Virus record (IMG/VR): IMGVR_UViG_3300042731_008311
Span: 1 to 36,169 of that record
DNA length: 36,169 nucleotides
Source of the DNA: a virus
Strand: one strand, 5' to 3'
Shown: positions 1-36,169 of the stretch, one piece after another
How positions within the stretch are numbered: position 1 is the stretch's first letter
Layout of the letters: the number at the start of each line of letters is the position of its first letter
The notes under the pieces: model-generated
The model's database searches: none
Told to the model about the DNA's origin: nothing
The model's input: the letters and a program-made list of their open reading frames with translations, nothing else
Translations under genes and position numbers: made by a program

Positions 1-236
1 TCGATCTGAGTGCCATCCAGGCCCAATTCAGCCAGACGGTTCGTAACAGCATCGACGGGCGGAGCGGCGGTGGCAGTCGCGGCACCAGCAGCGGCAGTGG
101 TTGCGGCTGCGGCGGGCGGTGTTGCCTCTACCGGCTTCGTGGGCTCTGCCGCAACGGGCGGCTTTACCTCGGTCGGTGTCTCCGGCTTGACTTCCGGGGT
201 TTCGGGTGTCTTGGCAGCGTCATCTTTCTCGGTCAT
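1..236 (-). CDS. Ala/Pro/Thr-rich protein, N-terminal part (cut by window edge)
   Basis: Seventy-eight codons are visible, starting at the ATG at 234-236 and running off the left edge. The start overlaps the stop of the upstream purA-like gene as ATGA, which suggests translational coupling. The first 60 residues are low complexity: acidic at the start (MTEKDDAAK), then Pro/Glu/Lys repeats such as TPETPEVKPETPTEVKP, then an Ala/Thr run. After that comes a more ordered stretch, PPVDAVTNRLAELGLDG. It looks like a disordered N-terminal tail leading into a folded domain outside the window. I recognise no family. The reading frame on the opposite strand is equally open because of the GC-rich repeats, but the ATGA junction and the direction of neighbours favour this strand. 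Confidence 0.7.
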   Translation of the reverse strand, partial: MTEKDDAAKTPETPEVKPETPTEVKPPVAAEPTKPVEATPPAAAATTAAAGAATATAAPPVDAVTNRLAELGLDGTQI

Positions 237-1612
237 GCTACATCCTTCATCAATTTGTCTTGTTCAGCGGGGCCGAACGAAACTAGGTGAACTGGAACGC
301 CCAACTTGTCACGCAATTCACGATCACACAAACGGTACTGTTCCTCCATCGAGTCGGGCAGGTCGATTGAGTAAACTTCGGGCTTGCAATCGAACAGCGA
401 AGAGCAAAGCCCTCGTTGGTAATCTGGCTGTCGTGCCGGATCACCGCTGAAGATTCTAATACGATGGGAATTGTGAAAATAATTCCTATCGATTTCGCCG
501 TAATTGTTGCAAACTTTCCACACACCGTTCTGTGATATCTGGTCGAACCAACTGATGGCCAACCCGTCGATAGTATCCCGGCCTCCACAGGCATCGATCG
601 CATATCGAAGCAAGACAAAATCGAGAGGTCCGACTCTGATCTTACCTTGATAACGATTCTCTTCCTTATGGCTACCCGGAAGTAAATCATCATTCATTGT
701 TGGATCGGCAGTCGGCATCGGCCCTGCACCATGTCTCACTGTGTAAGCCCGATGGACCCCGATTGTGGTTAGTTCTCCATCAAATCCAGCATCGACCAGC
801 ATCCGGTGCGTGAAATTCGGCAAAGTGCGGATCGCACTCACATGGGGGTGAAACCCATAGCGGTTATCCGTCAAAATGCCATGTGAACTCTCCACGATCG
901 CTACGCCGTTCCTCTTGAGAATCTCCCGCTCCATATAATCGGGATCAACTATGTTGAGGGCACGACCGCTTTCGAGGAATCGTTCAACGTTGTGGTCAAG
1001 GAATCCAGGGTCCTCTAACAATTGCATTTCCTCTTCGACGATGGCGAGATCATCTGGGAGAAACACAGAATCGGACACCAGTTTCCTCAATTCTTCGATC
1101 TGACGATCACGAATCTTAGCAAGTTCGGCCCTCAGATCTCGACGCAGATCACCCACCCGGATTATCTCTTCCGGGTGCTTCACTGAATCGCGGAAGGCTT
1201 CACCGACTCCGGTTCCAATCGTTCCACGAGGATTGTCGCCTAGGGCGACTTCCTTTAGACGGGAAGCGACACCATGGTATGGTGTTGCGACCAACGCTGT
1301 TTCATCGGCTGTGAGAAGGTCGAAAGCGTTAGTCACTCCACAGTATCTTAGTCCGTCTGCTTCGTTCAGCAGTCCTTCGGGGCTTACGATCATTCGAGGC
1401 GTGATATGTGTTTTCACCCCCTCAAAAGTGCCGCAACCCCATTGGCTAAATGCGAAGTCGTACCTCTTGGTCGAGACTCCGTGGCTCCCTTGAGCACCGC
1501 CTACTTTAATTATCGTATGTGCCCGATGTTGGCAGGATAGCTTGTGGACTATCCCACCCTTTCCCCCATCGCCGGGGCCTAAATCGAACACGATGATTAC
1601 TTTAGTAGACAC
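233..1612 (-). CDS. purA: adenylosuccinate synthetase-like protein (PurA superfamily)
   Basis: 459 aa, starting at GTG with TAAGGGT upstream. PurA joins IMP and aspartate using GTP to make adenylosuccinate. Visible motifs: a GTP-binding loop GDGGKGG (residues 14-20, versus GDEGKGK in E. coli) that keeps the catalytic Asp; GGAQGSHG (38-45), where His44 aligns with the catalytic His of GGHNAGHT; SQWGCGTF (56-63); and GTIGTGVGEA (130-139), matching the GTTGRGIGPA region. The version of these motifs resembles a divergent PurA-like branch rather than housekeeping PurA. Phage PurZ enzymes, which make the 2-aminoadenine precursor, usually lack the Asp that is kept here, as far as I recall, so I do not call it PurZ. 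A purB gene at 11.4-12.7 kb supports a purine role. Substrate (IMP, dGMP or another purine) is not proven. Confidence 0.85.
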   Translation of the reverse strand: MSTKVIIVFDLGPGDGGKGGIVHKLSCQHRAHTIIKVGGAQGSHGVSTKRYDFAFSQWGCGTFEGVKTHITPRMIVSPEGLLNEADGLRYCGVTNAFDLLTADETALVATPYHGVASRLKEVALGDNPRGTIGTGVGEAFRDSVKHPEEIIRVGDLRRDLRAELAKIRDRQIEELRKLVSDSVFLPDDLAIVEEEMQLLEDPGFLDHNVERFLESGRALNIVDPDYMEREILKRNGVAIVESSHGILTDNRYGFHPHVSAIRTLPNFTHRMLVDAGFDGELTTIGVHRAYTVRHGAGPMPTADPTMNDDLLPGSHKEENRYQGKIRVGPLDFVLLRYAIDACGGRDTIDGLAISWFDQISQNGVWKVCNNYGEIDRNYFHNSHRIRIFSGDPARQPDYQRGLCSSLFDCKPEVYSIDLPDSMEEQYRLCDRELRDKLGVPVHLVSFGPAEQDKLMKDVA

Positions 1613-1642
1613 AGATCGACCCTTAGAGGTTCGTGCTGGCGT

Positions 1643-2803
1643 TTACAGCCAGTCGTCTTCTTCCTTCTCGCCGCCAGCCACGTAGTCGGTGACGCTCTCA
1701 CGCAATGCGTCGGTATCCGACTCACCGGCCCGCTGAGACGGCCAGAGGTTCTCGTCCTTCCAGACGTCCGGTTTGCCGTCGAACAGATCGCCCTTCATCG
1801 GGCGTTTCTCGAAATTTGGCAACTGCGATTGGGCACCAATCGGAATATCCACCATCGTCTCGGCGGTCCGCTTGGCCTGCGATTCATTCATGTTGCCGAT
1901 CTTCTGCAAGAACGCGGCGACGTCGTTGAGTAGCAGCGTACCCTCGGTCAGACCGATGATCGCAGCTTGGACGTGCGGCAGGTACTCGGTGTCGGGCAGA
2001 TTCACAACGCGGTTCTTACCGACTTGGCTGACCCAATAGCTGCGGGCCTGACCTTCAACGAGCAGCACGAAGGCGTGGGCACGATCCAGTAGGCTGCTGA
2101 AGATGTCACTGAGGTCGAACGTGCCGCCCTTCTTGAGTTGGTGGCCGTTCTCTTCCAGCTTCTCCCACACCTTGTCGCCGAAGACCTTCTCCAACTCATT
2201 CGGGCCGACACGTCCGTGGGTGGGAGCATCGGTCACGGTGAAGTCGTAGCCTTTGAGGCCGATCCGGTTGATGTAGTGGCGACAGAAGTAAGCCCCGGCG
2301 AAGATGCCAAATTCGGGGTCTTCCTCGCCGTCGCCGCCATTCTTCTCCGGGACCATCAGCGTCAGTTGCTTGACGATCTTGTCGGCCTGCATCTCGAATT
2401 GCGGGCGGCACAGGGCGAACTGATCGGCGTAGACATCGCCGAAAATACCGGTCGCGACGTGCGGGTCGTAGCCTTCCAGGACCTTGGCGAACGATTCGAA
2501 GGCATCCGGAAGGACTCGCATTGCGACGTCCACGTTGCCGCCCATACTGCCGGTCGTATCGACGCGGGTTTCGATGGGCATTGGACAGCCGACGAGCATT
2601 TCCCATTTGCCATCGCTTCGTTCTTCGACGCGGGGTAGGGACAGTCTGATGACACCGAATCCAGCCGGATCTACGAGCGGTTCGAGCTTTCCGGTGGATT
2701 TGGCTTTCTGTTCGGCTCGACGAGTGACGGCTCGGTCACTGGTGACGCCTTCGGCGGCTCTTGCAGACGAGTAGAGGGACCGGGTGAAAACGGTCTTTCC
2801 CAT
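1643..2803 (-). CDS. von Willebrand factor A domain protein
   Basis: 386 aa with AAAGGATTGACAC before the ATG. A metal-ion-dependent adhesion site is visible: DTTGSMGG at residues 82-89 (DxTxS motif) and VTDAPTHG at 191-198, the usual third MIDAS segment, with an acidic stretch between them. vWA domains bind protein partners through a divalent metal. The N-terminus (1-60) is basic and probably flexible; the C-terminus (about 345-386) is charged and ends in EKEEDDWL. No signal peptide or membrane segment is seen, so it should act in the host cytoplasm or in the virion. It precedes the purA-like gene by 30 bp and follows the kinase-like gene by 11 bp, suggesting one operon. Its partner is unknown. 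Confidence 0.75.
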   Translation of the reverse strand: MGKTVFTRSLYSSARAAEGVTSDRAVTRRAEQKAKSTGKLEPLVDPAGFGVIRLSLPRVEERSDGKWEMLVGCPMPIETRVDTTGSMGGNVDVAMRVLPDAFESFAKVLEGYDPHVATGIFGDVYADQFALCRPQFEMQADKIVKQLTLMVPEKNGGDGEEDPEFGIFAGAYFCRHYINRIGLKGYDFTVTDAPTHGRVGPNELEKVFGDKVWEKLEENGHQLKKGGTFDLSDIFSSLLDRAHAFVLLVEGQARSYWVSQVGKNRVVNLPDTEYLPHVQAAIIGLTEGTLLLNDVAAFLQKIGNMNESQAKRTAETMVDIPIGAQSQLPNFEKRPMKGDLFDGKPDVWKDENLWPSQRAGESDTDALRESVTDYVAGGEKEEDDWL

Positions 2804-2814
2804 GTGTCAATCCT

Positions 2815-3639
2815 TTACAATCTAGAAGTGGTGAAATGATGGAACCCGGCTTTCCAGTGTTCAATCTCCGGGTCGTTGCAAAGCTGGTCAACAATTCCGT
2901 AGAATGCCTGATGTGCCTTGCTCGCAGCAGACATCCCTTCGCTGGCCAGAGACTGCAAAAGCCTTGTGTAAGGCAAGTCCGCGTCGTTCGTCATAGCGAG
3001 GTCAAGATCGCCACCAACTGCCTTTATCGCCAATTGGGCAGCGAGCTTGATCTCTTCGCGAACGATCATTGACGGAACTGGTCCTTCATGAACAGTCATA
3101 CCCGACCAATCGAAGATCACAACATAGTGTTGATCCGGGTGAATCAGCACGTTGTTTCCGGTGATGTTGTGAACTTGAATACGGTTGTCATGTGCGAAAG
3201 AGATTGTTTTGATCAGCTTACCAAGAATCCATGCACTGGTCTGCAGATCGACACGAAGTCCATCCTTCCAGATCTTGAGTAAGGGAATGACGCCATTGAG
3301 TTCCAGGATCTCACGGAATCGGAGAATATTGACTTGCCTAGAACCTTGACCGTCGAAGATGAAGCTGTCAGTTAACTCCGGGAACCCTAGGTCATAATTC
3401 AGGGCACCCTCGTGACCAGCTTCCTTATATCGCCTCTCCACGTCGTCAGACGCCTCTTTGAGGGTCCGGAGAGCCCAACCGTTACGAGACAATTCGGAGT
3501 TCCTACTGGCATCCGTGGCGATCTGGAATAGCATTTCCCGACCACGTTCATCGGTGCAGCTTCGGAGGCGATAGCGATCATTCCCCGCTACTAGGCCACC
3601 GACATCGTAAGAACCATTCTTGCCGTCAACGATTGTCAT
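2815..3639 (-). CDS. protein kinase-like fold protein, probably catalytically degenerate
   Basis: 274 aa; AAGGAG lies before the ATG. The segment VHNITGNNVLI (156-166) followed by VVIFDWSGM (173-181) has the spacing of the kinase catalytic loop (HxDxxxxN) and the DFG segment. The metal-binding Asn and the DFG-type Asp (D177) are present, but the catalytic Asp position appears to be Asn158. It may therefore be a pseudokinase or an atypical kinase. The upstream part includes an acidic region (60-100), and the C-terminal 90 residues are helical in composition. It sits in an operon with the vWA gene, and the two may work together. I assign the fold from motif spacing only, and a different fold is possible. 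Confidence 0.5.
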   Translation of the reverse strand: MTIVDGKNGSYDVGGLVAGNDRYRLRSCTDERGREMLFQIATDASRNSELSRNGWALRTLKEASDDVERRYKEAGHEGALNYDLGFPELTDSFIFDGQGSRQVNILRFREILELNGVIPLLKIWKDGLRVDLQTSAWILGKLIKTISFAHDNRIQVHNITGNNVLIHPDQHYVVIFDWSGMTVHEGPVPSMIVREEIKLAAQLAIKAVGGDLDLAMTNDADLPYTRLLQSLASEGMSAASKAHQAFYGIVDQLCNDPEIEHWKAGFHHFTTSRL

Positions 3640-3705
3640 TGAGTAGTCTCCTTGTATCGTTGAAATACAGGGAGGCGACGCAGAATAATTCCCCCATTAA
3701 ACAGC

Positions 3706-3737
3706 GATGGCCGGAACCCATAGGAGTCCCGGCCATC
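3706..3737 (-). terminator. intrinsic-type hairpin between small ORF and kinase-like gene
   Basis: Perfect inverted repeat GATGGCCGG/CCGGCCATC (10 bp if the flanking C-G pair is counted) with a 14-nt loop. It lies downstream of the 3760-3909 gene, and on the minus strand the stem is followed by CTGTTT. Only a weak U-tract is present. Confidence 0.6.
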
Positions 3738-3759
3738 GAGTTGGTTTCGGTTTGTCCCG

Positions 3760-3909
3760 CTACCTCTTGTCTTTTACCTCAGAATCGACCTTGATGCGAC
3801 GTAGGGCTTCCTCAAGAAGGGCATCGAAGTTGGTGCGTTTTGGGTCCCGTGAAGACTGAACCCAAACGCTTTCTTTCCACGGAGCTTTTGACTTCTGATC
3901 TTCTGCCAT
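3760..3909 (-). CDS. small hypothetical protein, 49 aa
   Basis: I choose the ATG at 3907-3909 (MAEDQKSKAPWKE...), giving 49 residues ending VDSEVKDKR. The open frame extends to an ATG at 3975, but that would overlap the end of the metalloprotease gene and lacks a ribosome site. A TATATAAA box at 3931-3938 places a likely transcription start between the two candidates and so supports the shorter form. The protein is charged and helical in its second half (FDALLEEALRRIKVD). No strong Shine-Dalgarno is visible. Function is unknown. A strong hairpin (3706-3737) follows it, so it may be its own transcription unit. Confidence 0.5.
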   Translation of the reverse strand: MAEDQKSKAPWKESVWVQSSRDPKRTNFDALLEEALRRIKVDSEVKDKR

Positions 3910-3930
3910 GGCACTAGCATCGGTGTAGCT

Positions 3931-3938
3931 TTTATATA
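3931..3938 (-). promoter_or_regulatory. T4-late-like promoter box TATATAAA
   Basis: TATATAAA on the minus strand resembles the T4 late consensus TATAAATA. It lies about 20 nt upstream of the chosen start of the 49-aa ORF. No factor gene supporting late-type transcription is visible in this window, so the assignment is by resemblance only. Confidence 0.35.
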
Positions 3939-3958
3939 CTATGTTTGTGCTAGCAAGG

Positions 3959-5026
3959 TTACACCTTGGGCTCAAACTTGTACTTCAAGCTTCCCGGTTC
4001 GCCAGTCCACACAGGAGTATGTTCCACGTTCTCGGCGACCACAGTCCCATTAATCCGGACTCGGCCATCATCCAGGACTTCCCCTTCGATCTCACCCTCG
4101 ATCTTAGTCTTGGGGGTCGGTGGCGGATCAGGGTCGTCAATCGGCACCGGTTCTCCACCATACTGCCGAATGAGTTGAGGCCAACTCGGATCTCGCGGAC
4201 GGTCGTAAGGAGCTTCACCCGTCGAATACCCAACGAAGGGGTACTTCGGGCGGTAGCTCATAATTCCACGGTGCGAGTTCTGGTTCGTAAAGGTGTGGGG
4301 CAAGTCATGATTGTGCCCGGCCTCGTGGGCCAAGAGCATCGCACAGGGATGTAAACTCGGCCTGTACCCACTGTCGATGTGATGATTCACGTGATCACCA
4401 CATGTACCATCGTTGAACCACGCCACCCCGATTGTACTTCCGGGGATCGGCACGGACTTGATGTGGATGTTGTGTTGCCCATTCGGTCCATCGGTTTTCT
4501 CGATGTGGGCACATCCAACCAGCCGGTACGTCTCGTTGACCAGATCCATGGCGACATCCAGCATCGGCTTCCCGGACCACATGTCGAAGACCTGTTCCCT
4601 GGACCATCTCCAGACGCGGGACGTCACGATTTGCTCCAACTCTTCGTCGGAAACCGGACGCTTGTAGTGGTCCGGGAAGGTGTCCCGCTCAAGGAAGTAC
4701 GTGCATGCATGGTTGTTCGGATATTGCTCATAACAGCCCGCTGGCCAACTGCCGCTTCCCGTCGCTTCCATCCTCTTGTGGGCTTCGATCAACCACCCAC
4801 ATTGTTCGGTTGGGAAACCAAGGAAATTGGATAGTTTTTCCGGATCGTCGTATTTCGCAATCTCCTCGTCGTAAATGTCGGGGTGAATGCAAAACCGATT
4901 CTCCGTAACAAGCGTCGCCGTCGTCGGATCAACTAAGGCAGCCGCGTCCGGGATATCGTCAACTGGCACATTGGGCATATGCCCAAAAGCCTTAAGCAAT
5001 TGGGCATCTGTTTGAACAACCGTCAT
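3959..5026 (-). CDS. metzincin-type zinc metalloprotease with C-terminal module
   Basis: 355 aa. The zinc motif HEAGHNHDLPH (234-244) fits HExxHxxxxxH of metzincins, with Asp where Gly is usual, and GIMSYRP (254-260) supplies the Met-turn. Preceding features such as DHVNHHIDSG (211-220) may help bind metal or substrate. There is no signal peptide. After a Pro-rich linker (DDPDPPPTPK), the last 50 residues form a module that is nearly the same (43 of 50 identical by my count) in the adjacent peptidase-like gene at 5038-6420. I infer that both enzymes are attached to the same structure through this module, for example the virion. The likely role is cleavage of a host surface or phage structural protein; the substrate is unknown. 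Confidence 0.8.
   Translation of the reverse strand: MTVVQTDAQLLKAFGHMPNVPVDDIPDAAALVDPTTATLVTENRFCIHPDIYDEEIAKYDDPEKLSNFLGFPTEQCGWLIEAHKRMEATGSGSWPAGCYEQYPNNHACTYFLERDTFPDHYKRPVSDEELEQIVTSRVWRWSREQVFDMWSGKPMLDVAMDLVNETYRLVGCAHIEKTDGPNGQHNIHIKSVPIPGSTIGVAWFNDGTCGDHVNHHIDSGYRPSLHPCAMLLAHEAGHNHDLPHTFTNQNSHRGIMSYRPKYPFVGYSTGEAPYDRPRDPSWPQLIRQYGGEPVPIDDPDPPPTPKTKIEGEIEGEVLDDGRVRINGTVVAENVEHTPVWTGEPGSLKYKFEPKV
3962..4111 (-). repeat. C-terminal module copy A (50 codons)
   Basis: Encodes the KIEGEIEGEV...FEPKV segment. Its DNA and protein closely match copy B at 5041-5190, which indicates duplication or domain shuffling between the two neighbouring genes. Confidence 0.85.
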
Positions 5027-5037
5027 GGGTAAAGGCC

Positions 5038-6420
5038 CTAGAGTTTAGGAACGAACTTGTACTTCAGGCTTCCTGGCTCGCCGGTCCAGACGGGCGTATG
5101 CTCGACGTTCTCGGCGGTCAAAATCCCATTGATCCGAACGCGACCATCGGGCAGCACTTCACCTTCGATCTCGCCTTCGATTTTGGTTTCATCGGGTGGC
5201 GGCGGCGGAGCATCACCAGGGATGCCCTTCATCTTCGGCAGGTACACGTACCCGTCACTGAAGTACCGAAGCTGGTTCTGGGCACCCATAATCCAGGCAC
5301 CCTGGGGCTTCGGCCCGAATAGTTGAGTCAGCGAATCACGCTTGTCTTTGGGCATCTGCTGTGCATCAGCCCAAGAATAAACGTTGCCCGCGTCGTCGTG
5401 TCCGTAGCACCACAGATTGTCGGGAGTCGCACCGCTCCAGTTCCCCCATGTTTGATGATTCGCACAGGGGAAATTGGTCTGGCTGAAGTTGTACCCCTTG
5501 TCCTTGTAGAACTTGAGGGTATGTTCGTCCCAACGACCGCCGAACATTGTCTGAGCATGACCACCAATTCGGCGAACCCGATCCACGCCATTGCCAGTGT
5601 AGTTACTGCCATGGTGGACTTGGCCCTGGGCACGGATGACTTGCTTCAGAGCATCAACTCCGCCGCTGTATTCCGTGATGGCTCCTTGCTCGAAGAACCA
5701 CTCTTGGGCTGCGACGAAATTGATGAAGTCGTCCGGTTGTCGGCGGCACCACGTGCTGACAGTGAGGTCTTCGCTCTCTTGCTCGTCATCGTAGTCCAAC
5801 GGGCCGGTTTCCGGAAGCTCTTCGCGAGTGTACTGTCGTGCAAAGGCGTAGCCGTACTGGCGAGTGACGGAAGCGTGGGCTCCCATATACCAGCCAGCAC
5901 CGCAATAGCCTCTGAACATGTATGCCCACATCGCGATCAAATAGAGCATGATCTCGCGATTGGCAGGGTCCATGGCCCTGGAGCCGATGAGACCCTGCAT
6001 CATTTCGACGCCGGATGCACCCACGCAGTTGCCGCTGTTCTGGAGGAACTCGAACAACCAATCGGGTGCATCCGGAAATTTGTCACGAGCCCACGCGATG
6101 AACGCATCGACGGAGGCGACATAGCCAAGCTCAGTGTCTGCCTTCAAGGTGAGAGAGTCGTAAACCATCTCGAACTTGTAGGAGTCCTTACCGGCGATGT
6201 CAGCGAATTCACGGCGATACCAATTCGCAGCGTTGCCGAGCGGGCTGTAATCCATCTCGACCGTGCCATCCATATTGACATGACGGTCGAGAAACACTCC
6301 ATTGAAACCACCACCGTAGGCGTTTTCCCAGATGGTTGGCTTATTAGCATCATCATCCAAAATGATCAGATCAATCCGTTGATCCGGGATGATATCTGCA
6401 AAGCGACATTCAGCCTTCAC
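5038..6420 (-). CDS. papain-like cysteine peptidase-like protein with C-terminal module
   Basis: 460 aa; AGGAG lies 12 nt before the ATG. Candidate catalytic residues in papain order: Gln127 and Cys132 in QNSGNCVGAS, His288 in IGGHAQTMFGG, and an Asn in NHQTWGNW (321-328). Spacing is plausible for the papain fold with insertions (an acidic loop at about 208-220). No signal peptide is present. The Pro-rich linker DAPPPPPDE (near residue 405) leads to the 50-residue module shared with the upstream metalloprotease gene, whose coding region follows after 11 bp. Being next to a metzincin with the same tail suggests two hydrolases delivered together, perhaps as virion-associated enzymes that attack the host envelope. 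It could instead be an amidase of the same fold; I infer the class from motif order alone. Confidence 0.6.
   Translation of the reverse strand: MKAECRFADIIPDQRIDLIILDDDANKPTIWENAYGGGFNGVFLDRHVNMDGTVEMDYSPLGNAANWYRREFADIAGKDSYKFEMVYDSLTLKADTELGYVASVDAFIAWARDKFPDAPDWLFEFLQNSGNCVGASGVEMMQGLIGSRAMDPANREIMLYLIAMWAYMFRGYCGAGWYMGAHASVTRQYGYAFARQYTREELPETGPLDYDDEQESEDLTVSTWCRRQPDDFINFVAAQEWFFEQGAITEYSGGVDALKQVIRAQGQVHHGSNYTGNGVDRVRRIGGHAQTMFGGRWDEHTLKFYKDKGYNFSQTNFPCANHQTWGNWSGATPDNLWCYGHDDAGNVYSWADAQQMPKDKRDSLTQLFGPKPQGAWIMGAQNQLRYFSDGYVYLPKMKGIPGDAPPPPPDETKIEGEIEGEVLPDGRVRINGILTAENVEHTPVWTGEPGSLKYKFVPKL
5041..5190 (-). repeat. C-terminal module copy B (50 codons)
   Basis: Encodes TKIEGEIEGEV...FVPKL. 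It differs from copy A at about 7 of 50 residues, mostly around the central GTVVA/GILTA position and the final residues. Confidence 0.85.
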
Positions 6421-6461
6421 AGCATCGCTCCTATGTTGGTGTCAGGTGGTTGTGGAAACGG

Positions 6462-7124
6462 CTACGGGTTGATCAACTCCAAGATCATCTTGATGATCTG
6501 GATGATCAACTCGATCCATATTGGGTCGAGATTTTGCCCGTTTTCGAGGCCGTCAGCCGCGTCCGTCAAACACGCGGCGAAGTCTGCCGCTGTCGTATCG
6601 GACGTAGCCGCCACCTTCGCCAATTCGTCGGACATCAAAGACGTTACTGGCGTCCAAGCCGCCACCGCGTCCTGCCTGTCGAGCACTTGTTTTTCGGCGG
6701 TCTTGACGAGCGTAGCGATCAATTGGTAGTCCGTCAAGCCATTGTCCAAGATTGCTTGACTCAACTGATTGTACAAGGCTGAAAGGACTGCCTGCGTTTC
6801 CTGCTTCTTTGGGTCGTGCGGTCCGGGTCCGGAATCCTTGACTGATGCCGCCGCTGCTTTGAACTTTTTTGCCCGCTCGTTCAGTTCCGGATCGGGAGGA
6901 TCTGGAGGATCAGGGACGTTGGGCTGAACAAGTACCAAAGGGGCCAGGGTGATGACTGCTCCGTCAACGGTCAGCACATACTGGCCGTCGCCAACGTTCG
7001 TCAGGTCCAAGGCCCTGACCACTTTCGGTTCGTCATTCTTATTCGGCGTTTGTGCCTCACCAACACTGATGAGGTTTGCAACAAGGCAGAAGGCCGCCAT
7101 TGCTGCGAAGATCTTACCTTTCAT
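6462..7124 (-). CDS. secreted protein with signal peptide, function unknown
   Basis: 220 aa. I start at the ATG at 7122-7124, which has AAGGGAGA upstream and begins a clear signal peptide, MKGKIFAAMAAFCLVANLISVGEA, with cleavage likely near residue 24. A beta-like segment follows (VRALDLTNVGDGQYVLTVDGAVITLAP without interruption), then a Pro-Asp linker (PDPPDPPDPE), then a helical C-terminal domain of about 130 residues ending in a hydrophobic stretch (WIELIIQIIKMILELINP), possibly amphipathic or membrane-interacting. It should be exported to the periplasm or envelope. The two peptidase-like genes downstream suggest a role at the cell envelope. I recognise no family. Confidence 0.7.
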   Translation of the reverse strand: MKGKIFAAMAAFCLVANLISVGEAQTPNKNDEPKVVRALDLTNVGDGQYVLTVDGAVITLAPLVLVQPNVPDPPDPPDPELNERAKKFKAAAASVKDSGPGPHDPKKQETQAVLSALYNQLSQAILDNGLTDYQLIATLVKTAEKQVLDRQDAVAAWTPVTSLMSDELAKVAATSDTTAADFAACLTDAADGLENGQNLDPIWIELIIQIIKMILELINP

Positions 7125-7150
7125 AGGACTCTCCCTTTGCCTTTCGGCGA

Positions 7151-7588
7151 TCAAGAAACGGGGTGGAACTGTTCTTTGAGCGATTCTGCCCTCTTTGCGA
7201 TCGCTTCTTCGTCACAATCGCAAAATTGGGTCTTAAGATTTTCGATATGCCTTTCATCCGGGACGCCCCACACATCATTGTTGGAATGGAGGCGGAGTCG
7301 CGGACTATTCAACATATCCCGCAGATCATCGTTGCTGTCGAAAACAGCAACACCGAATATTTTGAGCGTATCCTGGGCCTGCTGCAAACTAAATCCCTTG
7401 ACGCCAATGGAATAGAATTCCTCAAGGAGACCTACAGCAAGGTCAAGATCGTGTTCGTCGGTCACATCATCTTCCTCAGAGTCAGCTTCAGACGGAGCGG
7501 CAAACAGCTTGCGAACTTCACGGCGTTTTTCATTATCGAAGCCGCCAGTGACGAGATGAAGGTACGCTTCTTTTGGTTTCAGTGCCAT
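7151..7588 (-). CDS. hypothetical acidic protein, 145 aa
   Basis: The ATG at 7588 has GGAGGAA upstream, a good ribosome site. The N-terminus (MALKPKEAYLHLVTGGFDNEKR) is ordered, followed by an acidic linker (SEADSEEDDVTDEHD, about 34-48), then a helical domain with GVKGFSLQQAQDTLKIFGVAVFD and a second segment, NDVWGVPDERHIENL. Its stop lies 26 bp before the next gene, the secreted protein. I recognise no domain. It fits a small regulatory or adaptor protein, but nothing in the sequence decides this. Confidence 0.65.
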   Translation of the reverse strand: MALKPKEAYLHLVTGGFDNEKRREVRKLFAAPSEADSEEDDVTDEHDLDLAVGLLEEFYSIGVKGFSLQQAQDTLKIFGVAVFDSNDDLRDMLNSPRLRLHSNNDVWGVPDERHIENLKTQFCDCDEEAIAKRAESLKEQFHPVS

Positions 7589-7639
7589 GGTATCGAATTC
7601 CTCCAGGCACTATCTACTCTGAATAACTTTGCTAGATCT

Positions 7640-8386
7640 CTATTCAGTTTCACACTGAGTCACCGAAAGTTGATTGTCGTAAGCAGATCTACGGAGACGA
7701 GACAAACGATCGAGATGACCGTTATTTCTCAGGTACTTGAAAGCAAGATTCTCGATAGAGAACTCGCCAGCAGACTCAAGACCAGCTTGCCGCATGCACT
7801 TGATGCGGTTCCTCACCTTTTCCGCTTCATCGAACGCCTTAGCTTGACCCTCCTCCACCATCCGTTCAATCCGATCGATACGAGCAACAAAATCCTCCGC
7901 CTTCTGCTGCACAGAGGACGTGTCCGGCTTTGTATCGACACTCGGTCGTGGCTCAACCAGCCACTCCCCAAACTGCACGGAATAAACGCCAGTGGAATGA
8001 TGTGGTTCTTCGCTGTCTTGGATGTAGACCTCAACCTCGTGGTCGCAAATCCGCACATCGTGAGTGCTATTCCACATGGATTTGGCGAGCCGGTAGTAGT
8101 CACTCAGCAATTCATGATTCTCATCGACTCTGCTGAAGTCCACTACTACATGGAGGTCAATGTCCGAGTAGTCGGACCAATTGAAATTGGCCATACTACC
8201 AGTAAGAATGATATCCTCGATGGCTTCTTCAGGAATAACATGCTGCTGGCAGAAGTCATAAGCGATCTGCAGCAAGTTCTCTCGGATGTCTGGACGTAGA
8301 GAATGGTCAGAGGACCATAGTCCAGGATTCAGATCCTTACCACCGTAGGATTCGAGAATGAAATCTAGAGTCGCTGAGAAATCCAT
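7640..8386 (-). CDS. nucleotidyltransferase (Pol beta superfamily)
   Basis: 248 aa. LTGSMANFNWSDYSDIDLHVVVD (residues 61 on) carries the GS signature and the DxD pair (Asp75, Asp77) of minimal nucleotidyltransferases; a third acidic residue is likely in VEVYIQD. These enzymes transfer a nucleotide to a protein, RNA or small molecule. The C-terminal half is helical and charged (VARIDRIERMVEEGQAKAFDEAEK when read in parts) and may bind the substrate. Stand-alone proteins like this are common in large phages and usually have no known target. Nothing resembling a HEPN antitoxin partner is seen next to it. The ribosome site is weak. Confidence 0.75.
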   Translation of the reverse strand: MDFSATLDFILESYGGKDLNPGLWSSDHSLRPDIRENLLQIAYDFCQQHVIPEEAIEDIILTGSMANFNWSDYSDIDLHVVVDFSRVDENHELLSDYYRLAKSMWNSTHDVRICDHEVEVYIQDSEEPHHSTGVYSVQFGEWLVEPRPSVDTKPDTSSVQQKAEDFVARIDRIERMVEEGQAKAFDEAEKVRNRIKCMRQAGLESAGEFSIENLAFKYLRNNGHLDRLSRLRRSAYDNQLSVTQCETE

Positions 8387-8401
8387 ACTCTAGATTTGCA
8401 G

Positions 8402-8818
8402 CTACAGCGACCCTATGTTATACAGCGTGGCATGGACGTGCTGACCGTTCGCCCAACCTGGGTAACAATCATGCTCGTTAAATTTACTAGTGTACCGCCC
8501 ACCGTCATACTCGAACTCGACATTGTGGACGTCATCACCATCCGGGTCTTCCCCGACCCATTCGTGGAACTCGATGAGGATACATTCAGCGTTTGGCTCC
8601 TCAATACCATCCATTGAGAGCCAAAAGCAGGTCCAAGGAGTACAATATGTCGGAGCGGTCGTACTTATAACAAAATCGTCGCTGGAGGTGTTGAGTGGAT
8701 TGTCGCGGTCACCACCTTCCTCCGTGACCGCAACTACCCGATAAATCCTCCAAGGAGTTGGACGTGCAACCTGACGGCTTAGTAGCAGCAAGTTCTGATT
8801 ATATCCAGAAACTGACAT
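8402..8818 (-). CDS. hypothetical protein, 138 aa (start uncertain)
   Basis: The C-terminal two thirds look like genuine protein: PTYCTPWTCFWLSMDGIEEP, then an acidic beta-rich stretch with DPDGDDVHNVEFEYDGG and YTSKFNEHDCYPGWANG. The ATG at 8818 overlaps the divergent gene starting at 8764 by about 55 bp and has no clear ribosome site. A shorter start would need TTG in NLLLLS. The predicted beta strands and acidic loops could bind calcium, but no defined motif is present. It ends 16 bp before the nucleotidyltransferase start and may be co-transcribed with it. Confidence 0.5.
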   Translation of the reverse strand: MSVSGYNQNLLLLSRQVARPTPWRIYRVVAVTEEGGDRDNPLNTSSDDFVISTTAPTYCTPWTCFWLSMDGIEEPNAECILIEFHEWVGEDPDGDDVHNVEFEYDGGRYTSKFNEHDCYPGWANGQHVHATLYNIGSL

Positions 8819-9249
8819 GGGTGGCTATCTATCAAAACGGTGAGATCACGGTCCAAAAAGATGAAAACGGAATGAAGTCGTCAGAAGTGCTTGACCATTC
8901 CAAAATGTACATCTTCCATCTCGTGGCCGACGACGATCAACCAGTATTCACCTTACGGCTCAGGCCCGGCCAAAAATTCTTCTACCGAGCCCGCACAGCA
9001 ATGCGGGCTGGAATCGGAGTCCTAGACCGCATCCATATACTTGGTTGGCGAAAAGACAACGGCGAGAAATCCGTCTGCTTTGTGTCTGAGACAGACAACC
9101 ACGTCGAAGTGGGCGACTTCATCCACAAAGAAGATCCCTACCGCCGATTACGACCCTGGATCTACGAGATCAACTGGCGGGAGCTGGATGAGATGCCGAT
9201 TGCAGAAATAATTGACGAGATTGAGGACACAGAACCGGTTTCCCAGTGA
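8764..9249 (+). CDS. hypothetical protein, 161 aa
   Basis: I start at GTG 8764 because AAGGAG ends 6 nt before it; a TTG two codons upstream would sit right on the ribosome site. The protein begins VQPDGLVAASSDYIQKLTWVAIYQ and has alternating strands (YQNGEITVQKDENG, FHLVADDDQPVFTLRLRPGQKFFYRAR), then GVLDRIHILGWRKDNGEKSVCFVSE, and an acidic tail ELDEMPIAEIIDEIEDTEP. A beta-rich fold is likely. The family is not recognised. Its last 80 bp overlap the 3' end of the opposing PRTase-HAD gene. Confidence 0.6.
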   Translation: MQPDGLVAASSDYIQKLTWVAIYQNGEITVQKDENGMKSSEVLDHSKMYIFHLVADDDQPVFTLRLRPGQKFFYRARTAMRAGIGVLDRIHILGWRKDNGEKSVCFVSETDNHVEVGDFIHKEDPYRRLRPWIYEINWRELDEMPIAEIIDEIEDTEPVSQ

Positions 9250-10279
9250 ACTGGTGGATCAAATCGGCCTGGAACGGGTCCGACTCGACAAACAAGTTGC
9301 ACTCCGAATCTCGATAAGCTACACCCTTCACCTGAATCGCGGACTCCGGAAAATTTGCGTCTCGTTCCTCCGCAGTCTCGTAGGGTGACATCACTAGCCG
9401 TTCGTAAGTGACACCCCATTTTTCACACCACTGCTCAGTTGCCTCCCGCCATTTCTCCAGTCTGTTCGTGGCGATAAGCGGTACACAACAGCGGCGTGGG
9501 ATATACTTCCCCGGCTTCAAATCCAGGAGCCAATCGAGGTTGTCCGCCCGATCATCTCCCCATTCCGGATCAACACTAATAATCCCATCAAAATCAAGTG
9601 CGAGACCTTCACCCAAGAACGGGTCCTTGATACCCGTCTCCCGTAAAGGAGCCATCATGAGAGTATTCATGATGTTCCATTCGAAGAGGTGCGGCGATGG
9701 GGCAGCTTGGACGTGATGATCAACAACGTGTGCCATCTCTGGTCTGGCGTAGACAGCGGCCATAATGACGTTCTTTGGCAGAATATTCCTGATCAGCCAC
9801 ATCGTGTTCCCATCGTGAACGGAATCATCCACGACGAATAATGGCCCATCATCCGTTACTTCTTTCTGCCGCTCGTCGAATCGGTATCCAGCACCGATCT
9901 CTTTCAACCCGCCTTTCTTGCTGACCTCAAAAAGAGGAAGATGCATATGGGCTGAGATCGCCGCTGCCGGGACAAGGCCGGACCGTGCAACGCCACAAAT
10001 GCCTCTACAATTATGAGGGACGTGTCTACAAAGCTCCAGTGCATCAGTAACTAAATCAGCGGTCGAACGATAGGTCCACTCATCCGTTGGTTTGTAACCA
10101 GGAGGTTGATCATCCTGCTCGATCCGGAGATCACAAGTCTCACAAACCCTGATGGACGGCTTGGGAGCTTCACCGTCAGTGATACAGTATTTCTCTGGTG
10201 CTTCAGGATGGTGACATCGATGGGCTAAAGGACCCAGATGAGTCGCGATCATCCCACGATAATTGCAAGGGTGTTTCAT
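9170..10279 (-). CDS. phosphoribosyltransferase-HAD phosphatase fusion
   Basis: 369 aa from ATG 10279. Residues 3-50 contain CNYRG, HRCHHPE and CETC, possibly a small zinc-binding part. The PRTase domain follows: GICGVARSGLVPAAAI (93-108) and the PRPP-binding loop LFVVDDSVHDGNT (147-159). The second domain is HAD-like: LALDFDGIISVD (226-237) holds the nucleophile DxD-type motif (DFD), and PLIATNR (267-273) provides motif II Thr. A PRTase moves a nucleobase onto PRPP, and a HAD enzyme could remove a phosphate from the product or precursor. The pairing with PurA- and PurB-like genes hints at purine salvage, but the base is unknown. The start codon shares CATG with the divergent methyltransferase start. 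Confidence 0.75.
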   Translation of the reverse strand: MKHPCNYRGMIATHLGPLAHRCHHPEAPEKYCITDGEAPKPSIRVCETCDLRIEQDDQPPGYKPTDEWTYRSTADLVTDALELCRHVPHNCRGICGVARSGLVPAAAISAHMHLPLFEVSKKGGLKEIGAGYRFDERQKEVTDDGPLFVVDDSVHDGNTMWLIRNILPKNVIMAAVYARPEMAHVVDHHVQAAPSPHLFEWNIMNTLMMAPLRETGIKDPFLGEGLALDFDGIISVDPEWGDDRADNLDWLLDLKPGKYIPRRCCVPLIATNRLEKWREATEQWCEKWGVTYERLVMSPYETAEERDANFPESAIQVKGVAYRDSECNLFVESDPFQADLIHQFTGKPVLCPQSRQLFLQSASHPAPAS

Positions 10280-10970
10280 GCTAGACAAAACCAACAAAAA
10301 CGAAGTTATTACCGCAGCCCATATGATCCCTGGTTGGTGTTATCTACATGAACTAGCACTGATCTACGAACTCGTCAAAGACTCCAAATTCCACGTCGAG
10401 ATCGGGACATTCTGCGGCAAAGCCACCTTCGTCGCAGGGTTGGCAATGGAAAACGGCTCCAGGATCGTCGGTGTGGATGCGATGAATTTTGGGTGGATTC
10501 AAGACGCCGACCCACACTTCCGGCTACCCTATATCACTGGCGACCACGAGGACGAATCGGTCAGTTGGACTGAGGATGTTTTCGATCTGACCTGCAAAGC
10601 AATCAAACTCCACAATCCGGACACCGATATCAGTCTCATCAGGGAGCCCAGCGTCCGAGCAGCAATCGAACTCCGGGACGAGGAGATCGATACCATCTAT
10701 ATCGATGGAAACCATAGCTTCGATGGAGTATGTTTCGACATCGAATCATGGTATCCAGCATTGAAACCGGGCGGTATCATGTTCGGCCATGATTACTGCC
10801 CATCGCATATAGACGTGATGGAAGCAGTCAACTTCAACTTCGGTGGCGACGAAGCGGCGAAATACCCAGGAGGCTTCAGAGTCCAGGGTGATACACGCAT
10901 CTGGATTCACATCAAGCCAGTACCACCGCCTCAAAAAGAATCGAAGTCAACGAACGAGCCGGAGAGTTAA
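10278..10970 (+). CDS. class I SAM-dependent methyltransferase (Methyltransf_24-like)
   Basis: 230 aa from ATG 10278, with CAAGGGTG upstream; a TTG at 10263 is also in frame. The SAM-binding motif I is HVEIGTFCGKAT (39-50), the acidic motif after strand 2 is VGVDAM (64-69), and DTIYIDGNHSFDGVCFDIESW matches the post-catalytic region of this family, followed by LKPGGIMFGHDY. These enzymes often methylate sugars or small molecules. Glycosyl- and sulfotransferase-like genes elsewhere in the window make a glycan substrate possible. It is transcribed opposite to most neighbours and overlaps the RsbW-like gene at their 3' ends by 24 bp. Confidence 0.75.
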   Translation: MLDKTNKNEVITAAHMIPGWCYLHELALIYELVKDSKFHVEIGTFCGKATFVAGLAMENGSRIVGVDAMNFGWIQDADPHFRLPYITGDHEDESVSWTEDVFDLTCKAIKLHNPDTDISLIREPSVRAAIELRDEEIDTIYIDGNHSFDGVCFDIESWYPALKPGGIMFGHDYCPSHIDVMEAVNFNFGGDEAAKYPGGFRVQGDTRIWIHIKPVPPPQKESKSTNEPES

Positions 10971-11351
10971 CCGGTTTCCCCGGTCGTTGTACGACATTTC
11001 TGACATCAATTCTCTCATTAGCAGCACACCGCGACCATTTACCTGTTCGATGTTATCGGGTGTGGTAGGGTCCGGCACTTTATCCGGATCAAAGCCTTCA
11101 CCTTCGTCCTCGACTACGAGCACTAGGTCTTCTGGGCTGATACCACACTGGATTGTGATGAATTTGGTCGGGTCGTGGCGATTGCCGTGCTTGATCGCAT
11201 TGGAGATAGCTTCTCCAATCGACATGAGAAGGATGGATTTTTGGCGTCTCTGGAATTGACCGGCCTCGATCAGCCGTTCTAAGACTGCCTGGATCTTCCA
11301 GCATTTTTCATAGTCACTAGGGACTACCGCCTTATAGCTGCAGCATTCCAT
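10947..11351 (-). CDS. RsbW/SpoIIAB-like anti-sigma factor ATPase (HATPase_c_2)
   Basis: 134 aa, the full length of a stand-alone RsbW-type domain. GEAISNAIKHGN (46-57) is the N box with Glu47 and Asn51, DEGEGFDPDKVPDP (82-95) is the G1 box, and NGRGVLLMRELMSEMSY (105-121) is the G2 region. In bacteria such proteins bind a sigma factor and can phosphorylate an anti-anti-sigma partner. No STAS partner or sigma factor gene is visible nearby, so the target is likely a host protein. In the phage it could redirect host RNA polymerase. The gene follows purB-like transcription direction but is 40 bp beyond its stop side. Confidence 0.85.
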   Translation of the reverse strand: MECCSYKAVVPSDYEKCWKIQAVLERLIEAGQFQRRQKSILLMSIGEAISNAIKHGNRHDPTKFITIQCGISPEDLVLVVEDEGEGFDPDKVPDPTTPDNIEQVNGRGVLLMRELMSEMSYNDRGNRLTLRLVR

Positions 11352-11393
11352 CTCCCGGTCCTCGAACCTAGGTGATTCACGCTACAGGTATGT

Positions 11394-12746
11394 TTAGACG
11401 ATCTGGTAATGCCGGGTAGCTAGATGTTCAGCAGCACCAATGTACGAACTTGGCGTCATGCCAAGAAGCCGCTCTTTTTCGGCTTCCGGAATGGGCAGTC
11501 TTCCTAGCATATGCTTCAATCGTGCCTCAGTATTCTCGTCCCACTTAGACGGATCGTCATTAAAGAGGCTTCGAACAGTTTCGTAGGCGTCTTCTACGCC
11601 ATACTTCCGAAGCACAGTTTGATACGCCTCAGCTAGCACTTCTGGGTGCCCACTCAGGTCGCATGAGATGGCTATCTTGTCCGCTTCCAACTTCTCCAGA
11701 CCGCTCAACACGGATTTGTAGCCAACAAGACAATGGCCGAAAGCAACACCAAGGTTCCGCTTCACAGTCGATCCACTCAGATCACGCTGCAACCGCGAAA
11801 CCGGAAGCTTAGAGGCCATATAGGTAAGAAGTGAGTTGGCAATACCAAAGTTACCCTCGGCATTCTCAAACTCGATCGGGTTGACTTTGTGCGGCATCGT
11901 CGAAGAACCAACCCGTTTGGTATTCAGCTTGAAATAACCATACGAGATATACTGCCACATGTCGTACGAAAGGTCGATCAGGATATTATTGATCCTGATT
12001 AGAGCCTGTAGGATAGCCGCGAGCCAGTCAGAAGGTTCCACTTGTGTCGTGTTCAGGTTAGATCGGAAACCTGTCACGCCTCTGACGAAGTTCTTACAGA
12101 CGTTGACCCAATCGATGTCCGGATAGGCGGCATAGAGAGCGTTGTAGTTGCCAGTCGCCCCATTCAGCTTGACTATAATGTCGATCGATTTGAGATGGCC
12201 AAGCTGAGATGTAAGGCGTCTCTCGAAGTTCCGGATCTCCTTACCCAATGTGGTCGGACTGGCCGGTTGGCCATGGGTTCGGGCAAGCATGGCGGTATTG
12301 GCTTGGGCCAACGCTTTCGCAGACAAGCTTTCCGTTAATTTGAGAAGCGTTCCTTCCAGAATTCGGATGGATCGCTTTATCGCCGTAGCATAGGCGACAT
12401 TGGTGATATCCTCAGAAGTCAAACCAAAATGGACAAGCTCGACGTACTGCCGTCTATTCGTGGATTGCTTCAGTCTTCTCTTGAGGTAGTATTCGACCGC
12501 TTTCACTTCGTGCCCGGTCTCTCTTTCGATCTTCCGGATTTCTTCGGCGATGGTGGGCGGTTCGAGCCTGAGAAGTGACTCAGATTCCAGCGGAGTCATA
12601 GAAGGCAGAATCTTGGTCAAATAACAGAGCCATTCGACCTCGGCGGAGTACATGAGATACGTCATCGCATCGTTGCCGATGCACTCCGATAATTCCTTAC
12701 AAAGCGGGGCGTACCGTCCGTCAAGCGGGCTGAGTGGGTCCATCAT
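11394..12746 (-). CDS. purB: adenylosuccinate lyase
   Basis: 450 aa, the normal length. PurB splits adenylosuccinate to AMP and fumarate, and SAICAR to AICAR. The family signature SSTMPHKVNP (281-290), the region HFGLTSEDITN (106-116), and ARTHGQPASPTT (155-166) holding the catalytic His are all present, and the N-terminus SPLDGRYAPLCKEL matches the E. coli-type subgroup. It should form a tetramer in the cytoplasm. Together with the purA-like gene 10 kb away it completes the IMP-to-AMP branch. Its ATG pair (12741-12746) lies inside the end of the upstream gene (26-bp overlap), so translation is probably coupled. All catalytic motifs look intact, so activity is expected. Confidence 0.95.
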   Translation of the reverse strand: MMDPLSPLDGRYAPLCKELSECIGNDAMTYLMYSAEVEWLCYLTKILPSMTPLESESLLRLEPPTIAEEIRKIERETGHEVKAVEYYLKRRLKQSTNRRQYVELVHFGLTSEDITNVAYATAIKRSIRILEGTLLKLTESLSAKALAQANTAMLARTHGQPASPTTLGKEIRNFERRLTSQLGHLKSIDIIVKLNGATGNYNALYAAYPDIDWVNVCKNFVRGVTGFRSNLNTTQVEPSDWLAAILQALIRINNILIDLSYDMWQYISYGYFKLNTKRVGSSTMPHKVNPIEFENAEGNFGIANSLLTYMASKLPVSRLQRDLSGSTVKRNLGVAFGHCLVGYKSVLSGLEKLEADKIAISCDLSGHPEVLAEAYQTVLRKYGVEDAYETVRSLFNDDPSKWDENTEARLKHMLGRLPIPEAEKERLLGMTPSSYIGAAEHLATRHYQIV

Positions 12747-13326
12747 TCAACTCTCTCACTGCTGCCGTAAACCATTGCGGTTGATCACCAAGACGCCACT
12801 TGGCGAATCGAGCCTTATACCTTACGTAGTAATCGCGATACGCTTGAACCACATCCGGATGGTAACAGTCTTCGGCAACAGCTTGACGGAACGGCGTGAG
12901 ATCGACGAAGGGTATCGGTGGCTCGTTGGCTACGAACCATTCGAGGATAGGTCGCGTCTGGTGATGCGAGAGGCCCTTCTTTCGCAGATTGTGTGCATAC
13001 CGCCGTTCGTATTCGTCGCAGAGTGCGAGGCCGTGCCGACCGGTCCACCGATAATTCTCCAGGCTCGTACGAACCCAGATACTTACGTGGTTGTTGACTT
13101 GGCTTTGGGGGCGATAACGCCAGACTTGACGTTCGACGCCCTTGTTGTTGGTGACGGTTCGCGGCTCCCGGAGGATTCGCGGGGCCTGCATGATGCGTGG
13201 GAAATTGAAGTGCCAATGAGCAAGGCACATCATATCCGCTGCTTCGAGGATGATTTTGCAGACGTGCTTATCGCAGTTCTCTACTGCGGCACGTTGCGGA
13301 TCGAGATTGAGTACGAACAGATTCAT
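12721..13326 (-). CDS. conserved phage protein with CDKHVCK motif, 201 aa
   Basis: The ATG at 13326 has AGGAGGT upstream. The N-terminus MNLFVLNLDPQRAAVENCDK followed by HVCKIILEAADMMC belongs, as I recall it, to a widespread phage protein group of unknown function whose members start MN(I/L)FVLDxDPxxAAxxxCDKHVxK. His, Asp and Lys are concentrated here and could be catalytic. The middle region, WVRTSLENYRWTGRHGLALCDEY, and the C-terminal WFVANEPPIPFVDLTPF are also typical. I am not certain of a function; pyrimidine-dimer glycosylase labels for such genes seem unsupported. The gene overlaps purB by 26 bp in the same operon. Confidence 0.8.
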   Translation of the reverse strand: MNLFVLNLDPQRAAVENCDKHVCKIILEAADMMCLAHWHFNFPRIMQAPRILREPRTVTNNKGVERQVWRYRPQSQVNNHVSIWVRTSLENYRWTGRHGLALCDEYERRYAHNLRKKGLSHHQTRPILEWFVANEPPIPFVDLTPFRQAVAEDCYHPDVVQAYRDYYVRYKARFAKWRLGDQPQWFTAAVRELNDGPTQPA

Positions 13327-13369
13327 ATGGACCTCCTAATACGTGTCTGTTGCACGAAGGAGATCCTGG

Positions 13370-13750
13370 TTAACGAGAGATCGCGAATCCGGTTCGGGCC
13401 ATTTCTTGGAGTTCTTCCCACTCTTGGTCGGTGAGTTCTTTTGGTTTGAACCGGTCAGCTAGGAAGGTGACGCCTTCGCATTGCCCGACGTGATCGATAT
13501 ACCATGACAGCATACGCCGGTAGTTGAAGATGGTTTCCTGCTGGGAAATAAGAAGGAATTCGAAGAAGTTCGCGGGAGATTCCGCACCTTCTTGGAGTGG
13601 CAACGGCCTAAGCTCGGACCATTCTTCCTCGTCTACGATCTGTGTGAGACCGTTAGCGAGCATGATGGTGCGTTCTTTGGGGTCTTTAACGATCCCGTAG
13701 TAGCCGTCGTCTGTTACTGTGAGATCACCCGCTTTCAATTCTGTATCCAT
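13370..13750 (-). CDS. hypothetical protein, 126 aa
   Basis: I start at MDTELKAGDLTVTDDGYYG (ATG 13750) preceded by GGAAC; an ATG at 13783 would add 11 residues and overlap the upstream gene more. The first 50 residues look like a small beta domain (GDLTVTDDGYYGIVKDPKER, TIMLANGLTQIV), and the rest is helical with NFFEFLLISQQETIFNYRR and a charged C-terminal helix, LTDQEWEELQEMARTG. It overlaps the end of the peptidase-like gene by 26 bp. No family is recognised. The helical part resembles phage proteins that bind partners, but that is only composition. Confidence 0.6.
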   Translation of the reverse strand: MDTELKAGDLTVTDDGYYGIVKDPKERTIMLANGLTQIVDEEEWSELRPLPLQEGAESPANFFEFLLISQQETIFNYRRMLSWYIDHVGQCEGVTFLADRFKPKELTDQEWEELQEMARTGFAISR

Positions 13751-14171
13751 CTGTTCCAACCCAATGGTAGCCGTATTGCTCACTGATAAAACGAATCAAC
13801 TCTCGATCGCTCAAACCCTCTGCGACCAATGGGCCAAGCCAAGAGTTGACTGCTGTGAGCACGAACTCCTTGTCGTGGAGAGCAGTCGGATAGAGAAAGA
13901 AGCTGTGGCCGTTCCAGATCGGATGGTGGATTGTGACGATCCCGCCACATTCAAATACGGCCACTTCGTCGTGAGTCTTTTGTAGTTCTGCACCAAAGTA
14001 GTCAACTACGTTCTGGTGCCCGATGGCTGCCCCATTTCGGCAGCACGCTATGTCTTTGGCCTGTTCGAGGTCTGGAAGCTCTTTACCTTTCCAAAGCTGA
14101 AAATTGGCAACTGCGTAAACGAAGCAGCACGAGTCCATCCCTTGGGCTATGTAATCTGTTCGTCCAGCCAT
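13725..14171 (-). CDS. papain-like (C39-type?) cysteine peptidase-like protein
   Basis: 148 aa from the ATG at 14171 (MAGRTDYIAQ); GGAGATG lies a little far upstream. Three candidate catalytic motifs occur in papain order: Cys in GMDSCCFVYAVANF (residues 12 on), His in TIHHPIWNGHSFFLYP (about 86-100), and Asn in VNSWLGPL (about 111-118). It has no signal peptide and no additional domain. It could cut a host protein or modify a peptide, and an inactive relative is possible. It is unlike the larger peptidase at 5.0-6.4 kb in sequence. It lies in a chain of overlapping genes, 13370 to 14461. Confidence 0.55.
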   Translation of the reverse strand: MAGRTDYIAQGMDSCCFVYAVANFQLWKGKELPDLEQAKDIACCRNGAAIGHQNVVDYFGAELQKTHDEVAVFECGGIVTIHHPIWNGHSFFLYPTALHDKEFVLTAVNSWLGPLVAEGLSDRELIRFISEQYGYHWVGTDGYRIESG

Positions 14172-14461
14172 TGTTTTATGACATCTCCATGGCACTCGTC
14201 CGGCTTGCAGAAGCAGCCTAAACGACTGCCTTTAAGGGCAAGTACGGCGTTTCGAAATGCCATGTCTTCCTCTACCCTGTCATAAAAGTAAACGACAAAG
14301 CGATCGATGGCACCTCTTCTCCCGTATCTTCGGACCGAGAATGGATTGCCAAAACACCCGCGTTCCGGTGGGTCGGGTATTTCACCATCTTTGCCACGCC
14401 CGATGTAGACGTCATGCGGCTCGTTGCGGAGATTAACGACTGTCGTCAAGAGGAATGTCAC
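14147..14461 (-). CDS. DUF4326 domain protein
   Basis: 104 aa if the GTG at 14461 is used; a TTG at 14449 with AGGTGA ahead of it is another start. The family pattern is clear: HDVYIGRGKDGEIPDPPERG, then FGNPFSVRRYGRRGAIDRF, FVVYFYDRVEEDMAFRNAVL, and LKGSRLGCFCKPDECHGDVI (cysteines that may bind metal). DUF4326 proteins are common in phages and some bacteria; their activity is not known to me. The Cys pair in GCFCKPxxCHG and the conserved Arg suggest an enzyme. It starts inside the upstream 65-aa gene and ends inside the peptidase-like gene. Confidence 0.85.
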   Translation of the reverse strand: MTFLLTTVVNLRNEPHDVYIGRGKDGEIPDPPERGCFGNPFSVRRYGRRGAIDRFVVYFYDRVEEDMAFRNAVLALKGSRLGCFCKPDECHGDVIKQWLDEQIT

Positions 14462-14630
14462 CTGTTAGGTGTTTGGTGATGCGGCCTATAAGAGCGTCTT
14501 CAGACCAGCCGCCGAGATCTTTGATGCCGTCCAAGATGACGAGTCTTTTGCCGTGATCACCATTTCCATTGGTGAGCAAGTCCTTGACAATGGATCTCGC
14601 AAATCGGTGTGCTGTTTCATCGTTGAGCAT
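14433..14630 (-). CDS. small hypothetical protein, 65 aa
   Basis: The ATG at 14630 is preceded by TGGAGATATC. The longer open frame upstream runs through the tRNA-Pro gene and is not coding. The peptide, MLNDETAHRFARSIVKDLLT then NGNGDHGKRLVILDGIKDLG, looks like one helix-strand unit with a C-terminal helix (SEDALIGRITKHL). It overlaps DUF4326 by 29 bp and lies just 15 bp after the tRNA-Pro gene, so its mRNA is probably released by tRNA 3' processing. Function is unknown. Confidence 0.55.
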   Translation of the reverse strand: MLNDETAHRFARSIVKDLLTNGNGDHGKRLVILDGIKDLGGWSEDALIGRITKHLTGDIPLDDSR

Positions 14631-14644
14631 GATATCTCCATAAG

Positions 14645-14719
14645 TCGGGGTGACAGGATTCGAACCTGCGACCCCCGGCTCCCAAAGCCGGTGCTCTAGC
14701 CAAGCTGAGCTACACCCCG
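14645..14719 (-). tRNA. tRNA-Pro(TGG)
   Basis: Anticodon loop TTTGGGA; acceptor CGGGGTG/CACCCCG; discriminator A; TTCGAAT T-loop. No encoded CCA. Confidence 0.95.
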
Positions 14720-14728
14720 TAATACATG

Positions 14729-14802
14729 TAGCCTCGGTGGGAGTCGAACCCACAGCATCTCGGATTTTAAGTCCAAGTGGTCTGCCTGTTGCCTACGAGG
14801 CC
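14729..14802 (-). tRNA. tRNA-Leu(TAA), short variable loop
   Basis: Anticodon loop CTTAAAA on a TTGGA/TCCGA stem; acceptor GGCCTCG/CGAGGCT with a terminal G-T pair; discriminator A. Unlike the other four tRNA-Leu genes here it lacks a long variable arm. Confidence 0.85.
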
Positions 14803-14806
14803 GAAG

Positions 14807-14890
14807 TGCGGATGAAAGGAGTCGAACCTTCACGTCCTTATCGGACAACAGGCCCTCAACCTGCCGCGTCTGCCATTCCGCCACATCCGC
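14807..14890 (-). tRNA. tRNA-Leu(GAG)
   Basis: Anticodon loop TTGAGGG; long variable arm (GTCC/GGAC); acceptor GCGGATG/CATCCGC; discriminator A. Confidence 0.95.
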
Positions 14891-14895
14891 ATTAG

Positions 14896-14978
14896 TGCGA
14901 TCGAGAGGAGTCGAACCTCCACGCCCTTGCGGGCAATAGCTCCTGAAGCTACCGCGTCTGCCATTTCGCCACGATCGC
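14896..14978 (-). tRNA. tRNA-Leu(CAG)
   Basis: Anticodon loop TTCAGGA; long variable arm (GCCC/GGGC); acceptor GCGATCG/CGATCGC; discriminator A. Its first 30 nt also encode the last residues and stop of the sulfotransferase-like gene. Confidence 0.95.
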
Positions 14979-15620
14979 ATCGTGATTTTCGTAAAGATCG
15001 AAGATTGGCTTATCTATCTTCATGATCTTCTTCCTGAGTTCCGGAGTCAGAGCCGGGCAATAAGTGTTTGGCGGCTTACCCCTGTATCCTCGTTGGCTGC
15101 GTGTGTTCCTCTTCCTGGTTGCGGCGAGTATCTCCTTCGTGAACTGTGGATAACCCAAGATATCTCTCATGACGATTTCTAGCTCTTCGTACATGTTCTC
15201 ATACTGGATCATATACGTCGGTGGGCACCACCGCAATTGCCCAGTCGAGTGTTCGCGTTTTTGCTTAGGCTCAATAACCATCTCATACCAGCCTTGCGAG
15301 TATGGCTTTTCAGCTAAGCAGACTTCTACGAACTGGTGAAACCCTAATCCCCTTCTCGTCGGCCTCCACCACCAGTCCATCTTGATATGATAATTATACA
15401 ACGACGTATACCAATCAAGCGGATTTCGGTAAAACACAATCCAAGGTAAAAGATTCCAATTGGCGGAGTCCTTGAAGTAAACGGCTGTCTTGTGGCTCTT
15501 ATAGCTTGGTGCTAACTCCAGAATTGGGATTCCCCACATTTGGCAGAGATGGTAAAACCACATTCCGCCAGTTTTTGGAAAATGCACGAAAATGAATTTT
15601 TCAGAGAGAAAGCTTGGCAT
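14949..15620 (-). CDS. sulfotransferase-like protein
   Basis: 223 aa from ATG 15620 (AGGAAG upstream); upstream codons of the open frame belong to tRNA-Leu(TAG). FIFVHFPKTGGMWFYHLC (residues 9-26) matches the PAPS 5'-phosphosulfate loop (FxxxPKTGGTS), and WIVFYRNPLDWYTSLYNYH matches the 3'-phosphate motif (RNPxDxxxSxYxxH). These enzymes move sulfate from PAPS to sugars or proteins. An acceptor is not known; glycan modification fits the GT25, NeuA-like and sialyltransferase-like genes elsewhere. The C-terminal residues AIVAKWQTR and the stop are read from tRNA-Leu(CAG), so tRNA processing should remove the stop codon. Confidence 0.75.
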   Translation of the reverse strand: MPSFLSEKFIFVHFPKTGGMWFYHLCQMWGIPILELAPSYKSHKTAVYFKDSANWNLLPWIVFYRNPLDWYTSLYNYHIKMDWWWRPTRRGLGFHQFVEVCLAEKPYSQGWYEMVIEPKQKREHSTGQLRWCPPTYMIQYENMYEELEIVMRDILGYPQFTKEILAATRKRNTRSQRGYRGKPPNTYCPALTPELRKKIMKIDKPIFDLYENHDAIVAKWQTR

Positions 15621-15631
15621 CGTCTTCCTAG

Positions 15632-15712
15632 TAGCCGGAACAGGATTCGAACCTGCACGCCTCGCGGCACCAGATCCTAAATCTGGCGTGTCTACCATTC
15701 CACCATCCGGCC
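15632..15712 (-). tRNA. tRNA-Leu(TAG)
   Basis: Anticodon loop TTTAGGA; long variable arm; acceptor GGCCGGA/TCCGGCT; discriminator A. Confidence 0.95.
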
Positions 15713-15725
15713 ATACTTACATGAG

Positions 15726-15799
15726 TGAGCGTGAGTGGACTTGAACCACCGACCCCTACCATGTCACGGTAGTGCTCTGGCCAACTGAGCTACACGCTC
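15726..15799 (-). tRNA. tRNA-Val(GAC)
   Basis: Anticodon loop GTGACAT on CTACC/GGTAG; acceptor GAGCGTG/CACGCTC; discriminator A. Confidence 0.9.
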
Positions 15800-15823
15800 G
15801 TGATGGCAAGCTTTATCTTCGCT

Positions 15824-15839
15824 ACCAAATTGTCAAAGA
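15824..15839 (-). promoter_or_regulatory. boxA-like antitermination site 1
   Basis: TCTTTGACAATTTGGT on the minus strand, 24 nt before tRNA-Val(GAC). It resembles boxA of bacterial rRNA leaders (E. coli GCTCTTTAACAATTTA). An identical 16-mer occurs at 20651-20666. Confidence 0.55.
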
Positions 15840-15860
15840 TCAAATGATCGGTCTGGTAAT

Positions 15861-15960
15861 GGAGGGATGGCGGAGCGTTTTTGCGGTTTCCCTGCTCCTT
15901 CTTAGCGGTCCCCGGTGCCAGTTTGAGGGCCAACCGAAGATTAACCGCGTCAGGTTCCCT
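15861..15960 (-). ncRNA. structured spacer RNA candidate between tRNA-Ile(TAT) and tRNA-Val
   Basis: This 180-bp spacer holds no convincing ORF. On the minus strand, GCGGT and ACCGC (15944-48/15905-09) enclose a hairpin with CGGT/ACCG and GCC/GGC pairs, and GGAGC pairs with GCTCC (15894-98/15872-76). Function is unknown; it could be processed leader or a decayed tRNA. Confidence 0.3.
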
Positions 15961-15979
15961 ACGATCACCTTTCTACGAG

Positions 15980-16052
15980 TAGGGGAGGTGGGAATCGAAC
16001 CCACGACCAACGGCTTATAAGACCGCTACTCTTACCACTGAGCTACTCCCCC
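15980..16052 (-). tRNA. tRNA-Ile(TAT)
   Basis: Anticodon loop CTTATAA, with stem GCGGT/GCCGT (two wobble pairs); acceptor GGGGGAG/CTCCCCT; discriminator A. Reads AUA directly. Confidence 0.9.
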
Positions 16053-16105
16053 AGAAATTACTGAGTTCGTATCAATGGCATGAATCTACTCCGTATTTTA
16101 GTAGT

Positions 16106-16372
16106 ATGCTCGCGGACGCCATCAACGATTACGCCATCGAACATGACTGGGTTTTCTTCGTAAGAGGCGATTACTTCCGCAAGATGTACCTCAAACGACA
16201 ACTTGGACTGTACCCGTATCTGCTTCTCGACGGGACTTCGTTATGGGTTGTCGATGGTCGTAGGCAAACTGGCGACCATAAAGCTCCTTACGTCCAAAGG
16301 CATTTCGATGTTGCCGATCCAACATGTTTCGATCAAGTCGAAGCCTTTCTAAGTGCGACTGGAAGGATTTGA
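16106..16372 (+). CDS. small hypothetical protein, 88 aa, plus strand within the tRNA array
   Basis: The frame encodes MLADAINDYAIEHDWVFFVR, then YFRKMYLKRQLGLYPYLLLD and GTSLWVVDGRRQTGDHKAPY, with amino acids distributed like a real protein. The ribosome site is poor, and a CGTATTTTA element lies 6 nt before the ATG, so the message might be nearly leaderless or start downstream. Its final 19 bp lie antisense to tRNA-Ile(GAT), where the stop falls in the T-arm. It is opposite in direction to the tRNAs. I recognise no family, and the start is uncertain. Confidence 0.5.
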   Translation: MLADAINDYAIEHDWVFFVRGDYFRKMYLKRQLGLYPYLLLDGTSLWVVDGRRQTGDHKAPYVQRHFDVADPTCFDQVEAFLSATGRI

Positions 16373-16428
16373 ACCTTCGACTTCCTCGTTATCAGCGAGG
16401 TACTCTAACCGGGCTGAGTTACAGTCGC
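16354..16428 (-). tRNA. tRNA-Ile(GAT)
   Basis: Anticodon loop CTGATAA on CCTCG/CGAGG; acceptor GCGACTG/CAGTCGC; discriminator A. Confidence 0.95.
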
Positions 16429-16572
16429 ATCTGTCTCTTCGTCGATCTCCTTTTGAGCCTCACGCTTCAAGATGGTGCGGACCGGAGTCCCGTCCTTCTT
16501 GTGGTACGTGCTGCTGTTGTGAGTGCGGTCGTTGTGCTTGCGATAGCTGGCATTCTTGTTGCTAGTGATCAT
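16405..16572 (-). CDS. small basic protein, 55 aa, running into tRNA-Ile
   Basis: ATG 16572 with AGGA 10 nt upstream. The peptide MITSNKNASYRKHNDRTHNS continues with TYHKKDGTPVRTILKREAQK and ends EIDEETDATVTQPG. It is strongly basic until the acidic tail. The last eight codons and the TAG stop come from the 5' part of tRNA-Ile(GAT). This matches the arrangement of the sulfotransferase-like gene. No family is recognised. A TTG at 16650 is possible but lacks a ribosome site. Confidence 0.45.
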   Translation of the reverse strand: MITSNKNASYRKHNDRTHNSSTYHKKDGTPVRTILKREAQKEIDEETDATVTQPG

Positions 16573-16701
16573 TCGTTCATAGTTCCTAGGATTTATGGAC
16601 GGATTATGTTGCTCATAATCCCTTATAATCCGTCGAGATCTGGTATCCAAGCTTCAAACGCTAGGCTGAACGGATGTCAGCTTTTAACGAATGGAGCTAG
16701 C

Positions 16702-16968
16702 ATGAAAACGGCCCATCTGGAGGTCATCGGTGGCCTCATCCGGGTGTTTCCAGAAGGAAAATCCTTCGGCGACCCTTACGAATACGCAATCACAATAAGG
16801 ACCCTCTCTCACGATAAAGTCGAAGTTTTGGGTACTCTCACGTCTCCAACACCATCTCAATGGCGGGCAATCCAAGAGTGCTTGAAGTCCAACGGATTCA
16901 AGGCTTTCGTGATCACTCGCAAGCGAGACGATGGCTCAACGGAGGTCCGAGAGCACATTATCAAGTAG
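16702..16968 (+). CDS. small hypothetical protein, 88 aa
   Basis: ATG 16702 with GGAG 6 nt upstream. The protein has a beta-rich first half (KTAHLEVIGGLIRVFPEGKS, YEYAITIRTLSHDKVEVLG) followed by a helix (SPTPSQWRAIQECLKSNG) and a strand (FKAFVITRKRDDGSTEVREH). The pattern suggests a compact alpha/beta fold. Its TAG stop is the last three bases of the tRNA-Leu(CAA) gene read on the other strand, so the two genes touch tail to tail. Function is unknown. Confidence 0.65.
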   Translation: MKTAHLEVIGGLIRVFPEGKSFGDPYEYAITIRTLSHDKVEVLGTLTSPTPSQWRAIQECLKSNGFKAFVITRKRDDGSTEVREHIIK

Positions 16969-17047
16969 CCAAGGAGGGAGTCGAACCCTCACGCCCTGTG
17001 GGCACTGGTTCTTGAAACCAGCGTGTCTACCGTTCCACCACTTGGCC
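16966..17047 (-). tRNA. tRNA-Leu(CAA)
   Basis: Anticodon loop TTCAAGA; long variable arm; acceptor GGCCAAG/CTTGGCT; discriminator A. Confidence 0.95.
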
Positions 17048-17053
17048 ATGGAA

Positions 17054-17071
17054 GGCGGGCCGGAGCCCGCC
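17054..17071 (-). terminator. GC-rich hairpin after HNH gene
   Basis: GGCGGGC/GCCCGCC with a four-base loop, directly after the HNH stop and before tRNA-Leu(CAA). There is no U-tract, so it may be a weak terminator or a protective stem. Confidence 0.4.
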
Positions 17072-17074
17072 CTC

Positions 17075-17668
17075 TTAGTTCTCTAGCGGGACGTTCCAGT
17101 ACATCTCGCTAACGAATTTCTCCCACGAGTCCAGAACGATACCGCAATGGAACGTCGGAGCCCATCGCGGAGCCTTCGGGACCGTCCGGAGCTTCATCTT
17201 GGCCTGCTTTGGAGTCCGGTCGGCCTTCCTGTGGTTGCAAGCAACACAGGCGGCAACGCAGTTCTCGAAGCAGCTTGTGCCACCCTGTGCCCTTGGCACA
17301 ACGTGGTCCACCGTGATCTCCTGACTTCCCGGTCGGCAACCGCAATACTGGCAGGTCCACCTGTCCCTGTTGAACAGGTTCTTCCTGCTGAAGGCGACCG
17401 TCGTGTTCGGGACCTTTCCGTAATTCGCCAATGTGACGACCTCCGGAACGCGGATTGTAGCTCCGACCAACTTGATGTAGGGATCGCCATCTTCCGGTCG
17501 GAGTTCGGTCCAATCGTTCCAGGTGTACTGAGCGTAATCGTGTGGGTCAACCACGCGGGCCGAGCCCACCCATACCTTCACCAGTGTCTCGGCGACGGTC
17601 TGGACATTCACCGGCTGCCACAGATTGTTCAGTACCAAAGTCGGTCTGTTTAGTGCATTGGCGGTCAT
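17075..17668 (-). CDS. HNH endonuclease
   Basis: 197 aa. The HNH region is intact: WTCQYCGCRPGSQEITVDHV, then PRAQGGTSCFENCVAACVAC and NHRKADRTPKQA. Two CxxC pairs (CQYC, CVAC) would bind the structural zinc, and VDHVVPR carries the catalytic His. The N-terminal 90 residues (TLVLNNLWQPVNVQTVAETL, then VVDPHDYAQYTWNDW) are the usual partner domain of a bacterial HNH group. This full-length form is more like a bacterial-type nuclease than a short homing enzyme, but its place inside a tRNA array allows a mobile origin. GAGG and TGGAG lie before the ATG. Confidence 0.85.
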   Translation of the reverse strand: MTANALNRPTLVLNNLWQPVNVQTVAETLVKVWVGSARVVDPHDYAQYTWNDWTELRPEDGDPYIKLVGATIRVPEVVTLANYGKVPNTTVAFSRKNLFNRDRWTCQYCGCRPGSQEITVDHVVPRAQGGTSCFENCVAACVACNHRKADRTPKQAKMKLRTVPKAPRWAPTFHCGIVLDSWEKFVSEMYWNVPLEN

Positions 17669-18008
17669 TGCTCCATTCCTCGTGATAAACCCGAAGCTCC
17701 GTCATATCTTCGGTTAAGCGACCCTGACGAGACTCGAACTCGCAACTTCCAGATCGACAGTCTGGTGCTCTAACCAATTGAACTACAGGGCCGTATATGA
17801 CGTTAAATGTGTCCAGTCCTTCCCATCGCCAGACGTCGTACCATCTGTAGTACAGATGAAAGCCTATCCCGCGATGGGCGAATGTGGTGTAGTCTCCCTT
17901 AAGTCCGGAGCGGTAGACGAATTGCTTCGACGGTGGTGGTAGCCATGTTTCGATTGTCTCACCGTCACATGGTCCGCCGACGAATGTCATCTTTCCGCGT
18001 TCGAACAT
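17547..18008 (-). CDS. GGPxDG-motif protein whose frame reads through tRNA-Asp
   Basis: The ATG at 18008 has a strong site, GGAAGGAAGG. The first 70 codons are convincing: MFERGKMTFVGGPCDGETIE, then LPPPSKQFVYRSGLKGDYTT and GIGFHLYYRWYDVWRWEG. FVGGPxDG is seen in small proteins of unknown role. The frame then has no stop and passes through the entire tRNA-Asp gene (17719-17792) and into the HNH gene's 5' end, ending at 17547. The downstream part is probably not meaningful protein. tRNA-Asp may have been inserted, removing the original stop. Processing would leave a message without a stop codon. Confidence 0.5.
   Translation of the reverse strand: MFERGKMTFVGGPCDGETIETWLPPPSKQFVYRSGLKGDYTTFAHRGIGFHLYYRWYDVWRWEGLDTFNVIYGPVVQLVRAPDCRSGSCEFESRQGRLTEDMTELRVYHEEWSNDRQCTKQTDFGTEQSVAAGECPDRRRDTGEGMGGLGPRG
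17719..17792 (-). tRNA. tRNA-Asp(GTC)
   Basis: Anticodon loop CTGTCGA; acceptor GGCCCTG/CAGGGTC; discriminator G as expected for Asp. Confidence 0.95.
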
Positions 18009-18030
18009 CCTTCCTTCCTAGTTTGTGTAG

Positions 18031-18103
18031 TGGAGACGATCGGACTCGAACCGACAACCTTCTGCGTGCAAAGCAGACGCACTCCCAGTTGTGCTACGTC
18101 CCC
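18031..18103 (-). tRNA. tRNA-Ala(TGC)
   Basis: Anticodon loop TTTGCAC; acceptor GGGGACG/CGTCTCC contains the G3-U70 pair used by alanyl-tRNA synthetase; discriminator A. Confidence 0.95.
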
Positions 18104-18129
18104 ATTTCATAATGAGCCTCAGCATGACA

Positions 18130-18215
18130 GGTGTACGACGGGGATCGAACCCGCATGGTGTTACCACCTCTTGGTTCACAGCCAAGCCCGGCAAACCAGT
18201 ATCCGGCTCGTACAC
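18130..18215 (-). tRNA. tRNA-His(GTG)-like, long variable arm, unusual D-arm
   Basis: Anticodon loop CTGTGAA on CTTGG/CCAAG; acceptor GTGTACG/CGTACAC; discriminator C, as in His tRNAs. Odd points: variable arm GGTG-GTAA-CACC, D stem CCGG/CCGG, A at position 8 instead of U, and no encoded G at position -1. Confidence 0.75.
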
Positions 18216-18217
18216 AG

Positions 18218-18290
18218 TACGGAGGACGGGCCTCGAACCCGCAACCACCAGATTGGAAATCTGGCACTCTGCCAATTGAGTTACCTCCGC
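18218..18290 (-). tRNA. tRNA-Gly(TCC)
   Basis: Anticodon loop TTTCCAA; acceptor GCGGAGG/CCTCCGT; discriminator A. Confidence 0.95.
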
Positions 18291-18295
18291 ATAAG

Positions 18296-18369
18296 CTGAC
18301 CTGCTAGGAGTCGAACCTAGAATCGCCTGATTCAGAGTCAGGTGCATTAACCAATTATGCTACAGGTCA
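18296..18369 (-). tRNA. tRNA-Gln(CTG)
   Basis: Anticodon loop CTCTGAA; acceptor TGACCTG/CAGGTCA; discriminator G. Confidence 0.95.
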
Positions 18370-18374
18370 TCAAG

Positions 18375-18445
18375 CTGGCCCGCTGCGATTCGAACGCAGA
18401 ATACAAGATCCAAAATCTTGTGTATTACCATTATACTACAGGCCA
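18375..18445 (-). tRNA. tRNA-Gln(TTG)
   Basis: Anticodon loop TTTTGGA; acceptor TGGCCTG/CGGGCCA; discriminator G. Confidence 0.95.
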
Positions 18446-18450
18446 ATGAG

Positions 18451-18524
18451 TGCGGACGACCGGGCTCGAACCGGCGACAGCCACGTTGGCAACGTGGTAC
18501 TCTACCAAACTGAGTTACGTCCGC
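18451..18524 (-). tRNA. tRNA-Gly(GCC)
   Basis: Anticodon loop TTGCCAA; acceptor GCGGACG/CGTCCGC; discriminator A. Confidence 0.95.
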
Positions 18525-18529
18525 ATGAG

Positions 18530-18663
18530 TGGAGGCGGCGAGATTCGAACTCGCGTCCAGTGGTGTTGCTGACCGATCCGTAGGGTCTTGCTAAGGCAGT
18601 TACTACGTTAGGCTACCACGCCCGATCGCTCACTAGGCACCCTGTCGATGCCGGGTCGCCCCC
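18530..18663 (-). ncRNA. miniature tmRNA-like RNA (ssrA-like tRNA domain), 134 nt
   Basis: The 5' end GGGGGCG pairs with the 3' end CGCCTCC, including a G3-U70 wobble (alanine identity), followed by discriminator A. The 5' segment CCGGCATCGACAGGG and the 3' segment TGGACGCGAGTTCGAATC match the conserved ends of bacterial tmRNA. GGTG/CACC (positions 23-26 and 99-102 of the RNA) and CGATC/GATCG (36-40 and 86-90) give a long P2-like helix. A normal tmRNA is about 350 nt with a tag reading frame and several pseudoknots; those do not fit here. It may be a minimal or decoy tmRNA, or a remnant. No CCA is encoded. It starts 6 nt after the stop of the 55-aa gene. Confidence 0.65.
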
Positions 18664-18669
18664 GGTTAC

Positions 18670-18837
18670 TCAATCCGTGTAAGGGATCGAGATTTTGGTC
18701 GGTGGTTCTTTTCCTTTCTTCAGGGCTTCTTTGGTTCTGTGACGAAGCTTTCTCATTTCGGCTCTGATGTAGGTCCGATTCGGACGACGGCCAACACGGC
18801 AGGCACGGCATCCACAAAACTTGTAAACGTTCGACAT
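18670..18837 (-). CDS. small basic Cys-containing protein, 55 aa
   Basis: The ATG at 18837 follows AGAAGGAG at good spacing. The peptide is MSNVYKFCGCRACRVGRRPN, then RTYIRAEMRKLRHRTKEALK, then KGKEPPTKISIPYTD. The CGCRAC cluster could bind metal, and the helix is strongly positive, so nucleic-acid binding is plausible. A perfect 12-bp hairpin (18846-18874) includes most of the ribosome site and should control translation. The gene ends just before the tmRNA-like RNA, and the two may be co-expressed. I know no homologue. Confidence 0.65.
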   Translation of the reverse strand: MSNVYKFCGCRACRVGRRPNRTYIRAEMRKLRHRTKEALKKGKEPPTKISIPYTD

Positions 18838-18845
18838 TTCCGGCT

Positions 18846-18874
18846 CCTTCTATTAGCGGTAAGCTAATAGAAGG
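18846..18874 (-). promoter_or_regulatory. 12-bp hairpin overlapping the Shine-Dalgarno of the 55-aa gene
   Basis: CCTTCTATTAGC and GCTAATAGAAGG form a perfect stem with a TTACC loop on the minus strand. The last bases, AGAAGG, are part of the ribosome site, 9 nt before the ATG. Either a translation switch or a processing site. Confidence 0.65.
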
Positions 18875-18911
18875 GGCTCGTCGTGATTTTTCTCATGGTT
18901 TTGTCCTCCAG

Positions 18912-18985
18912 TAACCCCGCTCGGATTCGAACCGAGAATCCCCACTTTAGGAAAGTGGTGCGTTATCCTGTTACGCTACGAGGTC
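18912..18985 (-). tRNA. tRNA-Arg(CCT)
   Basis: Anticodon loop TTCCTAA; acceptor GACCTCG/CGGGGTT with G-T pairs; discriminator A. Confidence 0.95.
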
Positions 18986-18995
18986 GTGCGTTAAG

Positions 18996-19068
18996 TGGAG
19001 GATACCGGGCTCGAACCGGTGACCCCGACACTGCCAGCGTCGTGCTCTCCCAACTGAGCTAATCCCCC
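18996..19068 (-). tRNA. tRNA-Ala(GGC)
   Basis: Anticodon loop CTGGCAG; acceptor GGGGGAT/ATCCTCC with G3-U70; discriminator A. Confidence 0.95.
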
Positions 19069-19073
19069 ATGAG

Positions 19074-19148
19074 TACCGCGTACCGGATTCGAACCGGTGA
19101 CCTCCTGGCTGAGAACCAGGCATCCTGGGCCAACTAGACCAACGCGGC
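19074..19148 (-). tRNA. tRNA-Glu(CTC)
   Basis: Anticodon loop TTCTCAG; acceptor GCCGCGT/ACGCGGT; discriminator A. Confidence 0.95.
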
Positions 19149-19157
19149 TTATATCAG

Positions 19158-19230
19158 TGCCCCCGGCTGGGCTCGAACCAGCGACCTGCTGTTTAAGAGA
19201 CAGCTACTCTACCAACTGAGTTACAAGGGC
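19158..19230 (-). tRNA. tRNA-Lys(CTT)
   Basis: Anticodon loop CTCTTAA; acceptor GCCCTTG/CGGGGGC with T-G pairs; discriminator A. Confidence 0.95.
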
Positions 19231-19235
19231 TTGGT

Positions 19236-19318
19236 TTGGGACGTCTGCAGCGACCGGTGCTCCAATCCGGTTCTGCAGCCACGGCGGCCTAAGGAGCCTA
19301 ATGAGCGGCCTGTCCCAA
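19236..19318 (-). ncRNA. tRNA-sized structured RNA of unknown type
   Basis: 83 nt between tRNA-Val(TAC) and tRNA-Lys. TTGGGAC/GTCCCAA close it like an acceptor stem. Inside are a CTGCAG/CTGCAG stem holding ACCGG/CCGGT with a 9-nt loop, and a 5' region with GGC-TCCTTAG-GCC. No T-loop TTCGA motif is present, so it is not a tRNA. There is no plausible ORF. Confidence 0.4.
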
Positions 19319-19319
19319 G

Positions 19320-19393
19320 TGGGCGATACAGGACTCGAACCTGTGACTTTCACTTTGTAAGAGTGACACTCTTGCCATCTGAGTTAATCGCCC
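19320..19393 (-). tRNA. tRNA-Val(TAC)
   Basis: Anticodon loop CTTACAA; acceptor GGGCGAT/ATCGCCC; discriminator A. Confidence 0.95.
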
Positions 19394-19397
19394 GAAG

Positions 19398-19470
19398 CAC
19401 TCCCGGCAGGATTCGAACCTGCGATCGTCTGATTAGAAGTCAGATGCGTTATCCACTACGCTACGGGAGC
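19398..19470 (-). tRNA. tRNA-Arg(TCT)
   Basis: Anticodon loop CTTCTAA; acceptor GCTCCCG/CGGGAGT; discriminator G. Confidence 0.95.
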
Positions 19471-19475
19471 AAAAG

Positions 19476-19548
19476 CGACCTTGGGTGGATTTGAACCACC
19501 GACTTCCTCCTTCGCAGGGAGGCACTCTATCCGCTGAGCTACAAGGTC
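19476..19548 (-). tRNA. tRNA-Arg(GCG)
   Basis: Anticodon loop CTGCGAA; acceptor GACCTTG/CAAGGTC; discriminator G. GCG is used where many bacteria have ACG (inosine). Confidence 0.95.
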
Positions 19549-19553
19549 ATCAG

Positions 19554-19627
19554 CAGTCCCGGAGAGACTCGAACTCCCAACTTCCACGTTCGAAGCGTGG
19601 CACTCTATCCAATTGAGCTACGGGACC
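19554..19627 (-). tRNA. tRNA-Arg(TCG)
   Basis: Anticodon loop CTTCGAA; acceptor GGTCCCG/CGGGACT; discriminator G. Confidence 0.95.
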
Positions 19628-19633
19628 ATTCAG

Positions 19634-19705
19634 AGCTAGCGGTGGGGATCGAACCCACGACCCCGATCTTACCAAGATCGTGCTCTACCACTGAGCTACG
19701 CCAGC
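19634..19705 (-). tRNA. tRNA-Thr(GGT)
   Basis: Anticodon loop TTGGTAA; acceptor GCTGGCG/CGCTAGC; discriminator T. Confidence 0.95.
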
Positions 19706-19711
19706 AACGAG

Positions 19712-19785
19712 TGGTACGGGGCGGAATCGAACCGCCGACACCCTGGGCTTCAACCAAGTGCTCTACCGGACTGAGCTACCGCACC
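19712..19785 (-). tRNA. tRNA-Phe(GAA)
   Basis: Anticodon loop TTGAAGC; acceptor GGTGCGG/CCGTACC; discriminator A. Its U8-A9-G10 is the stop codon of the upstream secreted-protein gene. Confidence 0.95.
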
Positions 19786-20342
19786 TTAAACGTGTCTCTA
19801 GGCTTCATGTTCTGCCGTTCTTCCCAATCGTCCTTCTCATCAATCCACTCGGTCATCCTATCCATGATACTCTTGACCGCGTTGATCCCGATGTAACGGT
19901 GGATGCCCCACTTACCATCCCGCTTGTACCACGCCATCATCTCGATCTCAGGATCAAGAACATCGAATTTGTCGTAGTTTGGGTTATCGGGTCCAACCAC
20001 CGCAACATTCACAAACCTCCGGAAATCATCGGCTTCCCAAAGCTTGACCGAATCGTTGATCATCTTCGTGATGGCTTTGTCGCTCGTGCGAACGATGAAC
20101 ACCGCCATCGATCTTCCGCTCTCCATCGATTCCATGTAGGCGTCGTGGTAGGAGAGGACGACCAGTTGTTCTGTCCCAAGTTCCTGAATGCTGAATGCAG
20201 GGGGCAGTTTTTCTGGTTCTGCCGGTTCTCCGGAATCTCGCTGCGGCTTCAGTACCCTCAAGAGGTCGAACTGTGTCTCTTGAGCGTGAACGTAGGCCGC
20301 GATGATTGTCATGAAGACGATCGTGGGAGTAATCCGAATCAT
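19776..20342 (-). CDS. exported protein, possibly thioredoxin-like without CxxC
   Basis: 188 aa with a signal peptide, MIRITPTIVFMTIIAAYVHA. After a Pro/Glu linker (to about residue 50) come a strand-helix-strand series: SMAVFIVRTSDKAITKMIND, FRRFVNVAVVGPDNPNYDKF, and PEIEMMAWYKRDGKWGIHRY. The order and the Pro before a hydrophobic strand resemble a thioredoxin fold, but no CxxC is present, so redox activity is unlikely. It should be periplasmic. A CGTATTAGA element lies 42 nt upstream. The final codons KVR and TAG are read from the start of tRNA-Phe. Fold assignment is tentative. Confidence 0.65.
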   Translation of the reverse strand: MIRITPTIVFMTIIAAYVHAQETQFDLLRVLKPQRDSGEPAEPEKLPPAFSIQELGTEQLVVLSYHDAYMESMESGRSMAVFIVRTSDKAITKMINDSVKLWEADDFRRFVNVAVVGPDNPNYDKFDVLDPEIEMMAWYKRDGKWGIHRYIGINAVKSIMDRMTEWIDEKDDWEERQNMKPRDTFKVR

Positions 20343-20384
20343 TTTCTTCCCCTTGTGCGTGTGGATCGGTTTCCCAAACCAAGA

Positions 20385-20393
20385 TCTAATACG
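20385..20393 (-). promoter_or_regulatory. CGTATTAGA promoter-like element
   Basis: 42 nt upstream of the secreted-protein start. Related to CGTATTTA elements before 21519 and 24604, at similar distances. Confidence 0.25.
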
Positions 20394-20404
20394 CCTGGGG
20401 AGTG

Positions 20405-20565
20405 TGGGAGCGTAGGCGGGCTGACGGGTCCCTCCGAGCCTTAAGTCGGCCCCTTGTGGTTGACTATTTCCACAGGACCTTCCGCAGGTTGATCTCTTCG
20501 GGGTCTCGGCCTCATACAGACTATTAGTCCGATAGCCCTGGTCCGCCCGCCCGCTTACGCTCCCA
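20405..20565 (-). ncRNA. structured RNA candidate closed by a 17-bp helix
   Basis: TGGGAGCGTA-GGCGGGC at 20405-20421 is the inverse of 20549-20565 except at one position (a G-U pair if the plus strand is transcribed, C-A if the minus). Between them are hairpins including TGTGG/CCACA and CTAT/ATAG. It starts 1 nt after tRNA-Thr(TGT). No ORF fits. It is too short for RNase P RNA and lacks its conserved GAGGAAAGTCC. No target-site duplication flanks it, so a MITE is less likely. Confidence 0.5.
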
Positions 20566-20566
20566 G

Positions 20567-20639
20567 AGCCACCGGCCAGATTCGAACTGGCGACAGGCTG
20601 ATTACAAATCAGCTACTCTACCAACTGAGTTACGGTGGC
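20567..20639 (-). tRNA. tRNA-Thr(TGT)
   Basis: Anticodon loop TTTGTAA; acceptor GCCACCG/CGGTGGC; discriminator T. Confidence 0.95.
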
Positions 20640-20650
20640 TGGGAAACTAC

Positions 20651-20666
20651 ACCAAATTGTCAAAGA
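20651..20666 (-). promoter_or_regulatory. boxA-like antitermination site 2
   Basis: Same 16-mer TCTTTGACAATTTGGT as at 15824-15839, here preceded by GT (GTTCTTTGACAATTT). It lies 11 nt before tRNA-Thr(TGT). Partial TTGACA identity to a -35 box is noted, but no -10 box follows. Confidence 0.55.
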
Positions 20667-20689
20667 ACTAATGGCTATCTCTAGCCTAG

Positions 20690-20764
20690 TCGGGCTGACT
20701 GGATTTGAACCAGCGACCCCCGCGTCCCGAACGCGGTGCTCTGGCCAAGCTGAGCTACAGCCCG
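20690..20764 (-). tRNA. tRNA-Pro(CGG)
   Basis: Anticodon loop TTCGGGA; acceptor CGGGCTG/CAGCCCG; discriminator A. Confidence 0.95.
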
Positions 20765-20769
20765 TTCAG

Positions 20770-20843
20770 TCGGGATGACTGGATTCGAACCAGCGGCCTC
20801 GACACCCCCAGTGTCGCGTCCTACCAGACTGGACCACATCCCG
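20770..20843 (-). tRNA. tRNA-Pro(GGG)
   Basis: Anticodon loop CTGGGGG; acceptor CGGGATG/CATCCCG; discriminator A. Confidence 0.95.
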
Positions 20844-20847
20844 AAAG

Positions 20848-20920
20848 CTCCTCAGGGAGGACTCGAACCTCCGACAGGTCGGTTAACAGCCGACTGCTCT
20901 ACCAACTGAGCTACTGAGGA
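20848..20920 (-). tRNA. tRNA-Asn(GTT)
   Basis: Anticodon loop CTGTTAA; acceptor TCCTCAG/CTGAGGA; discriminator G. Confidence 0.95.
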
Positions 20921-20928
20921 ATATCAAG

Positions 20929-20999
20929 AGGTCCTGACTGGAATCGAACCAGCATTGCCTGATTACGAAACAGGTGTCTTGCCGTTAGACTACAGGACC
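20929..20999 (-). tRNA. tRNA-Thr(CGT)
   Basis: Anticodon loop TTCGTAA; one T-T mismatch next to the loop; acceptor GGTCCTG/CAGGACC; discriminator T. Confidence 0.9.
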
Positions 21000-21008
21000 A
21001 ATTGTAAG

Positions 21009-21083
21009 TGACCCGAACGGGAATCGAACCCGCGAACTTCAGCTTGAAAGGCTGACATTTCTACCAGCAGAAACTACCGGGCC
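21009..21083 (-). tRNA. tRNA-Glu(TTC)
   Basis: Anticodon loop CTTTCAA; acceptor GGCCCGG/TCGGGTC; discriminator A. The 5'-most tRNA of the array. Confidence 0.9.
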
Positions 21084-21112
21084 TTGTGTGTATGTGTGAA
21101 TATGGATCTCCC

Positions 21113-21333
21113 GCAACCTTGGTTTGCCGGGCCTCTTGGCCGCGTCTTTGGGAAAGTCGAAGGGGTTGCTTAGCTTCTCCTGACCCTCGGCAGCCGCCCG
21201 GCTGGATGTTCGGCATCTTGACCAAACAAATTCGCAGGGGCTGGGGTCAGGGTACGTGCATCACCAGTCCCGCGAGCGGCGGGCTTGAGAATCGTCACGA
21301 CTGTTATGAGCGTCGTTGACATGGTGGTGATGC
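21113..21333 (-). ncRNA. structured RNA candidate at the head of the tRNA array
   Basis: The 435-bp gap before the first plus gene holds no convincing ORF but many helices: GCAACC/GGTTGC (21113-18/21164-69), CCTGACCC/GGGTCAGG (21179-86/21244-51), GCATCACC/GGTGATGC (21258-65/21326-33), with inner CAGCC/GGCTG, CCCGC/GCGGG and ACGAC/GTCGT. A TGTATTTGA element lies just upstream on the minus strand. It could be a leader of the array or a separate RNA; type unknown. Confidence 0.5.
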
Positions 21334-21367
21334 TTTCCTTCGGTTGAGAACTAATGTTACGTTTGCT

Positions 21368-21376
21368 TCAAATACA
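21368..21376 (-). promoter_or_regulatory. TGTATTTGA promoter-like element before array
   Basis: Lies about 35 nt before the structured RNA region on the minus strand; same core TATTT as the other elements. Confidence 0.25.
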
Positions 21377-21471
21377 TCGCTCTATCTGCGAGTATTCCTG
21401 CTGTTACATCCAGCAGCAGCCGGTTAATAAAAAGGACACAGCAAGGTACCCGGAGGTTCGTGTTTCTTTTC

Positions 21472-21480
21472 CGTATTTAC
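21472..21480 (+). promoter_or_regulatory. CGTATTTAC promoter-like element
   Basis: 38 nt upstream of the SLOG gene start; repeated before the DUF5662 gene at 24562. Confidence 0.3.
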
Positions 21481-21518
21481 AGAAAAGCGTCTCTTGCAAC
21501 AATCGGGGGAGAAACTGT

Positions 21519-22016
21519 ATGCTCGTCAAAGTCATCTCCGGAGGACAAACCGGAGCCGATCTCGGTGCACTAACCATCGCCAAACAGCACGGCCTCAAAA
21601 CCGGTGGCTGGATGCCCAAAGGGTTCCTGAACCAAAAAGGCAAACACCCCGAATATGCCGAGCTTTACGGCATGAAAGAACACCCAACGAGCAAACGTTA
21701 TCCACCACGGACGGCACTAAACGTCAAAGAATCTGACGGCACACTTCGCATAGCCGCCAACTTCAATAGTGCGGGCGAAGTCCTGACGATGCAAATGATC
21801 GATCAGTACAAGAAACCACACCTGGATGTGGACGCCTTGATCGACGACGTTTCGCCAAACGATGTTGCGAACTGGATCAAAAGGAATGGTATCAAAATCC
21901 TCAACGTCGCAGGCAATTCAGAATGGAGTTGTCCCGGTATTGGAGAATTTACAATTGCATTCCTTGATGAGGTCTTCCGATGTTACGCTGGATCTACTAC
22001 ACCTTCCGAAACCTGA
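21519..22016 (+). CDS. SLOG-family (YpsA-like) nucleotide-ligand-binding protein
   Basis: 165 aa from ATG 21519 (GGGGGAG upstream); the longer frame upstream is non-coding. MLVKVISGGQTGADLGALTI carries the GGQTGAD glycine-rich loop (8-14) seen in the circularly permuted YpsA/putative molybdenum carrier group. WMPKGFLNQKGKHPEYAELY and ILNVAGNSEWSCPGIGEF are also typical; NxAG(N/P)xES-like residues bind the ligand. SLOG proteins bind or process nucleotides such as ADP-ribose-type signals, and some are sensors in bacterial anti-phage systems. In a phage, ligand sequestration is one possibility. It leads a plus operon with the next genes. Confidence 0.8.
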   Translation: MLVKVISGGQTGADLGALTIAKQHGLKTGGWMPKGFLNQKGKHPEYAELYGMKEHPTSKRYPPRTALNVKESDGTLRIAANFNSAGEVLTMQMIDQYKKPHLDVDALIDDVSPNDVANWIKRNGIKILNVAGNSEWSCPGIGEFTIAFLDEVFRCYAGSTTPSET

Positions 22017-22249
22017 TCTACTACCGTGTCCAGCGACAAGTTGGCCATCAGCGGGTAATGAATCTAGCTGCAGCCCGCGAAATGGACGACATCAAGGATG
22101 CCCTAACGGACGGTCTTCTCGCTACGGTCGGACTCAAGGTCGTCGAGAAGGACGAGGATACCGTACCGTGGTACATTCCACTCTCCAAGTTGCAAAAGAG
22201 TTGGGTCGAGCAAGTATCTAGGCATGGATACAAGGTAGGGCTCACCTAG
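21980..22249 (+). CDS. small hypothetical protein, 89 aa
   Basis: ATG 21980 overlaps the end of the SLOG gene by 37 bp, with GAGG 7 nt before it. The N-terminus MLRWIYYTFRNLIYYRVQRQ is aromatic and basic, and a helical middle (NLAAAREMDDIKDALTDGLL) precedes VPWYIPLSKLQKSWVEQVSR. There is no signal peptide or transmembrane helix of enough length. It is likely translated with the SLOG gene. No family is recognised. Confidence 0.65.
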   Translation: MLRWIYYTFRNLIYYRVQRQVGHQRVMNLAAAREMDDIKDALTDGLLATVGLKVVEKDEDTVPWYIPLSKLQKSWVEQVSRHGYKVGLT

Positions 22250-22278
22250 CAAAAATAAGTGTAACAAGGAGCACAATC

Positions 22279-22692
22279 ATGCCGCGACCCCGAAAACCGA
22301 AGCGTGACCTTAGCCAACAAGAGGGTAATCCTACCCGTGCCCTCCAGGATGCCTACCAACAACTGATGGCTATCCAAGATCCGCAAGAGCTAATGGACGC
22401 GGCGGTTGGGGTCGTGCAGCCATTGGTCGGCAGGGGCATGAGCGAGCAGAACTATCAGAAGTTCATGCAAAACCTGCAAGGCTCCGCCCGCAGAGGACTC
22501 ACCGGCATCCAGATGTTCCTCAGCAATTACATCCTCAAGGGCTCCGGAATGGGGGCCACCCTCGAAGCTGCCGAATCAGTCGCCAGCTTCATCACAGAGG
22601 ATGTGAACGACACTCACGCTCTCACGCCGCAGCAACAAGCCTTGAAGACGTTGGTGGAATCCAACACGTCCTTCAAAGTCGTTCTTCTCTAG
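22279..22692 (+). CDS. hypothetical helical protein, 137 aa
   Basis: ATG 22279 with AAGGAG upstream. Begins with a basic tail (MPRPRKPKRDLSQQEGNPTR) and is then almost entirely helical: LQDAYQQLMAIQDPQELMDA, SEQN YQKFMQNLQGSARRG and LTPQQQALKTLVESN. The positive tail and helices suggest a nucleic-acid or partner-binding protein. It follows the 89-aa gene after 29 bp and precedes the GT25 gene by 7 bp. No family is recognised. Confidence 0.65.
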   Translation: MPRPRKPKRDLSQQEGNPTRALQDAYQQLMAIQDPQELMDAAVGVVQPLVGRGMSEQNYQKFMQNLQGSARRGLTGIQMFLSNYILKGSGMGATLEAAESVASFITEDVNDTHALTPQQQALKTLVESNTSFKVVLL

Positions 22693-22699
22693 ATATGGT

Positions 22700-23350
22700 A
22701 TGCGGTATAACACAGTACACGTCCTAACTGTCTCCCGGAATGTCGAAAGACAAGAACAAGTACGCCGGGAATGGGCGGGTTGGGATATTCAATTCCACTA
22801 CGGCTACGACTACCGTGACCTCAACTGTCCGGAGCCCTATAACAGACAATTTGCCTTGGCCTGTTGTTGGTGCGGCCATCACAAGATATGGGGTGAACTA
22901 GCTGACGAGAAGGGTTGGCATCTAATCATTGAAGACGATGCATTCCCGAAGCCGGGTATCCGTCAAGCAATACGGATGATCCAAACAGAAGAGCATAATT
23001 TCCAGATCGTCAAGCTCTATCATTACGTTGAGCCATCTTGCGAAATCTACCTGCCCAACGGTTTTCAGAAACAGCAATTGCTGGATTTGAAAGAAAATGC
23101 CGAGTATAGGAAAGGCAACAGGGATTGGGTCAGTACCGCTGCTTACCTCGTTAGAAATACCCACAGGGCACGAAGAGAGATCCTTTTTGCCACTCCGGAT
23201 CTAGCCGTACATCTTTCTACATTGAATGTGGGTGGAATATGGCCATTGGTGGCTAATGTGAAAGGGGAGTCTATCATCGGCCTACCGGACAAATACGACA
23301 CGAGCCCGACTAATGCCGGGCTCGCTGGTGATTCCGGTGGTTCTGATTAG
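22700..23350 (+). CDS. glycosyltransferase family 25 protein
   Basis: 216 aa. The family opening VHVLTVSRNVERQEQVRREW aligns with the GT25 start, ACCWCGHHKIWGELADEKGW matches the SLxxGHxxxW-type region, and WHLIIEDDAFPKPGIRQAIR carries the EDD motif that binds the metal and nucleotide sugar. GT25 enzymes add galactose or similar sugars to lipopolysaccharide. No signal or membrane segment is present. It may alter host surface glycans or decorate phage proteins. It ends with a 4-bp stop overlap (TTAG) with the opposing secreted-protein gene, and each gene's terminator hairpin lies inside the other. Confidence 0.8.
   Translation: MRYNTVHVLTVSRNVERQEQVRREWAGWDIQFHYGYDYRDLNCPEPYNRQFALACCWCGHHKIWGELADEKGWHLIIEDDAFPKPGIRQAIRMIQTEEHNFQIVKLYHYVEPSCEIYLPNGFQKQQLLDLKENAEYRKGNRDWVSTAAYLVRNTHRARREILFATPDLAVHLSTLNVGGIWPLVANVKGESIIGLPDKYDTSPTNAGLAGDSGGSD
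23301..23324 (-). terminator. hairpin terminating the 23347-23943 gene
   Basis: CGAGCCCG/CGGGCTCG with an 8-nt loop, 23 nt past the minus gene's stop and inside the GT25 coding end. On the minus strand it is followed by TGTCGTATTTGT. Confidence 0.55.
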
Positions 23351-23943
23351 AACCATTGCACCCCACCCCTATCTGGCGGGGTGGGAGATGGTCGGACGAA
23401 TGGTGTATTGCCCTGGACGCTACTCGATTTAAACGGCAACAGACTGAATGGCCGTTTCGATGCCCCTTCCGGGCCTTTCTCTTGGCTTTCCTTGACCTTC
23501 TTTGCCGCCAGGGGCTTCTGAGCCTCCAGTTCGATCAGTGCAGCGGAAGGGGCAACGGAGGGCTTTCCTTGGGGCTCCGCAATAAGCATCGGTTCCAGGA
23601 TTGTTGGCTTGATAACGAGGACTTCGGCCTTCTTGGGCTCTTCGACCTCTTCGACGACTTCTTTGGCGACCTGAACGGTCTTTTCGACCACTTCCGGTTC
23701 GCTCTTGGCGACCTTCGGTGCCTCTTCAACGACTTGTGGCGTCTCTCGGACGACCGTGTGTCTGCAATTGGTGCAGCGGTTCGATGAGTAGCGGATCGTC
23801 CGCAACCCCCACGTGAACACCCTCTGATTACTGCAGACCCTCGTTCTCACATTGCAGCGTCTGCCGAATATTCCGGCCTCCGCTACTGCCGTGTCGGCCA
23901 TCGCCAACCCGGCTACTACCATTACCAGCAATAGTCTCCACAT
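23347..23943 (-). CDS. secreted Cys-containing protein, 198 aa
   Basis: I start at ATG 23943 (CGGAGA upstream), which begins a signal peptide, MWRLLLVMVVAGLAMADTAVA. The mature N-terminus has four Cys in pairs (RRCNVRTRVCSNQR and RCTNCRH), which could form disulfides or bind metal. The middle is a Glu/Val/Lys repeat region (VVEEAPKVAKSEPEVVEKTV, with further VxKEVVEE units), likely extended or coiled. The C-terminal 60 residues are Pro/Ser rich. Export is likely. The repeats suggest a surface or periplasmic spacer. No family is recognised. Confidence 0.65.
   Translation of the reverse strand: MWRLLLVMVVAGLAMADTAVAEAGIFGRRCNVRTRVCSNQRVFTWGLRTIRYSSNRCTNCRHTVVRETPQVVEEAPKVAKSEPEVVEKTVQVAKEVVEEVEEPKKAEVLVIKPTILEPMLIAEPQGKPSVAPSAALIELEAQKPLAAKKVKESQEKGPEGASKRPFSLLPFKSSSVQGNTPFVRPSPTPPDRGGVQWF
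23362..23385 (+). terminator. hairpin terminating the GT25 operon
   Basis: CCCACCCC/GGGGTGGG with loop TATCTGGC, 12 nt past the GT25 stop and inside the opposing gene's 3' end. No U-tract. Confidence 0.5.
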
Positions 23944-24006
23944 GTTACATGTCTCCGATTCCTTTGTATTAGCGGCTAAGTGTACCCCCAATAGGTAACT
24001 CGCCAT

Positions 24007-24015
24007 TCAAATACG
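24007..24015 (-). promoter_or_regulatory. CGTATTTGA promoter-like element
   Basis: On the minus strand, 63 nt before the secreted-protein start and just after the hairpin at 24016-24046, a natural place for a new promoter. Confidence 0.25.
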
Positions 24016-24046
24016 CCGAGAGCCCAGCTTTTGGCTGGGCTCTCGG
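24016..24046 (-). terminator. 13-bp hairpin after the 24137-24472 gene
   Basis: CCGAGAGCCCAGC/GCTGGGCTCTCGG with a 5-nt loop. On the minus strand it is followed by CGTATTTG. The plus side has TTAAAG. Confidence 0.7.
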
Positions 24047-24136
24047 TTAAAGATCGGAGGAATCCCGATCAACGGCGGCTCGCCAACAAGTGGCGTCCTA
24101 GGCGGCAGGTAGCAACAACCGCCAATTCCGGTGTGA

Positions 24137-24472
24137 TCAGCCTTCCTTCTCGGCTCTCTTCTTGGCCAAGAGGAAAGCGGCCTCGACGGCACCGGGCAGG
24201 AGACCATTGCGAAGCAACGGATCAACGAACCAGTCCGGACCGGGCAGGTCGAGTGGCAGTACGTACTCGTCGTACAGGAGCGTTGCGGCTTCCTTCAACT
24301 GAGCCAGATCTTCATCACTGAAGTCACTACCCTCGGCCAACACTGTCTTGATGGCTTCGCCAAGCACGAGGATGAATGCCCAGACCTCGGACATTGTGAC
24401 CTTGCCATCCTCAAAGGCTTCCATCGCTGTCTCAACGACAGGCTTCAACTTGTCATAATAAACGTTCGCCAT
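24137..24472 (-). CDS. hypothetical helical protein, 111 aa
   Basis: ATG 24472 with AAAGGAGAG upstream. It is helical and acidic: YDKLKPVVETAMEAFEDGKV, SEVWAFILVLGEAIKTVLAE, SDEDLAQLKEAATLLYDEYV, then a loop GPDWFVDPLLRNG and a final helix. It resembles small phage holin-adjacent or virion proteins in size, but has no transmembrane segment of real strength. A 13-bp hairpin terminator follows at 24016-24046. I recognise no family. Confidence 0.65.
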   Translation of the reverse strand: MANVYYDKLKPVVETAMEAFEDGKVTMSEVWAFILVLGEAIKTVLAEGSDFSDEDLAQLKEAATLLYDEYVLPLDLPGPDWFVDPLLRNGLLPGAVEAAFLLAKKRAEKEG

Positions 24473-24561
24473 GTTTCGATCTCTCCTTTGGATCTTTCGT
24501 GCCCACTATTCTAGGTTAGTGCCACCTATCATCTTATTTTTGCCCATGCCCCCACAAGAGA

Positions 24562-24570
24562 CGTATTTAA
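24562..24570 (+). promoter_or_regulatory. CGTATTTAA promoter-like element
   Basis: 33 nt upstream of the DUF5662 gene start; same core as at 21472. Confidence 0.3.
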
Positions 24571-24603
24571 ACTAGATCCCACTTGAAAGGAGGGGGAATA
24601 GAA

Positions 24604-25089
24604 ATGCAAACTATCGAAGGGCTCACAGTAGAGCAACAAGCCGTCAATTACGAGACCCTGCGGCACATCGAGTTCGTCCGCAATCTCATTGACAGAATCA
24701 TCGTCGAGTTGATGGACCGTGCCCGCCGCCACGACCAATCCAAACTCAAAACCCCAGAGGTAGAGTTATTCGCGGAATACACCGAACGCCTCAAAGGCAT
24801 GACATACGGCAGCGACGAGTACAATCAATGCCTCGCCGAGATTCGCCCAGCGTTGGAGCACCATTACGCCAACAATCGTCACCACCCGGAGCACTTCAAA
24901 GGTGGAATAAACGAAATGAATCTCGTTGACCTCATAGAGATGCTTTGCGACTGGAAAGCAGCCTCTACACGCCATAACGATGGAAACCTTCGAAGATCCA
25001 TCGAGGTCAACGGCGACAGATTCGGAATGTCACCCCAACTAATCAAGATCTTCGAAAACTCCATCCCACTCGTTGAGGACGTAGAATAG
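24604..25089 (+). CDS. DUF5662 family protein
   Basis: 161 aa from ATG 24604, with the strong site GAAAGGAGGGG; an upstream TTG would include that site. The family residues are HDQSKLKTPEVELFAEYTE and ALEHHYANNRHHPEHFKGG, followed by NEMNLVDLIEMLCDWKAAS. Several His and Asp residues (HD, HHYxxNRHHPEH) suggest a metal-dependent hydrolase of the HD type. DUF5662 proteins are common in large phages, with no proven activity known to me. The small zinc-finger gene follows after 3 bp. Confidence 0.85.
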   Translation: MQTIEGLTVEQQAVNYETLRHIEFVRNLIDRIIVELMDRARRHDQSKLKTPEVELFAEYTERLKGMTYGSDEYNQCLAEIRPALEHHYANNRHHPEHFKGGINEMNLVDLIEMLCDWKAASTRHNDGNLRRSIEVNGDRFGMSPQLIKIFENSIPLVEDVE

Positions 25090-25092
25090 GTC

Positions 25093-25263
25093 ATGAAATC
25101 ACGGACGTGCCTAAAGTGCCAAAAGGAATTCAAACACGAACTCCCGCCAGCCTACAAAAGAATATGCCCCACATGCGAAAGAAAACAACCCAAAGCTTAC
25201 GGCAGAAAATCGGGGTCAGGCCCCGGTAGACGTGCTGGTAAGCATGTCGGCTCAGGGATCTAG
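25093..25263 (+). CDS. small zinc-ribbon protein, 56 aa
   Basis: Starts at ATG 25093, 3 bp after the DUF5662 stop, so probably translationally coupled. Two Cys pairs, CLKC (6-9) and CPTC (27-30), spaced like a zinc ribbon: MKSRTCLKCQKEFKHELPPA then YKRICPTCERKQPKAYGRKS. The tail is basic and Gly-rich. Nucleic-acid binding is likely. Its TAG stop overlaps the end of the sialyltransferase-like gene on the other strand. Confidence 0.65.
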   Translation: MKSRTCLKCQKEFKHELPPAYKRICPTCERKQPKAYGRKSGSGPGRRAGKHVGSGI

Positions 25264-25991
25264 TCGCAAAGCTCGATATACCCGGCTTCATCCAGGCTAC
25301 GTAGGACTCTCTTGTCGAATTCGACCTCATGGGCGATTGAGATATGAGAAGGGTCCCCAGGTTGCTGCTTGAAATCGTTGAATCCAACTAGCTGGATTTT
25401 CCAGGCTCTCAAGTATCTGATTGACAACAGGTGTAGCACCATAGCCACGCCATTTGTCAGCGGTATCAACTTCGAGCCACCTGGACGCTTTTCTGGAAAC
25501 CCATGCTTAGGGAGTCCAAATACATATTGATATAACGGGCTGATGTGGACTATCCGCACTTCCTTCTTCAACATTTCCGGGAAATAATCGGCGTATGGCT
25601 TGATGTCCATCTCATAATGTAAGAAGGCCCCGGCGACCCACATTTCCTCACAGTCGTACCACGGCTGCATACTTTTGACTTCTCTTTCAATCCATCCTTT
25701 CATCATCTCAGAATGGTAGACATGGACATCATCCGGAGTTGTCCGATCCCTGGTGAAGGCCCTACAAGCACGCAATGCTAGAATGTCGGTCTTCGTGCCG
25801 GTCATACCGGAATCGTAATGGATACACCTGGAAAACCGCATCACACAGTTGGCAGAATCGACAAAATCAGACCTGTCTCTGGCCATCGCTGAATTGCCAA
25901 CGACGACAATTCTGCCGCCTCCTTTAGGGCCGGAACGCTTTCCAAAGAATTTGTCCCTTACGAGGTTGCCCTTAAGCGGGAGTAATACCAT
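25260..25991 (-). CDS. sialyltransferase-like (GT29-type) protein
   Basis: 243 aa. GGRIVVVGNSAMARDRSDFV (about 25-44) and SANCVMRFSRC match the L sialylmotif (VGNS...ID..D.VIRF), GTKTDILAL follows, and IPLTNGVAMVLHLLSIRYLR with IQLVGF matches the S sialylmotif. These enzymes move sialic acid from CMP to a sugar. It starts inside the CMP-sialic acid synthetase-like gene (34-bp overlap), which would supply its donor. Such pairs are rare in phages, as far as I recall. Without a signal peptide it should act in the cytoplasm, on a host glycolipid precursor or phage protein. Ends opposite the zinc-ribbon gene. Confidence 0.7.
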   Translation of the reverse strand: MVLLPLKGNLVRDKFFGKRSGPKGGGRIVVVGNSAMARDRSDFVDSANCVMRFSRCIHYDSGMTGTKTDILALRACRAFTRDRTTPDDVHVYHSEMMKGWIEREVKSMQPWYDCEEMWVAGAFLHYEMDIKPYADYFPEMLKKEVRIVHISPLYQYVFGLPKHGFPEKRPGGSKLIPLTNGVAMVLHLLSIRYLRAWKIQLVGFNDFKQQPGDPSHISIAHEVEFDKRVLRSLDEAGYIELCD

Positions 25992-26602
25992 TGTGCAAGC
26001 TCGAAATCTAATTGGTTATCGATATCGACAGATGGTTCAGGCTGAACGAACACCTGCGGAGTCCTTCCAGCCGGGTACAACGCTTCTCTAATTACCTTCC
26101 CGTCAACAATATGACACGACGTGTCCCATCGAACCCACTTCGGCAGATATTCACTAGTCCGGTGGAAATAGCCAAACTGGAAATTGAGCGGTCTACCATT
26201 CTCGTCGGTTATGAAATGCCGCACAGGAGACCCTGAGAAGATCGAGTCGTGTTTTTCCCGATCCCAAGCTTCCATAATTTCCTTGTAATAGTCGAATAGC
26301 GGCGTCGTGCAATACGTCAGCATCACACAGTCGTCATCTGTTATCTCAGTGAACCAGAAGCGGATAGCGACTTGCCAGCCTTCCTTATTCACGTGGCCGT
26401 CATTCAGCCAGTTGAGGCCAAAACGATCTGCAATCCGCCGCCCATTCGGCCCATCACCAACGATAGTGATATCCGACTGCCGATAGTGCTTCAAGAGTTG
26501 CCGGACTTTGATAACCGGCAGTGGCTCACCTTCGTAGAAGGGCTCGAAGTTCTTGTTCGGGTATCTGGCGGAATTCTCTTTGATTGGTAGGATTATTTTC
26601 AT
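25958..26602 (-). CDS. CMP-sialic acid synthetase-like cytidylyltransferase
   Basis: 214 aa from ATG 26602 with GGAGG upstream; a TTG-type longer start is unlikely. MKIILPIKENSARYPNKNFE is the family's CTP-binding motif (PARxxSxRxPxKN), DDDCVMLTYCTTPLFD matches the sugar-nucleotide strand, and PEPSVDIDNQLDFELAQWYY carries the DID metal motif. The family activates sialic or related nonulosonic acids with CTP. It could use another acidic sugar (for example KDO or legionaminic acid). It precedes and overlaps the sialyltransferase-like gene. No synthesis genes for the sugar are visible, so the sugar must come from the host or elsewhere in the genome. Confidence 0.75.
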   Translation of the reverse strand: MKIILPIKENSARYPNKNFEPFYEGEPLPVIKVRQLLKHYRQSDITIVGDGPNGRRIADRFGLNWLNDGHVNKEGWQVAIRFWFTEITDDDCVMLTYCTTPLFDYYKEIMEAWDREKHDSIFSGSPVRHFITDENGRPLNFQFGYFHRTSEYLPKWVRWDTSCHIVDGKVIREALYPAGRTPQVFVQPEPSVDIDNQLDFELAQWYYSRLRATS

Positions 26603-26715
26603 CGCTTTCCTCCGTACTCGTATGTATTTAATCTTTAGCGGGATGCTGGGAATCCAGATCACGCCTCATTAACCATGGGCACGAGCCCGCAACAGTTCTT
26701 GAGGAGTGGTCTATC

Positions 26716-27558
26716 ATGAAAAACACCGGCATACAGTGGGCAGATGATACCGTCAATCCGACCTCCGGATGCGACGGTTGCGAATTGTGGATTCCCGGAC
26801 GCGGCGGGCCTTGCTACGCCGGAAACTTCCACGAAACTCGCTTGGCGAAATCCCTGCCCGATCTCTATGATCCCGTCTTCACCAACGTCCGCGAAATTCC
26901 GGGGCGAATGGCTAAGGCCGTTCGCTGCCAGGACCTGACAGGACGTGACCGCCCCGACAAACCGTGGTTGAACGGCATGCGTCGGAAGTTGTTCGTGGGG
27001 GACTTGGGTGATATCTTCTCTGCAGGAATCAGCTTTGATTTCCTGAAGGCCGATATCATCGATGTCGCCAACAGCAAAGAGGGATCGAGACATGACTTTC
27101 AGTTGCTGACGAAACAGCCAAAACGAGCGGCTAAGTTCGCAGAATGGCTGGACGAGCCGTGGCCGGAAAATGTATGGATTGGCACCAGTATCACCAGTGC
27201 CACTACCCGCAGCAGAATTCCGCCTCTGTTGGAGGTACCGGCCAGTGTTCACTTCTTGTCGCTAGAACCGCTGATTGATGAGCCCAAATTAACTACCAAG
27301 TTGTTAGAGGGTATCAACTGGATTATTATCGGCGGCGAGAGCGACCAGGGTGATCACGCCGGTCGAGATTTCCACCTATCGTGGATTCGGGAGTTGATCC
27401 CGATGTGCCGCGAAATGGGCATAGCCCTGTTTGTGAAACAGATGGGAGCGAATGGCTACGACAATGGTACAAGATTGGACTTGGTTGACGGACACGGCGG
27501 CGACTGGTCAGAGTGGCCAGAAGACGTTAGGATTCGGGAGATGCCGGTCCAGCGATAG
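26716..27558 (+). CDS. DUF5131 / Gp37-Gp68 family protein
   Basis: 280 aa; GAGGAG lies before the ATG. The N-terminus MKNTGIQWADDTVNPTSGCD and CELW..GPCYA is the family hallmark, with Cys positions typical of a radical-SAM-like iron-sulfur region. FQLLTKQPKRAAKFAEWLDE, NVWIGTSITSATTRSRIPPL, and INWIIIGGESDQGDHAGRDF (the GGE motif) follow in order, and LFVKQMGANG near the end. Family members are frequent in phages and mobile elements; their reaction is not known to me. It is transcribed against its neighbours and overlaps the 102-aa gene at the 3' ends. Confidence 0.85.
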   Translation: MKNTGIQWADDTVNPTSGCDGCELWIPGRGGPCYAGNFHETRLAKSLPDLYDPVFTNVREIPGRMAKAVRCQDLTGRDRPDKPWLNGMRRKLFVGDLGDIFSAGISFDFLKADIIDVANSKEGSRHDFQLLTKQPKRAAKFAEWLDEPWPENVWIGTSITSATTRSRIPPLLEVPASVHFLSLEPLIDEPKLTTKLLEGINWIIIGGESDQGDHAGRDFHLSWIRELIPMCREMGIALFVKQMGANGYDNGTRLDLVDGHGGDWSEWPEDVRIREMPVQR

Positions 27559-27835
27559 AGGAGAGCTTGTGCATGTGGACATCGGCCCAATCGGCTTCGT
27601 GCGGGTCGATTCCATTTTGTTCACAGTAGTCAAGCCACGCTTGGTACCCGTAAAGGTCGATATACTCGGAGCGGCGTAGGGGTCTCTGTGCTTCTGCTTT
27701 ACGCAAAAGTTTCTTTCGCTGGTCTGCCAGATATGGATAATTGGGCATACCACTGGCGTTCATTGCCCGTACGTTGGCTCTTTGAAGCTTTCGCTCTGAT
27801 GTGCGGCTGGTACTTCGCAGGTATGGATGTGGCAT
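27527..27835 (-). CDS. hypothetical basic protein, 102 aa
   Basis: ATG 27835 with GAGGAG upstream, 12 bp after the XamI-like gene's stop. The N-terminal half is basic (MPHPYLRSTSRTSERKLQRA, LADQRKKLLRKAEAQRPLRR), and the second half has SEYIDLYGYQAWLDYCEQNG and an acidic HEADWADVH. It may bind nucleic acid and could be an accessory of the nuclease, but no DNA methyltransferase features are present. It overlaps DUF5131 at the 3' end by 32 bp. Confidence 0.6.
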   Translation of the reverse strand: MPHPYLRSTSRTSERKLQRANVRAMNASGMPNYPYLADQRKKLLRKAEAQRPLRRSEYIDLYGYQAWLDYCEQNGIDPHEADWADVHMHKLSSIAGPASPES

Positions 27836-27847
27836 GCTTTGTTCTCC

Positions 27848-28624
27848 TCAGAGTATTTTTGCCAAATCATCCATTCTGTGTTCCCAGAACCAGTCAATCC
27901 CCGCTTTTGCGATGTACCTGAGGAAGATTTCGTCGAAGTAGCCACATAGCATCATAATATACGTGGCGTTTGGATGGACTTCTTTGAGGTCCACGGATCT
28001 CTTGACGTCTTCTTTCTTTCGTTTGTTTGGATTTGTGAAGTCCCCAGCGGCTTTACATTCAATACAAATCATGTCCGAAGCCCAGAGAACTGCATCGATA
28101 GGTAACTTCGGCTCTTTCTCGCGAACATTGTGGCGGAATTTGAAGTGTTCGCCCTTGGTAAAACCGCGTTTGGTCAGCCAATCTCCTAAGAGCTTCAGTT
28201 GCCGTCGTTCTTGGGCATTGACGAGTTCGTTCCTGACGGCCACTGATGAAGCCATTCTGTCGATAGCCACCTCTACGGATGTTGCACGATTGATGAAGTG
28301 GTTCAGCACTTCAATAATACTACGCTTCTCTTCATCGGTTGGGTCTTTGAGGGCTCCCTTTCGGACATCTGCTAAACCACACAGTCGGTCTTGAGAGAGG
28401 GGCGGATCACAGCAAGCCCTTAGTACATGCAGATGATCTGGGATATGGATTTCGTTGACGTTTTTGAGATTGTCGGAGACCGAGAAAGCGATGTGTGCTG
28501 CGGGAGTGACTGTTGATCTTCCTTGGCGGTAGATCCTAGGAGCGTTGGCCTTGTACCAATCATTGTACATGGCCACTGATTCGGCTATGTCTGTTAGCCA
28601 GCGGGGTTGATATTCAATGTTCAT
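27848..28624 (-). CDS. XamI-family type II restriction endonuclease
   Basis: 258 aa. The start RWLTDIAESVAMYNDWYKAN, the middle LHVLRACCDPPLSQDRLCGL, and the catalytic part LPIDAVLWASDMICIECKAA plus GDFTNPNKRKKEDVKRS follow the XamI family as I recall it. Asp177 and E189xK191 form a PD-(D/E)xK centre. XamI recognises GTCGAC (SalI specificity). I found no GTCGAC in the window, although the TCGAC pentamer is common, which supports that specificity. No methyltransferase is visible here. A phage nuclease without its methylase could destroy host or rival DNA while its own genome lacks the sites. It sits just downstream of the capsid gene, past the terminator. Confidence 0.8.
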   Translation of the reverse strand: MNIEYQPRWLTDIAESVAMYNDWYKANAPRIYRQGRSTVTPAAHIAFSVSDNLKNVNEIHIPDHLHVLRACCDPPLSQDRLCGLADVRKGALKDPTDEEKRSIIEVLNHFINRATSVEVAIDRMASSVAVRNELVNAQERRQLKLLGDWLTKRGFTKGEHFKFRHNVREKEPKLPIDAVLWASDMICIECKAAGDFTNPNKRKKEDVKRSVDLKEVHPNATYIMMLCGYFDEIFLRYIAKAGIDWFWEHRMDDLAKIL

Positions 28625-28652
28625 GCAATATCAATACATACCCCGGATACGC

Positions 28653-28682
28653 CATCGGCCCGGCATTTCTGCCGGGCCGATG
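28653..28682 (-). terminator. 13-bp hairpin after the capsid gene
   Basis: CATCGGCCCGGCA/TGCCGGGCCGATG with a 4-nt loop, 30 nt past the major capsid stop. It separates the head operon from the XamI-like gene. Confidence 0.75.
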
Positions 28683-28712
28683 CGTGATAGTGGCAAAAGC
28701 TGCAATCGTGCC

Positions 28713-30329
28713 TTACAGGTTGCTGACGGTCACGACGCCGTAGTACAGGCCACCGTCCTCGATCAGCTTCTTTCCGTAGCGGGTCATGACACCCTTGTTC
28801 GGCGTGAAGCTGTTCGGGTCCAGCACGGTCGGCGTGCTGAGCAGCGGGATGTACGGGGCGTAGAAGTAACCGGCGTCCAGGACCGAGTTGCCTTTGAAGC
28901 CCATGAGGATCTTGCAGTTCGGGAAGAGAGGATCTTTGTAGATCTTCATCTTGCCCTGAATCGTGCCGATGTTCATGATGCCGACGTCCACGCCCTCGGT
29001 CGTGAAGGCGTCGCTGGCTCGGAAGTCGTTCAACTGTTCGAACTTCGAGCAGATGTCGGCGGACATGACCATCCAGTTGGCCGGGCCTCGCAAGGTCGTG
29101 CGGTGGATGATGTTGGCCACTTCGAGGACCTTGTACATCAGGGCGATGTTGCGGTCCGTGAAGTTGACCGATGCACCAGCGGCAGTCGCGAAGTTGTGGT
29201 CCGCTCGAATGGCCGCCGAAATGATCAAGTCGTTGATGATTTCACGATCGATTTCCGCGACCATCTCATCGGCCATCAGGTCGGTGAGGGTGGACTCGGC
29301 GTCGATGTTGTGAACCGACTTGAGGTCTTGGGCGGCTTCCAGGCTCCAGGAGGTCTTCAGCTTACGAGTGATCGCGGCGACCGAATCGCTGTCGATACTC
29401 AGCGTGACTTCCGGCTGGAACGGGTTGGCTTCCAGGTCGTACTCGTAGTTCACGCGGGCGACGGCCCCAACGGGGAAGCTACCAGCGGAGAGCGTGACTT
29501 GAACTTGGCCGGTGCTGTGGTCGAAGGCGGTCGCACCGGTCGTCGCGGTGTCAACGGCCAACGTCGAGGTGAAATCGGTGCAGTCGCCGACGAGGACGAC
29601 ATCCGGGGCACCATCACTGTCGTAGCTGACTCGCAAGCACGGCACGGCTTCTTCGCAGTTCGGGCTGGCGTCGGCTTCGGTCGAGAAGACTTCGACGACA
29701 ACCGTACCGGCGAGAACCGGGCGGTGTGCCAGGGTTGCGGAAACGACGGTACCGCCTGTGATCGTCGCGTCTTCGCCCCGGACTTCCTGCGAGGAGTAGT
29801 ACGGGTCGAGTGCCCAACCGTTCTGGCGTGCGAACGATTGTGCCGTGTTTTGACGCATGATCTGGGTACCGGCGACCGTCTGGCCCTTCGTGAGGGCGTA
29901 GCGGTACCTGATGTAGAAGATCAGGCTGGCCGGTTGGCTCATTGGCTGGACGCCGACGAGGTTGTCTGCGATCAGCTTCGGATAGGACTTCCGGATTAGC
30001 GGCAGGGCGAATCGCGTGAAGTCGGCGATGTTGGCGGTGGTCGTTTGGTCCTCAAAGATGACCGAGCGATTTTCCGGATTCCAGGCGTTGAACTGGTTTT
30101 CCAGGATCGAGGCCATCAGGCCGAATTTCTGTCGGCCAACTTCGCGGCACTTGCCGAGAACGGGGGACCACTTTCTCACGAGTTGGTTCTTCTTGGACTC
30201 GTGAATAACCGCTGCTTTGTGCAGGTCGGTTTCCTCGGTGATCGGGCGGCGAGTCTGTGTGCTCTCGGTCAGGTGGCGACGCTGACGCCGAGCGGTGGCT
30301 TGCCCACCCTGCTGTCGTGTAGGAAGCAT
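28713..30329 (-). CDS. major capsid protein (T4 gp23-like)
   Basis: 538 aa; AGGAG precedes the ATG. FALPLIRKSYPKLIADNLVG and VQPMSQPASLIFYIRYRY are the gp23 family signature, and ESTLTDLMADEMVAEIDREI with LRGPANWMVMSADI follow at the expected positions. The N-terminal 45 residues are basic (RQQGGQATARRQRRHL) and should be removed: LTE-S (22/23), ITE-E (32/33) and IHE-S (44/45) all fit the T4 prohead protease pattern (I/L)xE. The scaffold has a related RQGGQ...LTES segment. It forms hexamers in the head. It is the last gene of the head operon, before a strong hairpin. In other respects it looks full length. Confidence 0.95.
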   Translation of the reverse strand: MLPTRQQGGQATARRQRRHLTESTQTRRPITEETDLHKAAVIHESKKNQLVRKWSPVLGKCREVGRQKFGLMASILENQFNAWNPENRSVIFEDQTTTANIADFTRFALPLIRKSYPKLIADNLVGVQPMSQPASLIFYIRYRYALTKGQTVAGTQIMRQNTAQSFARQNGWALDPYYSSQEVRGEDATITGGTVVSATLAHRPVLAGTVVVEVFSTEADASPNCEEAVPCLRVSYDSDGAPDVVLVGDCTDFTSTLAVDTATTGATAFDHSTGQVQVTLSAGSFPVGAVARVNYEYDLEANPFQPEVTLSIDSDSVAAITRKLKTSWSLEAAQDLKSVHNIDAESTLTDLMADEMVAEIDREIINDLIISAAIRADHNFATAAGASVNFTDRNIALMYKVLEVANIIHRTTLRGPANWMVMSADICSKFEQLNDFRASDAFTTEGVDVGIMNIGTIQGKMKIYKDPLFPNCKILMGFKGNSVLDAGYFYAPYIPLLSTPTVLDPNSFTPNKGVMTRYGKKLIEDGGLYYGVVTVSNL

Positions 30330-30374
30330 ATCAATTACTCCTGATCTTGCTCAAATTGGGTTCAGTCGGTCGAG

Positions 30375-31115
30375 TTAGACAAGATCTTCGTCGATTTGGG
30401 CCGCAATGTTGTCAACGGTGTAACCATTGCCGTTTCCGGTACCGGTTACGTGCGGCTGATTCGACTTCGCGGGTGGGCGACGATCCTGACTTTCGGTGAG
30501 GGTGGCCCTTGTCGAACGCGATTGACCACCCTGACGGGATTTGTCAATCCGCTGTCGCCGTGGCTTCTGGCCTTTGCCTTCGTTCACGGTTTTCTTCGGA
30601 GTTCCGGTGGTTTGCTCTTGCACCGTCTTGAGTGCCGTCGCAAGTTCCCGGTTCCGCTTCAGGGCCTTCTCGGCAATGGCGGTCTTGCGGTTGGCAAGTT
30701 CCACTGCCCGGTTCTTCTCCTCGGTCGCGACTTGAGCCTGACGCTTGAGCTTCTCAACGACGGCTGTAACGTCACCGCTTGGCTTACCATTTGGCTCCAA
30801 CCCCTCCAGCAATGCCGAGATTTGGTTGAGCTTGGTGAGAGCTTCGGATTCGTTAAGGGCCGACTGCTTGGCAAGCTGTGCCTCGATCGCAGCACCTTTG
30901 GTTTCGCAGAAAATCTGCACTCTGCGGGCTAGTTCCCGCTTATGGGCCTCGGTTTCCTCGATGCAGACCTGCTTGGCCTGCTCGACCTTGGCCGCATACT
31001 CTGTCTCGAACTGCTCGCGAAGAGTGGTTTTGTAACTGTCCAGTGACTCACAGATCTTGCCTGAGAGTTCTGGGCTGACACCAGCCTTTTCGAGCAGTGC
31101 CTTGATTTTATCCAT
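30375..31115 (-). CDS. prohead scaffold protein (gp22-like)
   Basis: 246 aa. Almost entirely helical and charged: LREQFETEYAAKVEQAKQVC, EETEAHKRELARRVQIFCET, VVEKLKRQAQVATEEKNRAV and KALKRNRELATALKTVQEQ, a coiled-coil pattern. The C-terminal 70 residues are basic and Gly/Ser-rich, with RQGGQSRSTRATLTESQDRR, similar to the capsid N-terminus. Its position between the protease and the capsid gene is that of T4 gene 22. It builds the core of the prohead and is then degraded; LTE-S (208/209) fits the protease pattern. Low sequence identity to gp22 is expected. Confidence 0.85.
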   Translation of the reverse strand: MDKIKALLEKAGVSPELSGKICESLDSYKTTLREQFETEYAAKVEQAKQVCIEETEAHKRELARRVQIFCETKGAAIEAQLAKQSALNESEALTKLNQISALLEGLEPNGKPSGDVTAVVEKLKRQAQVATEEKNRAVELANRKTAIAEKALKRNRELATALKTVQEQTTGTPKKTVNEGKGQKPRRQRIDKSRQGGQSRSTRATLTESQDRRPPAKSNQPHVTGTGNGNGYTVDNIAAQIDEDLV

Positions 31116-31174
31116 CGTGAGTTCTCCTCGCGAACCGTTATTTGAATTTATCTTTGCTCAGACCAGTTACTTCT

Positions 31175-31918
31175 CTACTTGAGACCGAAGAACTTATTAA
31201 TCTCCGAAACAAGCAGATTGTTGTATGCGTCCGGCGAGAACCGGCTCCGTTCCTTTTTGACCGGACGCAAACGACGGTTCAAACCCTCTTGGATCTGCAG
31301 AATCGCACCATTCACCGAAGGTTCAGCGACCGCATCCCAAGTGACGAAAGCATATCCCGGCATAACCCGGTACAATTCCTTCCCGGCATTCTCGACGACT
31401 TCCATATCGCCAACGCCACGGGACGAAATACCAACTCTCACCTTGTGCTCGAACAAACCACGAAGGCATGCACCACAGGGGAGATTATGGAGTACCTCTG
31501 CCTCCCCGAAGACCTTACGGCCATCCATCCAGACTTTCGTCATGAGATGGCTGACTCGATCCAAGTGGATCTTGGCGTCGGCGGGGTGATCGAACTCACC
31601 CATAACCGCTCTCGCACCAACATCCTCCTGGATACCATTGACCGCTGGTCTCAAGACCTCAGAAGTCGAATAGAAACGACCGTTTGCATTCTCACGATCG
31701 CCCATCTGGACAAGGCCGGAGACCCGCATCGCGGGCAACTCCTTGCCGCCTCTTCCTTCGACGACAATATCCTGCTTGTCGATCACGTCGAACGCAAACG
31801 TGTCCTGAATCAACTGGAAACCGGCAGGAATAACGCCAGTCTCAGCAATCATGCCCCTGTTGAAGCCCGGATTCCGGTCTTCAAGGAGAGCACGAGTTCC
31901 TCGACGAGTTGGCAACAT
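31175..31918 (-). CDS. prohead core protease (T4 gp21-like)
   Basis: 247 aa. NANGRFYSTSEVLRPAVNG, VMGEFDHPADAKIHLDRVSH (His111 in GEFDHP), MTKVWMDGRKVFGEAEVL and VRVGISSRGVGDMEVV (Ser165 or 166) carry the conserved His and Ser of the U9/S80 protease family. It matures the prohead by cutting after (I/L)xE. Its own N-terminus has LLE-D (13/14), a possible self-cleavage site. It starts 12 bp after the inner head protein stop and precedes the scaffold gene by 59 bp, where GATAAATT is only a weak late-promoter match. Confidence 0.95.
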   Translation of the reverse strand: MLPTRRGTRALLEDRNPGFNRGMIAETGVIPAGFQLIQDTFAFDVIDKQDIVVEGRGGKELPAMRVSGLVQMGDRENANGRFYSTSEVLRPAVNGIQEDVGARAVMGEFDHPADAKIHLDRVSHLMTKVWMDGRKVFGEAEVLHNLPCGACLRGLFEHKVRVGISSRGVGDMEVVENAGKELYRVMPGYAFVTWDAVAEPSVNGAILQIQEGLNRRLRPVKKERSRFSPDAYNNLLVSEINKFFGLK

Positions 31919-31930
31919 ATCCGGCCTCCG

Positions 31931-34900
31931 TTACTTCTGGCTCATTGGTTTTGCAGTGGGAGGCTTGGTGCCCGAACCGTCATCAGTCTTCAGGTCTGGG
32001 CCGACCTCTTCCAGCTTATCGTCTGTCTTTCCAGTCGGCTTGTGAGCGGGCATGTCGCGAGGATTCTCTTTGACGTGCTTGGTGTACTTCGAGCTTTGGG
32101 GCTCGGTGACATCCTTGTCCTCAAGCATGTCCTCTTCCTCGTCGCCCATATCGGTCGGCATACCTTCCTCAGGACCACCCATACCCATCTCCTGACCACC
32201 GAGATCGCCGCCCATCTCGTCGCCGGGACCTTCTTCGTAGTCCATGTCGGCACCGGGCTCCATACCCATCTCGTCGCCGCCCTCGAAGTCAGGCATCATT
32301 TCGTCGCCTTCTTCAGCACCGGGCTCCATCATCTCGTCGCCCGCATCGACGCTATCGACGGGCTCCATACCAACGGCGTCCATCTCGTCGCCTTCACCGG
32401 CACCGAGATCATCGACCGGGACGTCATCGCTGACTTCGACCGAGATCCCGCCTTCAGGCGTTGTCGTGATGGTTGCCATGGCCTCTTCCAGAGCCTTGTC
32501 TTCGGTATCGGCGATCGGTCGGAGTTGCTCAATCGATTCGCAAAGCCAACCGTGGAATTCGCTGCCGTCACCCTCCAGCATACCAGCGGAAGCGAAGGCA
32601 CTGTCGTACAGCTTCTCCGGAATCGGTATTTCAACCGAACCGTCTTCCGAAAGAATGACTGGCTTCAGTTCGCTCTCACCACCGTGGTCGAAGATGAATG
32701 ACACGTCGCCAATCTGGCCCATCATACCATCTTCCTGGGCTTCACCCCACTGGATCGACTCATTCTTGAGTTCGCGTGGGGCGTAAGCGGTCTTCTTGAA
32801 GCCACGACCACGAATTCGAGGACCCTTGAACTGGTCTTCGGCCACATCGTCATCATCGTCGTCTTCCCATGGCTTGCCGGAACCGCCGTCATCGCTGCCG
32901 GAATCGTCCGAACCCTTCTCCCACGGCTTGCCAGAATCACTTCCGCCATCGTCGTCACCGCCGTCGTCGCTGTCCTTGCTTCCGAATGGGGGTGCTGCAC
33001 CGGGGAATGGCTTGTCGCCTTCGCTGAAGAGGCTCACGCACTCTTCGATGGCCTTGGTCATGCGGCCTTCGGGAATTCGAAGCCCGATTGCCTTGATGGC
33101 TGCTTGAGCCATGCTGACCAAGTTCTGTTCCAGGGCCGGTCCTTGGAGTTTGTGCTCTACGGCCAGCTTGTCCATGATCCGGACTACCTGCTGGAGTTCG
33201 GAGCGGTCGGTGATGACCGGTGCCCCATATTCCATCATGGCAGTGTTGCCTTCGGCGAGTTGAAGCTCGTCCTTTTTGATGGCGTACGGGTCGGCGTTCT
33301 CTTCCAACTCCATTTCCATGCGGTCGTCGGTGCCGTGGGCACTGTCGTCGTCGGCGTCGTCCTTCATCTCGTAATGATTCGGACGGGATTCCTTGATGGC
33401 TTTGCCCTTCTGCTTACCTTCAAAGGGATTACCACCACCAGCCGGGGGAGCTTCTTCACCGCCGCCACCGCCGCCGAGAATTGCTGCGAGTTCGTCCTCA
33501 GGACTTGCTTCCTCTTCCGGAGGTGCTGCTGCCGCTTCCCCACCTTCCGGAGGTAGGGCTTCTTCGCCGCCCGCTGCATCGCCAGCGGAGCTTGATCCAC
33601 CCACCTGGATCAGAGGAGAATTGATGTTGATGACTGGTTGGCCTTCGCCGCCAGCAGCGGGTTCTGGGCCAGCACCCATCGGATCGTCGCCGGGCATCGT
33701 GTCGAAATTGCTCAGCGTATCGGTTGCTGCCAACTCTTCTTGGATGGTCGCAATGAGATCCTCGGCCTCGTAGATCGCGGCGTCATCGAAGTCCTTGGCC
33801 TGCAGGCGGGCAATCAAGTTGTCCAGCTTGCTGGTCAAATCATGCGATTCCTTGATCTTCGGCGTCTTGTCCTTCAGGTCGGCCAAAGCGGTGGCCAGGG
33901 CGGACGCAGCAACTTGTTTGTTGCTGAAGGCTTCGAAGATGAGTTCGAGGAATTTGTCGTAGGCCGCCTCGAAGTTGGTCGCATTCTCCAAGATCTGGAC
34001 GTTCTCGGCCAGAACGGGGTGCTCGGCCTTCTTGGCGATATTCCGCCATTCGTCGATGATCTTGGACCGACTGATCCGCATGTTGGTGCGGTAGAATAGG
34101 GTTGCCGTGTCGCGGGCCAATTGGTCGTTGAAGATCGCCTGGGATGCCAAGGCATTCTCGACCAACGTCTGGCATTGACCGCGTGTCAGCAGTGTGAATT
34201 CTTCATTCTCGTCGAGGAATGGCGTGACTTGCTTGACGGCATCGTTGATCTTGCTCTCGGATACGAGGCGTGCCGTGTTGTAGATCCGCTTTTGGAATCC
34301 CTCCGACCAGAAAGCGTTGGAAGCCGTGTCCCGCATTCGGCGAGCCACGAGCTTTCGTGCTGCCCACTTGGTGACTGGAAGCTTGACTTCTTCGCCATCG
34401 GAGAATGTGCCGGAAACGACTTGGCCGTTTTCGACAATCACGTTGTCTCGCAGGCTTTCGACGATGGTGCTAACGAGCCGGGCACGCACATCTTCACCCA
34501 GCGATTCGCCGCTGGAGATGGTAATGCGACGGACAACGTTGTCGCGGCCCTTGACGACACCTGAGTATGGGACTACTCGACCCGAAAAACGTTGAGCTTG
34601 CATCCGCTTGAAAGCGGAGCCCATTGTCTTCTGGTCGTTTTCTTCAATCGCGTTCACGAGCCGGAGGCAGGACTCACCGAAGAGGCTTTGTTTCTCCTCT
34701 TCGACGATCTCGACCGGTCGGATATTGGCGATTGAGATTTTGCCTCCCTTGTCGCGGGTATGCTCGGCGACGAAGAAGGTGTTGGTGTCAACGTCTTCGA
34801 AGTAGAGTTGCTTGGCGTGCAGGGCGACAAGTCGGTAATCCTTGCCAGCATGCTTCCCCATGCTTGCTACGCGGTCTTCGAAGAATGCAACGCGGGCCTG

Positions 34901-34984
34901 AGCGGAATCGTTCAGGGCTCCCAGAAACTTGCGACTATCCATTTTTACCGTTTGGGTAGCCGATGCGTTCTGATTTTGAGCCAT
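31931..34984 (-). CDS. large acidic inner-head/scaffold-like protein, 1017 aa
   Basis: I start at ATG 34984 (GCAGGAG upstream). Residues 1-430 are a mixed helical domain (SRKFLGALNDSAQARVAFFE, KWAARKLVARRMRDTASNAF, TRGQCQTLVENALASQAIFN). Then come Gly/Pro/Glu-rich linkers, an AILGGGGGGEE stretch, a second ordered part (SELQQVVRIMDKLAVEHKLQ), Asp/Gly repeats with two SGKPWE units, a further folded part (FIFDHGGESELKPVILSEDG), and a very acidic Met/Gly/Glu tail with repeats such as GDEMMEPGAEEGDEMMPDF. It lies between portal and protease, where T4 has genes 67 and 68, so I infer a core protein. IKE-S sites suggest processing by the prohead protease. Its length and disorder are unusual. Confidence 0.75.
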   Translation of the reverse strand: MAQNQNASATQTVKMDSRKFLGALNDSAQARVAFFEDRVASMGKHAGKDYRLVALHAKQLYFEDVDTNTFFVAEHTRDKGGKISIANIRPVEIVEEEKQSLFGESCLRLVNAIEENDQKTMGSAFKRMQAQRFSGRVVPYSGVVKGRDNVVRRITISSGESLGEDVRARLVSTIVESLRDNVIVENGQVVSGTFSDGEEVKLPVTKWAARKLVARRMRDTASNAFWSEGFQKRIYNTARLVSESKINDAVKQVTPFLDENEEFTLLTRGQCQTLVENALASQAIFNDQLARDTATLFYRTNMRISRSKIIDEWRNIAKKAEHPVLAENVQILENATNFEAAYDKFLELIFEAFSNKQVAASALATALADLKDKTPKIKESHDLTSKLDNLIARLQAKDFDDAAIYEAEDLIATIQEELAATDTLSNFDTMPGDDPMGAGPEPAAGGEGQPVININSPLIQVGGSSSAGDAAGGEEALPPEGGEAAAAPPEEEASPEDELAAILGGGGGGEEAPPAGGGNPFEGKQKGKAIKESRPNHYEMKDDADDDSAHGTDDRMEMELEENADPYAIKKDELQLAEGNTAMMEYGAPVITDRSELQQVVRIMDKLAVEHKLQGPALEQNLVSMAQAAIKAIGLRIPEGRMTKAIEECVSLFSEGDKPFPGAAPPFGSKDSDDGGDDDGGSDSGKPWEKGSDDSGSDDGGSGKPWEDDDDDDVAEDQFKGPRIRGRGFKKTAYAPRELKNESIQWGEAQEDGMMGQIGDVSFIFDHGGESELKPVILSEDGSVEIPIPEKLYDSAFASAGMLEGDGSEFHGWLCESIEQLRPIADTEDKALEEAMATITTTPEGGISVEVSDDVPVDDLGAGEGDEMDAVGMEPVDSVDAGDEMMEPGAEEGDEMMPDFEGGDEMGMEPGADMDYEEGPGDEMGGDLGGQEMGMGGPEEGMPTDMGDEEEDMLEDKDVTEPQSSKYTKHVKENPRDMPAHKPTGKTDDKLEEVGPDLKTDDGSGTKPPTAKPMSQK

Positions 34985-35066
34985 CAGATGTACTCCTGCG
35001 GATTTACTCCGGTTTGTTATGTTCAACTATTACTAATTTTGAGTCGAGGACTGGTGATTCATTATC

Positions 35067-36169
35067 CTATAGACGACTAACCGACACCGGGATATCCTCC
35101 TCGGTGATTACATTGTCGTCTTCAGAAGCCCCTTCTTCGACCTCACCGGCCACGAGGACGTTGTAGACTTCTTTGATAACCGCATCACGCTCTTCCGCGT
35201 CCACCGACCATTCGACCAGCAGTCCACTATCTTTGTTGGGATCATATATTGGTGAGAGCTTGCCATTTGACTCCACATTAGAGCGAGGCTCATCAGCAGA
35301 GAGGCCATCAAGTTCGTTGCTCTCCAACAGATGCTGGAAACCGCTATGGAATTCAATCCCATCAGGAGACTGAAACTTACCAAGACGAGTGGCCCAACGC
35401 TTCACGATCTTCATCGCATCATTCATCCTGCCCTGCTTTCGCAATTCAAGAATCAGACGCTTCTCGGAAGCATAATCAAAGCCCTCGATAGGAATTTCGC
35501 CAGCTTCCTCATCAGAAGCCGGGACACCACCCTCTTCACCACCTTCCTCAGGTGCAATCTCACCGCCACCCTCTTCAGGCGGAGGTAACTCTCCCTCTTC
35601 ACCACCACCCAAATCATCCAACCCACCAGGAGCACCGCCACCGGGACCACCCTGTGATTCCGTCTCCTCCATCTCCTTGAGTTCTTCGATCTCATCCGGA
35701 GACAAATCGGTGAAATGAGTAACAATCCACTCCTTCGGGAACCAACCAAGATCCTTCAAATCGGCCATCACACCAACGCGAGTCTGCCACGTCTCAATCC
35801 GATATAACTCCTCCATTGCCGACGTAGCCGTCAAAGCAATTTCGAAGCCCTTCAGATCTTCAACAGTATACCCACGCAATGCAAGATGGACGATGGCTAC
35901 TTTCGTCAGACCAGTCGCCACTTCCCGCTGAACCCACTGCACTGCTTTAGCGAATTCGGAGTGTGACTGAGAGAGTGACTTCTCATTGGCTTCGCCGCCA
36001 CCTTCACCAATTCCAACTCTGGAAAATGGAATCTTGGTCGGGGCAATCATCTTTTTCTTGAAGTATTCGATGTCAGCAATCTGATCCAGGTTTTCAGCAC
36101 CTGGAAGTGTATCGACATCGGGGCCGGTCCCATCTGGACGTCGCGGCAAGAAGAAGTCATCCTCTTGGA
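35067..36169 (-). CDS. portal vertex protein (T4 gp20-like), C-terminal part
   Basis: The right edge cuts the gene; the frame remains open upstream (…QEDDFFLPRRPDGTG). FFLPRRPDGTGPDVDTLPGA, ENLDQIADIEYFKKKMI and APTKIPFSRVGIGEGGG are classic gp20 motifs. The following 100 residues are helical (KAVQWVQREVATGLTKVAIV, HFTDLSPDEIEELKEMEET). After a Gly/Pro/Glu linker (residues near 165-225 of the visible part) there is a C-terminal extension of about 140 residues including FDYASEKRLILELRKQGRMN, which T4 gp20 does not have as far as I recall. The portal is the dodecameric DNA gate and the first gene of this head cluster in transcription order. Confidence 0.93.
   Translation of the reverse strand, partial: QEDDFFLPRRPDGTGPDVDTLPGAENLDQIADIEYFKKKMIAPTKIPFSRVGIGEGGGEANEKSLSQSHSEFAKAVQWVQREVATGLTKVAIVHLALRGYTVEDLKGFEIALTATSAMEELYRIETWQTRVGVMADLKDLGWFPKEWIVTHFTDLSPDEIEELKEMEETESQGGPGGGAPGGLDDLGGGEEGELPPPEEGGGEIAPEEGGEEGGVPASDEEAGEIPIEGFDYASEKRLILELRKQGRMNDAMKIVKRWATRLGKFQSPDGIEFHSGFQHLLESNELDGLSADEPRSNVESNGKLSPIYDPNKDSGLLVEWSVDAEERDAVIKEVYNVLVAGEVEEGASEDDNVITEEDIPVSVSRL

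Follow-up and report, generated by a model that had tools for sequence, protein, structure and literature searches.

A lone XamI-family endonuclease gene behind gp23 in a GTCGAC-free fragment of a huge T4-like phage

The gene at positions 27848 to 28624 of the phage DNA analysed here raises the question of how a phage can carry a stand-alone nuclease of a type II restriction family in DNA that lacks its predicted target, GTCGAC, and whether the gene and the missing site are connected. An earlier note had proposed that the enzyme may be used against host or competitor DNA and that the phage protects itself by losing the sites. The window, that is, the whole stretch of 36,169 bp that was analysed, is IMG/VR record IMGVR_UViG_3300042731_008311 in full, and the record is itself a phage genome fragment. 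From its T4-type head genes and from relatives of its capsid protein found in contigs of up to 408 kb, the window is a piece of a huge T4-like phage, whose parent genome is probably about ten times larger than the 36-kb fragment. The nearest named match to the capsid protein (40%) is from an uncultured 595-kb phage. The features needed below are as follows.

1..36169: whole record; free of GTCGAC, of GCGC and of at least 12 other six-base palindromes (site counts)
27527..27835, minus strand: ORF of 102 aa without Pfam match, starting 12 bp past the nuclease gene (ORF list)
27848..28624, minus strand: lone gene for a XamI-family (PF09572) PD-(D/E)XK endonuclease of 258 aa (PF09572, 100.4 bits)
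28653..28682, minus strand: strong RNA hairpin with a 13-bp stem and a GAAA loop (fold of the gap between gp23 and the nuclease gene)
28713..30329, minus strand: major capsid protein gene gp23 (PF07068 Gp23, 270.8 bits)
31175-31918: prohead protease gene, a T4-type head gene (Pfam scan)
35067-36149: portal gene, a T4-type head gene (Pfam scan)

On its minus strand, at 14644-21083, the window also carries 32 tRNA genes with an HNH endonuclease ORF (17075-17668) in their midst. Purine-type metabolic genes, for adenylosuccinate synthetase and lyase and for a phosphoribosyltransferase-domain protein, are located at 233-1612, 11394-12746 and 9170-10297.

The assignment of the gene to the XamI family, made in the earlier note from the letters alone, was borne out by Pfam, where the ORF matched PF09572 RE_XamI far above the cut-off of 25 bits. 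GTCGAC is the predicted target by way of homologues, whose own specificity is taken from the family name and from an operator-like motif described below. The sequence GTCGAC occurs on neither strand of the window, as the note had stated, and about 11 to 16 copies would be expected: 13.96 ± 3.75 from dinucleotide shuffles, 15.6 from a trinucleotide model, 13.7 from a maximal-order Markov model (the kind of comparison that the note had suggested), and 10.8 ± 2.7 when synonymous codons were shuffled within 24.4 kb of genes, none of 300 such shuffles falling below 3. The Poisson probability of finding none lies between 2e-5 and 2e-7, and is at most 1.3e-3 when corrected for 64 palindromes. All one-mismatch neighbours are present, with 5 to 31 copies each, and the counts that the note had made by eye held: TCGAC follows A, T or C 60 times (ATCGAC 20, TTCGAC 23, CTCGAC 17), and GTCGA followed by A, G or T is common (GTCGAA 31, GTCGAG 18, GTCGAT 17). 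An effect of codon use or composition was rejected by the synonymous-codon shuffles.

The absence of GTCGAC is nevertheless not special, being one of many absent palindromes, many of which are unrelated to XamI. The tetramer GCGC is found 0 times against 93 expected, and the same is true of CGGCCG (0 against 21), GCCGGC (18), GGATCC (16), CTCGAG (13), GAGCTC (11) and CAGCTG (10); AGGCCT, CCGCGG, GGGCCC, CCCGGG, AGTACT and ACGCGT are likewise without any copy, so that at least 12 six-base palindromes besides GTCGAC stand at zero. CAGCTG, the reversed pattern, is unusable as a control for GTCGAC, since it is itself avoided in the window. Other huge T4-like phages (G014, G010, G012 and G007) share with the window a very wide avoidance of type II palindromes, in which GCGC is the most strongly avoided; in the 400 kb of G014, for example, GCGC is found 2 times against 470 expected, CTCGAG 0 against 79 and GGATCC 2 against 92. 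The sets of avoided sites differ from relative to relative. GATC is strongly depleted (11 of 75) in L055 and L056 (G033 and G034), relatives that also encode an N6/N4 methyltransferase.

Equal avoidance in relatives that lack the gene was named in the earlier note as a finding that would count against its reading, and such avoidance was partly encountered: in relatives without a PF09572 match GTCGAC is low in G007 (4 observed, 36 expected), G010 (8, 41), G012 (3, 27) and G035 (1, 8), and G031, in whose record no PF09572 match was found, has 5 copies against 88 expected in 395 kb. This depletion in relatives without a XamI match, together with the many avoided palindromes, means that host restriction is enough to explain, with no part played by the gene, why GTCGAC is missing. 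Complete loss of type II palindromic sites by non-temperate phages is well documented (PMC6286503) and is what the window has in common with them; here, in contrast, more than a dozen sites are lost at once, and one of them is the predicted target of a nuclease that the phage itself encodes. Site avoidance in this phage group is thus unusually broad for the known strategy.

A different indication comes from the closest relative, G001, which shares 94% capsid identity and 78% DNA identity over 7.5 kb with the window. Among the 17 palindromes absent from the window at an expectation above 4, 16 are absent from G001 too, and GTCGAC is the only one that it retains, in 4 copies against 10 expected; the chance that all four would fall in G001 is P = 0.024. 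One of these copies sits in the major capsid protein gene, the one place that could be aligned, where the window reads GTTGAC; the gp23 gene of the window contains no GTCGAC. No XamI-like gene was found in the 739 bp behind the G001 capsid gene, nor elsewhere in its 39 kb. The contrast, which consists of one pair and one difference, is no more than suggestive of a link between the gene and site loss.

The proposal that site loss serves as self-protection therefore stands in part: the loss is strong and the sister phage keeps GTCGAC alone among the absent palindromes, but relatives without a XamI match avoid the same site and many unrelated palindromes are missing as well. Gene-driven site loss, the causal direction of the earlier note, is possible. 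The strongest rival is that nuclease and site loss are unrelated, host restriction having removed GTCGAC along with GCGC and the others, and the XamI-like gene being a recent passenger in its slot. We take this as a serious possibility, though one short of probable. The absence of at least 13 palindromes from the window, the depletion of GTCGAC in G007, G010, G012 and G031 and the documented capacity of phages for complete site elimination (PMC6286503) all agree with it, whereas the singular behaviour of GTCGAC in G001 does not, and a lone active GTCGAC nuclease would be incompatible with remaining sites. As such a nuclease could not persist while sites were left, gene and site loss are expected to be linked in one direction or both.

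The lone state of the gene is itself exceptional. A search of viral contigs with the single sequence returned no XamI-like proteins, and homologues emerged when an alignment was used as query; no match was obtained in 50,697 phage records, and a scan of genome contigs gave one distant fragment (L083). In all 15 other viral-contig cases a methyltransferase adjoins the XamI homologue and GTCGAC is present in the record, and the plasmid homologues that were read have a methylase gene as neighbour, except for one record whose neighbour is annotated only as hypothetical. The window gene is the single case found without a methyltransferase neighbour, and there is thus no conservation to show selection on it. 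The earlier note had seen no methyltransferase, and none was found among the 30 window ORFs with Pfam or in six-frame searches with PF01555, PF07669 and PF00145, so that the cognate methyltransferase alongside, which defines a type II restriction-modification system, is found neither adjacent to the gene nor in the 36 kb. Absence from the window was rejected as proof of a lone enzyme, since the record is a fragment and the rest of the genome may hold a methyltransferase or GTCGAC sites. A restriction-modification pair split in this way, with the methyltransferase encoded beyond the fragment, is nonetheless improbable. Some relatives do encode a DNA methyltransferase (PF01555 in G031, G032, G033, G034 and G040), but the Eco57I-type family PF07669 occurs in 0 of the 27 records searched, the partner is adjacent in every viral-contig homologue, and methylated sites would need no loss.

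The viral-contig operons also bear on the target. In 9 of the 15, the R gene is preceded at about 200 bp by a perfect paired element, GTCGAC-AT-GTCGAC, with differing flanks; the nine represent only a few related groups. The element supports GTCGAC as the target of this viral-contig clade. In L111, L112, L113, L114, L115, L117, L118, L119 and L120 the perfect palindrome GTCGACATGTCGAC, some 200 bp ahead of the XamI R gene, extends over a possible ATG start and resembles an operator by which the restriction-modification operon would regulate itself.

D177, E189 and K191 of the window nuclease are invariant when it is aligned with 7 plasmid homologues and 14 others, and a TN..KR block near these residues is also conserved among plasmid and viral-contig homologues; on this comparison they constitute a PD-(D/E)XK active site whose catalytic residues are intact, and the protein is predicted to cut DNA. 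NCBIfam and PHROGs gave no match to the 258-aa protein, and no solved structure was found by sequence. An AlphaFold2 model (mean pLDDT 85) has as its top full-length structural matches the type II restriction enzymes BstEII (Z 12.3) and BsoBI (Z 10.7), at an rmsd of about 9 over 226-232 residues, while its core agrees with PD-(D/E)XK nucleases to about 2.5-3 Å. I-Bth0305I is also among the matches (Z 7.9), and the XamI family itself is a six-base type II family. Several separate, scattered deletions leave the protein about 55 residues short of its homologues and could have altered its specificity. A truncated dead fragment was rejected as an explanation, because the deletions are scattered and the motif is intact. 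It is very improbable that the protein is inactive, cuts another target or serves another purpose (packaging or recombination, for example), with the GTCGAC link a coincidence: these deletions and an identity of just 30-44% or so to homologues speak for it, and the conserved D, E, K and TN..KR block, the confident model with its restriction-enzyme fold, and the intact ORF with phage-like codon use speak against it. The nuclease gene, like the rest of the window, contains no GCGC.

The position of the gene suggests a use. It lies directly downstream of gp23 in the same orientation, and the hairpin between the gp23 stop and the nuclease start has counterparts at the same place in relatives (19 folded), many of which run into T-runs and are terminator-like. 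The 102-aa ORF that follows is likely co-transcribed with the nuclease gene. In relatives the position behind gp23 is often occupied by EndoVII/HNH-like, LAGLIDADG, or TnsA- or VSR-like proteins, or by a homing endonuclease with Mom, and the window nuclease is thus, as expected of a freestanding homing endonuclease, a stand-alone gene in a gap between genes that other endonucleases also occupy. GTCGAC occurs in the major capsid protein genes of 28 of 60 relatives, so competitors bearing targets exist. Use of the nuclease against competitors is plausible from this placement.

The reading preferred here, to which we give an even chance, is that a type II nuclease was recruited into a homing-type endonuclease slot, is safe there through a site-free genome, and probably serves to attack the DNA of competing phages or of the host. 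The enzyme would be a compact XamI-family nuclease, a predicted GTCGAC cutter that lost or never owned a methyltransferase. Its role in infection would be to cleave GTCGAC in the DNA of related phages infecting the same cell, and perhaps in that of the host as well, while the phage's own DNA would escape because it contains no GTCGAC. As to the order of events, host restriction systems were probably the main cause of the site loss, as for the other missing palindromes; a genome free or nearly free of GTCGAC would then have been safe for a lone nuclease, which could settle in the slot of the capsid gene and may afterwards have helped to purge the last sites. The more far-reaching proposition, that a type II nuclease without methyltransferase acts as a freestanding homing or exclusion endonuclease, with site absence replacing methylation and any GTCGAC-bearing relative as its victim, is tentative and rather unlikely.

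Known systems share parts of this arrangement. XamI restriction-modification systems (PF09572 RE_XamI with an N6 methylase) share with it the nuclease family, the catalytic motif and the predicted fold, and differ in that the window nuclease is shorter, has no methyltransferase neighbour and lies within a phage late-gene region, in a genome fragment that is without GTCGAC instead of methylating it. T4 segD and other freestanding homing endonucleases share with it a stand-alone endonuclease gene directly 3' of gp23 and a hairpin between the genes. In T4, segD sits in the 23/24 gap, reversed relative to gp23, in contrast to the window gene, and the freestanding endonucleases lead to exclusion of T2 markers (PMC2988022); the window nuclease would likewise be expected to act on related phages without the gene. 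PD-(D/E)XK is a known homing endonuclease class (PMC6083498). The window nuclease belongs to a type II restriction family rather than to GIY-YIG as segD does, and its predicted target is a six-base palindrome. Such a short target is, to our knowledge, unlike those of known homing endonucleases, which counts against the preferred reading.

Should the preferred reading hold, site avoidance, usually viewed as passive defence against the host, would allow a phage to keep a restriction nuclease without methyltransferase, and such a nuclease would serve competition between phages. Type II restriction enzymes and homing endonucleases would then meet at one slot, in which relatives keep nuclease-modification fusions.

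In many of the relatives' slots there is also a protein bearing methyltransferase motifs (DPxxGWGxR, TSPPF), either fused to another protein or next to one. Fusions of an HNH, LAGLIDADG or TnsA/VSR-like nuclease with a methyltransferase-like or Mom domain were observed at L002:11759-13279, L008:11680-13440, L008:13566-15407, L015:11849-14029, L026:1918-3378, L041:4180-5715 and L055:11588-13420, and may cut relatives while marking their own DNA. These endonuclease-modification fusions (HNH or LAGLIDADG with a methyltransferase-like domain, VSR-like with Mom) occupy the same slot in the same phage group as the window nuclease, but hold a possible self-protection domain within the same protein, whereas the window nuclease has none.
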